NCBI GenBank assembly: GCA_021234155.1
Contig: JAJEKV010000017.1
Coordinates: forward strand, 1,727,467-1,791,466
From: Isoetes taiwanensis
Lineage: Eukaryota > Streptophyta > Lycopodiopsida > Isoetales > Isoetaceae
Direction of reading: 5' to 3'
DNA length: 64,000 nt
The position numbers were made by a program, and so were the translations under genes. A model generated the notes under the pieces. It was not told the origin of the DNA. It saw only the letters and a program-made list of their open reading frames with translations, and ran no database searches. Shown here piece after piece: positions 1-64,000 of this stretch (the first letter of the stretch is position 1; every line of letters starts with the position of its first letter).

Positions 1-3000
1 TCTGTAGTCAATTCGGCAGGGGAGGTGGCTGTGGAATCTTTACCATTTGTGGCGTTAAGTGTTCCCTTCTTTGGAGAAAATTGACCATGTAACTTTGGTC
101 ACTAGGTAATGCTTACATTCATTCCGTAATGGGTCGGGGTCGAATTAGGAGCCATTCAGGAGACTGGTTGCCAGAATGGCAAGACCCATTGATTTTTACC
201 TGGCCCGTCCAAAGCTGCCAGCGGTTTGGCAAGCTCTGCCGGACGGATCTTGAATTTTTGGAACTCGCTTTCCCGAGAAGCAAAGAGGATTCAATGGCCG
301 GATAGACGGAGCCCAGCTTGGGGAGGGCGCATTCAGCGTCTGGCTCCACGGGAGGATCGGTGGCGTCTGGGCTCCCCTCGGGAACTTTTTTGGGTCCATC
401 TCTTGGGGTATGGCCTCTACCCTCCCTTGAGGCCTCCCGCGCAGAGTCGGACTTCGTTAGTGGGGAAGGGTCTTGAGTCCAACAAGCCCGGCCAGGGCCC
501 GAGGCGGGTGTGTTGGCACCCTTGCCCTTGCCCGGATCCGTCCGGGACCTTAAGTGTCCTTGCGTGGGGAGGATCTTGGCGCTGACGGAACCTTAAAACC
601 CGCAGGGGAGGCGGCTTGCCACGAGCGTCCTCTCCCAAAGGCCCCGGCGGCGGGCCGGGCGGCTTCAGCCCATTCTGGCCGGTATTTCCAATGGACTCCG
701 AAAGCGCCCCGGCATTATCACGGGGACCAAGGCTTGGACTTCGTTGGTGGGAAAGGTCTGCAGCCAGCGGCCGGGGCCGGGCGGGGCCGGGTGTGCCGGC
801 ACCCTTGCCCTTTCATCCCGTCCGAGGACCTTACCGCGATTGTCCTCCCTAGAGGGAGGGGATGTTGGAAGCGAGAATCACGGAACCTAAAACCACCCGG
901 TGCGGCTTGTCCCAGCGTCCCCCCCCCAAAGGCCCGAAGCGGCCGGGCCAGACAGCTTCCCCCTCGTAATCATGAACCCATTTGTTCCAATGTGCTGGAC
1001 TCAGGCGCCCGGCATTATGCAAAGGTTACCAAGTTTCAGCCCGGGCGTAAGACCACCCATCTCCAAGAAGCCAAAGCGCCATATCCGGCCTCCTGTATCA
1101 ATTGGCTTGGGAGGTGGTCGGAATACCGCCAATATTATTGGCGCTCGCGGTTCCCCTTCTTTGGAGAAATTGGACCGTAACCTGGGTCACTAGAATGTGC
1201 CGCCGTCCGGGCGTAATGGCGAAGTCAATCGCCATTCAGGAGACCCCTCGACTGCCCTAATGGCAAGACCGCCTTGAATTTTGCACAACCAGATCAAAAG
1301 CAGCAGCGGTTTGGTAAAACTCTGCTTGGGGCGGATCTTGATTTTTTGGAACCTTTCGAAGCAGGGCCATTGAAAAAAGGATTCAACGGCCCGATAGAGG
1401 CAACCTGTTTTCTTAAGGGGGGCATCGGCAGCATGGCTCCACCTGAGGAGCTGTGGCGATCACGGAGGCTCCCCTGAACTTTTTGGGGTCCATCTCTTGG
1501 GGTATGGCCTCTACCCTCCCTTAGGGCCTCCGCCCAAAGTCCCGGACTTCGCTTCAATTGGGGAAGGTGCCGCCCCCAACAGGCTGGCCGGACAGGGGCG
1601 GTGTGTTGGCACCCTTGCCCTTGGCCGGATCCATCCAGGACCTTGCACCGTGTCCTTGCGTAGAGGGAGGATCTTGGCCAGGAAGATCTGAACCTTAAAA
1701 GACCAGGAAAGGGCTTGCCCCTAACGCGTCCTCTCCCAAAGGCCCACTCTACCTGATGGGCCAGGCTTCCCCTCAGCCCCGGTGCAGTAACCCAGCTGTT
1801 CCAATGGACTCGGAACGCCGCATTATCACGAGGGACCAAGGCTTGGACTCGTTCGAAAAGGTCTGCCCGCCAAAGAAGAAGCGGCCAGGGCCAGGGCGGG
1901 TGTGTCCGGCACCCTTGCCCTTCCGGATCCGTCCCGGACCTGCACGCCAGTTCCGCCTAGAGGGGAGGATGTTAGCCCCAGAATCTGGAACCTTAAAACC
2001 ACCAGGCGGCTTGTCCCGGCGTCCTCCCCAAGCCGCTGACGGCGGATGGGCGGCTTCCCCTTCCTAATCGGACCCATCGTTCCAATGGACTCCGAGCAGG
2101 CATTATCAAAGGTTACCAAGTTTCGCGAGGCGAAGACCACCCCATCTCCAAAGAAGCTCCAAAGCCTCATATCCGGCCTCTGTAGTCAATTGGCTGGAGG
2201 GTGGGCGTGGAATCTTGCCATGTGTGGCGTTCGTGTTCCCTTCTTTGGAGAAATTGGCCATGTGACCACGGTCACTAGGGTAATGCCGCCATTCCGGACA
2301 TAATGGCGAAAGTCAAATCGCCATTCCGGAGACCCCACAGTTGCCTCAATGGCAAGACCCTTGGATTTTTAGCTGTAGTCCAAAGCACGCGGCGGTTTGG
2401 CAAGCTCTGCCGAGACGGATCTTGAATTTTTGGAACAGCTTTCAGCATGGCCATTGAAAAAGAGGATTCAATCGGCCCAGGATAGACGGTAACCAAGGCT
2501 CTCGAAGGCGGGCATTCGTACACGGCTCCACGAGGAGCGGGTGTGGCAAAAGCAGGCTCCCTCAGGAACTTTGGGGTCCGTCTCTTGGGGGCATGGCCTC
2601 TACCCCTCCCTTGAGGCCTCCCACTTAAAGTCCTCGACTCGTTGAATTAGGGAAGGGTGCACCCAACAATGTGCGGTCGACCCGGGGCGGGGTGTGTTGG
2701 CAATTCCCTTGCCTTTGCCGGATCAAATCTCAGACCTTTTGCCGTGTCCTTGCGTAGAGGGAGGATCTTGACGCCTTAAGACGGAACCTTTAAAACTAGG
2801 GAGGCAAATGCTTGCCCCCGCCTTCCCAAAGGCCCCGGACGACGAATCCGCAGCTTCCCCGCCTGCAGGCAACCTGCTCCAATGGACTCTTAAAAGCATT
2901 ATGCAGGGACCAAGGCTTGGACTCTGCTCGAATTAGGAAAGGGTGCCCGCCAACAAAAATGGGATAGAGGGCGGGTGTGTCGGCACCCTTGCCCTTTCGG

Positions 3001-5789
3001 ATCCATCCAGGACCTTGCACAAAAGATCCTCGCCTAGAGGGAGGATGTTGGCGCCGTAATCTGGAACCTTAAACCACCCGGGGCGGCTTGTCCGGCGTCC
3101 TCCCCCAAAGGCCAGCGACGGCGGACGGGCGGGCTTCCCCTTCTCCAGAATCGCGGAACCGACCGTTCCAATGGACTCGAGCGGCCCGGCATTATGCGGA
3201 GTTACCAAGTTTCGCGGGCAGAAGACCACCCCATCTCCAAGAAGCTCCAAAGCCCTCATATCCAAAGACTCATGTAGTCAATTAAAGGGAGGTGGGCGTG
3301 GAATCTTGCCATGTGTGGCGTTCGTGTTCCTTCTTTGGAGAAATTGACCGTAACCTGGTCACTAGGGTAATGCGCCATTCCGGACGTAATGGCGAAGTCG
3401 AATCGCCATTAGGAGACCCACGGCCCGGTAATGGCAAGACGCTTGGATTTTTTACAACCGCTCAAAGCAGCTTGGCGGTTTAGCAAAGCTCTGGCTGGGG
3501 CCGGATCTTGAATTTTTGGAACACAGCTCAAATGGGAGGCCATTGAAAAGAGGATTCAATGGCCGGATAGATCAACCAGAGCTTGGGGAGGCGGGCATTC
3601 GCTGCATCCACGGCTCCCACGGAGGAGCCCGGTGGCGTCACAGCTCCCTGAACTTTTTTTGGGTCCATCTCTTGGGGTATGGCCTCTACCCCCTCCCTTG
3701 AGGCCTCCGCGCGGAAAGTCCACGACTCGTTCGAATTAGAAGGTGCCGCCCAACAGGCGGCCGGGGCGGGGCGGGTGTGTTGGCACCCCTTGCCCTTGCC
3801 GGATCCATCCAGGGACCTTGCCGTGTCCTTGCGTAGGGAAGGATCTTGGACGCCCGATCTGCGGAACCTGAAAACCACAGGGAGGCGGCTTACCCCGAAC
3901 GTCCCTCTCCCAAAGAGCCCGGCGACGGGGAAGCAGCTTCCCCTCAGGTACGAACCGGCTATTCCGATGGATTTCAGGCTCGGGCATTATCACGAGGACC
4001 AAGGCTTGACTCGTTCGGTGGGAAAGGGTCCGCCCGACAGCAGGGCCGGGGCCCGGGCGGTGTGTCCAAGACCCTTGCCCTTTCGGGATCGTCCCGGACC
4101 TTGCACAAAGGTCCTCCCTAGAGGGAGATGGTAGCATGAGAATCTGGAACCTTAAAACCACCCGGGGCGGCTTTGTCCCAGCGTCCCTCCCCAAAGTCAA
4201 GGACGACGGACGCCGGGCAGCTTCCTTCTTTTGATCGTGAGCAAATCGTTCCAATGGACTCCAGAACAGGCATTATGCAGGGTACCAAGTTTCGTGGGCA
4301 AGACCACCCCATCTCCAAGAAGCTCCAAAGCCTCATATCCGGCCTCCCCAGTAGTCAATTGGCTTGGGAGGTGGTCAGTGGAATACTGCCATGTGTGGCG
4401 TTCGTGTTCCCTTCTTTGGAGAAATTGGCCGTGTGTAACCTGGTCACTAAGGTAATGCCGCCATTCAGGACATAATGGCGAGTCGAATCGCCATTCCAGG
4501 AGACCCACTGACTGCCCGAATGGCAAGACCTGTTTTTCGCTGACAACCGCTCAAAGCAGCCAGCGGTTTGGCAAGCTTCTGCTAGACGGATCTTGAATTT
4601 TTGGAACCTGCGAAGCGAGGGCCATTGAAAAGAGGATTCAACGGGCGGATAGGCGAACCGAGCCGGGGAGGGGGGCGATTCGTGTACGGCTCCCCACGGA
4701 GGAGAGGTGGCGCAAGGCTCCCTGGGGAACTTTTTGGGGTCCGTCTCTTGGGGTATGGCCTCTACCACCCTCCCTTGAGGCCTCCACGCAAAGTCTTGGA
4801 CTCGCTCGAATGGGGAAGGGTGCAGCCAACAACAGTAGGCCGGGACTGGGGGTGTGTTGGCACCCTTGCCCTTGCGGTTTCCGCCCAGACCTTGCACCGT
4901 GTCCTTTGCGTAGAGGGAGGATCTTGGCGCTAAGACGGAACCTTAAAACCGAGGGAGGCAGCTTGCCCTCAACGCCCTCTCCAAAAAGGCCCGGACGGAC
5001 GGACGGCCGCCCCGTAATTGCCGTAACCGACTGTTCCAATGGTTCGAACCCGGCATTATCACGAGGGGACCAAGGCTTGGACTCGCTCGGGTGGGAAAGG
5101 GTGCCGCTAGCAACGGCAGGCCCGGGGCTGTGTGTCGGCACCCTTGCCCCGGATCCGTCCTGGACCTTGCATGTCACCTCAGCCAGAGGGAGGATGTTGA
5201 CGCCTTAATAATGGAACTCCTTAAAACCACCCTGGGCGAGCCTTTGTCCCGAAGGCCCTCCCCAAAAGGCAATTTTACCTGGGCAGCTGCCCCTTCGGGA
5301 CCGCTTGAATCGACCGTTCCAATGGACTCAAGAGCGCCCGGCATTATGCGGGGTTACCAAGTTTCATGTGGGCGTAAGACCACCCCATCTCCAAGAAGCT
5401 CCAAAGGCCTCATATCCAGCACTCCTGTAGTCAATTGGTTTGGGAGGTGGCTGTGAATACTGCATAACCATGTGGCGTTCGTGTTCCCTTCTTTGGAGAA
5501 ATTGACCGTGTAACCTGGTCACTGGGGTAATGCCATTCCGGGACATAATGGTGAAGCCGAATCGCCATTCCGAGGAGACCCCGGGAATGGCAAGACCCTT
5601 GGATTTTTCGCAACCGCTCCAGCACGCCATGGTTTGGCAGCTCACGGACCCAGGATCTTGAATTTTTGAACCTGCTCGAGAGCGGGCCATTGAAAAAGAG
5701 GGGATTCAACGGGCCAGATAGGCGTAACCGAGCTTGGGGAAGGGCTGGCGATGATGTAACGGCTCCACCTGGGAGAGGGTGGCATCTGC

Positions 5790-6260
5790 AGGCTCCCCTG
5801 AACTTTTTGGGGTCCGCCTCTTGGGGTATGGCCTCTACCCCCTTGAGGCCTCCATGCAAAGTCCCTGGACGCTCGTTGGTGGGAAAGGGTGCCACCAACA
5901 AATGTGCAAATGGGACGGGGCTGTGTTTAAGGTGTTCCCCGAGGAGGACTGCTTGGCGACGAAACCCAGGGCTTGGGGAGGGCGGGCTCAAGCGTATCGG
6001 CTCCATGGAGGAAATTGCAGATTTCGGCTCCTCGAACTTTTTGGGTCCGGCCTCTCTTGGGGTATGGCCTCTACCCCTCCCTTTGAGGCCTCCACGCAAA
6101 GTCCCGGACTCCTGGACTCGACTTAGTTGGGAAGGCTGCCCGCCCAACAACAAAATGACTGGGGCGGGTGTGTTGGCACCTTGTTCTTTGCCGGCTTCCG
6201 CCTGTGACCTTTGCACCGTGTCCTTTGTGTGAGGGAGGATCTTGACGCCGTAAGATTTAA
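5790..6260. repeat. Lengthened satellite unit with internal ~237-bp duplication (first)
   Basis: The block ending in the 'ggtatggcctctaccc' motif occurs twice here, at about 5790 and 6027, giving the 1311-bp unit. The junction reads TGTTTAAGGTGTT, followed by a shortened copy of the gcttggggaggcggg...ggctcc segment. The same junction type recurs at 8330-8345, so both long units probably descend from one duplication event. Confidence 0.8.
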
Positions 6261-8189
6261 ACCTTAAAACCACGGGAAGGCGGCTTGCCTCAACGCCCCT
6301 CCCAAAGGCCCCGACGGGCGGGCAGCTTTCCCGCCCAAAGTGCCGAACCCATGTTCCAATGGACTCGGAAGCGCCGGCATTATCTGCGAGGGGACCAAGG
6401 CTTGGACTCGTTCCAATTAGGAAAGGTGCACGCCAGCACCGGCCGGGGCCGACGGCGGGTGTGTCGGCACCCTTGCCCTTTCCGGATCCGGCCATGACCT
6501 TGCCGTGTCCCTGCGCCTAGAGGGGAGGATGTTGACGCCTTGATCTGGAACCAAAACCACCCGGAGGCGGCTTGTCCCGGCGTCCTCCCCAAAGGCGCGA
6601 CGACGGGCGATAAGACTTCCCCTTCGAATCCCCGACCGCTCCAATGGACTCGAGCCGGCATTATGCGAGGTTACCAAGTTTGTGGGCAGAAGACCACCCA
6701 TCTCCAAGAAGCTCCAAAGCGCCTCATATCAAAGCACTCGTAGTCAATTAAGCTTGGGGAGGTGGGCAACAATCTTGCCATGTGTGGCGTGTCTGTTCCT
6801 TCTTTGGAGAAATTGGCCAGGTGTAACTGGTCACTAGGGTATTGTCGCCATTCCGGGACGTAATGGCGAAGTCGAATCGCCATTCGGAGACCCCACGACT
6901 GCCAATGGCAAGACCCTGGATTTTTACTGCAACCGGCTCAAAGCACGCTTAGCGGTTTTGCGAAGCTCACGGGGCGGATCTTGAATTTTTGGAACCTTTT
7001 CGGCAGGGCATTGAAAAGAGGATTCAACGGCCCGGATAGGATCAACCGGCCTCTGGGGGGGGCATTCCCACGGCTCCCACCGAGGAGGGGCGGTGCAGCA
7101 CGGGCTCCCTGGAACTTTTTGGGTCCATCTCTTGGGGTATGGCCTCTACCCTCCCTTTGAGGCCTCCCACGCAAAGTCCCGGACTTCGTTGGTGGGGAAG
7201 GGTGTTTGCCCAACAAATGGGCAGTCCCGAGGCGGGTGTGTTGGCACCCTTGCTGCGCCGGATCCGTCCAGGGACCTTGCACCGTGTCCCTTGCGTAGAG
7301 GGAGGATCTTGGCGCGAGGAGAGCGGAACCTAAAACCACGGGGGAGGCGGCTTGCCCCAACGTCCTCTCCCAAAGGCCCGGCCTGACGGGCAGCTTCCCC
7401 CGGGCCTGTAATTATTGAACCACTGTTCCAATGGACTCCGTCGGCATTATCTGGGGGGACCAAGGCTTGGACTGGTTCGAATTGGGAAAGGGTGCCAGCC
7501 ATGCGGCCGGGGCTGAGGCCCGGGTGTGTCGGTGCACCCTTGCCTTTCCGGATCCGGAGCCTAGGACCTTTACCCGCTATGTCCTCGCCCTAGAGGAGGA
7601 TGTTGGCCTTGAGAATGGAACCTTAAAACCACCCGGGGCTGCTATCCCGGCGTCCCTCCCCCAAAAGCCAGCGACGAGCGGGCGGCGGGCAACTTCCCCC
7701 TTCTCGTCCTCGCTGAACCGCATTCCAATGGACTCGTGCAGCAGGCATTATGCGGGATTACCAAGTTTGGCGGGCCAAGACCCCCCATCTCCAAGAAGCT
7801 CCAAAGCCTCATATCCGGCCTCACGTAGTCAATTGGCTTGGGAGGTGGGCGTGGAATCTTGCCATGTGTGGCGTTACGTGTTCCCTTCTTTGGAGAAATT
7901 GGACCGTGTAACGCCTGGTCACTAGGGTATCCGCCATTCGGACATAATGGCGAAAGTCGAATCGCCATTCCTGAGACCCCCGACCCCCGAATGGCAAGAC
8001 CCCTGGATTTTTTCCTGACAACCGCAAAGCACGCCATGGGTTTGGCAAGCTCACGGGACGGATCTTGAATTTTTGGAACACGCCGAGCGGGGCCATTGAA
8101 AAAGAGGATTCAACGGCGGATAGGCAAGCCCGAGCCGGAGGGCGGGCATTCGCACGGCTCCCCTGAGGAGCCGGTGGCGATCTGGGCTC

Positions 8190-8560
8190 CCTCGGGGAAC
8201 TTTTTGGGTCCGGTCTCTTGGGGTATGGCCTCTACCCTCCTCCCTTGAGGCCTCCATGCAAAGTCCCACTGGTGCTCGAATTGGGGGAAAGGTGCCGCCC
8301 AACAACAAAGGCAGCCGGGACTGGCCAGTGTTTAGGGTGTTTTCAGGATTCAAATCCGGATAGGCGAACCCGAGCTTGGGGGAGGCGGGCGACTGTCTGG
8401 CTCCATGGAGGAGCGTGGCGTGTCGGGCTCCCCGGGAACTTTTTTTTGGTCCATCTCTTGGGGTATGGCCTCTACCCTCCCTTGAGGCCTCCACGCAAAG
8501 TCCCTGGACTCGTTCGACTGGGAAGGGTGCCGCCCAACAACAGGGCAGGACGGGGCGGGT
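8190..8560. repeat. Lengthened satellite unit with internal ~237-bp duplication (second)
   Basis: The 'aactttttgggtcc...ggtatggcc' block occurs at about 8191 and again at about 8428, which lengthens this unit to 1285 bp. The junction TGTTTAGGGTGTT matches that of the first long unit. Long, normal, long succession at 5489-9172 hints at a higher-order repeat. Confidence 0.8.
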
Positions 8561-10022
8561 GTGTTGGCACCCTTGCCCTTGCGGATCCGTCCCGAGGACC
8601 TTGCCCGTGTCCCTTCGTGAGGAGGGATCTTGACGCCTTGAAGACGGAACCTTAAAACCACGAGGCGCTTGCCCCTAACGCCCTCCCAAAGGCCCGGACG
8701 ACGGGACGGCAGCTTCCCCGCTGTTATAACCGAATTCCAATGGACTGAACGCCGCATTATCACGGGGGACCAAGGCTTGACCGCTCAATTGGGAAGGGTG
8801 CCGCCCGAAGAATGGCCCGGGCGGGCGGTGTGTGGCACCCTTGCCCTTTCGGATCCGTCCCAGGGACCTTGCGATGTCCTCGCCTGAGGGGAGGATGTTG
8901 ACAGCGCCGAATACGGAACCTTAAAACCACCCGGAGGCGGCTTGTCCCGGCGTCCTCCCCCAAAGGCGCGACGGCGGGACGGGCGGCCCCTTCTCCGAAT
9001 CGTGAGCCATTGTTCCAATGGACTCGAGCGCCCGGCATTATGCGGTTACCATGTTTCATGGGCGAAGACCACCCCATCTCCAAGAAGCTCCAAAGCCTCA
9101 TATCCGGCACTCGTAGTCGGTTGGCTTGGGAGGTGGGCGGGAATCTTGCCATGTGTGGCGTTCGTGTTCCCTTCTTTGGAGAAATTGGCCGTGTAACCTG
9201 GTCACTAAGGTAATGCCGCCATTCGGGACGTAATACCGAAGTCGAATCGCCATTCCTGAGACCCACGGCGCCCGAATGGCAAGACCCTTGGATTTTTCGC
9301 CTGGCCCAGTCAAAGCAGCCCCGGGGTTTGGCAAGCTCTGCCGGGACGGATCTTGAATTTTTGGAACCCGCTGAGGCGGGGCCATTGAAAAAAAAGGGAT
9401 TCAACGGCGGATAGGCGAAGCGAGCCGGGGAGGCGGGCATTGGCGTCTGCTCCCCGGAGGAGCGGTGGCGCACTGAGCTCCCCGGGAACTTTTGGGGTCC
9501 GTCTCTTGCATGGCCTCTACCCTCCTTGAGGCCTCCACGAAAGTCCCGGACTCGCTCGGTTGGGGAAGGGTGCCCCAACAAAGTAGCCCAGGGACGGGGC
9601 GGGTGTGTTGGCACCTTGCCCCTGCCGGATCCGGCCGAGGACCTTGCACCGTGTCCTTGCGTAGAGGGAGGATCTTGACGCCCCTAAGACTAACCTTAAA
9701 CCCCGCGGGGAGGCAACTTTTGGTTCGACGTCCTCTCCCAAAGGCCCCGGACAGCCGGGCCGGGCAGCCTCCCCAAACTGCGAACCCGACCGTTCCAATG
9801 GACTCGAAACGCCGGCATTATCACCGGGGGACCAAGGCTTGGACTCGTTCAATTGGGAAAGGGTGCCCTGGACAAAAACCGGGGCCGGGCGGGGGTGTGT
9901 CGGCACACTTGCCCTTTCGGATCCGGCCCAGGACCTTGCAATGGTGTCCTCGCCTAGAGGGGAAGATGTTGGCGCTTGAATCACGGAACCTTAAAACCAC
10001 CCTGGGAGGCTTGTCCCGCGTC

Positions 10023-11297
10023 ACCTGCGGCCGATGTCGGCCCGCTTTAGTGACCATGTCGCGGTTAGTTTCTCAAAGAAAGGAACTAGGATATACACCA
10101 TTTACGTTGTCTTTATCTAAGCCATGCAACAAAATAATATTTTGGCGTTCCACCCTTATCTCCATCTTCAATACTTGACATACCCTTTGATTGTCATCAT
10201 CTAGGCAAGAATGCGCTCCATCCTTTTCTTTCTCTACTCTTTGGTTTTGATTGTCATCAACTATCTCAAAGATTATCTAAGCCATGAGTTAAATTCGAGC
10301 TCATAACTCTACCCCAAAGAGACGGACCCCATCGACGCAACCAATTCGTCGATATGTCCGGAAGATTGCACATTCAATTGGGATTTTAAATTTCTATATT
10401 GATAATCCTTATTGACCGATTTGAGCATAGGGATCTTGATTTTGCAATGCTATGTAGATGAGTCTGCTTAATCATATGCAAGAGGAGATCTTTATTCCCA
10501 CTTCAATCCAAGACCGAGCCTATCTAACAATAACATCCTTAGATTGAATATGAGAATATAAGTATAAGAAATGCTAGAACAAAAGATAACCGATTATAAA
10601 GATCCAAAACTTGAACAAAATACTCAAATATTCTCAAATACTTATCCAATGTCGCCAAAACACTTTCGAATACTTATCTAAATAAACTTGAATACACTAT
10701 GATTAGAGTACAAATATCACGCAAAAATGTCGAGATCGTGAGGTTGCCTCAAAGGTGGAAGAGGAACGATCTCACACTCAATGTCGTCGACACATCCAAT
10801 AATGCCTTCAAAGAAATTCAGCTCCTCAAATAATTTGCCAACTTCTCTCAAATACTGACAGGTCATATTATCGGGGCAAGCTATTGTATTCATCTCTCTT
10901 CTTCTTCAATAGCTCTAGCTGGTCTTCTATTTCCTCTAATGCTTCATCTTCGCGAATCGCATAGTTCCCGGAGGATTTCGTGGCCAGTGGCGGCACACGA
11001 TCAACCATACTCAAACGTCTTTCCAATGGCGTTATTCGTGATAGTAGAGGCGAGGCATCCCGCATCCTCACATTAGAAAGAGCTACAAATAAGGGCGAAA
11101 GAGCGATAATGAACAAGGAGGATTGCGAGAAAGGAAATACAAAATGTAACCTTAGATCGCTCCAAAGGCTGGGATGCTTGCTAGAACTAGATGTGAAGGC
11201 CAAGCTCTTGTTGCCTCAACCAAGAATATTTGAAGCGACTAGGGTTTTGGATGTCGTTTTTGATTCAATTCGAACCTTTGTAGGTACAATTAACTTT
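10023..11297. other. Satellite-flanking unique DNA, no supported gene
   Basis: AT-richer sequence begins abruptly at the array edge. The longest frame (minus strand, 11203-10868, about 111 codons) ends in a charged, helix-prone stretch (EEIEDQLELLKKKRDEY) but has no recognised domain and overlaps an equally long frame on the other strand. It is not called as a gene. Confidence 0.5.
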
Positions 11298-11318
11298 TTT
11301 TTTTTTTTTTTTTTTTTT
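11298..11318. repeat. Poly(T) tract
   Basis: About 20 consecutive T residues. The tract separates the flanking DNA from a segment rich in ACGTCGAT/ATCGACGT motifs (11,330-11,440). Confidence 0.9.
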
Positions 11319-11659
11319 TAATGTTTTGCCAACGTCGATATTGACCGTTTTGTCGGATATCCGTCGAGCATCGACGTTTATCTTGAACGTCGATTATCGG
11401 CGTCGCGACGCCGATTATTGACGTCGTATTTATTTCCTCGAACGGTGAGGAAAACCCGTGACCTATTTCGAGCAAGCAAGAAACTTGGAGGAGTTTTATT
11501 CCGTGATTTTGGCGCCCATCGGTCTTGAAGCCCATTTCCTTTGCCAAACAAGCTCGGAAGGTATGTGCTTGGATCAACCATATCTTTTTTTGAATCCATG
11601 CTTGTTTTTTTCCAAGTTTTAGGGCTTTATGTTCTTGTTGTTTGTTCTTCCCATTCTCA

Positions 11660-12060
11660 TCAATCTTGGCCTCTTTTAGTTAATTCTTCCATCCCCTTTC
11701 CATTTTGATCCCTTCCAATGTTTCTATCCTCATATTTGCCATGCCCTTTTTTATTCTTGCTTCTTTGCTCTTCCAAATTCTTGCTTCTTCTTCCTTCTTC
11801 CAAATCCCTCCCTCTTCTATATTCTTTTTCGAATCGACCATCCCTTTCTCTCATCATCTCTTCCTCTATTTCTTCTTCTTCTTTTTCTTCTTCATCATCC
11901 TCCTCCACTTTTTCTTCTTCTTCCTCCTCCTCCTCCATTCTTCTTCTTCGAATTCTTTTTCATCATTCGTTTTTCCTCTTCGATTCTTCCTCTATTCTTT
12001 TCTTCATCGATGAAGGACGGCTTCCTTTGTTTTTCTTTTTTTCTTTTTTTTAATGCAAGG
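11660..12060. repeat. Polypyrimidine (TTC/CTT/TCC-rich) low-complexity tract
   Basis: Nearly pure C/T on the plus strand from about 11,750 to 12,050. The reading frames over it are Ser/Phe-rich on one strand and Glu/Lys-rich on the other, as expected of low complexity rather than of a gene. Confidence 0.85.
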
Positions 12061-12824
12061 TCGATGAACGACCTTGCAATGTTTTGTTTCTTACTTACTT
12101 TAATATTTTTTCTAACCATTGGATGTCTTGTTTTGCATGCATAACTCTAACAAAATCGTTGCTTTTCGCGAATCGACAAATCTAACACCTTGTACTTATT
12201 CCGGTAAGAATTTATTTTTTATACGTTTAAGTTTAATGCTTTGTTTAGGTTTAAAAAACTTGGGGAGACTTGGGCAAGGGGCATGGTCGACTCCACCTTG
12301 AGTGGAGGGACTAAGTGCTTCGGTCCAAGCTCACCTACTACTTAATGTAAATTTATTTGCTAATGTATTTAGGGTAATCCACAAATCCTTTTTTTTCTTT
12401 GTATTTTTTTATGCATTGTCGATAAATTAGTTTAATTTGGTTTGTAGGTATGGCCCCAAATGTGAAGACACATTGGGCAATGCGGCGGCCATCCGATACG
12501 CTCTTGGTGAAAAGGGTGATGTATGTATTATTCACTACATAATTCTTTGCAAGTATTTAGCTTTAAGCTTAGGTGATATGTTTTTCATGGCGGGGGGAAG
12601 ACGAGAGGTCATCACGGTGGCAGACTTGAACTCTTCGATTTTTATGTTATGTCTCGCTATTCTCCAACTCCAAGTGTGGTGAATAGACTTTACGTATTTT
12701 GTAGTTCAATGATATTAACTTTTGTTGAATATGATTTTGAAAGTATATTTTCTCACTACTTTTTATATTTTGATTACGTGTACGCCTCTGATACCTAAGT
12801 ATATTTTAAGAACGATCTTTAATT

Positions 12825-12915
12825 GATTAATTTAGATTTTAATTAGATTTTAATTGATTAATTTAGATTTTAGTTGATTTTAATTAGATTTTAATTGATT
12901 AATTTAGATTTCTCC
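12825..12915. repeat. AT-rich minisatellite
   Basis: The motif TTAATTGATTAATTTAGATTTTAATTAGATT is repeated about three times with small variations. Confidence 0.8.
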
Positions 12916-13499
12916 AAATATTTTATTTGATAAATAAAATTCGAAGTCTTTACAACTTAATATGTCTTAAATTGCACCCATTAAATTTTTTAATTTTTTA
13001 AATTTTTTAAATTTTTTAAATTTTTTTTTAATATTTAGAGACGTCGATGATCGACGTCCACCGTGGCACGCCACCTGGCATGGTAGCGCGTGGGTTTGCC
13101 ACTCCACCGCCAGTGCCACTCCGTCCACATTGCACAACGTCGATGATCGGCGTTCGCTTGGCGGTGACGCTAAACGGCGGGGCATCGCATCACGGCATCG
13201 CCATCGTCCACGAATCGTCGACGATCGACGATTCACCGTCGACCATCGACGCCGCTATTTCCACACGTATTTCGACGGTTTTTGGTCGACGATCGACGGT
13301 CTTCAGTCGATATAGAGGTTTACCGTCGACCTTTGAACGTCGATGATCGACGTTCAAAGGTCGATATAGACGTCGAAAAGGCTCAACATTTTTGTAGTGT
13401 CTGGAGTCCATGAGATGATGCAAAAAGATGGAGATGCAGAAGATGAAGATAACACATGATATTCTGACAATAGCGGCATTACATAGATACAACAACAAC

Positions 13500-14300
13500 T
13501 CACTTCTTTCATTAAAGATCAACTGGACAGGAACAAAGCATTAGATTCATTTATGGAAGAGCAAGAGAGGCAGAAAAGGGCTATGAACATTTGGATGGTT
13601 GGTCTACCAGAAGATACAAAGGAGAACATAAAGGAGAAAGTAAGCATGTTTATCAAGTCCAAGTTAGATTTTGATGGTGCTATAGTTGAGACATTTCGGA
13701 TGGGCAAATTCTTTAACACGAGGCATATTAAAGCACAGTTTCATTAAATCTGGAAATTTGGTGATTCCAATTTTGCTCGAAAATATTTTTTTCTTAAATT
13801 TCTGATTTCGTGCCTAAAATTGCGCCATTTGGGAAAAAAATTAGCAGAAAACAGCTTAAAAAATAATGCAAATGCCGCCACCAACCAATTATTTTACCAA
13901 AGAATGTGGTGCCATCAAGTGCAAAACAAACAATATAATGATAAATAGCATTTTAATACCTCAACCGTATTAAGCTTAGAAGTGAAAATTTGCAAGGTGA
14001 GGGCAGCCCGCCTGTAAAAGATATGGGCAGTGTACAGGGGAGGTGCAGCAATTATTCTAGATCAATGGCCTTCCAATCCTTGGATTGGCTATGTCTAGAT
14101 AATTTTAGAAGCATAAGTTTACCCCTAGCATTAGCATTATCTTATCTTATTCTTGGTAGTCTTTTAATATTTGGTTATTGTGTTTGGTGATGGGGCCTAG
14201 TCCCCAGGTTTTAGATGGGTTGTTGCCCTTGCATGTGCCGTCCCATAACCCGTTGGGTTCTCGTGGACGTAAAAATTTCTTATCTTATCTTATCTATTTA
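13500..14300 (+). mobile_element. LINE-like fragment with ORF1/RRM-type peptide
   Basis: The frame at 13,553-13,747 encodes NIWMVGLPEDTKENIKEK followed by a basic/acidic helix and a FRMGKF motif. This resembles the RNA-binding region of LINE ORF1 proteins (pattern N-I-x-x-x-G-L-P-E). The segment ends at 14,275-14,297 in TCTCGTGGACGTAAAAATTTC plus a TTATC-repeat tail, a common form of LINE 3' end. No reverse transcriptase is present, so this would be a broken copy. Assignment is by motif only. Confidence 0.4.
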
Positions 14301-14539
14301 AGTAATTGTCAAAGTAAATTCAAACAAAACACTGCCATTTGATTATCATCAGGAACCAAATATACAAAGAATCCTAAGATTTTATAAATATCTGTGACAA
14401 GATTTAGGGATAAAATGGCCAAGTAGTTCTCTATGTAGCCATCTTAGGTGGGTCATTTTTATTTCACACCAATGCAAGTCCTATAGTGTTGCCAAAAATA
14501 CTAGGATAAATTAAGAAACTTAAAAATTATGTTCCCTCA

Positions 14540-14776
14540 GTGACTTTTAGGGTGCTCTCTGGCAGCGCCGCAACTCGTCCCCAAAAACCCAAGCTCCAAG
14601 AAATCCAAGATGACAGAAATCCAAGCTCTTGGCGCAGCTCTCTGGCGCTGGAATGGAGCTTAATAAGACTGGAGGTCCGCCAAGAAATCCAAAGTGACGG
14701 CTGCTTAGGAGGCTGGATGATCCGAGCTTTGCAACTTCTTTTAGCAATCAAGTCTGCAAGAGCCATGGTATTCAGG
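14540..14776 (+). pseudogene. Candidate exon of an unrecognised plant gene (a)
   Basis: An open stretch encodes a helical peptide (...MIRALQLLLAIKSARAMVF) and ends at 14,776 in ATTCAG followed by GTAATATC, a good splice donor. It shares orientation with the next candidate exon. The product was not recognised and the exon pair is inferred only from open frame plus splice-like ends. Confidence 0.3.
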
Positions 14777-14869
14777 TAATATCTAAGACTTCTATAAAAC
14801 TCTGTAGTACCATGAAATATAAAAGCATCGGCTGTGTGGATCATTCTAAACTTTTTCTTTTCTTTTTGG

Positions 14870-15018
14870 AATGTGCTGAAAATCAAGATTATCACGAAAA
14901 TGTTCTAGCACAGCTTGTTCTAAGGCTCACTCTTCGTGACCCTAGATGGCATTGTACAACGCAACTGATTGAATCTTTTGCAGATTGTTCCATTTCCGAA
15001 GCATGTCTTGGACTTCGG
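14870..15018 (+). pseudogene. Candidate exon of an unrecognised plant gene (b)
   Basis: An open stretch encodes VLAQLVLRLTLRDPRWHC and ESFADCSISEACLGL, ending at 15,018 in CTTCG before GTAAGTAA, a strong plant donor. It may belong with the exon at 14,540. A dispersed repeat starts immediately downstream, so the gene is probably truncated. Confidence 0.3.
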
Positions 15019-15030
15019 TAAGTAAAATGT

Positions 15031-15545
15031 AGTTTGGAACATAAATAAGGAACATAAATAAGGAAACTGCTGAGCATGAGAAACACCATAATCATAAGCG
15101 ACTCAAAAGGATTCTTTGCTATATAAAACCAAACCAAAGGGGAAAACTCAGGAGTATAATAAAAACAGTGATGAGCATAATGCAGGCACTTACTAATTAC
15201 GAAACAAAAGAAGCATTTGAACCAATGCAGGCACTTACTAATTACGAAAGAAAAGAAGCATTTGAACCATAGTAACAAATGTATAAAGAAATAATCAACA
15301 AGATCAAACAATAAATGATGAGTTCTAACCAGCAGAAAGGCACACGCACAAATCAACAATAGAAATACCAGAAGAAAACACAAGGAACAACATCGTAAAT
15401 TGAAAAAGACAGTTCGAACTAGAATGATCAACTCATGCTTCCAAACCCAGAGCATTGGATAAAAGGAATGTTAGATGGATGGATGGATGGATGGATGGAT
15501 GGATAGAGTTAATTGTATTATCTTCTGAAAGGGTCTCGGCTAACA
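15031..15545. repeat. Dispersed repeat family A, copy 1, with (GGAT)n tract
   Basis: This block is repeated at 34,243-34,620 and 40,332-40,690. Shared landmarks include AACTGCTGAGCATGA, ATGCAGGCACTTACTAATTA and CAACTCATGCTTCCAAACCC. Copy 1 has an internal tandem duplication of the GCAGGCACTTACTAATTACG segment and a (GGAT)n microsatellite at 15,474-15,506. A long hydrophobic minus-strand frame covering it is not conserved in the other copies. Confidence 0.8.
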
Positions 15546-15951
15546 AAAACCCCATGTGAGCCATGTAGGTGGGTATCTGGTTGAATAGTATTGTCAGAAT
15601 GGGGCACCATTGTCAGAATGTTTGTGACATGATCATATTCCCATTTCAAGAACTCTGCTTGAAGTTTGTGTAGGTCAGGAGCCTAGGGTGTTGGACTGCT
15701 TTCTTAATATTGCAACCCTTGAATTGCAATACTTGACCTATTTGAGGTGGTACCCGCCACCCTACCTATATCTAGAATATAATCATGATAGATTATCATT
15801 CCTTTGTTCCCTCGAGATACTTTCTAGAATGAGGGGATCGCAACGTAGGATTTTTTTTTTCCAAAATCTTCTAGATACCCTTGTCAATATCCGCATCATC
15901 TTATATTGATGTGCTGCCATCAAAACCAACACCATCGACATATGCATGAGG
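15546..15951. other. Spacer left of the retrotransposon
   Basis: No gene is visible. The right end, ...CATGAGGTCCAA, is the target site of the retrotransposon; its other half continues at 33,356 as TCCAACCACCAAAAAATGAGG. Confidence 0.6.
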
Positions 15952-15956
15952 TCCAA
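15952..15956. repeat. Target-site duplication TCCAA (left)
   Basis: TCCAA immediately precedes the 5' LTR and is repeated at 33,356-33,360 directly after the 3' LTR. A 5-bp duplication is the usual size for Ty3/gypsy integrases. Confidence 0.95.
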
Positions 15957-16203
15957 TGTGACGTTCCAGCACAGTATACGGTCCAAGGACGTATACTGTA
16001 CTACATCATCACGCTTGCACGCCATCCCGATTGACGTGTACGCCGACGTGTAGTTAAGCAAGTAGCACCCTAGGGAGCAATTTGCAAGTGTGTGCACATT
16101 TATTCATGTGTACACTTTAGCCCACTTAATTAATATAGGCAAGTGGGCCACACCCATTTATCCCACATGCTCAAGGGTTGATAGAAACCCTAGCCCTAAC
16201 TTA
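15957..16203 (+). repeat. 5' LTR, upstream part
   Basis: This matches the first ~245 bp of the 3' LTR (31,807 onward). It starts TGTGACGTTCCAGC and has the 9-bp inverted repeat CAGTATACG...CGTATACTG near its start. It is cut off after CTAACTTA by the Helitron. It holds the upstream U3 region, now 4.3 kb away from the LTR TATA box. Confidence 0.95.
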
Positions 16204-17879
16204 TCTTATATTATAATGTTATTGTGTAAGTGTTGGACCCAGCCCTAATTTGGGCGGCCCAGATTTGATCTTCGATTTGACGGTCGAGGTCAAGCCCTCG
16301 ATCGGGGGTTTTGCTTCCTCCCCAATTCATTCCAATCCAGCAGCTTCGTCACGAATAGGAAGGACAATTTATCTCCAGATCGATGAAGGTGATTTATTCC
16401 CCAGAGCTAAGCGGCCTGCTCTTCAAGCTCACACTCAAAGATGATTTAGTCCGGAATAAGCGATTTGGCGTTTGACTATAGAAGTAGAGAAATGATCGAA
16501 AAAGTGGATCTGCACATCGGCATCCCGCAAACAACTTGGATCTTCAGGCTTCATTCTTTTTTAGCATTATGGCCCGGTCGATTACCCTAAAACTTTCTTT
16601 TCGTTTATGATTACACGCAATTCATGCGAGTCTGTATGCGACTTCAAGGATGAACTCCTTGCTAGGTCATCCATCTCATATACATGATTCTGGGTTAAAT
16701 AGCCATGTACAAGGTCTGCAAGGCCTACACTCTTAGCGAGTTAGTAGCATCAAAAGCGGGACACCATTTGCTCTTGATTTTTATTATTTGTGGTATCTTG
16801 AAATGGTGCGAGGAGATGGCTGTGGCATTTTAGAAATATTTTTGTGCTTTTGGTGCTTTTGTTCATCATAAGTTCTTGAGCCAATTCTTCAAGACATGCA
16901 AGGTATGGTTTCTTAGTCCCTTTGTTGTAATTTTGTTTTGAACTTCTCGGTTACTTTAGAAGATGGTCTGTGGTCCTAAGAATAATTCTTTGGAGCGGTG
17001 ACACCGATATGGCATCTGCCATTGCAAAGAAAGAGCTCGAGTGTGGCAAGTAAGACCAAATACAATTTTTAAAGTATCTACTTTTTCTGTATTCCTTCAT
17101 GGCCTACCTAAACGAGCTTCGTCATTGCATTAGGCGGTTTCAAGAATGTGAATCTGAGGCCTTTTAAAGAGAGGGTGCATTGCTAAAAACTGTGTTTCCT
17201 TCTTGCACATGAATTTACAAGGTTAGCATTAAACTGGATTCTATTTTGCAATGGAGCTTCATGCGGTCGCGAGATCTGGATTATTGCGAAGGCGTCCTAC
17301 ATTGCAAAGTTTAAGGTGACCCAGATTTAACAATGTGTTGAGACGACCAAGATTGATCACGAAAAGAAGGCCCCAACCCTAGCTTTCCGCATCGGATATG
17401 GCTCCCTCAAGCCTCTTATGGGTTAGGCCCAAAATTACATAATAAACTTCTCCATGATAATATCTAAACACTTCTTTGCTTTGGAAGCATAAGGCTAATA
17501 TATTGTTGAAACATCCATGAAAGGAGCTTTGGCAGCTAGCATTTAAAAGCTATCCCCGTATAATTAATGCCCGCAAATTGTTGTAAAAGTGTCATTGTGG
17601 AGTTAAAGAATGTACCATTTGCCCGGACATTGGTATCATTATTTCTATCTGCAATATACCCCTCCACATCAGCGACAATTAGCTACTACATTCCTCCCTT
17701 AAAGCAACTACATTCTTTTCTGCATTGCTCGCCCTTTACTCTCCAGCTTTGTTTCTTCTTGGTTTCTCATATTTAACTTTTTCCTTCTCAATACTTATGC
17801 TCTTATTTGTTGTTTGCGGGATATAGGCACAATGGATGACAACACATGGACAGAGCCTTGCTATACAATACACACAAAC

Positions 17880-18430
17880 ACTACACATAACACTAACTCA
17901 TCATTTCACATTTCCGGTTGCCTTAGTTGGTTCTTACATTTGTTTGCCGCTCCTCCTTTTGCTTGCAGTCTCCTATCATGCTTCACCATAGTAATGGCGG
18001 CATTTATGGAGACAAAGGATCGAGTGGCCACCAGCCATCATGTGCTTGAAACAATCCCATAGCAATTCTTCCAATGAGTGTTTTGGATTGATTTGCAATA
18101 TTCCCGCTTTGGACTTGCGGATCTCTTCACATTTGCGGGGCTGCTAGATTTCTACTATGGTGAATCTCCTCGAGAGCCTACACAACATTCCCACTTCGTC
18201 ATGGTTGTGTCTAATTCTCTAGGCTATTTTTAAGCGGTGCCATTGGTTACTTTGTCAATGGAATAATCAAGCATGGTTCCAATCCGGAATGATTGCCAAG
18301 CAACTTCTTGGCTCCTTGCGGTTATAGGCTTTATCAATTTCGTGGTGGCGGATTATACAATCAATTATTCTGCCTCCAAGGATCCAAGAAGACTCTTCAA
18401 GCTTTTGTCTAGATACCAACTCCAATATTA
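17880..18430 (+). pseudogene. Possible captured membrane-protein gene fragment in the Helitron
   Basis: Short hydrophobic peptides occur in shifting plus-strand frames, for example FPVALVGSYICLPLLLLLA near 17,920 and AVIGFINFVVADYTINYSA near 18,320. They would fit transmembrane segments of a captured gene broken by stops and frameshifts. The family was not recognised. Random AT-rich frames can also look like this. Confidence 0.25.
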
Positions 18431-18725
18431 ATGTATGTTTAAAACTCACTTTCTTTTCCTTTTTAAAGGTCCGCCAAGTAGATCGAGCTATGAAATCATG
18501 TGGAACGGGGCCATTAAATGAAGGCATCGCTACGTTCTTTATCTTTTCTATGTTTTGGAAGTGTTCTTTTAGTGCTTTTGTTATGTTACGGGGAGGATCC
18601 CTTGACGACGTTTTAAACCGAGGTCTCACCGAAACCTCTATATCTAAGGCACAACTTACAACTTGCCTAACAGAATGAAAAAGAAATTCAAGATAACTAC
18701 TTGGAGCATGCTCGATAATATGCAC
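18267..18725 (-). other. Unrecognised 152-codon open frame inside the Helitron
   Basis: An uninterrupted minus-strand frame whose product has no motif I recognise. It may be chance or a captured fragment. Confidence 0.2.
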
Positions 18726-19070
18726 TATATATGTGCAAATAAATATAGAGGTACTTGAAGGTACTCACTTGAATATGAACATGGATTAAAGAAATGGAGA
18801 TTCCAACTTGAATATGAATCAAAGAATAAGGATCCCTTTGAACATGGATTAAAGAAATAGGGACTTACATGTTTGTTTAATTTATGTTTGTTTTGAGGTG
18901 CAAAATATTGGGATAAGGCACCACTTGATCACAAATTTGTTTAAATTGCTTTATGTGTGATTTTGTGATTGTGTATTTTGTAATTGTGCTACTTTGTGTA
19001 ACTTATTGAAGATGAGTTGCTTTATAGACAACAAACTACTTAGTATGTACTATTATTTGTCATGTATTAG

Positions 19071-19180
19071 GGAATGGAAAGGGGGAGCCTCTTTCCAGTT
19101 TGGAAGGGGGGCCCCCCGACCGGCGGCAGCCGGGAGGGGGTCCCTTCCAAACCGGAAAGGGGCGACCCCCTTTCATTCCC
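19071..19180. repeat. ~110-bp GC-rich imperfect palindrome in the Helitron
   Basis: The arms CCTCTTTCCAGTTTGGAAGG (from 19,088) and CCTTCCAAACCGGAAAGGGG (to 19,162) are near-complementary around a GC-rich centre (GACCGGCGGCAGCC). Pairing extends outward through AATGGAAAGGGGGAGCC and GGCGACCCCCTTTCATT. A stable cruciform or hairpin is expected. Confidence 0.8.
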
Positions 19181-19182
19181 CA

Positions 19183-19760
19183 ACAAAATGGAAGTTGGGG
19201 AAACCAATTTTGACGACGTTTTTTTCAATGGAGCTGGGCTATGGCACAGGGGTTCGCCCTCAGGTAACCAAGCAACGAAAAGATTGAAGCAGATATGAGC
19301 TCCAGCTCTGAAACCACCAGGATCTTTTCGCTTTGCTTTTCAAAGCTTCTGATCTGCTTTCTAATCCCCCTTTCTGCTCTGCAGAGCCCCATTCTGCTCT
19401 TCTTTTCAAAGCTTTGAAGGTTTTTTCAGGAAGGGGAGCGCTACCAAGAGCTCTGTTTTTTCAGAAAGGGGAGCCCTGTGCTTTTCAAAACTCTCTGCTC
19501 TGTTTTATATCTGATAAGGGAGCTGCCCGATCGCATTGTATAGTTGCAGGATCGCAGTTATGTAGTTGCAAGATCGCGGTTACAGGAAAAAACAGGGGAA
19601 GATGAACAACCGGGAACAGGGGAGGGCGAACCTGTAAAACAGGTCAAATTTGCTGTTGCCGGAATGTTTGGACCCAACTTCCATTCCGTCGTGGAAAGAT
19701 GCCAGGTGGCATCATGAGGTTGATCCTCAGACAAAATAGTGACCCCAACTTCCATTTTGT
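19183..19760. mobile_element. Possible MITE/foldback with 18-bp inverted ends, inside the Helitron
   Basis: ACAAAATGGAAGTTGGGG at 19,183-19,200 is the exact reverse complement of CCCCAACTTCCATTTTGT at 19,743-19,760, bounding 578 bp. No clear target duplication is visible, so this could also be an inverted repeat not due to transposition. Confidence 0.5.
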
Positions 19761-20478
19761 GAATCTTCAAGTATCTAGATATAACATTCCATCACTATTA
19801 CAAAACATGGGATAACATTCCAAGTCATAAATGGTGACTTGATTTTATCATTAACATATTTCCAACTTCGCCTAGGCAAACAATGCTCGAATTGAACCAT
19901 AATATCCAAATGTAAGGCAACTTGGTTCTATATTAAGTGGTTTCCAACTTTTTCTAGGTAAACAAAGCTAGAAAAAATTGGACCATAACATCCAAATGTA
20001 AGAGGACATTACACTTTGCTATAGTAATATCATAATAGTAGCCGCACTATAACATTGACATTATTAACGTTCAACTTCATAACAATCCCACAGGATTCAC
20101 ATGTTATATTTCGACATTAGTGTTTCACCACAACATTTTGATACGATCTCTATGCATACTGATGATAATTCCGGTTAATCATTTACAATGTCCCACCATA
20201 TGCCAAGTCTCATAAAGAGTGATACACTCTTACTATAGCCTCACCCCAAAACCTGCACAGATTAACACTTTACTCACACTCAGGCTTGCTATGAACAAGG
20301 ATTATTTTGTTCTACTCAAAGCTCTCAAAGATAATGATGCAACATTATCTAACGTGAAGGAGCTAAGTTTCTTTTAAATGTTAAATCTTTGGATATTTTT
20401 GTTAAAATAAAAAGTTATAAAATTTGAATTATTACTGCAGACTTTTTGTGGTCAAAACATTTACACAATCCCAACTTA

Positions 20479-20507
20479 TGCCCAGCAAGGCTGGGCACCC
20501 TTACTAG
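20479..20507 (+). terminator. Helitron 3' hairpin and CTAG terminus
   Basis: TGCCCAGC, loop AAG, then GCTGGGCA form an 8-bp perfect stem, followed by CCCTTA and the terminal CTAG. Spacing and sequence match the Helitron 3' transposition terminator. Confidence 0.93.
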
Positions 20508-21778
20508 TAGTCTATATAAGGCATCTGAAACCCTAACTTTCCATTTTCGTCCACAGCCTTCTAGAGCTCCATTTTGCTTGCTCCAAGAGCCAATCTCGAC
20601 TTCCGAAGATTGTCTGAGCAGCCTAGCTCATCAGCTTCCCTTTCTAGCTTCATCTTCAAGCAGTTCTGCAGCATGGACGCATTCAGAGCAAGAGGAGCAA
20701 GCCAGGGATCAGGTATTTTGCCAATTCAATAGTCTAATCCGCCTCCCAGGCATAGTGTAAGTAGGTTTAACCTATTGAATTACCCATAGCAGCCATCTAG
20801 ACCTCTAGATATCGAGCCATAACTAAAGAACCTAACTCTGTGAATTAGATTAAATCTTATTCTTTAGTTCTTCTATGATATGTATGTGATGATGATCTTT
20901 GTGGAATCACTGTATTGGGAAGGGGGGTAGAGGCCTTAAAAGCCTAGTAGTTTGATGCTCCTAGCTAGCCCTCTTTAATGCACTATTAAATTCGGCCTAC
21001 AAGCGCCACACCTGGTTGTGGGTGGAGGGGCCAGACTGGCTTACAAGGAGGTTCATGTCCTGACTCATGATCACGTCCCTCTGGTAGTAAAGCCTATCGG
21101 GGATTATAGTGTACTAGACCTAATGCTCTGCCACCGTGTGCGGGCTTTGCATGGGTTCGACACTCTTGGGGTGGTGTACACCTTCTAGCCCTCTAGTCAC
21201 CTTGAGTCAGTATGCCAACCTCTGGTGGGAGTAATCCCTACCTGCCCCATCGGAACTGGGAAGATGCAACCCAGGAGTAGCCCCTTTGGCTACGCATCCG
21301 ACGGGCTACAGTCAGGTCCCAAGACCTTTCAACCTACTCTGCAAAGTGTGCACAGGAGGCGCAGATGGAGTGGACTACCCTAAGCCATGCTCTTATGCCA
21401 GCCAAATCCATTTGCCATGAATTCTGTCCGCAATGACTTCTGGAGGCCCAAGCCGTCAGTCATGCCCCTTGAGTCTGAGCCTTGGGTAGGATCTCCATAT
21501 GTGATGTACTGATCTTTGTCTATGCAGATATATGGTGAGCCATCCTTCGTGATGGTTATGTGATGTTGATGTATTGGTACTTACACATATGTTTACGCTT
21601 CCGCAGCTAGGTAGGCCCTAAGGGAGACGGGGTAAAATGACCCCTTCATTCTTCCCACTGGAACTTGTCAAGGTTGCAGTGATACGTGGAGGGCCTTGTA
21701 TCAGCATGGAGCTGGTATGGGGGATGAACTCCTGTTTGTATATGGTGAGTGCACCGTATACGAGTAGGGGACGCCACA
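20508..21778 (+). repeat. 5' LTR, downstream part (core promoter, R, U5)
   Basis: This resumes the LTR at TAGTCTATATAAGG, equivalent to 32,053 in the 3' LTR, and ends GGGGACGCCACA (the 3' LTR ends GGGGACGTCACA). Total 5' LTR length is 1,518 bp against 1,549 bp for the 3' LTR. Small indels cluster around 21,180-21,240 and 21,430-21,460. Confidence 0.95.
20513..20521 (+). promoter_or_regulatory. LTR TATA box (5' copy)
   Basis: TATATAAGG stands five bases downstream of the Helitron's last base. The same box is intact in the 3' LTR. Helitron insertion has therefore separated the core promoter from upstream U3 sequence. Confidence 0.7.
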
Positions 21779-21779
21779 G

Positions 21780-21791
21780 TGGTATCAGAGC
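21780..21791 (+). other. Primer-binding site, initiator tRNA-Met
   Basis: TGGTATCAGAGC lies one base after the LTR end. It is the standard complement of the 3' end of plant initiator tRNA-Met, as used by most plant Ty3/gypsy elements. Confidence 0.95.
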
Positions 21792-21986
21792 AATGTTCTT
21801 GGAGACCAAGAGCAAAGCACTGGCCATGCTCCCAGTAGCACTAACTTAGTAGAATTCTCAAACCTTGAAAAAGTGGGAAATTTTTTTTTTGTCATTTTTT
21901 GTAGTTTGTGCTAAGCTAATAACTGTTAGAAGAATTGAAAACCAAACTAAAAAGTTGAACTAAATTTTGACCAAGTGTGGAAATTG

Positions 21987-22050
21987 CTCATGGTATGCGC
22001 CAGAGCATCAACCTAAATTTTAGATTGAGCCCCAGGCGCACACCATGAGT
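21987..22050 (+). promoter_or_regulatory. 64-bp inverted-repeat element, copy 1 (upstream of the H3-like gene)
   Basis: The outer arms CTCATGGT..GCGC and GCGCACACCATGAG are inverted, with an inner TAAATTTTAGATT core. Related copies are at 22,199, 23,850 and 24,053. They occur only in the two leaders in front of the extra genes, which suggests a regulatory or RNA-structural role. Confidence 0.7.
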
Positions 22051-22198
22051 AACTGGCTATAATCATCTTGAAACTTGAAGAATTCGAACAAGATAATATG
22101 CTAGATCGAGTTTTAAGGTAAAGTTTAGTTAGATTTGTATATCACACCCCTAGGAATATGCCTAGAAATCATATAATTTAGTCCAAAATACAAAAATG

Positions 22199-22262
22199 CT
22201 CATGGTATGCGCCAGAGCCTTGATCTAAATATTAGATCAGCCCTCTAGTGCACACCATGCGT
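22199..22262 (+). promoter_or_regulatory. 64-bp inverted-repeat element, copy 2 (upstream of the H3-like gene)
   Basis: CTCATGGTATGCGCCAGAGC...GTGCACACCATGCGT with an inner palindrome TGATCTAAATATTAGATCA. It begins 212 bp after copy 1 and about 167 bp before the TATA box. Confidence 0.7.
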
Positions 22263-22365
22263 AATTGTACTTAGAAAACTCTAAAGAAAGTACATGTTTT
22301 AAGTTAATATGTGCCTTGACACATGAAAATGAGCAACTTAGAATTTGACCTAAAATTTGCCAAAC

Positions 22366-22374
22366 TATAAATAG
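22366..22374 (+). promoter_or_regulatory. Internal TATA box for the H3-like gene
   Basis: TATAAATAG, 110 bp before the ATG at 22,476. The matching TATAAATAG at 24,311 stands 121 bp before the next gene's ATG, so both extra genes appear to have their own core promoter. This is inferred from sequence and position. Confidence 0.6.
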
Positions 22375-22475
22375 ACCCAAACCCCTCTCATTTGTAGACT
22401 TTCTGTCTAGAAGTTAGCTCCCGCATTTCGAGGCGATTTTTGGGCGCCAGAGCTTCGATTGACGTGAAGTAAAGC

Positions 22476-23703
22476 ATGGCGGGCACCAAACAAATAGCTC
22501 GGAACTATCGATCCAGTGAACAGCCTAGCGCCTAAGATAAGAGGCGGATACAACAGCTCCTTCGAGAGCAGCTTCTCGCTCGAGGAGACCAACTTCCATC
22601 AGCTGAGGAGAGCGCTTCGGACGAGCTCCAGGAGGAGGGATCCGAGCAAGGATCACTAGAAGAACTGGTTGACCTCATCAACCAGGAGTTAGATGGAGAA
22701 GAAGAAGTGGAATCCGAAGGCTCGATGGACGAGGAGACTCAAAGAGAGTTCGATCAGATTGAGCAGCAGATACAAGAACAAGAGAGGGTAGAGCAAGAGC
22801 AGGCCGCCCAGGCACCAGATGAACAGAAGGAGCCCACTCCCGAGCCGACCCTGGAAGAAGAACTCGAGACCTGGATCAAAATGCAGGAGGCGAAGTTACA
22901 GCGCAAGAAAAGGAGAAAGGCCGAGAAGAAAAGAAAGCGAGAAGAACAGGAGGCGGAGGAGAAGAAGAAACTCAAGGGAAAGGGCAAGGAGGAGCCCAAG
23001 AGGAAGATGAAGACGACACCCACGGTCAAGCTCGTCATCAACGAACGGCAAGCAGATCAGCCCCCATCCTCTGATGACGAAGATGATGAAGACTACAATC
23101 CTCATCATGAGGTAGGGAGCTCCTCCAAACCAATAGACGAGGATCGGACGGACAGGGATCGGCAGATACAGACACCCCCACCCTACCCCACGTGGGAGAA
23201 GGAGAAGGATCCAAAGAAGCCTCCCCGACCTATGTGGTAGACCATCGCAGGTTCTACCAGAAGAAATTAAAGGCCTACCAGGAATACATGAAGAAGTGGG
23301 AGGCCTACAACTCCTACTATCAGGCAAACAAGGTCACTTACATCGAGGGAGGACGGCCATCGAAGAAGAAAACGCTCAAGCCACCTCCAGAGAAGACGGT
23401 ACCTCCCAAGAAGCCAATAGCGAGGAAGCCCGGATCAAGACTGTCACAAGCAGTTCGGGAAATCCGGCATTTTCAGAGAAGTTACGGCCTTCTCATCCCG
23501 CGTGCACCATTCGCCAGGCTCGTCAAGGAAGTCGTACAGGAGTTCGACTCGAGCATGAGAGTCACAGGTGAAATGCTGCTAGCCTAGCAGAGTAGAAGTT
23601 GATGCAACATTTTGAAGACTCAAGGGCGTGCACTATACACGCCAAAAGAGTAACGTTGATGACCAAGGATATGCACTTGGCAAGCTCCATTAAAGGGGAA
23701 TGA
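22476..23703 (+). CDS. Retrotransposon-borne histone H3-family (CENH3-like) protein, interrupted
   Basis: The frame starts [10 protein letters not shown], like the H3 tail that carries K4. Next comes a ~230-residue charged region: acidic coiled-coil-prone, then Lys/Arg-rich, then DDEDDEDY. A basic segment [11 protein letters not shown] leads into a histone fold. The αN/α1 region reads [17 protein letters not shown] and APFARLVKE; α2/L2/α3 reads [17 protein letters not shown] then TKDMHLA. REIRHFQ, LLIP-APF and RVTLM-KD are closer to CENH3 than to canonical H3, while loop 1 is H3-like in length. Breaks: in-frame TAA at 22,533-22,535, a frame change near 23,200-23,240, a stop at 23,585 and another frame change before 23,599. 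Some breaks may be consensus errors. In the nucleus it would be expected to form nucleosomes or engage histone chaperones (inference). Confidence 0.85.
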
Positions 23704-23717
23704 TAAATGTTGTAAAT

Positions 23718-23736
23718 AATAAATTTTATAAATAAA
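23718..23736 (+). terminator. Candidate poly(A) signals of the H3-like gene
   Basis: AATAAA occurs at 23,718-23,723 and again at 23,731-23,736, 15-30 bp after the terminal TGA at 23,701. This fits a separate transcript ending here. AT-rich context makes chance occurrence possible. Confidence 0.45.
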
Positions 23737-23849
23737 AAGTTGTTTTGGGTAAGTTATAAGTACATAAATGTTATTAATTAGGTTGAATTAGCAATAATTG
23801 CCTTTTGTTTTAGTAAATTGGACATCATAGGGCCAAAAAGTGAGAAGTT

Positions 23850-23914
23850 ACTCACGGTATGCACCAGGACCTCGACCTAAATTTTAGGCCAGCCTTCTAG
23901 CGCACATCGTGAGT
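23850..23914 (+). promoter_or_regulatory. 64-bp inverted-repeat element, copy 3 (upstream of the second extra gene)
   Basis: ACTCACGGTATGCACCAGG...GCGCACATCGTGAGT, core GACCTAAATTTTAGGCC. It has the same architecture as the copies at 21,987 and 22,199. Confidence 0.7.
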
Positions 23915-24052
23915 ATTTCACACCAAAACGTGTCCCAGACATCTCCAAACTGGCCAAGTAAGGGTTCAATCCTGCATATCTCGATGAGACCATCATGTTT
24001 TGACCCTTAGTTCATCCCGTTTAGATAAGTTTTGACCAAATAGGGCCAATTT

Positions 24053-24117
24053 ACTCACGGTATACGCCAGGACCTCGACCTAAATTTTAGGTCAGCCTTC
24101 TAGCGCACACCGTGAGT
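24053..24117 (+). promoter_or_regulatory. 64-bp inverted-repeat element, copy 4 (upstream of the second extra gene)
   Basis: ACTCACGGTATACGCCAGG...GCGCACACCGTGAGT has near-perfect outer arms and a perfect inner palindrome GACCTAAATTTTAGGTC. It is the best preserved copy and begins about 203 bp after copy 3. Confidence 0.75.
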
Positions 24118-24310
24118 ACTTTCAACATTATCTCTTTCATCCACCTCCAATTGACCTCAAGTTTGTTGCAATAGGTTCATTAGATAGTCTTATTCATGCT
24201 TAGAACTTCAAACTAGCCTTCAAATCCTCATTTTGACCTCAAAATAGGTGAGATTTGCCAAACCAAAAAATTTTCTAAGTTTTCCAAAAATTAGGGTTTT
24301 CCCCTTTTCC

Positions 24311-24319
24311 TATAAATAG
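24311..24319 (+). promoter_or_regulatory. Internal TATA box for the second extra gene
   Basis: TATAAATAG. The leader after it (TTTGCTCCCAGGTTTTAGGCGATTTT) resembles the leader of the H3-like gene (TTAGCTCCCGCATTTCGAGGCGATTTTT), so the two promoter-leader modules look duplicated from one ancestor. Confidence 0.6.
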
Positions 24320-24431
24320 GGCCCCCATATCTCACTTAGCATCTTACAGGTTTGCTCCCAGGTTTTAGGCGATTTTCCAGCTCCTTTAGGCGCTTCAAGA
24401 GCTATTTGTTAGTCCAATTCACTCAAGATCA

Positions 24432-25967
24432 ATGGCAACCGGCAGATTTCGTGGCGATGGTACTAGCCAATGCTTATGTAGCCGAGGGCATATCAATGCC
24501 ATCTTCGAAGTTTTTCAGAAGGAGATAGACATCCAAGCCACCTTGCATGCAACCCCATCCTACATGGAAGTCATGACTGAGTTCCAAGCTAGGGTAGGAC
24601 CATCCTTAGTACAGCTTCCCCCTTGTACAGGATATTTTGTTCCCAAGCAGTCCCTCCAAGCAGCCTTGAGTGATGTCCCCAACATTGCCAAGTACCTGAA
24701 CAATAAGGTTGCTAGATTGCCAGACTACATAGTCATGACAGTAAATAGGGCGAAGTATTTCTCCTATACCGTTGCCTTAGCCATCTTCCTCTCTCACCAT
24801 GCCCTGATCCCAATTGGGGAACCATCTATTCTGGCCTTGGATGTGGACCCCTTAGCCTCTTTAACAGAAGGTCAGTTCCTCTTGCAGTATCAAGCAGAGC
24901 AAGAGGGAAGAGCCAAGATCTAAGAGCTCGACTCGGGCAGCGAAGACTACGCCGAGTTCGACCCCACCAGGAGCAAAGACAAGCGAGGCAGGAGATCCAG
25001 TCCATTCGACCGAGAACCGACCCACGGGATCGCCTCCCCCACTCGGGCTAGGTATCACAAGCCTAGCTCCCATCATCATCAACGGCCAAGAGTATTTGCT
25101 CCTAAGTGACATCCAGAACCTCCCCGGAATGCGAGCGAGCCAGTACAGGGCGCGAACGAGTTCTTTGCACCTCTGGCGGCAACAACGGATCCGATGACTT
25201 CATCGATCGGGAGGCTTTGACTTCCCAATCCATTTAAGGGAAGCCGACACCTACACCCGGGAGTCAACTTCACATATCCGTATATAGCGGCGATTCGGCA
25301 AATGATGACAAAAGGGACCCGCCTTCAGAAGAAGAATTCTACGCCATCCAAGAACGGATGGGGATCCGTGGCAAGACCACAAATATTTTGATGCCAAGTT
25401 CTTCGACATCAGCCCCCATAGGTGTCCAGAGAAGAGGCGAGATCGACCTTACCAGAATCGCCTCAACAATAAGAGACCACAGACCCCACGAAATTCAATG
25501 CGATGAATATCGCGGAAGACATAGAGCCGGTGCCCGAGCCGACGAAGAATCAACAACGAGGAGCCGAGACAGGTCGCTAAGGTACTACCTTCCTCTGCTA
25601 TTGGACGGGAGAATAGCGGTCATCCACCGCAAGTTCAGTCCAAGGGGCGAAGAAGGAGTATTCATGCTCATCGCACTCTCAGGATTTGGTAGGCACGGTC
25701 GGCTGATCTCATCAGTTGATCATGTCATCCTAGTCAAGAGAACAGTGGCACTGGATATTTTCGACTTCGCGGTACCCTACCGACGGCAAGGAAGATTAGC
25801 AGTGACCACGGCCTATACTTCCGACCGCAGGGTAGAAGACTTGGTAACAGCCTGCAGGGCGGGACACCAATGAACATTCTCAGAAACTTGGGACGCTCGG
25901 TAGGAACGGCCCAGGTTAAGAAGTTCCTCAAGGATAACCCATCCTTCCGGCGATTCAAGAATAGTTA
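24432..25967 (+). CDS. Second extra retrotransposon protein, unrecognised, interrupted
   Basis: The first segment (24,432-24,923, 163 codons) starts MATGRFRGDG and is a mixed α/β-like soluble sequence. After an in-frame TAA at 24,921 the same frame continues with an acidic/basic stretch (ELDSGSEDYAEFDPTRSKD) to about 25,107. Beyond that, coding-like peptides appear in changing frames, including one open frame at 25,358-25,873 and a C-terminal NILRNLGRSVGTAQVKKFLK ending at 25,967. I do not recognise a family; it lacks zinc-knuckle, protease or polymerase motifs. Its position and promoter module parallel the H3-like gene, so the two may act together. A duplicated gag-like function is an alternative. 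Confidence 0.5.
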
Positions 25968-26002
25968 GACTTTTTGATCCCGGAAGCATTGTAATGAAGC
26001 TA

Positions 26003-26041
26003 CTATATATATAAATACAGCAAACACATATAATGCAATAA
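26003..26041 (+). promoter_or_regulatory. TATA-like run and AATAAA between the second extra gene and gag
   Basis: TATATATATAAATACAG at 26,003-26,019 and AATAAA at 26,036-26,041 lie in the ~100-bp gap between the stop at 25,967 and the first gag-side ATG at 26,067. They could be a poly(A) region for the upstream unit or a core promoter for gag-pol; the sequence does not decide. Confidence 0.35.
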
Positions 26042-26066
26042 AACAAACAAAGCTAACCGTAAAGCT

Positions 26067-28117
26067 ATGACCTACTTGTGTATGCGGCTAGAGGTCCAGG
26101 AACAGCTGAACAAGACCGGCGAGTCCATAGAGATGAAGAGACGCCGGCCAGACAGCACCTATCAAGGAACCTGTACGAGGAATTCGGTCCCATGACTCCC
26201 TAAGAGGAGATGTCGCAGATGAGATCTGATCTTCAAGAGATAAAGGCCTTATTAGCAGCACAAGCAGTAGTTGGGCCAGACCACAACGTCCAGTTGCCAC
26301 AAGCACCACCTCCAAAGACAGGAAAGGATAAGAAGAAGAGCAAGAGAAAGAGGTCCCCTAGCACGGAATCCTCCGACACAAGCTCGGATTCGGACTCTGA
26401 TTCCGAGGAAGAGGCAGAACAGGTGCAGGACCGTAGAGACGGCAGACTCAGGGACACAAGGACCTCAGACTACCAGAAGAAAGTAGACTCTGCACTGAGC
26501 AATATGTGGAAGGCAAGAAAGCTCGAACAGTTCTTAGATGACAGTCGGTCAGACGTGGAGGCAGAGGCCTGGCTGGATGAGATGAGGGAATATGGGAATG
26601 CATACGGAATGAAGGACAAAGACAAAGGCAGGGTAGCTACAACCAACCTTAAAGGTGCAGCCATGATATGGTGGAAGGGCTATGCCAAGGCCCATGGGTT
26701 GAGCAGGGATAGCTGCAGGTTCAAGAAATTTTCAAAGGCATTCAAGCGCCACTATGTGCCAAGGGAGCACAAATGCCACATGATGCAGCAATTCTATCGG
26801 CTACAGCAGGGCAACAAGTCCGTGTAGAAATACACGGAAGAGTTCATGAAACTAAGGCTTTATGTGCCGAAGCTGAGTGAACGCCATGCACTGGAAGGGT
26901 ACATCGAGGGATTAAACGATGAGATAAGGAAGCTGATAAGAGCAATCAACCCTCGAACAGTATCAGAAGCGGAATCGAAAAGCAGTCAGCCTACAAGGAT
27001 CCGACCCTCGAAACAATGGGCAAAACAGCAGTACTATCAGGATAAGGGCAAAGCATCAGGGAGTTATAGCCCTAGAGCAGCTAGTCCAAGACCAGCAAAA
27101 GCTCCATACAGTGGCAATTACGGGAAGCAGCAGGAAAAGAAACAGGTATCCTTCAAGGATAAGCCGCAGCAGGAAGGGTCAAATTACTCGAAAGTGGTGC
27201 GATCCTTTTTACAAGCAATGCCTAAGGAGAAGAGGCAGGAGTGCATTGAGAAACAGCTCTGTTTCAGGTGCTTCCAACCAGGCCACAGAACAGCAAACTG
27301 CCCCTTTGTCATGAATGCGGCATTAGCAGAGTTGGGTGGATGGGAGACTCCCTCTGACGACGACGGTGGGGAAGCACGCGACTTCATTCAGGGTGAGTGT
27401 CATATCTTTGTAGCCATAGATTCAGACCAAGTAAAAAATCAGTATCAGGTAATCTCCACAGTAGGGAAGGCCAAGGCCAAGTCTTTTATAGTCCTGATAG
27501 ATACGGGGAGCACCCACAACTTCGCGTCTCCAAGAATGGTTGAGATGTTGAAGCTCAAGCCGTTGAAGTCAAAGCCGAGACCCGTGGTGTTAGCAAGTGG
27601 GGCAATGAGACACACGGCAGGCAAGAGGATAAATTTCGACATCGATTTGCCAGGGATCAACATCCAAATGGGAGCAGAAGTAATGAACATCGGCAAATAT
27701 GATTTGATAATAGGAATGGAGTATCTTGGACCAGCAGGAGCCATCATTGATTGTGGAAAGCGGAAGGTGACCTTCACGGCGCCCAATGGCAAAATCATAG
27801 AAATTGCAGGTAAAGAAGTTGTTTCCATCATACAGTATATGTCTAGTAAGCGGCTGCTCAAGTGCATAAAGAGCGAGCATGTAGCCTATGTCTTCAAGCT
27901 CCAGATCGAAGAGCCCGAGTCAGAAGAAAGCAAGGAAGATAAGGTGCTCAGCAAATTACCAAAACAGATAGCTAAGTTGGTAAAGGAGTTCCACGATCTC
28001 TTCCCAGACGAGATCAAGCAGATTCCTCCTTACAGGGGAGTCGAGTGCGGGATAGCACTCGAATCAGGTACGAAGTCGACGAGCAAAGCACCGTACAGGA
28101 TGACGATGCAGAGCTAG
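26067..28117 (+). CDS. Gag and protease region of the chromovirus (interrupted)
   Basis: The main frame runs from 26,210, with a short upstream piece from 26,067 in another frame. It holds a Lys/Ser-rich N-terminus, the gag capsid core with [10 protein letters not shown], an in-frame TAG at 26,825-26,827, then a basic linker. A CCHC zinc knuckle [14 protein letters not shown] lies at 27,260-27,301, and the retropepsin active site DTGSTHNF at 27,500-27,523. A second protease landmark, DLIIGMEYL, follows. The start of reverse transcriptase ([12 protein letters not shown]) is reached before the frame breaks at 28,117. Gag packages the RNA; the aspartic protease cleaves the polyprotein. Confidence 0.93.
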
Positions 28118-28900
28118 CCGAGTTGAAGAAGCAATTGCAGGAGTTGCTTGACCTAGGGTTCATTAGACCTAGCGTCTCACCATTTGGGGCACCCATCCTT
28201 TTTGTGAAGAAGAAGGATGGCAGCTTGAGGATGTGCATAGATTACAGACAGCTAAACAAGCACGCCATCAAGAATAAGTATGCACTCTCTAGATTGGACG
28301 ACCTGATGGATCAGCTCCAAGGCGCGAAGGTTTTCTCCAAAATAGACCCGAGGTCAGGGTACCATCAGATCAGGATTAATTAAGGAAGAAGACGTCCACA
28401 AAACAACATTCAGGACCAGGTATGGGCATTACGAGTTCATCTTAATGTCGTTTGGCTTGTCAAATGCCCCAGCAACGTTCAACGTTCATGAGGCTTATGA
28501 ACGACATCTTCGGGGAGTTCTTGGATACTTTTGTCGTAGTATTCTTTGATGATATTCTGGTGTACAGCAAATCCCTGGAAGAACACGTACAACACCTAAG
28601 GAAAGTGCTCGAGAAACTAAGAAGGCACCAGTTGTACGCTAAGTTGTCGAAGTGCCACTTCGCAACGGAGAGGGTAGAATACCTGGGGCACGTGATCTCA
28701 GCAGAGGGGATTTCGACGGATCCTGCCAAGATTGAAGCAGTCATACATTGGCCAGCGCCGAAGAACATCCACGAGGTCAGAAGCTTTCTCGGCCTAGCAG
28801 GGTATTATAGGAAGTTCGTGAAGAACTTTGCAAAAATAGCAGCCCCGCTAACGGATTTGACGAGGGCGGAAAAATTAAAGAATTGGGCGACCGCGTAAGA
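28045..28900 (+). CDS. Reverse transcriptase domain (frameshifted)
   Basis: Two overlapping-frame pieces cover the palm: MCIDYRQLN and [15 protein letters not shown] in 28,045-28,383, then after a frameshift [13 protein letters not shown] and the catalytic FFDDILVYS at about 28,541-28,567. The piece ends with [10 protein letters not shown] and the connection motif [22 protein letters not shown]. The catalytic Asp pair is intact. Breaks at about 28,117, 28,381 and 28,485 prevent a continuous product. Domain order and motifs are those of Ty3/gypsy. Confidence 0.95.
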
Positions 28901-29330
28901 AAGCCCAAGCGATTCGAGATGTTGAAGGAAGCTTTAACAACCGCCCCATCCTAACCCCCGCCGGACCCGTGAGAAGGACAAACTTGTGGCGGCGGATGTA
29001 AGTAAAATTGCCACAGTGCAGATTGATGGAAGAGCGGTAGTGGCTTATGACTCTCGGAAGATGAACGGCGCCAAAACGCCGCTACCCGACTCATGACCGT
29101 TGCTTTGCTTGCGGTTGTCGAGCACCGAGAATTTGGAGACACTACCGTTGGGAAGGAAGTTCCACTGACCGCGGATCATCGAGCCTCCAATACGTGTTCA
29201 CGCAACCACATCTCAACCCGAGGCAAACGAAGGTGGATGGAGTTCCTCAAGAATCACGATTTTGATATAGTTTATGTCGGGAAGCTCGATGTGGTAGCGG
29301 ATGCGCTTTTAAGGCATCCTCGACAACAAA
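28900..29330 (+). CDS. RNase H domain (heavily frameshifted)
   Basis: Peptides in several frames match the gypsy RNase H: AVVAYDSRKMN near 29,025-29,060, LTADHRAS near 29,165, and RRWMEFLKNHDFDIVYV then VVADAL at 29,230-29,315. At least three frame changes occur in about 400 bp, more than in the gag region. Dense breaks here may be decay or consensus error. Confidence 0.8.
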
Positions 29331-29449
29331 AGTCCATTTGCAATGCAATCTCGACGCCACCGGCTGACTTGAAAAAGAAGATCGAAGAAACCTTGCCCGA
29401 TGCACGCGAACTTCAAGGAAGTGTGGGCGAAGCTTGTGCAAGGAGGCAA

Positions 29450-30240
29450 GAACAGATAAGGAGAGGGAAACCTTCAAGAATTTTAAGAAGGAAGGTAACC
29501 TTTTGTACCATAAGAATAAGTTGTGTGTGCCCGATTCATCGAGTGAGGAAGTTGATTCTCCACGACACCCACAATCCAATAGGCGGCCACGCAGATTTAT
29601 GAAGATATATTTCAAAGTCGCAAGAAGCTTATTATTGGCCGTGGATGAAGAAACGGATAGCTCGCTACATCAAAGAGTGTCACCGTTTGGTCGCCAGACG
29701 GCGGCGCAGCGACTTCAATTCCGTGAGCATTGGAACCATTGGCGGTGCGAACGCTAAGTGGGAAGTCATCGCGATGGACTTCATAACAGGGCTCCGAGAG
29801 GACAAAGAAGAGGAAAAGATGCCCCGATGGTTGTGATCGACAAGGGTCGAAGATGGCACACGCTTGTGCCTTGCGGGACCAAACCGCCCTTGGATACGTG
29901 GCCTCTCTTTCACGTAAGGAAATCTTCAGCTCCATGGTATGCCGAGAGATCATCTCCGACGACCCGAAGTTCATGAGTGCCTTTTGGCGATCTTTTGGCG
30001 GCGATCCGCATTTAAGCCGCCCATGAGCGGCCTATCATCCTAAGACGGATGGGCGAACGGACCAACAGAATCTTGGAAGATATGCTAAGAAACTATGTCC
30101 GGAACAAGCGGTAAGTGGGAAGATTATATTCACTTGGTTGAGTTCGCATAATAGCACCAAGCAGAATCATCCCGCATGTCGCCGCTCATGATCAACTACG
30201 GCTACCAATGTCTAACTCCGCACACTTTGGCACAATCCCG
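29450..30240 (+). CDS. Integrase zinc-binding and catalytic core (frameshifted)
   Basis: The HHCC-type region is visible as LILHDTHNPIGGHADL at about 29,550-29,600, with YIKECH following near 29,670. The catalytic core shows WEVIAMDFITGL (first Asp) near 29,760 and, in other frames, PKFMSAFW and the HPKTDG-type motif near 30,030-30,060. Multiple stops and frame changes make it non-functional as read. Confidence 0.85.
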
Positions 30241-30379
30241 TGTCAAAGGTAGAGGTTTCACGAAGAAATGTTGGCCGACATGCGGCCCGGGTAGAAGAGG
30301 CCCGGGATATTTTCTTGCAGCAAGGAGTCGACAAAAGAGCGTGCCGGGCGAAAACACCGGACGGTCGAGAGAGTTCCGT

Positions 30380-30853
30380 GTTGGCGACAACGTCCCGCTC
30401 AAGATCAAAGTGAAGCAGGAAAAGCTCCGCATCGGAAATTGTAAGAAGCTTGCTCCAAGATGGGCTGGCCCCTTCAAAATAGCCAAGAGAGTAGGTAACC
30501 AATCCTACAAGTTAGAGCTACCAGCACACCTGAAAATTCATAAAGTCTTCCACGTAAGTTTCCTGAAGAAGCATACTCCAAACCCAGAAGAAGTCTTGGA
30601 TACGCCAACGTTGTTGGAAATGACAGAAGAGCAGCTAGAGATAGTCCCAGACTTGATCCTTGATAAGACGATCAAGAAGATAAGGAGATCAGAATTTCTC
30701 CAATATTTGGTCAAGTGGAAACACTTGCAAGTGGAAGACGCGACATGGGTACTTAAGAAGGACCTGATAAAGCAGTACCCGCAATTCATGGAGCAATGGG
30801 ACGACAAGGTCATCTCTGAAGTAATCGGCTCAGACATGTCAATTTATGTTTAG
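30380..30853 (+). CDS. Integrase C-terminal domain plus chromodomain
   Basis: One open frame (from 30,176) gives the integrase C-terminal GPFKIAKRVGNQSYKLELP and the chromovirus-typical KIHKVFHVSFLKKH. A chromodomain follows at about 30,629-30,790: EIVPDLILDKTIKK, YLVKWKHL, EDATWV. The VKWK and ATW tryptophans of the methyl-lysine cage region are present. Chromodomains of chromoviruses bind modified histone tails and bias integration. This module is uninterrupted, with stop TAG at 30,851. Confidence 0.95.
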   Translation, partial: VGDNVPLKIKVKQEKLRIGNCKKLAPRWAGPFKIAKRVGNQSYKLELPAHLKIHKVFHVSFLKKHTPNPEEVLDTPTLLEMTEEQLEIVPDLILDKTIKKIRRSEFLQYLVKWKHLQVEDATWVLKKDLIKQYPQFMEQWDDKVISEVIGSDMSIYV

Positions 30854-31793
30854 ATTAATTGATGTGTAGTTAAGATTAATCTACGCATGCAGCCTATACT
30901 AGGTATGGGTTGCATGCGTAATTGCCGATGATGGGACCACTACGGTGATCTCTAGGACGTGATGTAATGTCATTGTAGGCATGACCGCAGTTTTGCTTGG
31001 ATTAGTTAGGCAAATGGTGAACATGAGTAATGTTGCACCGTAATGTGTCCATAGGGGAAGGACATGCGATTAAAGGTAGAAGTGAACATGGGCGAGGATG
31101 AGATCATCAGGGATGTTCTCTAGCTTAAACCCCTTGGGCCATGATGCACTGGGGTATGCATGATCAGGGAGGTCATGCATAAGGTAGCATCCAATCATGG
31201 GCTATGATAGGATCGTCTTAAATGACCCTTACGCTTAAACCCTCATGGGCCATGATCGAGTGCGTGGTATAGGCATTATAGAGGCTGTCTCCACGGCCAC
31301 GATGGAAGAAGCATCCTCTTCCTACGTCGGGAGATTAGTCATGCATTCATTTAGTTAATTAGATGGGTGGTTACCTTATAACCATAATTTTATTAATAAT
31401 TAAAATGGTACTAACGTAGTATCGACCTGCAGGCCAATAGAGCGCTCCGGAGGGCAAGGAGGTCGAGCTACGAAGACTTGTAACACAATTTTGTTAGAAT
31501 GTGTTGCAAGGAATGAAGAGTACCTCGAAGGATAATTGTACATGAAATTGTTAAAACTTGATAAATTTAAACGTTGTATTAAGTGAGGCTAGTAAATACC
31601 TTGCTTTAATGAAGTTATGAATTGATAAGTTATTGGGATAATGTAATGTCGTAGTAATGGCTTTAAAAATATTACCTTAACATAATTTTAACAATTGTGT
31701 AAGTATAATAATAAGTTGTATGCATCAAGTTGGTTGCAGGAAAAGAAGATCCCAAGGTGGGAAGACCCACGATGCTGCGGACAGCATCATTTC
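30854..31793 (+). other. Retrotransposon 3' untranslated region
   Basis: About 940 bp without a gene. It contains a diverged tandem motif (GCTTAAACCC..TGGGCCATGAT, near 31,122 and 31,231) and, next to the PPT, a perfect 7-bp hairpin GATGCTG-CGGA-CAGCATC at 31,771-31,788. Confidence 0.6.
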
Positions 31794-31806
31794 AAGGTGG
31801 GGAGAA
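31794..31806 (+). other. Polypurine tract
   Basis: AAGGTGGGGAGAA directly abuts the 3' LTR, the usual place for plus-strand priming. A similar AAGGTGGGAAG lies 40 bp upstream. Confidence 0.9.
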
Positions 31807-33355
31807 TGTGACGTTCCAGCACAGTATACGGTCCAAGGACATATACTGTACTGCATCGTCACGCATGCACGCCATCCCGATTGACGTGTACACCGACGTG
31901 TAGCTAAGCAAGTAGCACCCTAGGGGGCAACTTGCAAGTGTGTGCACATTTATTCATGTGTACACTTTAGCCCACTTAATTAATATAGGCAAGTGGACCA
32001 CACCCATTTATCCCACATGCTCAAGGGTTGATAGAAACCCTAGCCCTAACTTATAGTCTATATAAGGCATCTGAAACCCTAACTTTCCATTTTCGTCCAC
32101 AGCCTTCTAGAGCTCCGTTTTGCTTGCTCCAAGAGCCAATCTCGACTCCAAAAGTCTGTCTGAGCAGCCTAGCTCATCAGCTTCCTTTTCTAGCTTCATC
32201 TTCAAGCAGTTCTGCAGCATGGACGCATTCAGAGCAGAAAGAGCAAGCCAGAGATCAGGTATTTTGCCAATTCAATAGTCTAATCCGCCTCCCAGGCATA
32301 GTGTAAGTAGGTTTAGCCTATTGAATTACCCATAGCAGCCATCTAGATCTCTAGATATCGAGCCATAACTAAAGAACCTAACTCTGTGATTTAGATTAAA
32401 TCTTATTCTTTAGTTCTTCTATGATATGTATGTGATGATGATCTCTGTGGAATCACTGTATTGGGAAGGGGGGTAGAGGCCTTAAAAGCCTAGCAGTTTG
32501 ATGCTCCTAGCTAGCCCTCTTTAATGCACTATTAAATTCGGCCTGTGTACAAGAGCCACACCTGGTTGTGGGTGGAGGGGCCAGACTAGCTTACAAGGAG
32601 GTTCATGTCCCGACTCATGATCACGTCCCTCTGGTAGTAAAGCCTATCGAGGATTATAGTGTACTAGACCTAATGCTCTGCCACCGCGTGCGGGCTTTGC
32701 ATGGGTTCGACACTCTTGGGGTGGTGTACACCTTCCATGGAGTTCGGGCTTGAGTACATGCAAAGGGCCCTCTAGTGACCTTGAGTCAAAGATGCCAACC
32801 TCCTCGGTGGGAGCAATCCCACCGCCCCATCGGAATCGGGAGATGCAACCCAAGAGTAGCCCCTTTGGCTACGCATCCGGCGGACTACAGTCAGGTCCCA
32901 AGACCTTTGAACCTACTCTGCAAAGTGTGCACAGGAGGGGCGGATGGAGTGGACTACCCTAAGCCATGCTCTTATGCCAGCCAAATCCATTTGCCATGAA
33001 TTCTCGGCCCCACGACGTCCGAGGCCCAAGCCGTCGATCCATGCCCTTGAGTCTGAGCCTTGGGTAGGATCTCCATATGTGATGTACTGGTCTTTGTCTA
33101 TGCAGATATGTGGTGAGCCATCCTTCGTGATGGTTATGTGATGTTGATGTATTGGTACTTACACGTATGTTTACGCTTCCGCAGCTAGGTAGGCCCTGAG
33201 GGAGACAGGGTAAAATGACCCCTTCATTCTTCCCACTGGAACTCGTCAAGGTTGCAGTGACACGTGGAGGGCCTTGTATCAGCATGGAGCTGGTATGGGG
33301 GATGAAATCCTGTTTGTATACGTGAGTGCACCGTATAAGAGTAGGGGACGTCACA
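31807..33355 (+). repeat. 3' LTR (intact, 1,549 bp)
   Basis: It starts TGTGACGTTCCAGC and ends GGGGACGTCACA, so the last 7 bp mirror the first 7. The TATA box is at about 32,058 (GTCTATATAAGG). It is the uninterrupted reference for the Helitron insertion site and carries about 30 bp, near 32,735-32,765, that the 5' LTR lacks. Confidence 0.96.
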
Positions 33356-33360
33356 TCCAA
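33356..33360. repeat. Target-site duplication TCCAA (right)
   Basis: Matches 15,952-15,956. Confidence 0.95.
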
Positions 33361-34242
33361 CCACCAAAAAATGAGGCCTTACCACTTGGCACAAGGGCTA
33401 ATCACTCAATCAATATGAGAACCTTCTACACAAATGCCCACAACTTCATGAACGAGCCCATATGATTGAATGCAAATGGAATATGTAACATTAATATTAA
33501 TGAATAGAGATGACTTAGCAGAGATTCAAAAAGCAAAGGCAATTACAGGTAGAAGTTATTCAAGTGGGAAATATAAAAATTTAACCCTACGAAAACACAA
33601 GAAAATAAAAATCATATTCAGCAATAATACAACTCCGTTACAAACAGAAAGGCAAATGGAACAAGACCTAAAGGCATGTACTATATGAGGCAATCTTGCT
33701 CATTCTTGTCATCGCTACATACAAGAACATGTGAATCAAGATACTGGAAGTGGAAAGCAATCAGAGAAAGAGATACTAAGAGGTATTAGAGATAATGAAA
33801 CATGCTCAAGACCTTCACGCCTAGCACAAGGGCCAACAATACCTGGCACAAATTCAAACACACACTCTACACCAAAGTATCCGAGTATCATAACCAATCA
33901 CCTGAAAAAAGGTGTCCATGCTTATTTGGCCTTGTCGAGTTCACACTCATCTTATGAAGAAAGCAATGCCCATGAACATGGAAGAAAGAAAACATTAGCT
34001 CCCAAAAAATCCATAAAGGCACAATTCTCTCTCGCTAATCTAAATGAGAAAAGAGAAAAGTATAAAGAAGGCAATTTAGTAGACATTCTATTGAGCAACG
34101 ATGCAAACATAATCATGCAAGCATCACATAACCCTTTCCAAAGAAGGCATACCAAATGGCATGAGGGCCTACCATCTGACATGAGGCCAACCACCTAGCA
34201 CGAGGGCCGATCACATGGCACCTGAGCCAATGGAAATCAAAC
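33361..34242. other. Old repeat-like DNA hosting the retrotransposon, no supported gene
   Basis: A loose motif of the form ACCACYTGGCACRAGGGC recurs near 33,379, 33,817 and 34,150-34,220. A 155-codon open frame (33,731-34,198) runs across it but shows no domain and carries the same repeat motif, so it is not called. Confidence 0.5.
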
Positions 34243-34508
34243 TAAGGAACATAAATAAGGAAACTGCTGAGCATGAAAATGCCATAATAACCATTCAAAC
34301 CATAGTAACAAATGTATAAAGAAATAATCAACAAGATCAAACAATAAATGATGAGTTTTGACTAGCAGAAAGGCACAAGCACAAATCAACAATAGAAACA
34401 CCATAAGAAAACACAAGGATCAACAACGTAAATTGAAAAAGACAGTTCAAACTAGAATGATCAACTCATGCTTCCAAACCCAGAGCATTGGATAAAAGGA
34501 ATGTTGAC

Positions 34509-34570
<62 letters not shown>

Positions 34571-34620
34571 ATGAGTTAATTGTATTATCTTCTTGAAATT
34601 GTCGAAAGGGTCTGTGCTAA
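34243..34620. repeat. Dispersed repeat family A, copy 2, with (GATA)n tract
   Basis: Matches 15,031-15,545 with an internal deletion. The microsatellite here is (GATA)n at 34,508-34,570 where copy 1 has (GGAT)n, and the flank GAGTTAATTGTATTATCTTC is shared. The same tract position with a different motif suggests replication-slippage turnover. Confidence 0.85.
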
Positions 34621-35600
34621 CATATGATTTCATATTGGTTAACTTGTGGTATTAGTGCAGGTTTCCCAATGACAGAAACTGAGAGGTGTTGTTGGTTTTT
34701 TAGGTTTAAAAAACTGTGGGCCGCTGGATTTGTTTTTTTTTACAATGGTCTTCACTTCATGGCTCGATTTGAACCTAACCGAAATAGCAACACTGCTACA
34801 GTGGACCAGAATGAATGGCTACGCCTGGCATGAATTTCCCGAATTTGTTGGAGGCAGGTTCTTGCATGGGATTAGGATAAGTCATGTTTGTCTTTTTATG
34901 GTTGACACTTGTACGGCCAATAGTTTATTAAAATTGTCAATGGTTATCAGATGTGTGGCTGGGTTTTTTTTTTATTATTTCTTAAAAAAGCGAGTAGGAT
35001 GGGTAGCGAGTTTCTTTTTCCTACGGTTTCTTTTTTCGAACTTTTAGGGTTTATATTTTCGTGGCAGTCTTTGTCCGGCACGGCGGTAGCGACGTCTGTG
35101 TGGCCATGGCGGCAGCACTGCACAAATGCGGCGTAGCTTCTTCTTTAAGAGGATTTGTGTTCTAAAGGTAGATTTGTGTTCTTAAGGATTTGGTGAAATC
35201 CAGAGTAGGCTTTTCCTTCTGTTGCATTCAGTGATTTTATTAATGATGGAGGCATGGTTTTTTATAGAAGGTAATGTTTAGAGTAGAAGATTTGATCTAT
35301 AATTTATGTGCTTAATGTCTATTATTTAGAGGTTTAGTTGCAGGTGGAGTGACCTTCCAAGTAGGTAATTGATGTTGCAAAATATTAAAGAAAGCTTGGA
35401 ACAGTTATTTTTAAGCTATGGAGCATGGACATGCCTGAAGGATTGATTGAGTAGAACTTGTGCATATGGATCCTAAATGGTCTTCTAGATGGCTTGGGTT
35501 TTGCATGGTGCCACTTATGTTGATGTGTGAACGCTTAATTCTGAGAGGAGGTTCTGGTTGAACTGGTGGGTTCAAATCCCATGCTTCATTTATTTCGGTG
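34621..35600. other. AT-rich spacer with a possible first exon
   Basis: Mostly featureless. Around 35,106-35,150 a short start MAAALHKCGVASSL follows a leader with AGGGTTTATATTTTCG, reminiscent of a plastid-targeting N-terminus, but it stops after 19 codons. A B-box-like GGTGGGTTCAAATCC lies at 35,564-35,578. Neither is firm. Confidence 0.3.
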
Positions 35601-35973
35601 GGTTCATTTATTTTCCAGAAGGACCGTGGAAGGAAAGAGAAAAGGAAGGAAGAGAAAATTCTTGGAAGGAACAAAAGTCTTCGGTAAGGCGCTTCGAGAG
35701 TTCTAATTGCATTAGATAAAGCCAGCAATTCCAAGCCATGGCGCCAAGCAATTCCAAGCCATGGCATCTTATTACCCATCCTATTACCCTCCGCCCAGCT
35801 ATCCCAGCTATCCTCCGCCCAGCTATCCCAGCTATTGCCCAAATACCCAAATACCCAGCTATTACCCAAATACCCAAATACCCAAATATCCCAGCTATCC
35901 TCCGCCCAAATACCCGCCTGCAGGAGGATATTACCAACAGCCCCCTGTGGTTATGGCTCCCCCTCAATATAAC

Positions 35974-37087
35974 TTAAGTGTATTATCGCTTAAGTGTGTA
36001 TTATCGCTTCTTAACCGTTAGATTAAGTGTTTTTAAAAAAAAATTCAATGGTGCACAAGTCAAGATGCTCTCTCCCCGCAATCCCCGTAAGCGTCCATTC
36101 TCAGTCTTTTACAGTCAAACTTGGGGTGTTTGACCCGCACATAAAATACACACAATATACATCGCACTATGTCAGATATGGCAAGAAATACAAATTCGTG
36201 TATTATACATGTTAAAGAGGACCTGGGGAATCGAACCCCAGTTAAACCTGAACCTGAACTCAAATACCTGTATGTGTCAAAGCAAAAGAGAACCAAATGA
36301 ATATAAGGAAAACCAGAAACTAGGAGTCTGAGGAATTGAACCTCGCTTATTAGCCATTATTTCAACCAGCATAAAGAGGCTTCACAGAGGGAGCCTCGTT
36401 ATGCAAGGGGCCAAAGCCCTCTAAAGCCGAAAGGTAGCGTCAAGAAGAAGATACATTTGAATAAAATGAAAAAAGATGTCAATATCATTCATTTACCACA
36501 GCTGTCAAGAAAGAAGAACAGAAAAGTTAACATAAAACTGCAAGTCAAGCGGGCTGCAGGGGATCATAAAATGATCTTGGCACATCTTGGCCAGAAAGAC
36601 CCAGCGTGACAGAAACATCAAGCCAATCCAGATTCATATTCAAATCCACAAGTGGAACAGACTGGGTTGCCTGGCCTGGGCCAGATGGGAAGGAAGCATC
36701 AGCCTGGCTTCTAGCAAGCCGACCACTTCTGGCTGCTCGACGCAGGGACATGGCAACAAGAACAAGGGACCAAGACAAAGAAAAAACAAGAATGGGGATG
36801 GCGCAGGCGCTTACCTTCAAGGGCCGATGAAGATATGTGAGCAAGATCATCGGCTCCATGCCTATCCTCTGCGCCAAATTTAGAATCGCCCAGCTGCGCT
36901 CTCCTCCAGCAAAATAGGAAGGCAAGAAAGGAACCATCGAAATAAAACTAAACCCTAAAATACCCTTTCTCGGCCAAACTCAGGTATTTTATCAGTATTT
37001 ATACGGTTTTAATACAAATACATTCCAAAAACCTTTATAAATCTTATGTAAGAAACATACGACATTTCAACCAGCAGACATTATAAC
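35974..37087 (-). mobile_element. 1.1-kb insertion with 6-bp target duplication in the CYSTM-like exon
   Basis: TATAAC occurs at 35,968-35,973 and 37,082-37,087, and removing one copy plus the insert restores the exon sequence seen at 57,418-57,425. The left edge has TTAAGTGTATTATCGC repeated. Read on the minus strand the insert has a TATA-like GTATAAATACTG, a leader and a 130-codon open frame, so it is oriented that way. T-arm-like GGGAATCGAACCCC (36,227) and GAGGAATTGAACCTC (36,330) recall tRNA-derived sequence. The class is unknown. Confidence 0.7.
36545..36937 (-). CDS. 130-residue unrecognised protein in the insertion
   Basis: An uninterrupted frame starts MVPFLPSYFAGG and ends SGQDVPRSFYDPLQPA. 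It includes VDLNMNLDWLD, which resembles an EAR-type LxLxL repression motif, and a hydrophobic stretch near residues 45-60. A CTTGAAG/GTAAGC splice-donor-like site lies inside, so the real product may be spliced. Possibly a captured host gene start. No family recognised. Confidence 0.3.
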   Translation of the reverse strand: MVPFLPSYFAGGERSWAILNLAQRIGMEPMILLTYLHRPLKVSACAIPILVFSLSWSLVLVAMSLRRAARSGRLARSQADASFPSGPGQATQSVPLVDLNMNLDWLDVSVTLGLSGQDVPRSFYDPLQPA

Positions 37088-38589
37088 CAAAACCAATCCC
37101 ATGCCTCTGACGGATGCCTTCCCTGCTGCTGGTGAGTTTTCTGCCCCATTTTTCCTTATTTTCTTCTACCATAGTAGTTGTAGCATTCTCGCTCTTCTCT
37201 TTTTATAGCATAGACGCCTTCCATCTAGACTTTTAAATAACCATAGAAATGATGTGCTTTATTTATCATAACCAGATCATAATTCAAGCATCTTTTTCTA
37301 ATTTACTAGATTTACATTTTTCTTTACGAGTATTTTCCCGCATCTATTATAATTAATTTTTATGAACTTTAAATAAAAATTCTTGGGAATTTTTATGCTT
37401 ATTTGCTTCTTCGTTTCTTTGTTTTTTCAGTTTGAGCGCCCGTTGTTGCGTCTTTGAAGGCCCTATCATCGTTTGTTGCAACTATTGTTGCCTTTGATGG
37501 CCCTATGCGTCCTTCTCTTGGATTTTTCTAGTTATCTCCCTTGTAATATGCCCCTCCATTCTTTCTCATTATTTTGTGTAGTGTATGGAATATATTATTG
37601 TATTCACATTTTGTGGTATGAGTATTGTTCCATTATATGTTTGCAATTAGTCAAGACAAGAATGCTTTGTCTTGATGAAATAAAGTGGCACAAGTCTCTT
37701 TTTCCAAGCTTGCAAAACAAGCAAATCATTAAAATGTTGCTCCACGAGAATGTCTCCTACACATTATGAATGGTGCTTTTAGAAAAAACATAGAAGTTGC
37801 ACATGTCTTCACTTTTTCCACGTCTTTGGAAGATGTCTTTACGCGGTAGATTGTCCTTTCTGGTAGAGGAATACGTTGGAACATATTATATCGTTTGTTC
37901 TTGAATAGTAGTTTGGAATGAATTCGATTGAACTTTAATTGTAATTTGCAAATTCAATACTCTAATACCGAGTTATGACTTTATCTATTGAAATATTCAA
38001 GAAGTATTGCTAGAGGGCAATCAATCATCCTTTGAACCTTGGTGACGGTGAACGTCAAATTAATAAAGTTTTGATTTTGTTTGCATCTTTATGGGTTTTT
38101 ATTCTATGTTCATTCAAGGCCATCCGCGGGTGGCATATTCTTGGTATTGTGCCAGATCGAGGGCCATTAATATTTTAATGAAAAATTAAGAAGCCACTGC
38201 CTATGGTCTGGATCGAACATATATAGTATTGAAATTATACTGCAAAAACGAATAAGGGCAAAAAAAACCCACTGATAGCATTAATCACCATGAACTGCTG
38301 CCGAAATGAACTGCCAGAATGAGAAGAGAGAGACAAGGTCGTTTCACATAGAGGAAACTAACAAGGCAAGAAAAAAGGCAAGAAAACCCCTGGAATAAAA
38401 CCTACCAACTCTACCTCGGATGCAAACCCTATTTTGGATGCAACCGGATAAGCCCAAACACAACAGACCATGGTTAGCAGATAACGCGTTAGTACTCTTT
38501 AGACTAACACAAAGTAATGCTATTAACTTATAACACGTGACTAACGTAGTTAGTTTGGCCCAGATTTCACATATATCAGCCCCTAAACT

Positions 38590-39640
38590 TTGGAGATTTG
38601 AAGGGGAAACATTTGAAAGCTGAATATACAGATGTGCAAACAAGACTTAAGCCCATGATGGATACTTGGAAGAGGTATGGTGTATCTATTTGCTCGAATG
38701 TTTGGTCTGATGTTAGGAAAAGGTCTATTATTAATTTTGTTGCATCAAACTGTTATGGTTCTATATTCTTAAAATCCATGGATGCTAATGGTAAGAAAAA
38801 AGATGCTTGTTTTTTGTATGCTGAGTTGAAAAAGGTTGTTGACGAAGTTGGTGTTGAGAATGGCTCCATTTGTGTTAAAGCTGGTGAAATGTTGGAGGAG
38901 GAGTTCCCCTCCATATTTTATACAAGGTCATTGCTTAGATCTCTTATTTGAGGACATTGAAAGATTAGATTGGGTTCTTCCATCAGTACAGGGAGCAGAG
39001 AAGATAGTGACCTTTATCAAGAAAAAAGAGTCAGGGGTATCGTTATGGAATAAATTCTGCAAGAGGTCTTTACTTAAACCAGCTACAACTAGGTTTGTAT
39101 ATATAGTCATAGTATTGGAATAATTGGTAAGCAAGGATGTTGAGAAGGCATTGGTAAAGATGATCATGAGCGATGAATGGAGTAATTGGAAGCACTCAAG
39201 TTGGTCAGGAAGTGTACGCTTTGATTAGAAGCGTTGAATTTTTCAAGCAGGCTAAGAAGATAGTTTATATCCTCACTCCTATACTAAAAAAAGTCTTGAG
39301 GTTGGCTGATAGGGAAGGTTCTACTATGGGGTTAATTTATGAGTGCATGGATCATTTGGTTGAGGTCCTTAATGAGATGAAAAGTAAAGTGCAACCTTCA
39401 AAAATTCAAGCAATCATAGATTGTATGATGGAAGAGCATGATGGATTGGTTCCGAGATGGACAATGCCGCATTCTCCATTGCATGGAGTAGGATACTTAG
39501 TCAACCCTTTATTTTGAGAGGGAGTTCATGCAGATGTTCTATATGATGATGGGTTGATGAAAATTTTTTGGAATTTTATTCCAAGGTACACATTTCTTGT
39601 TTCTATTGTTTGTCATTTTTCTATATCAAGCCCTAACTAG
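38590..39640 (+). pseudogene. hAT-family transposase relic
   Basis: Peptides match the DUF659 and following region of plant hAT-type transposases: YGVSICSNVWSDVRKRSIIN and SIFLKSMDANGKKKDACFL (38,670-38,820), VGVENGSICVKAGEMLEEEF (38,850-38,920), then after a frame change LLFEDIERLDWV. The later segment gives ILTPILKKVLRLADREGSTM and MPHSPLHGVGYLVNPLF (39,173-39,517). The BED zinc finger and the C-terminal dimerisation domain are not seen, and several frames are needed. A dead fragment. Confidence 0.8.
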
Positions 39641-39768
39641 TTGTGTAACAATATCAATTTTCATTAGGTACACAAGAGGTGATGTTACACTCCAAACCAA
39701 ATTGGTGACATAACTAACGGAGTTTAGAAATCCCTTGGGCAGCGGGATGCACTATAACTTGCCCGCTG

Positions 39769-40218
39769 CTAAGATGAGGTCCGAGATGCTAACACCCTTG
39801 CAAGTACAAGAACATCCTCCAAACATATCCAAAACGTCCTATCATACTCAACGACGAAATATGAGGCTTTCTCAACCTTTCCAACTAAATTTGCGCCAAC
39901 GTCTGCTGCTTCTGTATAGACCCCTCCACCAACACGACCGAATAAAGCCACACACAAACCACTTAGGGCATAACTAGCTATGACCTCATAAACACTAGCC
40001 CAATCCCGTCCAAAATATAACTTGAACAAAATAATGGTTACGAAGAGCACCAAAATGCAATCAAAGAGCTTGTAGATTGAATTAAGCAAAGAGCAGGAAG
40101 CAATTTCCATGGCAGAATGAAGACCGTCATTGGTAGAATGGCAGTAGCTTAGTTCCATGGCTTTTCGGTGGCCGAAGGAATTACCTCGGTTTTCTATTTT
40201 TCCTACCCAGCGATTCAT
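39769..40218 (-). pseudogene. Vacuolar H+-pyrophosphatase fragment
   Basis: The minus-strand frame contains [20 protein letters not shown] and [20 protein letters not shown] then NLVGKVE, the membrane helix and conserved DVGADLVGKVE region of H+-translocating pyrophosphatase (AVP1 type, tonoplast). Residues differ at usually fixed sites (E for K in YTKAAD, N for D in GADL). The catalytic stretch expected after GKVE is replaced by unrelated sequence, and the N-terminal residues are unrelated too. Only one short piece of the ~760-residue enzyme remains. Confidence 0.8.
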
Positions 40219-40253
40219 AAATTAGAAAATCTAACAGTTGAGATGGAAAAAAA

Positions 40254-40277
40254 TTGACGTGGCATGACACGTGGCAT
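40254..40277. promoter_or_regulatory. Two ACGTGGCA boxes
   Basis: GACGTGGCATGACACGTGGCA holds two ACGTGGC (G-box/ABRE-like) motifs about 13 bp apart, near the start of the minus-strand pyrophosphatase fragment. Context is degenerate, so function is doubtful. Confidence 0.3.
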
Positions 40278-40331
40278 AGCTAGAATCGCAGCAAATCGGT
40301 CACCTCGGGTTAGGCAACCCTGCTAAAAAAA

Positions 40332-40690
40332 AAAAAACCATAATCATAAATGACTCAAAAGGATCCTTTGCTATACAAAACCAAATCAAAGGAGAAAATG
40401 CAAGAGTATAAAAACAGTGATGAGCATAATGCAGGCACTTACTAATTACGAAAGGAAAGTAGCTTCGAACCATAGTAACAAATGTATAAATAAATAATCA
40501 ACAAGATCAAACAATAACTGATGAGTTCTGACTACCAGAAAGGCACAAGCACAAATCAACAATAGAAACACCATAAGAAAACACAAAGGAACAACATCGC
40601 AAATTGAAAAAGACAGTTCGAACTAGAATGATCAACTCATGCTTCCAAACCCAGAGCATTGGATAAAAGGGACGTTGGATGGATGGATAA
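40332..40690. repeat. Dispersed repeat family A, copy 3
   Basis: Matches 15,080-15,500, ending with a short GGATGGATGGATAAATC tract. The internal tandem duplication of copy 1 is absent. Confidence 0.85.
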
Positions 40691-41990
40691 ATCAAAGGGA
40701 TGTAGGTAGAAGTTCAGAGATCTTTTCAAAGAAACAGTTATCTGCACTATTACAACAGGTAGTCTTTTAAGCACTAATGGCGATACCCTATACTTATATT
40801 TCTAGCACCTAGATTGCCTTGAGATTAACATAAATCCATGAAAAACATAAAACCATGAACGCTACGTAAAGCTATGCTGCCATATGATTTTGTTTACAGT
40901 TTTTATGGAAAGGTGTGCTATACTTTTGTAAAGGTTCTGACAGAATCTAGCTCGTAGTACATATTCCTTTTTTGTCAACAATTCAAGCCTTGTTTGAAAA
41001 AGAATTCTAGTGAGAATATAATTACTGCCTTCAATCTTTCTTGCAGATGATCAATTGTGTATGTTCTTAGTCTTCAAGACCCTATGGGTCTTCCGTAGAC
41101 GTTAATAAATCTTTCTTTCTTGGCCTTATAATCATTGTCTTCTAAATGTGTTAGGAACTTGAGGCTTCCTTTCACTATGCTGGCACTGATAAAGATAGAA
41201 TTAGTAAGGGATGGGTTCATAATCTTTTTCTTCTACTTTACTGACGCAAATGTTGAAAGAGTGAACCACCATATGAACGTTCTACCTGTTGCTTGCTTAA
41301 TTACCAAATAACTAATTTTATATGGAAACAGAAGTGCACAGACTAGTTCCAGACTACTGTTTAGGACATCATAAAGAACAAGATTTAACCAACCCTAATA
41401 ACCTATTGAGAGAATGTTTTTAGAGTATTGGAATATAAGAGATGCCTGTTAAATATTTCTTAGTTGCTGAAATGGGCATATCTCAAAATAGACCTGTAGC
41501 AAGGCACTTGGAGAGTGGAGCTCCTTAACATCGTAAGCATGCTGGAGTTCCAGATGTAGGGATTGGTATCTTGTTTGTGGCTAACATAATTAGAGACCCT
41601 CTTTTACTGCATGTTTTTAGCACTATTTTGAGACATATGGTTATGAGTCACTGCCTCACTCTTTGCAAAAATTCTTTTGCAAGTCTTTGGGTTATAATAT
41701 TGAACTACTAGGCAGATCATTCAATCAAAGGATGAGAAGCATTTGTTGTTCTCAGTTGCCACAAGGTCTATTGTAGCCATTCTTGTAAGTAACCATTTGT
41801 TTCTTTGGCGAAAAATTCACGTTGAATTATCATGACCAACAGATTGAGTCCATTCTGACAAAGCTATAATTTTGCACCATCTCTAGTACCAATACCCCAT
41901 CTTTTTCTACTAAATAACTAAAAATGTTATTTTATTTATATATAGTAGAGACCGTTTGCATATTGTTTCTTCATAGCAATATTTGTTATG
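40691..41990. other. Intergenic/intronic AT-rich DNA
   Basis: No domain found. It includes CCCTATGGGTCTTCCGTAGACG near 41,081 followed by TTAATAAATC, similar to the LINE-like 3' end at 14,275. It may contain lost 5' exons of the RGS1 relic downstream. Confidence 0.4.
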
Positions 41991-42059
41991 CTTACAGGCA
42001 AATGTTACTATCTTCTGGTTGTTTTGGACGTGGGCATGGCAAATATTTTCCTGCTTATG

Positions 42060-43440
42060 CAGGTAGGGAGGTAAATATAGGACTGCAACTATGGGTCAAG
42101 CACTTGAAGTCCCTCCTAGTGGGATATTAACAGAAGGTACCATGGTTCTATTCGAGCCGCTTGAGACATTACTAGAGAATACGCATTTTAGGCAATGTTT
42201 CTTGAAGTTCGCTGAGAGGTAACGCAGAAGAGTTTTGCTTATGTACAATGGGGGCATTTCAAGCATTTAATTATGGAGTCTATAACAGTTGACTGGCGGG
42301 AGAATCTATTCCATTTTACAAAGACGTTCGTGATTTGAGAAAAATCCCTTCAACTAATAAGGTGCAGATGATATATATGGCAGAGCATATAATTGAAAGC
42401 TACATAAAAATAGGCAGGTATGAGCAAAACAATGTGACATTTTAACCTTTTTCTCAAGCTTAAACTTGTATGCCTTACATGTGACCAGGATCACCGAGGG
42501 AATTGAATATTTTGCATCAGATGCGTACAGAGATACTAAATACAAAAGATTTAGTTGATCCATAACTTTTCAAGCCTGCACTGACTGAGACCCTGAGAAT
42601 GGCACAAATGGTAATTATTCTTACATGGATTTTCAAGCTGAATGTAGCCACCATAATCCCTCTTTTATAAGTCATATACATGCCTTGTTGTTCCTCTTTG
42701 CCAATCAATTTCGCCGTTATTGGTAGATGTATTATTGTACTGAGTAGATTCAGAACTCAGTTTTGCCAATTCATGATATTAATCCTGCTAGTGTAAAACT
42801 GAATTGTATCCTTGGAGTGTCGCCTTATCATTTGAAACCATTATCCATTGATTATTGAGCCTCTTGTTGTTTTACTAGCATGACAATATGCCCTATATTA
42901 TTGGTGCTTATGCGGCTTTTAATGGTGCCAAACCCTCCTTCAGCACGCTATAATATCCTTCAGTAAGGAATGCATTTATGTAGAATTATGTACTTCTCAG
43001 TTGTGAAAATGCCATATCTTCCCAACTATGATGCTTATTTATCCCACATTTAATAATATTGGGTCCAAGTTCCTTCAGAGATTGAAAATGATTTTTTGTC
43101 TTTCAGATGTATGTCCCGAGTCTAAATCTGTCTTTCGTATTTACAACATCTAATGCATCTTCTACCTTGGCCTCATTTTCCAGCTTGTGACGTACCACTT
43201 AAGTGTATGCCCTCGATTGACCCCAACTTTCTAGATAAGTTATTTGTCATTCTTAATTTCCAGAATCTATTGACAATTAGAATTGACCCTTTTTTTGGTG
43301 CTAAAAAACTGTCATTCTATAAGTAATAAACTTTTGTCATTTTTTAATTTTCAGAATCTATTGAAGGATTATTGGCATTCACCCTTACTTCTTGGAGCTA
43401 AGAGAAGAGGGAGAAGGTTTTGACTAGCATAGTAGAAACA
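42060..43440 (+). pseudogene. RGS1 (7TM-regulator of G-protein signalling) pseudogene, RGS-domain exons
   Basis: Four exon-like pieces in order. About 42,085-42,218 gives MGQALEVPPSGIL, FEPLETLLENTHFRQCFLKF; donor GT at 42,219. 42,289-42,417 gives LAGESIPFYKDVRDLRKIPS and MIYMAEHIIESYIKIG. 42,489-42,610 gives LHQMRTEILNTKDLVDP and LFKPALTETLRMAQM. From 43,355 comes NLLKDYWHSP. These follow the RGS box of plant RGS1, the plasma-membrane GTPase accelerator of Gα. Lesions include a TGA before LAGES, a TAA after LVDP and frame slips. No 7TM exons were recognised upstream. Confidence 0.85.
43255..43345 (+). repeat. Partial tandem duplicate of the last RGS1 exon start
   Basis: CAGAATCTATTGACAATTAGAATTGACCC at 43,260 repeats, in decayed form, the CAGAATCTATTGAAGGATTATTGGC at 43,352, with similar TTTTTGTCAT/TTTTGGTGCTAA context. 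Confidence 0.5.
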
Positions 43441-44505
43441 TTCCAGATATCCGTAGGTACCATTTCAAAGATCTGGGTGGCAGTTTCCATTCTAATGATT
43501 CGTTCAAGAAAAGTTGTCCCATTAGTGGCGAATTAAAGGTTTATCAGGATGAAGAGGTTTCAGAAGCATAAGCGTGAGATCTGTGGAACTGCTAAATTGT
43601 ACAGAAATAGATTATTCAAGTGGTGTTCATGGCCAAGAAGCTTTGGATCCCTCCTTGAGTGCAAAGTTGTATGAAGCTTGCGAGCATATTTTCTTATTGT
43701 TGATAAAATATTGTTCCCAAGCACATTAGCTTTGGCTCACATTGAATCAGAAGTGGAATCAGGGTAGAAATTTGACAACCTAGAGTGTTTTTTTATATTG
43801 GAATTGTTGGTTTGGGGAAATGTGGTTTGACACACCAGAAAATAGGGTAAGAAAGTTTTAAGTGCTTACATATGGTTGCTGACATGGCTACACATGACAG
43901 CACTGTGTTTATGGCCAACCGACTTCAAAATTGTATGAACCAACTTATGCCAAAATATGTATGAGGGTTGGTTGATCAACTTATGCTAAAATATGCTTAA
44001 AAGTGACAAGCAATAGCAATAGAAATATGCTCCCATTGTTAAAAATATTTTTTCGAGACAACTATGCTCCAGCATATTATCATGGGAATGGCATGTTTGG
44101 AAATCCATAATTAATTGCCGGAATTTATTATGTCTTACGCAATTGGCTTGGTGCTGCATGGCAGATTGAGATGAGCTAGTTTTATTTTTATCTTGGTTGT
44201 TCTCTAGCCTCCATAAGGTTTCCAAAATGTAATTTGGATATCGTGTACCCTATGATTTGGTGTGGTTTTGGAGATGTATTCGTATATCCATACGTATAAA
44301 TCCTACACTGGAATATGGAGTTTAACTATGGTAGACTATCTGAGGGTTTCGAAGGCCGATCCTTTGGAATGCATGAGGAGGCGACGAGCTGGTGCAGATC
44401 CCAATTCCACATGGCGGTGATACAACTTAAAGATCTATACTGTTCAAGACCCGTTAAAGTATGAATTTGTGATCTTTTGCTTTGTTCTAACAACCCAACA
44501 CAAGA
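43441..44505. other. Spacer downstream of the RGS1 relic
   Basis: No gene recognised. A plus-strand stretch near 44,330-44,415 reads like a short exon (MVDYLRVSKADPLECMRRRR in one frame) but is too short to assign. Confidence 0.3.
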
Positions 44506-44524
44506 CTGGAGGACTGGCGTTATT

Positions 44525-44665
44525 AAACAAGACTGAACTCTCTGAATTCTCTGAAGCCAAGACTGAACTCTCTGAAGACTGAACTCTCTGACTGAAGAAC
44601 CAACTCACCAACTCACCACTGAACTCTCTGAAGACTGAACAAGACTGAACTCTCTGAAGCCACAG
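44525..44665. repeat. Minisatellite of GACTGAACTCTCTGAA units
   Basis: About six imperfect repeats of GACTGAACTCTCTGAA, with interruptions such as CCAACTCACCAACTCACC. Confidence 0.85.
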
Positions 44666-44784
44666 TAACACAAGCAAGGATCAAAAACTTAGAAATAATC
44701 TTATAGATCTGATAAGAGCTTAACACTTGAGCAAGGTTACACTGTTTCCACAATAGAATATGAAGCAACCGTTCATTCCGTATA

Positions 44785-45127
44785 TCTACTCCGAGATGTG
44801 GTAAACCCGGACCACACGATGAACCGAGCGTGGCACTGTGTTTTGGCATGCTGATCTTTGAATAGAGCTTGCAATCAACTTCTTGAATGGTTCAATCCGG
44901 TTCAAACACCATTGGAATCATCTTGGCAGCCCCTAAAAACCTCATTCTATCAAGAGAGCAAGAGATTTGAGCATGGATCAAGCAAGATAAGTGAAAAAAC
45001 ATGCAGAAACAGTTGTCTTTTGAGCTTGAAACTGAGCACCAATGGTTAACCCGGTCTTTTGAGCTTGAAACTGAGCACCAGTGGTTAACCCGGACATGTG
45101 TCCGGGTTTACCACATCCCGGAGTAGA
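44785..45127. repeat. Inverted repeat around the start of the tandem duplication
   Basis: TCTACTCCGAGATGTGGTAA at 44,785 is inverted relative to TTACCACATCCCGGAGTAGA ending near 45,127, a ~27-bp pair with one small indel. The right arm is also present in the second 3.49-kb copy near 48,598, but the left arm is not. Confidence 0.6.
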
Positions 45128-46249
45128 TTTACGGCCATCCGCCATTATCCGCCCAACCGGATCCACGGCTTAAGGCAATTTCCCCTGGACTTAGAAAGGA
45201 AGGATGGTTCACAGCTATTCTTCCTTCAGCATATGACTCATCGGATACAAAGAATCAAGCTTGAATAAGCTTCAAGAGATAGGCTACCAGCAACAGAGAT
45301 TTGGGTCAGCCCCAGAGGCGACGCAGGGGAGCAAAAGTGGTCGGATCTGCTTGCAACACTCAGAAAATAGAGCAGCGATGAAAACTTCTCCTGTAAACTG
45401 GCCGATGCTATTTGTATCTGTGCTGGCCTTTTTCCAATCAGCCAAAAGGCATCCATGACAGACTCGACCTCTCCTTTGTGGTAGAAAATAACTGTTCTTT
45501 CTATTTTCGATGCTGCCCTTTATTGGGTCATACTATTTTGTCGTGGTCATGCCCCTTTCTTGTCTGACCTGCTCCCTTAAGTTGTGCCAGTTGCCAATTT
45601 CGCTCCCTCCAACTAATAATTTAGATAGGTCCCCCCTTTTTTATTTTAGCTTGACTAACTTTGTAATGGTTTGGTGGAAATGCCTTCCTAAGTCCCCCCT
45701 TTTCAAATATTCTTGAGAACCATTAAAAGTTAACGTTCTCTTGACAATTGCCTTAGCCCTTTTTAACGTGGATCACTCCCCCTAGCCTGCTTCATATCAG
45801 GCGGTCTGCTTCAGCACGTAGAGGGTTTGGCGAGCTGGTCGGCATGGCGATCGGTTAAAGGCTGGTGGCGGTTCCAAGTATTACTTGAGTGCCCTATTGT
45901 TGTGTTTCTGCATACATAAGAAGTCAAAGCAATAGGATGGTAGACAAGTGGGGCACTATCTCTCTTCTGTTGCTGCTGCAAGATAGAGCTACTCCATATA
46001 AAATTCTAAAATGGTGATCATTTCCCTGCTTAAGCTATCATATGGGATTAGGAGCAGTTGATAGCTGTATTGTACCTCAAGACTGACCTGCATACAATAT
46101 ACTTGTATATTTGAGCATATTCGCGCAATATGTTCTGGAACAAAGTGTGCAAGCTTGCAACCGATCATGCACAATCATGCATACACATAGATTGCATGCC
46201 AAGCAAGTATTTCTATTACGTTACATTTGGAACATGCGAATTGACGGTT

Positions 46250-46800
46250 CTTAGTTTGAATGTACGGGTTGGGAAAATGACCGCAAATAATATTATTATG
46301 ATATCAGCGATTGGGAATGATGGACCACTATATAGAACCTTGAACAATCCAGCTGATCAGAATGATGTAAATGGTTGTTGGTGGTATTGATTACAATAAC
46401 CACATTGCATCCTTATTATCATGTGGTATGAGCACATGGGGAGCTTCCATATGGGTAATGTCGAGACCTTGCTATTGTTCTGAGAGACGTGTGCTAGCTA
46501 GGAATATAAGTGAACCGATCACGAGAATCCTTGGGACACCAAGTTTAGAATTCCACTATGCTAAGTTCATGGCATATAGTCTTATCCGTGGCCGGCTTCT
46601 TTGTAGAAAGCATGATACTAAAATTTTGTGACTTGCGGCTATGGTGGCATGAAGCCCCGATGGTCTTGCCGGTCTGAGTTCCTAAAGAGATCTGTTTGGA
46701 ATGTTCTAAATCTTGCTAGTATGAAACAAGCAAGTACGGAGGGTGCTATAAAACTAGATGGACCCAATATGTATGAGCAAGGAGCAGGCCGTTTAAACCT
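46250..46800 (+). pseudogene. Site-1 protease (SBT6.1/S1P) pseudogene, copy 1
   Basis: Exon A encodes [20 protein letters not shown] and [11 protein letters not shown], then after a frame slip [11 protein letters not shown] and CGMSTW. This is the subtilase core around the oxyanion Asn region of site-1 protease, the Golgi protease that activates membrane-bound bZIP factors. Its intron starts GTAATG at 46,455. Exon B (to 46,800) gives NLASMKQ, KLDGPNMYEQGAGRLNL. The SGTSVASP segment with the catalytic Ser is missing between YGRMKPD-like sequence and NLASMKQ. The exon B acceptor reads GCGG instead of GCAG. Not functional. Confidence 0.85.
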
Positions 46801-47379
46801 GTATGTGTTCTTACAAATTTTGTTGTTTTATGTCAGTTGATTTTATTTTGTGCTGTATTCTCTGGCAACAGGGTTCAAATCCCCCACGAGCAGCTGTTAC
46901 GTGAGATGATTCTATCTTGACTTGTATTTTGACTTATTGCAAAGGTTACAAAATCTTATCTTTGAGGTGGTAATGGGGATTTGACCCCATCACTTTACTT
47001 GGTGGATGGTTTGGAATGCACCAGAAGGAATATGCATCAGAATATTATGTAAATCAATGGCCCAAAACAAACGATAATACAAAACAAATGATAATTATTC
47101 TCTTAGTATAATGTCATTATATGGTAGCACATTAATATTTGTTCTTTTCCTTTCTCGACCTTTAGATCATGGGAGATTCCATGAAATACCCTACATCAAA
47201 GTCCATGTTTTTCCTACTGTTAAATCTCCTGCATGAAAGATAAAATTTGTGCAATAATAATAAATTTTGCACAAACACCAAAATAATTGAGAATCATGCT
47301 CTTTTGACACCGGTTGCCTAGAAGCCTTGTCGACCTGGTCCTCTGCAGGCCTGCCGACCTAATCCGGCTCACATTCTGA

Positions 47380-47480
47380 TCGATTCTGGCCTTGCGATCA
47401 CGATAGTAGCCACTCAATAAAATAGAGCATAGGCCAAAGGAATCGAACCTCCAGGCCATAACGGCCTCACCAGAACCCCG
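47380..47480 (-). other. tRNA-like B-box segment (copy 1; copy 2 at 50,865-50,965)
   Basis: The minus strand carries GGAGGTTCGATTCCTTTGG, which fits a Pol III B box/T-arm (GGTTCGATTCC), with ...GGTGAGGCCGTTATGG... upstream. Similar T-arm-like strings are GGGTTCAAATCCCC at 46,869 and 50,361. These may be relics of tRNA-derived SINEs. No complete tRNA cloverleaf was found. Confidence 0.3.
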
Positions 47481-49739
47481 CAAACCCAAGCACAGAGCAT
47501 CAAATCTTAGAGGAGAGGTTTTCGGCTACCTCAGAAGAGATTTTCAGAGCACCCTTTTGCGCACAAGACCCACAAAGACGAGCCGGATTTTGAGGAATGG
47601 GTTAAACCCCAGGAGAGCCCATTGTGTTGAATAATTGGGCGAGCCCGTAAGTGCAATAAAGGCACGTATATGCGTATAGACATAAAATGTATAACAACTT
47701 TAAACCAAAATTGACTTGTTTTATAGCAAAGTTTTTATTTGCAAATTTATGTAAAAACAAGAAATTTGTTGTGGTGACATTCTTTCTTTTCTAAAACCCT
47801 ATGTCTACATAAGTGAGTCCATAAAAAAGAATATGCATAACAGAGAGAAATGCCAAAGTATGTTAGGTCATCCATCTTTGCACGTTTGAAGCACCCTCTT
47901 TGATGTTGTCAAAGACATAGAAGAGACCTCAAGAGTTTATTCATTCTTGGGGAAGGTTAACTATTTAGAATTCATAATAACAATTCGACCGTGTATTAGC
48001 AGAATTGATTTTTTTTTGTTTTTGTTTTTCCTTAGCGCAACAGCCGAACCTGGAATGTCACATTATCTAAAAAACCTAGCCTATTCATGTATCTTAAAAT
48101 ATGGCATGCCCTTTTATTATACCATTGGATCCTAATCTATCTCAACGGACATTATCGTTTTAGCAATTCTTTAATATTATTATTATTTATTCTTCTTCTT
48201 CTTCCTCTTATTATCATTATTATTATTATTATTATTATTACGTTTGCACAAACACGCATTGAGACTTTAAAGCAATTTAGAGTGTCAACTAGGACTTTAA
48301 GGAAAATACGTTTTAAGGTTTCTCATAGCAAATGTTCTGCTTACACATCTGTAACCCACTTTGGCATATGGAAAATGATCGACAACCAACACATACATGG
48401 TCAATCACTTGCACATTTCCATGTACAAAACATAAAATTTAACAATGGAAGAGCAGTGTAAAATGGTGATACAACTAGCATGACCTTTGCTATATTAGAG
48501 CAGTTATATTAGAGCTTGAAACTGAGCACCAATGGTTAACCCGGTCTTTTGAGCTTGAAACTGAGCACCAGTGGTTAACCCGGACATGTGTCCGGGTTTA
48601 CCACATCCCGGAGTAGATTTACGGCCATCCGCCATTATCCGCCCAACCGGATCCACGGCTTAAGGCAATTTCCCCTGGACTTAGAAAGGAAGGATGGTTC
48701 ACAGCTATTCTTCCTTCAGCATATGACTCATCGGATACAAAGAATCAAGCTTGAATAAGCTTCAAGAGATAGGCTACCAAAGAATGAGATTTGGGTCAGC
48801 CCCGGCGGCTTAATGCTAGGGAGCAAAAGTGGCCTGATCTGCTTGCAACACTCGAAAAAATAGAGCAAATGATGAAAAACTTCTCCCCAGAACCGGGCCG
48901 ATGCTATTTGTATCCGGTGGCCGCCCTTTTTCCAATCAGCCAAAAGGCATCCATGACGACTTCGACCTCTCCTTTGTGGTAGAAAATAAGCGTTCTTTCT
49001 ATTTTCGATGCTGCCCTTTATTGGGTCATACTATTTTGTCGTGGTCATGCCCCTTTCTTGTCTGACCTGCTCCCTTAAGTTGTGCCAGTTGCCAATTTCG
49101 CTCCCTCCAACTAATAATTTAGATAGGTCCCCCCTTTTTTATTTTAGCTTGACTAACTTTGTAATGGTTTGGTGGAAATGCCTTCCTAAGTCCCCCCTTT
49201 TCAAATATTCTTGAGAACCATTAAAAGTTAACGTTCTCTTGACAATTGCCTTAGCCCTTTTTAACGTGGATCACTCCCCCTAGCCTGCTTCATATCAGGC
49301 GGTGCCTTCAAAGACGTAGGGTTTGGCGAGCTGGTCGGCATGGCGATCGGTTAAAGGCTGGTGGCGGTTCCAAGTATTACTTGAGTGCCATATTGTTGTG
49401 TTTCTGCATACATAAGAAGTCAAAGCAATAGGATGGTAGACAAGTGGGGCACTATCTCTCTTCTGTTGCTGCTGCAAGATAGAGCTACTCCATATAAAAT
49501 TCTAAAATGGTGATCATTTCCCTGCTTAAGCTATCATATGGGATTAGGAGCAGTTGATAGCTGTATTGTACCTCAAGACTGACCTGCATACAATATACTT
49601 GTATATTTGAGCATATTCGCGCAATATGTTCTGGAACAAAGTGTGCAAGCTTGCAACCGATCATGCACAATCATGCATACACATAGATTGCATGCCAAGC
49701 AAGTATTTCTATTCTGTTCTGGCTGGAACATGCGAATTG

Positions 49740-50291
49740 ACAGTTCTTAGTTTGAATGTACAGGTTGGGAAAATGACTGCAAATAATATTATTATGATAT
49801 CAGCGATTGGGAATGATGGACCACTATATAGAACCTTGAACAATCCAGCTGATCAGAATGATGTAAATGGTTGTTGGTGGTATTGATTACAATAACCACA
49901 TTGCATCCTTATTATCATGTGGTATGAGCACATGGGAGCTTCCATATGGGTAATGTCAGAGACCTTGCTATTGTTTACAGAGACTGTGTGCTAGCTAGGA
50001 ATATAAGTGAACTGATGCAGAATCCTTGGGACACCAAGTTTAGAATTCCACTATGCTAAGTTCATGGCATATAGTCTTATCCAGGCCGGCTTCTTTGTAG
50101 AAAGCATGATACTAAAATTTTGTGACTTGCAGCTATGGTCGCATGAAGCCTGATGGTCTTGCCAGTACAGTTCCTAAAGAGATACGCTGGAATGTTCTAA
50201 ATCTTGCTAGTATGAAACAAGCACGTACGGAGGGTGCTATAAAACTAGATGGACCCAATATGTATGAGCAAGGAGCAGGCCGTTTAAACCT
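49740..50291 (+). pseudogene. Site-1 protease (SBT6.1/S1P) pseudogene, copy 2
   Basis: The same two exons as copy 1, better preserved. The STWELPYG reading is in frame up to the donor at 49,950, the acceptor GCAG is intact at 50,129-50,132, and exon B starts YGRMKPDGLAS and runs to the donor at 50,292. The frame slip at NDVNG and the absence of the catalytic-Ser segment are shared with copy 1, so both lesions precede the tandem duplication. Confidence 0.85.
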
Positions 50292-52199
50292 GTATGTGTT
50301 CTTACAAATTTTGTTGTTTTATGTCAGTTGATTTTATTTTGTGCTGTATTCTCTGGCAACAGGGTTCAAATCCCCTTACGAGCTGTTCTGTGAGATGATT
50401 CTATCTTGACTTGTATTTTGACTTATTGCAAAGGTTACAAAATCTTATGCTGAGGTGGTAATGGGGATTTGACCCCATCACGGACTTGGTGGATGGTTTG
50501 GAATGCACCAGAAGGAATATGCATCAGAATATTATGTAAATCAATGGCCCAAAACAAACGATAATACAAAACAAATGATAATTATTCTCTTAGTATAATG
50601 TCATTATATGGTAGCACATTAATATTTGTTCTTTTCCTTTCTCGACCTTTAGATCATGGGAGATTCCATGAAATACCCTACATCAAAGTCCATGTTTTTC
50701 CTACTGTTAAATCTCCTGCATGAAAGATAAAATTTGTGCAATAATAATAAATTTTGCACAAACACCAAAATAATTGAGAATCATGCTCTTTTGACACCGG
50801 TTGCCTAGAAGCCTTGTCGACCTGGTCCTCTGCAGGCCTGCCGACCTAATCCGGCTCACATTCTGATCGATTCTGGCCTTGCGATCACTATAGTAGCCAC
50901 TCAATAAAATAGAGCATAGGCCAAAGGAATCGAACCTCCAGGCCATAACGGCCTCACCAGAACCCCGCAAACCCAAGCACAGAGCATCAAATCTTAGAGG
51001 AGAGGTTTTCGGCTGCCTCAGAAGAGATTTTCAGAGCACCCTTTTGCGCACAAGACCCACAAAGACGAGCCGGATTTTGAGGAATGGGTTAAACCCCAGG
51101 AGAGCCCATTGTGTTGAATAATTGGGCGAGCCCGTAAGTGCAATAAAGGCACGTATATGCGTATAGACATAAAATGTATAACAACTTTAAACCAAAATTG
51201 ACTTGTTTTATAGCAAAGTTTTTATTTGCAAATTTATGTAAAAACAAGAAATTTGTTGTGGTGACATTCTTTCTTTTCTAAAACCCTATGTCTACATAAG
51301 TGAGTCCATAAAAAAGAATATGCATAACAGAGAGAAATGCCAAAGTATGTTAGGTCATCCATCTTTGCACGTTTGAAGCACCCTCTTTGATGTTGTCAAA
51401 GACATAGAAGAGACCTCAAGAGTTTATTCATTCTTGGGGAAGGTTAACTATTTAGAATTCATAATAACAATTCGACCGTATTAGCGAATTGATTTTTTTT
51501 GTTTTTGTTTTTCCTTAGCCTTAAATTTAACCCGGAATGTCACATTATCTAAAAACCTAGCCTATTCATGTATCTTAAAATATGGCATGCCCTTTTATTA
51601 TACCATTGATCCTAATCTATCTCAAATCGGACATTATCGTTTTAGCAATTCTTTAATATTATTATTATTTATTCTTCTTCTTCTTCCTCTTATTATCATT
51701 ATTATTATTATTATTATTATTCACGCTTTGCACAAACACGCATTGAGACTTTAAAGCAATTTAGAGTGTCAACTAGGACTTTAAGGAAAATACGTTTTAA
51801 GGTTTCTCATAGCAAATGTTCCTTTTACACATCCAGAACCCACTTTGGCATATGGAAAATGATCGACAACCAACACATACATGGTCAATCACTTGCACAT
51901 TTCCATGTACAAAACATAAAATTTAACAATGGAAGAGCAAGTGTAAAATGGTGATACAACTAGCATGACCTTTGCTATATTAGAGCGCTTATATTAGAGC
52001 AGCTTATCTAAACATATATAAGGCAGCTTGGGTTTTTTGTTTGAACCTAATATTTTTCGCCAGAAAAAGATGTGAGCATGCCACCGCCCTTGAAAAAAAA
52101 AAAAACATAAATGAAAATTAAATAAATAATGGCGACGTGCTTTCTTGCTTCGGCAATCCCCTGCTCTACTCTATGCATTTGCGGAGACGGTTATGCCAT

Positions 52200-52960
52200 T
52201 TAAGCGACCAAGACGACCTCCGCCTTCCATTTCTCCTTCTTCGTGACCTTATGTGAAGCGGTCAGTTTCCAGATCGCAATCCGGGGCCTAGCTTCAACTA
52301 ACAAATCATCTTTCATGTATTCAATCGGTGGCCGAAGGCAAGGCACGCTCTGGCTTTGCCGATGTCTACAACCGCATTGCTCCAAATGAGCTTCCCAAAA
52401 TGGTTATGTTGGCCGTCCGGATGGAAGATTTGGTCCGATCACTGGTAGAGGTGGATACCCCCGCATATGGTGCGTGAGGATATGCCCGTTATGGCGCTTA
52501 GTTATGGATCGATGAATGGATATGGCAGAAGGGTATGGTGGTCGCTGCAGATATGGAGCTAAGCAGCCCCGGATATGGTAGTGGCTATGGAGGGCCGGGT
52601 ACGGGCCAGGCCGGGTGCTGGATATGCAAAATGCATCCGCAGTAGGAATGCATGGAGCAAACAAAGACACCCGGTTATGGTGCGTGTGTTTGGCGGTGGT
52701 TACCTGTGGAAGCGGTGGTTATGGCACCGCAGTCGGGGACCAGGTGGTGCTACGGGCGCATAGAAATACAACGGGATATAGCAGCTTATGGTTATAGTCA
52801 AAACGAAGGAAATTATGGTTCAAATGCGGTGCATATGGTGCTAGAGGAACCTTGGTTATAATTCTCCAGGGACAGTTGGTGGTGCAGCAGCTATAACCGG
52901 TTATGCCGATGGTTATGGCGTTAGACAGGTATTCCGATAATACCGGAGATCCGCAATTCT
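52200..52960 (+). pseudogene. Gly/Tyr-rich protein relic (hnRNP/RNA-binding-like)
   Basis: From about 52,430 the plus strand is full of GG(A)TATGG codon patterns that read as Gly-Tyr-Gly in changing frames (SPGYGSGYGGPG near 52,565; YGYSQNEGNYGS near 52,790). Such regions occur at the C-terminus of plant hnRNP A-type and other glycine-rich RNA-binding proteins. No RRM was found upstream, and stops break every frame, so the assignment to RNA-binding proteins is tentative. Confidence 0.4.
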
Positions 52961-53905
52961 GACCGTATAATGTAGCTGGTGGTAATGGGGCAATTAAGGT
53001 GTGGAAGTTATGGAGTAGGTGGGTCAAGAAGCAGCTTGATGGTCCAACAAATGGACAAGGTAGCTATGAAGGATACAATGTGCCCGCGCGATACAAACTC
53101 AAAGAGGTGCCATTCTATTATCATGTTTAGAATTAATGATTCAACTTATTTGTTTTGTAATCGTTCTTCAGCTTATTTAAAATGATTATCAACTTGGGGC
53201 ATCTTGGCGGATCCGGGGCTTTAACCTTTTATATGTGTGCGAGGAGTGGTGATAGAGACGATTTTTTCAATGTTTTTGATCAAGCTTTAGCTCGAGTGCC
53301 ATGTGGAGATTCTAAAATATTATACAGTTGATTGATTCATTGATTCGTGTTTCAAGATCGAATTGCGCCATGAGAGACTACGTAAGCTTTGTAATGTATA
53401 AGTTCAAAGTTATGTGCTTTAAATGTATACCTAGAATGCATCGGTGGAAGTTATTATTTATTCCAGATGCTTGAAAACAAGCGACGCAAAAAATAGGTAG
53501 CCTATATCCCTTTCTTTTAAATTCTTTCTTTGGCATGTCAAAATGATCATATGGTTTTGGCGCCAGTAGCAAGATGCATAGGTGATAGATCTGGCTTAAT
53601 GCATGGCCAGATGGGAAAAGATTAGTAAACATACTTGCTTGTTTGTCAGAGGAAGCCGGAAGAAAGAGGTAACTACTCGCAGAAGAATCCGCAACCCAAA
53701 GTAATTACCTAAGTAGCTTAGAATCTTCTTTCTTATGATTTAATCAGAGGATGATCGTATAGTAGAGATGGTGGAACTTTGGGAACAAAGAAATGGGTCG
53801 CATCGGAAACAAAGGTCTTGAAAGGTACGACGAGCATTACACGTTTAAATTTGTACTATATGGCCCATCTTTTATATTCAAGACGGTAACTAACAATAAT
53901 CTAGG
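52961..53905. other. Spacer, no gene recognised
   Basis: AT-rich DNA between the Gly/Tyr-rich relic and the MYB exon. No domain or clear repeat is seen. Confidence 0.4.
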
Positions 53906-53908
53906 TAA

Positions 53909-54040
53909 TATGCGATGGTTTAATCATTTGGATCCCAAGATCAAGAAAGGTGCATGGACATTTAACGAAGAGAAGAAACTATTTGCTACGATCGATGCAT
54001 GGCAATAAATGGACAGCCATAGCTAAACTTATTCCTGAAG
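53909..54040 (+). pseudogene. MYB transcription factor exon (R2/R3 junction), frameshifted
   Basis: MRWFNHLDPKIKKGAWTFNE is the end of one MYB repeat and the start of the next (pattern RW-N-LDP-IKKG-WT-EE). After a single-base slip it continues NKWTAIAKLIPE, including the third-helix tryptophan, up to the donor GTATAT at 54,041. The upstream CTAGGTAATATG region may be the acceptor side. Only this exon is visible, so it is a gene fragment. Confidence 0.75.
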
Positions 54041-56810
54041 GTATATTTTAAATCCTTTTAAATTCTTATTCGATTGATACCACAAGGTTATTTAAATGTA
54101 CATAAAAAAAAGGCAGATTTTTAGAGCAAATATTGTTCAGATTTAAGAATGCCATAGATAATGGCCATAGATAATGGATTGAGCTTAAACACGGTTTACA
54201 GTCGAGAGCAAAGATCAAATATCCGTGGATTTGACCTCGCTTTAAACTCTGCTATGGCAGATCCAACTCGTTTTGTTGCATCTTTCGTTGTAGTGAGAGT
54301 CTTACAGACAACCCCGGCCGTTCGGCCCACAGAGGAGAAACCCAAGCTTGGATACATATGTGGCTGATATTAACAAAACCGTAGTGTCAATGAGTTTGGA
54401 CATGCCAGGACAAGCTTTTGCACCACAAAGATTTTCCCCCGGTTACGCCCCCCGAGGGGAAGCTCCAAAGATGGGTAGACGCCACCGGATGGGAGAGAAC
54501 AAATGAAGGCTCAAGCACACACGATTTACTTAGGCGAGGGTAAGTGTTCTTGCTCTTGAACTAGAATGTCCCGGATGCCACCCTTCCCCAAGGTCACCCA
54601 AGCCGGGAATTTGTTCTAGTTTGGAAAATGCAACAACCTTTTAGACATGACTTCGATATTTAGACAAGTCAAGATTTAGGTAAAAAGTACAAAATTTTGT
54701 TTGAATGACCTCCCTCCCATAATTCTATTTGACTTTATTGGGTTCCTTCGTATGCAAAGGCAATGTTGTAAAGGCGGTGTTAAAGGTAGTTTTGCGCTTA
54801 AGACGTGAGGCCAATACCGGTTTTTGGTGCAAAGACATGTTGAACTTTGCGAGAATTTTCCAACACCTTATCTTTTTGCAAGCAATTTGATGACCAGGAT
54901 GATTTTGAATGACCTTCATTGCCATGCTCGCTTACATCACTTCGAACTTGGCACTCACCGTGGCAAATAAAAACGGCATTATAAGTGGTGCATGAATTAG
55001 TATTTCTTGGCAAATAAGTTGACTGCAAACATTTTCTCCCTTTAACACAAATTTGGCCTCAAGCCTCACGAGGGAGGCCTTGAATCCCGAGATCTGCCAC
55101 AAAACCTGCTTTTAACTGTATTTCCAATCTGATACGCTTCAAGCTCTGGCATTCCATTGAACCAACGATGTATGATATGCTAGGAAAAAATTACGGTGAC
55201 AAATGTTATTTTTGGCATAATGCCTTTTTTTTTTAATTTTGGGTCCAGACTGAGCAAATGATATGCTACATTTGGATGGGAGCCATGATAAAATGTTTGA
55301 TCCGGACTCATCACTAAGAAAATAGCGCATGTAAATGGACATGTTTATGGACATATCAAAACCCAAAAATCATGGAACTTTTTCCATGATTGTTCGTGAT
55401 TCTTGCTCCAATAAGAGTTCTCCAAGAGATGCCCTCTCACCGCAATTTAAGAGAATATGGAACGCCGTTAGTACCGGAATTGCACCTACTTTTGTCTCTA
55501 AGAACCATTGGGCATTCGAAAGTTTTAAGTGTAATAGCTTAAGGGCCACGACATGAATATTGGTTAAAGATGGCTTGGGTTGAACTGGAGCTCTGTTGGT
55601 CATTGGTGGCCTAAAGCTTCAGATCGCTTGTTTGGTAGCCTTTGGCAAATATGAGCCACCCATATTGAACAATGGACAGAAAATAACCTTTACAAGAGTT
55701 ATATATTGATATCATACAAAAGCGAGATTGGATTATTTTGGTAGAAAATTACAAAGATAAAGTGATTTTCATGTACAAAGTGTAAGTTTAAAGATACATA
55801 TATGCAAAGATACATATCTTGTGCCCCAATCATGCTCTGCCCCCACAAATGTGGTCTCATGTCAAATCTTGGTTCCTTTTCAAAACCCTATTGCTTCAAT
55901 TGTGATCTCTGCCTAAATTATGCCATTGGTGTTAATGTTGAAGGTCCCATTTGATCATCACCAGCAGACTAAGAATGTCAATGGTAAAATCCAATGCATG
56001 AAATGTATCGAAAAACTAAAGTGATGTGCTAAACATCAATGCACTTAGTTGTCAACAATCATGATGTTGGTCTTGGCATTGCATTTTGCTCATAAAGTTC
56101 AAATAACAAGTCGTCAAGGCACTAGGAATGACATCAATGCCATATTTTATTGTTTTGGGTGTTAATGTAAATTCTACAACTTCTCGATCGTAGAGGGCCA
56201 AATTTGATCTACCACGCTTGAAACATTTCCATGCATTGAGCAGAGCAAATAATCGTGTTGGACAATATTGCATGATGCACCATCTCCATGATGCATATCA
56301 TAAATTTGTTCTTACCATATGGAAAGCTATTGGGTTAATGGGTTCATGTTTTATTCATATGCGTTTTGAATAACCATTTTGCATAGATATATTGGCAACT
56401 ATAGAGGTTAGAATTCCCCATGCTCAAACACAGTTCAATTTTTGTATGTTCGGAACTTAGATTCTTTTGATTTAATGCAAACATCTTTCGTAATGAGTCG
56501 TTATGGTCAATATTCTTCTATCGTGGGGGCACTGAACACAAGGCAACAAAATGCAAGTTCAAATTCTGCATGTTCTAGCATGTATAGACGAGTTGGGGAA
56601 GAGAAACGTTCGCGGCGGCCTTGGCCGCCGCGATAAGTTTCTTGTAATAATAGAGCAGTGCACCTGGTTCACCCTAGTTATAATAGAGCAGTGCACCTGG
56701 TTGACCCTTGCATATATTTCGTTGTCTTTAATGCCTTCCACTTTTTTCTTATCAGCTACACAATCTGTGGAAATAGCAGTTTGACCGCATCTTGAATTTG
56801 AGTTTGTTTC
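54041..56810. other. Spacer with unassigned short frames
   Basis: Several 60-77-codon frames occur on both strands with no recognised domain. GGCGGCCTTGGCCGCC, a short GC palindrome, lies at 56,615. A direct repeat AATAGAGCAGTGCACCTGGTT occurs at about 56,648 and 56,682. Confidence 0.4.
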
Positions 56811-56811
56811 A

Positions 56812-57180
56812 GAAAATTCGTGGAAGGAACAAAAGGTCAGAAAATTCGTGGAAGGAACAAAAGATCTTCGTTGGAAAGGCCCTTTGAGGTTCTGGTTGAA
56901 TTGGTCGATCGTTAGGCACAATTAGAACCAATTCAACCAGAACCTCAAAGCGTTTCTGGTTGAATTGGTTCTAATTGCAATTCCTCAAAGGTTCTGGTTG
57001 AACTGGGTCGATCGTTTGAGGTCTTCGGAGAAATTCTTGGAAGGAACAAGAGGACTTCGGCAAGGCACTTTGAGGTTCTGCTTGAATTGGTCGATCGTAG
57101 GCGCTTTGAGGTCTAAGGAAGAGAAAATTCTTGGAAGGAACAAGAGGTCTTCGGTACTTAAAGGCGCTTTGAGAGTTCTA
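56812..57180 (+). repeat. Tandemly repeated 5' flank of the CYSTM-like gene
   Basis: Modules of the type AAATTCTTGGAAGGAACAAGAGG-cttcgg-GGCACTTTGAGGTTCTGGTTGAATTGG-TCGATCG recur about four times (near 56,815, 56,840, 57,027 and 57,128). The single module in copy 1 lies at 35,655-35,710. Repetition just upstream of the only intact gene copy could alter its promoter or leader. Confidence 0.75.
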
Positions 57181-58739
57181 ATTGCAGCAATTCCAATCAA
57201 CCCAATTCAATTTTTGCGAAATTCCAATCAATTTTTGCGCAATTCCAATCAACCCAATTCAAAAATTCCAATTCAATTTTTGCGCAATTCCAATCAACCC
57301 AGAAGAACAGCGCAGAATTTCGGTCAGGCCAGCCATGTCTTATCCGGGATACGGTTACCCAGCATACCCTTCTCCGCCCAGCTATCCGCCCAAATACCCG
57401 CCTGTGGTTATGGCTCCCCCTCAATATAACCAAAACCAATCCCATGCCTCTGACGGATGCCTTCCCTGCTGCTGGTGAGTTTTCTGCCCCATTTTTTCTT
57501 ATTTTTCTTCTCTTTTATAGCATAGACGCCTTCAGTCTAGACTTTTAAATAACCATAGAAATGATGTGCTTTGTTTATAATAACCAGATCATAATTCAAG
57601 CATCTTTTTCTAATTTGCTAGATTACATTTTTCTTTACAAGTATTTCCCCGCATCTATTATAATTAATTTTTATGAACTTTTACTAAGAATTCTTGGGAA
57701 TTTTTATGCTTATTTACTTCTTCGTTTCCTTTTTTCAGTTTGAGCGCCCATTGTTGCAACTTTTGTTGCGTCTTTGAAGGCCCTATATCCGTTTGTTGCA
57801 ACTTTTGTTGCCTCTGTGATGGCAAAAAAATGCGTCCTTCTCTTGGATTTTTCTAGTTACTTATCTCCCTTGTAATATGTCCATTCTTTCTCATTATTTT
57901 ATGTAGTGTATGGAATATATTATTGTATTCACATTTTGTGGTATGAGCATTGTTTGGTTATATGTTTACAATTAGTCAAGACAAGAATGGGTTGCCTTGA
58001 TGAAATAAAGTGGCACAAGTCTCTTTTTCCAAGCTTGCAAAACAACCAAAGCATTAAAATGTTGCTCCACGAGAATGTCTCGTACACATTTTGAATGGTG
58101 CTGTTAGAAAAAACATAAGAAGTTGCACATGTGTTCAGTTTTTCCACTTCTTTGGAAGATGTCTACGAGGTAGATTGTCCTTTCTGGTAGAGGAATACAT
58201 TGGAACATATTCTACTTTTCCACTTCTTTGGAAGATGTCTACGAGGTAGATTGTCCTTTCTGGTAGAGGAATACATTGGAACATATTCTACTGTTTGTTC
58301 TTGAATAATAGTTTGGAATGAATTCGATTGAACTTTAATTGTAAAATACAAGTTCAATACTCTAATACCGAGTTATGACTTTATCTATTGAAATATTCAA
58401 GAAGTATTGCTAGAGGGCAATCAATCACCCTTTGAACCTTGGTCACGGTGAACGTCAAATTAATAAAGTTTTGATTTTGTTTGCATCTTTATGGGTTTTT
58501 ATTCTATGTTCATTCAAGGCCATCAGCGGGTGGCATATTCTTGGTATTGTGCCAGATCGAGGGCCATTAATATTTTAACGAAAAATTAAGAAGCCACTGC
58601 CTATGGTCTGGATTGAACATATATAGTATTGAAATTATACTGCAAAAATGAATAAGGGCAAAAAAAACCCACTGATAGCATTAATCATCATAAACTGCTG
58701 CCGAAATGAACTGCCAGAATGAGAAGAGAGAGACAAGGT
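57120..58739 (+). repeat. Segmental duplication, copy 2 (partner 35,600-38,339)
   Basis: Homologous to copy 1 through exon, intron and downstream DNA. It lacks the 1.1-kb insertion and has a local ~72-bp tandem duplication at about 58,140-58,290 (CCACTTCTTTGGAAGATGTC repeated). Confidence 0.9.
57335..57856 (+). CDS. CYSTM-like Pro/Tyr-rich, Cys-rich small protein, copy 2 (two exons, intact)
   Basis: Exon 1 (57,335-57,474) starts MSYPGYGYPAYPSPPSYPPK, continues VVMAPPQYNQNQSHASDGCL, and ends in a split Cys codon before GTGAGT. The intron is 57,475-57,738 with TTTTTCAG. Exon 2 (57,739-57,856) encodes a Cys-cluster tail with CCNFCCVFEGP and CCNFCCLCDG, ending GFF and TAG. The product is 85 residues. 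Pro/Tyr repeats followed by a terminal Cys-rich hydrophobic module resemble plant CYSTM proteins, which are membrane-associated and often stress-induced. The family assignment is by composition and layout. This is the only gene in the window that reads through without a lesion. Confidence 0.6.
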
Positions 58740-58829
58740 GCCCACAATTCTATGGTATTATCATTATTCGCAGCAATGGGACTAAAATGCAACGACCCCT
58801 CGTAACCCTACGTAACCCCCCGTGTGAAT

Positions 58830-58980
58830 ATGTAGCATAATAACAGGGGGTTTTCTTTGTGTTTTTGTACGCTTTTCACTAAGGTTTTCCTATGATTTCG
58901 TGATGTATTCAAATGGATGTACTAATGCGTACATCTAGAGTGCACCATTTCTGAGCCATTGATTTTAGCCTTTTTTTTTC
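58830..58980 (+). repeat. Dispersed repeat family B, copy 1
   Basis: AATAACAGGGGGTTTTC...TAAGGTTTTCCTATGATTT...TCTAGAGTGCACC...GCCATTGATTT is found inverted at 62,397-62,548. Confidence 0.75.
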
Positions 58981-59158
58981 AATGGTCAACAACCAATAGC
59001 TCACAACAAAAGCCCTTTTTTTGTGCGTGTGGTGCATAATGGTCAACAACCAATGACTCACAACAAAAGCTCTTTTCTTGTGCGTGTGGTGCATAATGGT
59101 CAACAACCAATGGCTTACAACAAAAGCCCTCTTTTTGTGTGTGTGGTGCATAATGGGC
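58980..59158. repeat. Three tandem ~59-bp repeats
   Basis: The unit AATGGTCAACAACCAATGRC...AACAAAAGCYCTTTTTTTGTG...GTGTGGTGCAT occurs three times. The Asn/His-rich and other frames over it are by-products. Confidence 0.9.
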
Positions 59159-59230
59159 ACATAAAGGGCTTGAAGGGCGCATGTAGTGCAGTTTCCCCGC
59201 CGGCAACACATTTCTTATCATAACTTTTGA

Positions 59231-59805
59231 TCCGAGCTCATTTTCGGATGATTTTATTATTGGAAAGCTCTCTCCGAGATCTTTTTGATAGTGTATAATA
59301 TGGATATGTTTGGTGAAGTTATCTATGCTAAAACAGCAATTTTTCGGCCGGGTTTGGTAGGCTTTAACATCCTACCAGCTGATTAATACAGGATTGCGCT
59401 ATTGGATATTGTTTTATGGCTCATCCCGAATGAAGCTTGCAAAAAATTACCATGCATTTTTAGATTTTGAGACAGTTATTAAGCAAATTCCAAGGCTTCT
59501 AGATGCTTGTGCTAACAAGCAGAAAAGTTTCCCACTTTGGTTTCTCACCACAAGAATCCATGGAGGCCAAAGGCTGCTGTTAAATTTTAGTTGAAAAATG
59601 TTTGTGTATGGGTGTTGCAAACTTTATGACTTTCAGAATAATGGGATCAATCTGCTCTATCTTTATGGTAACTTTTACTTATGTTCTATTTGTTTTATTG
59701 TGATGAAATTCAAAAGCTACAGGTGATGAAAGCCTCAAATGAATTCTAGTTTTTTTTCTGGTTTGAATTCTAAAATTTTTGTCACACCGGGGGAGGGAGG
59801 GTGAC
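59231..59805. other. Spacer, no gene recognised
   Basis: A 66-codon plus-strand frame at 59,394 has no recognised domain. Confidence 0.4.
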
Positions 59806-60405
59806 GTCCCTAAGGCCCCGAAGGGGTCAAAAAAAAATTTTTTGCAACACAAACCATTAACATCCAACATATAAAAATTAAATCCCCCAACACATAACAA
59901 CCAACACATAACAACCATTGACATTAACAACCAACACATAACTACCATTGACATTAATTGGTCCAAAACATTTAAATTAAAATCCCCCTTAAACCCCCTT
60001 TGGTTTGGGTGCATATTCACACGGGGGTGACGTAGGGCGGCGAGAGTCCTCATAATTGTATTTGCACGTACGAAATCAACACCATATAGTATTTCGCTTG
60101 AAATCTTATAGTATTTTGCGAATCTTGTTATACAGTATAGCAAATTTTGTACTTGCATACCCCACAAACGAGGAACTTTACGTACGATGTAGATTAAGGA
60201 ATAAGGGGTGAATATGCCTATCCAACAGCTCTCGTTGCCCGGAGTCACCCCCCGTGTGAATATGCACCCAAACCAAAGGGGGTTTAAGGGGGATTTTAAT
60301 TTAAATGCGTTAAATGCAATGATGATTTGTATTAATAATGTTAATGGTAGTTGTGTGTTGATTGTTATATTAAAAAAAATTTTTGGGCCCTTCGGGCCCT
60401 AACTA
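59806..60405. mobile_element. ~600-bp foldback/MITE-like element
   Basis: The inner arms 59,968-60,031 and 60,244-60,307 are near-perfect inverted copies (TTTGGTTTGGGTGCATATTC and GAATATGCACCCAAACCAAA). Homology continues outward to the ends GTCCCTAAGGCCCCGAAGGG and CCCTTCGGGCCCTAAC. The left arm has an extra tandem expansion of AACCAACACATAACAACC. No transposase is encoded and no target duplication is clear. Confidence 0.7.
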
Positions 60406-60409
60406 AAGC

Positions 60410-62395
60410 AAATATAGGTAAACTTTATGGGCCAGTTAGCCTGTTTATGTAAGTATGTAAGTGCCAAGAAATATACACTATAGAGGTTGTTCATGTAAGT
60501 ACATAAGTGCCAAAAAATAAACAACTGTAAGAATATGGTGATTTGTTATGCAGAATCTGACCATTAAATAGTAAGAACAAAGAACAAAGGATATGTAGAA
60601 AATGCATGGATATAAATAGCTTATTTCAGCACCACAATCTCATAGAGGCATTTACACCATTAAATATTGAGAACAAAGAACATGTAGCAAATGTATATGA
60701 TACATAAAAAACATTGAACTTGGCGGCAACAGCCCAATGAATTTCAAATATCCCATTTCATCAAATATCCTATTTCAACATGACAAGTATCATGTATTCA
60801 GCATGTAGCATGTGAAGGTTAGTCATTACATAAATAGTTAAATAGATTCACCTTTCATCTGGGGCATTAGAGAGGCTATAATGCTTTGGGCTTGTGAAGC
60901 CTTTATCTCAAATGCATTACCCTGCATTTCATGAAATCCCTGCGCCTGAAACAACTTTATTTTCTTTAAAAGCATCTTCTAGCATTTTGCATTACAAAAA
61001 GGCAAGCAATTCAAGCCGTCCAAAGGGCATTGTTTCAACTAGTAGTAGAAGAAAGGAAGTGGAAAATCCGTTATTCTGCTACCTTGCAGTCTCTGCGGTA
61101 TCAGTATAAACAAAATTTAAAATGTGAACTTTAATTTAAAAGTACAAACTATGAGAATGCATATTACAATCATACCTAGCAGATGTGATGGGACAGGATG
61201 CAGGATGCTATGAATAATGGCCCCCAGTTAAGATATTAGATTCTTGCCTTCCAATATGACGGAGTCATCCAGTTAAAGAATTAGATTCTGCAACAATCTG
61301 TGTACCGAATGTAAGGCTTTTTTCTAGTAAAAAAAGCACCAAGAACTGAATAAACATTTGTTTGAATACCACATACTGCTTCTTAAGAGGTAAATTCCAG
61401 AAGCTAAGCTTTAAGAGGACTTGCAATTCCCTTGCGAGTATAATCTGCAGCCAGAACATAACTGAGGCATATTTTAAGAAACTAAACTAGTATAAGAAAA
61501 TAATGTCCACAGAGAACAACTGGAACAATAAAAGTAGGATCTATTATTATTGTAGAAAGCAGCATTGCATGCGTAGCCATTGGGAGACACTGTTGTTTGG
61601 CGGGAGGTACCAGAGCTCTAGCAGGACACTTTGCAGCCTTAACAGTCGCAACCTTAGCAGAAGAAACTCTAGGCATAATATAAAGAATGAAGCGAAACTA
61701 GAAAGATAGAAACTTGGAGATGAAATGGAAGAAAACCTGGGATGAACAGTCTTGCTGTAGCATTCTGCTGCAAATAAAGGCCACCGCAGGTTTCTTTCGT
61801 CAGAGTTAAAGCAGCAATCAATTTTGCAACGGGACAAGGGACAATCGATCCCTAGGAAATAATCTGCTTAATCCTGGTTGGCAGACTTGAACTCCGTTTC
61901 AATCCAAAAGCTGTACCAAATTCCGGGGATGCAGCATGAATCCGATGCTGGAAAATTTACAGACAGACTACAATGGTAAAAAAAGCAGCGCAGAGAATTT
62001 AGAAAAAAGAAAAAACAGAGAGAGCTCTACGACCTAGGCTACTAGTTTCATGTTGTGGAAGAACAAACCTTGTGCTGGTCTGGGAAAAAGAAAAATGGTG
62101 TAGAAACATCACCGGAGTAACTGGTGAGTGCTCTAGATGGCACATGCGGCAGATTTTATTTGTGGGTTCCGGTCCTTTTATGAATTAAATAAACAGAGAG
62201 AGTAGTTCCATGTGGGGCAAGGTTTGCCAGGTCAAGGCACAAAAAGGACCCACAAAATGCTTTCTTAAATGATTTGCTACTCCATCTTCTCTCTGCTCCG
62301 ACAATCAGAAGAACCCTAAAAAGAACCCTAAAAATAAAAATAATGGGAGGATATTCACAACAAGCACAAAAAAGCCCCCACCACAGGATTTGCCC
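60410..62395. other. Spacer with a possible minus-strand first exon
   Basis: No confirmed gene. On the minus strand, 61,676-61,590 encodes MPRVSSAKVATVKAAKCPAR, a basic Ser/Ala-rich start like a plastid transit peptide, and TCATAAAAGG near 62,190 (minus orientation) could be a core promoter. Neither leads into a recognisable mature protein. Confidence 0.25.
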
Positions 62396-62396
62396 T

Positions 62397-62548
62397 TTTT
62401 TTTAAATCAATGGCTAACAAAAGGTTGCACTCTAGAAATACTCTTTAGTACACCTGGATGAATACGACCACCAAATTATATGAAAACCTTAGAGAAAATA
62501 GTACAAAAACATTAAAAAAAAACCCCTGTTATAATGCTAGATATTGAA
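62397..62548 (-). repeat. Dispersed repeat family B, copy 2 (inverted)
   Basis: Reverse complement of the 58,830-58,980 block with moderate divergence. Confidence 0.7.
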
Positions 62549-62561
62549 GTAGGGTACTACC

Positions 62562-62760
62562 TGGCTCAGCCTCAAGGATATTACCAATAGCCCCCTGTGG
62601 TTAAGGACCAACACTATAATCAAAACCAATCCCATGCCTCTGAAGGATGCCTTGCCCACTGATGAGTTTTCTGCCCCATTTTTTCTTATTTTCTTCTAGC
62701 ATGGTAGTTGTAGCATTCTCGTGCTTCTCTCTTATAGCATAGTAGTTGTAAGACGTATTT
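62562..62760 (+). pseudogene. CYSTM-like gene fragment, copy 3
   Basis: GGATATTACCAATAGCCCCCTG matches copy 1's GGATATTACCAACAGCCCCC but with an in-frame TAG. CCAATCCCATGCCTCTGAAGG and the intron start GAGTTTTCTGCCCC follow. The splice donor is changed (GATGAG). The intron is present, so this is a DNA-level fragment, not a processed copy. Confidence 0.8.
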
Positions 62761-63290
62761 AATTAAAGTGGGACTCATTCCATTCCCATTTTTTTTCGGA
62801 ACCCTGTTAATTTACATGAAAAAGAGCACCCCGACCCGAAAACTATCCTTAATTCGATTTTTTGTCTAGAACTCTGCATCAAGCTTTCCTCCGCTTTTCC
62901 CCGATTAGCGAGTCGAGAACAAGAACAATGCAACTGAAACAAAGGAAATTCATTAAAGATTGAAATCAAAGTTCTAGATTGAAACCAAAGTTTACAATGG
63001 TTGAAGATACCATGATGGTCGGGCTGACACAAATATTACATCATCTTCGCACACAGACCACCTACTGGGAACAACATACAGAGCAAGGTCTGAGGCGTTC
63101 CAAGCCACAAGAGCAACTTGAAGAGAATAGAAATCTGAACACGCTAGCCTGACATGGCTCCCGATCATGTCCTTTCTGTTCGCGATTTGTTTGGGGAAAG
63201 GCAAAATCAAGTTAGTGCAAGTGATGCTGGGCTGTACAATACAAATAAGAAAAACAACCAAATTCTAAGGGCCATTTCCGAAGAATGTAG
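62761..63290. other. Spacer before the palindrome array
   Basis: No gene recognised. Short minus-strand frames have no known domain. Confidence 0.4.
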
Positions 63291-63297
63291 GTATGAG

Positions 63298-64000
63298 GCC
63301 TTTCTCGACTCGGCGAGAAAGGCCCCTCTGATGTAGCTTAGAGCCCAAAAAAACAAAAAAACAAGGAAAAAAAAATTCCTTCTTTTTTTAAGTAGGCAAA
63401 AAAATTTTTTTTTGGGGGCCTTTCTCGACTCGAATCGAGAAAGACCCCTCAAGGCCCCACTATAGGCCTTTCGACTTCGAGTCGAGAACGAGTCTCGAGC
63501 AAAAAAAAATTTTTTCCTTTTTTTAACTAGGAAAAAAAGTTTTTTCAAGAAATTTTTTATGGCCTTTCTCGACTTCGTGGGTCGAGAAAAGCATCCGAGA
63601 GTAAAAAAAACGCAGCTTTGGGGGTTGAGAAAGGAAGCTCAAAGTGAAAAACAGAGTTCTGAGGTCGAGAAACGCAGTCCTGAGGACCTTTCTCGACTCG
63701 CGAGTCGAGAAAGGCAGCCAAAGCCAAAAAACGCAGGTTTTAGGGGGTTAGAAGGCCTTTCGACTCAGCGAAGTCGAGAAAGGCAAAATCAAAACGAAAA
63801 ACGCAGTTTTTTAGAAGGCCTTTCGACCGCGAGTCGAGAAAGGCAACCAAAGCGAAAAAACGCAGGTTTTAGGGGTCAAAAGACCTTTCTCGACTCGCGA
63901 GTCGAGAAAGGCAGCTCAAAGCAAAAACACAGTTTGAGGGTCTTTCTCAACTCGCGAGTCGAGAAAGGCAGTTCTAAGGCCCTTCAAAGTAAAAAATATA
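63298..64000. repeat. Array of ~30-bp palindromes CCTTTCTCGACTCGCGAGTCG..., runs off the window
   Basis: About nine copies of a palindrome with core CTTTCTCGACTCGCGAGTCG and its mirrored end GAGAAAG, at about 63,298, 63,417, 63,465, 63,561, 63,687, 63,751, 63,816, 63,881 and 63,939. The last five are spaced 58-65 bp. Spacers share AAAGCGAAAAACGCAGTTTT. Some copies lost half or carry small insertions. Poly(A)/poly(T) hairpins occupy 63,345-63,415 and 63,500-63,550. Confidence 0.92.

Follow-up and report, generated by a model that had tools for sequence, protein, structure and literature searches.

A family of LTR retrotransposons in the genome of Isoetes taiwanensis almost certainly maintains a gene for a variant of histone H3. 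The copy analysed here lies in a stretch of 64,000 nucleotides (contig JAJEKV010000017.1, positions 1,727,467 to 1,791,466; in the following, the window), for which a preliminary description had proposed that a retrotransposon bears an H3-family gene. Matches to the histone fold and relatives found across the genome confirm this proposal and establish the gene as a trait of the family.

The element and its broken H3 gene

According to a self-BLAST and an inspection of the ends, the segment 15957-33355 of the window is a Ty3/gypsy LTR retrotransposon, which is flanked by a target-site duplication TCCAA (15952..15956 on the left, 33356..33360 on the right, unstranded). All other features given below are on the forward strand. 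The 5' LTR (TGTGACG...GCCACA) spans 15957..21778, the 3' LTR 31807..33355; their K2P distance is 0.037 for 250 bp and 0.047 for 1275 bp. The primer-binding site (PBS) TGGTATCAGAGC at 21780..21791 is presumably of the iMet type, as in plant chromoviruses. Pfam identified gag (26210..26827; Retrotrans_gag, 6.6e-9), the end of gag with a weak zinc knuckle and the aspartic protease (26846..28117; RVP_2, 1.5e-9), the reverse transcriptase (RT) in two frames (28045..28898; RVT_1, 1.5e-7 and 2.7e-16), and the C-terminal part of the integrase with a chromodomain (30176..30853; SH3_Tf2-1, 1.7e-20; Chromo, 3.2e-9). The element, with its LTRs, target duplication and PBS, is classified as chromovirus-type on the basis of the domains that Pfam found, namely gag, aspartic protease, RT, and an integrase end with chromodomain. 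Plant chromoviruses, i.e. Ty3/gypsy elements with a chromodomain, have in common with it the LTRs, PBS, gag, protease, RT, and the chromodomain after the integrase; upstream of gag, the window element has in addition two further frames and four hairpins. We know of no H3 in plant chromoviruses. The distance from the PBS (21780) to gag (26210) is about 4.4 kb and accommodates two frames, that of H3 and ORF2. The first long frame 3' of the PBS is that of H3; ORF2 and then gag-pol come after it.

Another insertion is nested within the 5' LTR at about 16205-20497 and splits it (self-BLAST). The element is flanked on both sides by a repeat some 255 bp long with 91% identity (15253-15507, 34286-34542), which also occurs at 40464-40692. 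Positions 1-10025 consist of diverged, GC-rich repeats (GC content 0.58 over 1-8000), whose mutual identity is mostly 70-80%, and adjacent direct duplicates of about 3.5 kb with 96% identity are located at 45019-52000. A reading of K9 in the element's own H3 by the integrase chromodomain was set aside: by eye, the chromodomain has only one aromatic cage residue out of three (with HP1 as the model), and one sub-branch has V instead of K at position 9.

The H3-like tail, the charged linker and the C-terminal histone fold, which had been placed between PBS and gag, were all located. The tail start occupies 22476..22532 and is followed by an in-frame stop at 22533; the charged insert between tail and fold is open at 22536..23237 in the same frame as the tail and resembles no Pfam family above the cut-off. 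The end of the insert, helix N, helix 1, loop 1 and the start of helix 2 are encoded by 23192..23584, whereas the end of helix 2, loop 2, helix 3, and the C-terminus IKGE follow at 23596..23700 (stop at 23701-23703). Profile searches, as had been suggested, recovered the histone fold in these pieces: the frame 23192-23584 (131 residues), which ends at a stop, matched H3 chains in the PDB (E 5e-9) and Pfam Histone (1.2e-9), and a separate piece of 32 residues (23599-23694) matched H3 in the PDB (E 1.2e-6). Comparison with a protein database gave nothing, neither for the insert (1974 candidates) nor for the fold piece of the window (8 candidates). Stops and two or more frame changes interrupt the window copy; one change lies between the insert (22536-23237) and 23192-23584, another before the piece from 23596. 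Judged by its sequence, it is a degenerate copy of a genuine H3 gene of this retrotransposon family.

Intact relatives across the genome

Copies of the window type, which possess the long charged insert, are termed the first branch; they were searched for in 1,658,258,908 bases on 1110 contigs. The fold piece of the window gave 7549 first-look candidates, and all 150 that were scored passed an E of 0.001; at 17 of these 150 places, the match is held by an open frame of at least 390 residues without internal stop. A degenerate pattern for LIPRAPFAR, which varies at synonymous positions only, had 474 exact matches genome-wide and its reversed control had 0; about the first 100 matches listed do vary at the synonymous positions. 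First-branch copies are spread over very many contigs, and many of them are broken.

For comparison, 28 loci were used (the 8 best matches and 20 picked mainly for long frames), which represent 27 distinct copies including that of the window. Of the 27 copies, most of which were picked for long frames, nine (L018 among them) read through as one uninterrupted frame of 402-429 residues, which comprises the H3 tail start, a charged insert of 301-328 residues and a complete H3 fold. In histone H3, tail and fold are joined by about 30 residues; a joint of this length is not present in the nine frames, and the preliminary description was right in stating that a long insert splits the two. That nine other copies read the same segments in one frame also bears out its view that no chance host read-through is involved. 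Seven of the nine begin with MARTKQTAR(K/V). Of the 27 copies (counting that of the window), 24 have a recognizable H3-like tail start: 14 read MARTKQTAR exactly and 5 lack the initiator M; position 9 is occupied by K in 12, by V in 7 and by another amino acid in 5.

The surroundings of the gene were inspected in 20 copies (9.9 kb each). The exact PBS is found upstream of the H3 frame in 15 of them and ORF2 downstream in 15; in the same orientation downstream, 14 copies have gag and/or protease and 10 have RT. The other six copies yielded none of these three genes on the same strand; here the inspected sequence extends to some 6.5 kb beyond the beginning of the fold match. Two further RT matches are on the opposite strand (L032) and upstream (L033), respectively. 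Thus, other family members carry the frame, profiles detect the fold, and the gene is no host pseudogene confined to a single copy, which are the three points on which the proposal could have failed.

For eight uninterrupted frames, dN/dS was 0.344 in the tail (12 codons), 0.240 and 0.158 in the insert, and 0.088 in the fold; note that these frames were picked for being open and that dS of the fold is near saturation (6 of 28 pairs without dS). The fold is the most constrained part of the protein. In the ten copies which hold all three regions, dN/dS was 0.129 for the fold, 0.098 for gag and 0.252 for an RT piece. Using all loci available per region, the values were 0.154 for the fold (21 loci, which must include L050 of the second branch described below), 0.197 for ORF2 (14), 0.106 for gag (11), and 0.216 (9) and 0.206 (8) for RT pieces. 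The pooled dS of the fold exceeds 1 in the first branch, indicating a deep divergence.

A second branch close to canonical H3

With a canonical H3 as query, 15 host H3 genes were retrieved at 96-98% identity, followed by 135 places at 71-86%; these places constitute the second branch. Open frames of at least 400 residues are present at 51 of the 135; at two of the 51, a stop interrupts the match. The proteins of eight fetched examples, picked for long frames, have 409-421 residues and consist of a start MA(I/N/T)(T/I)K(S/R), a conserved N-terminal domain, a linker, and the H3 fold; dN/dS was 0.076 for the N-terminal domain, 0.277 for the linker and 0.035 for the fold. In the fold, 83-86 of 97 residues are identical to host H3.3, and pS at synonymous sites, 0.88-0.95, approaches saturation. 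Conservation of the tail is not strict, since R2, Q5 and K9 are absent; only MAxTK is retained, in seven of the eight. A protein database search with the second branch gave 5749 matches among 8000 scored; the 120 listed span just 23-37% of the protein.

One second-branch copy has upstream an LTR end that is 80% identical over 154 bp to the LTR of the window, followed by the PBS GTGGTATCAGAGC, and an ORF2-like frame downstream of its H3. At 45 of the 135 second-branch H3 places, an ORF2 place lies 737-837 nt downstream on the same strand, with about 0.01 expected; none was found on the opposite strand within 20 kb of the 135 places. Pieces of first-branch gag and RT had no match within 4 kb downstream of the second-branch copy with the LTR end. 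The inserts of the two branches fail to align and their folds alone can be aligned. An hhalign comparison of ORF2 gave E 2.7e-4 with a probability of 42% for one piece, and E 0.017 with 3% for the other, which is only suggestive of homology between the ORF2 sequences of the two branches.

Hairpins and ORF2

Four strong hairpins of about 68 nt, all with covariation, bracket the H3 frame. Two are located upstream, at 21985..22052 (z -8.1 for 21985-22055) and 22196..22264 (z -7.0 for 22192-22262), and two downstream, at 23848..23915 (z -4.3 for 23846-23916) and 24052..24119 (z -7.7 for 24048-24120). By BLAST, two to four of them occur in 18 of 20 other copies, and all four in 11; no match was found in second-branch stretches. 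In an alignment of 23 examples, drawn from the window and six loci, both sides changed with the pairing retained at 7 of the 19 consensus pairs, and among 65 hairpin examples 95.6% of the cells pair over 7 pairs, compared with at most 83.0% in 300 shuffles; because the sequences are related, these counts are not independent events. A search of Rfam over 20400-33400 gave none at E 0.1. The hairpins may process or regulate the H3 message.

The second accessory protein, ORF2, is encoded in the region 24432-25958, and its counterpart adjoins the H3 frame of the second branch. In the window, a first piece lies at 24432..24923 and a later piece of this broken copy at 25358..25873; the same segments are found in other copies, where open frames reach 470-490 residues. 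No Pfam family scored above the cut-off, a scan of IMG/VR confirmed no relative, and a structure model was useless (pLDDT 35).

Fold and affinity to H3 and CENH3

A PDB profile search with 19 first-branch copies found H3.3 at E 2e-30, and two full-length frames match Pfam Histone at 1.3e-24 and 1.7e-23. All eight second-branch examples and 18-19 of the 19 first-branch copies retain C110, H113, K115, R116, K122, D123, L126, I130, R83, and R49; the first eight of these residues we take to belong to the region contacting H3 and H4. From these kept contact positions, pairing with H4 and the place of H3 in the nucleosome are predicted for the element protein. In the first branch, residues 63-65 and 79-84 are mostly unlike H3, R83 excepted, and a standard nucleosome is for this reason not assured. 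A model of the fold alone was poor (pLDDT 60.6), its helices being ordered as in H3. Foldseek reported 84 matches; the 50 listed are all nucleosome or histone entries with 40-52% identity and a TM of at most 0.27 by query length. As modelled, the structure adds little beyond the sequence.

The preliminary description had favoured an affinity to CENH3, which some traits support and others do not. The first branch has P63, A65, E87, and L89 as well as the LLIPxAPF stretch in common with three plant CENH3s, which were entered as provisional, unverified sequences. A tree joins it to these provisional rows with a split of 96, the branches being long, and a smaller tree without human CENP-A separates the first branch plus CENH3 from H3 plus the second branch (split 99.9/100, with the same provisional rows). 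In contrast, an alignment with the provisional rows shows that loop L1 has the length found in H3 and that the C-terminus is H3-like without a CENH3-type end; the tail ARTKQTAR is also of H3 type. The 60 best of 179 PDB profile matches of the first branch are canonical-type H3, and with host H3 it shares a mean identity of 0.51, at least as high as that with most of the provisional CENH3s (0.45, 0.47, and 0.53). A provisional Arabidopsis CENH3 sequence gave nothing in the PDB at a strict cut-off of 1e-40. In the phylogeny that had been called for, the first branch joins the provisional CENH3 rows on long branches, whereas the second branch groups with H3 and not with CENH3.

Known systems

In the open-access literature, searched by titles and beginnings of abstracts, no retrotransposon encoding H3 was found. 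The word 'histone' is absent from the accessible parts of a review from 2026 on how plant elements capture genes (PMC13317346) and of two Isoetes genome papers (PMC8566536, PMC10541799). Two known systems come closest, namely H3-bearing hAT elements of fungi and histones of viruses. According to PMC6710886, hAT DNA transposons of Dothideomycetes carry an H3-like sequence; there are 784 copies in Pseudocercospora fijiensis, mostly truncated and RIP-damaged, and putatively functional ones in Pyrenophora tritici-repentis. Like the Isoetes element, these are mobile elements which carry and multiply an H3 coding sequence. However, the fungal element is a DNA transposon with an ordinary H3 of 136 residues, whereas that of Isoetes is an LTR retrotransposon with a split H3 of 400-430 residues and low dN/dS. 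Single viral histones, namely a bracovirus H4, a xenomavirus H3, and an H3 of NCLDV, are covered by a review (PMC9145170). They resemble the element H3 as core-histone relatives encoded by an invader, and the available text of the review states that they are thought to enter host nucleosomes. Their carriers are DNA viruses, in contrast to the element; 'retrotransposon' and 'retrovirus' have 0 occurrences in that text.

Possible role of the element H3

The intact element gene encodes an H3 variant of about 400-430 residues, made up of the nine or ten residues with which H3 begins, a charged insert of some 300 residues, and a full fold. If expressed, this protein may enter the nucleus, pair with host H4, and be built into nucleosomes on the element's DNA or nearby. 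These nucleosomes would show readers A-R-T-K4 but would be devoid of the H3 segment with K27 and K36, and in one sub-branch also of K9. They could carry active marks and not the usual repressive ones, which would help to keep the element expressed. Taken as a whole, this explanation, a genuine H3 variant in nucleosomes that aids expression, is slightly favoured by us. Its parts differ: it is fairly probable that the element H3 enters nucleosomes, and rather doubtful that it counters silencing. A shade more tentative is the wider view that the lineage builds chromatin of its own, with H3 variants, CENH3-like in one branch and near canonical in the other, on which an active mark at K4 would be possible and the main silencing marks would not, under selection about as strong as that on gag.

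The same tail and fold could also act outside nucleosomes, namely as a soluble decoy that binds host H3 readers, modifiers or chaperones and thereby blunts silencing. A tail motif at a free N-terminus on a long charged tether (301-328 residues in nine frames) would suit this purpose, and in the first branch residues 86-90, presumably the stretch read by chaperones, are mostly unlike host H3. We nevertheless regard a decoy as unlikely, since the fold including its histone-pairing positions is the most constrained part, which is more than a tail decoy needs. That the protein marks or seeks centromeric chromatin, favouring insertion or retention of the element there, is less probable again: the four residues common to plant CENH3 and the 99.9/100 split point in this direction, but just three provisional CENH3 rows and long branches are involved, loop L1 and the C-terminus do not conform, the second branch is plainly H3-like, and copies are distributed over very many contigs.

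Nearly as improbable as a centromeric role, and ranked just below it, is a role of the protein in packing or condensing the cDNA or RNA of the element within particles. The basic and acidic tracts of the protein, the placement of the frame before gag and a constraint close to that of gag would be compatible with packing; however, generic packing does not require the kept H3 tail start and H3-H3 contact positions. The idea of a functionless passenger, either a host H3 pseudogene or a chance read-through, could draw on the broken state of the window copy and of many further copies. It is rejected as highly improbable by hundreds of copies, uninterrupted frames, the same place in the element, and low dN/dS over a deep divergence.

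Mobile elements are silenced via histone-tail marks. On the preferred reading, that of an H3 variant within nucleosomes, an element with its own H3, in which the tail start and K4 are kept and the sites of repressive marks are dropped, would offer a direct test of whether silencing can be escaped by replacing the marked protein; there are hints that the element may influence host chromatin as well. The family also provides naturally occurring H3 variants whose tail and fold are separated by 300 inserted residues. Finally, a possibly CENH3-like H3 present in hundreds of copies would bear on the evolution of lycophyte centromeres and genomes.
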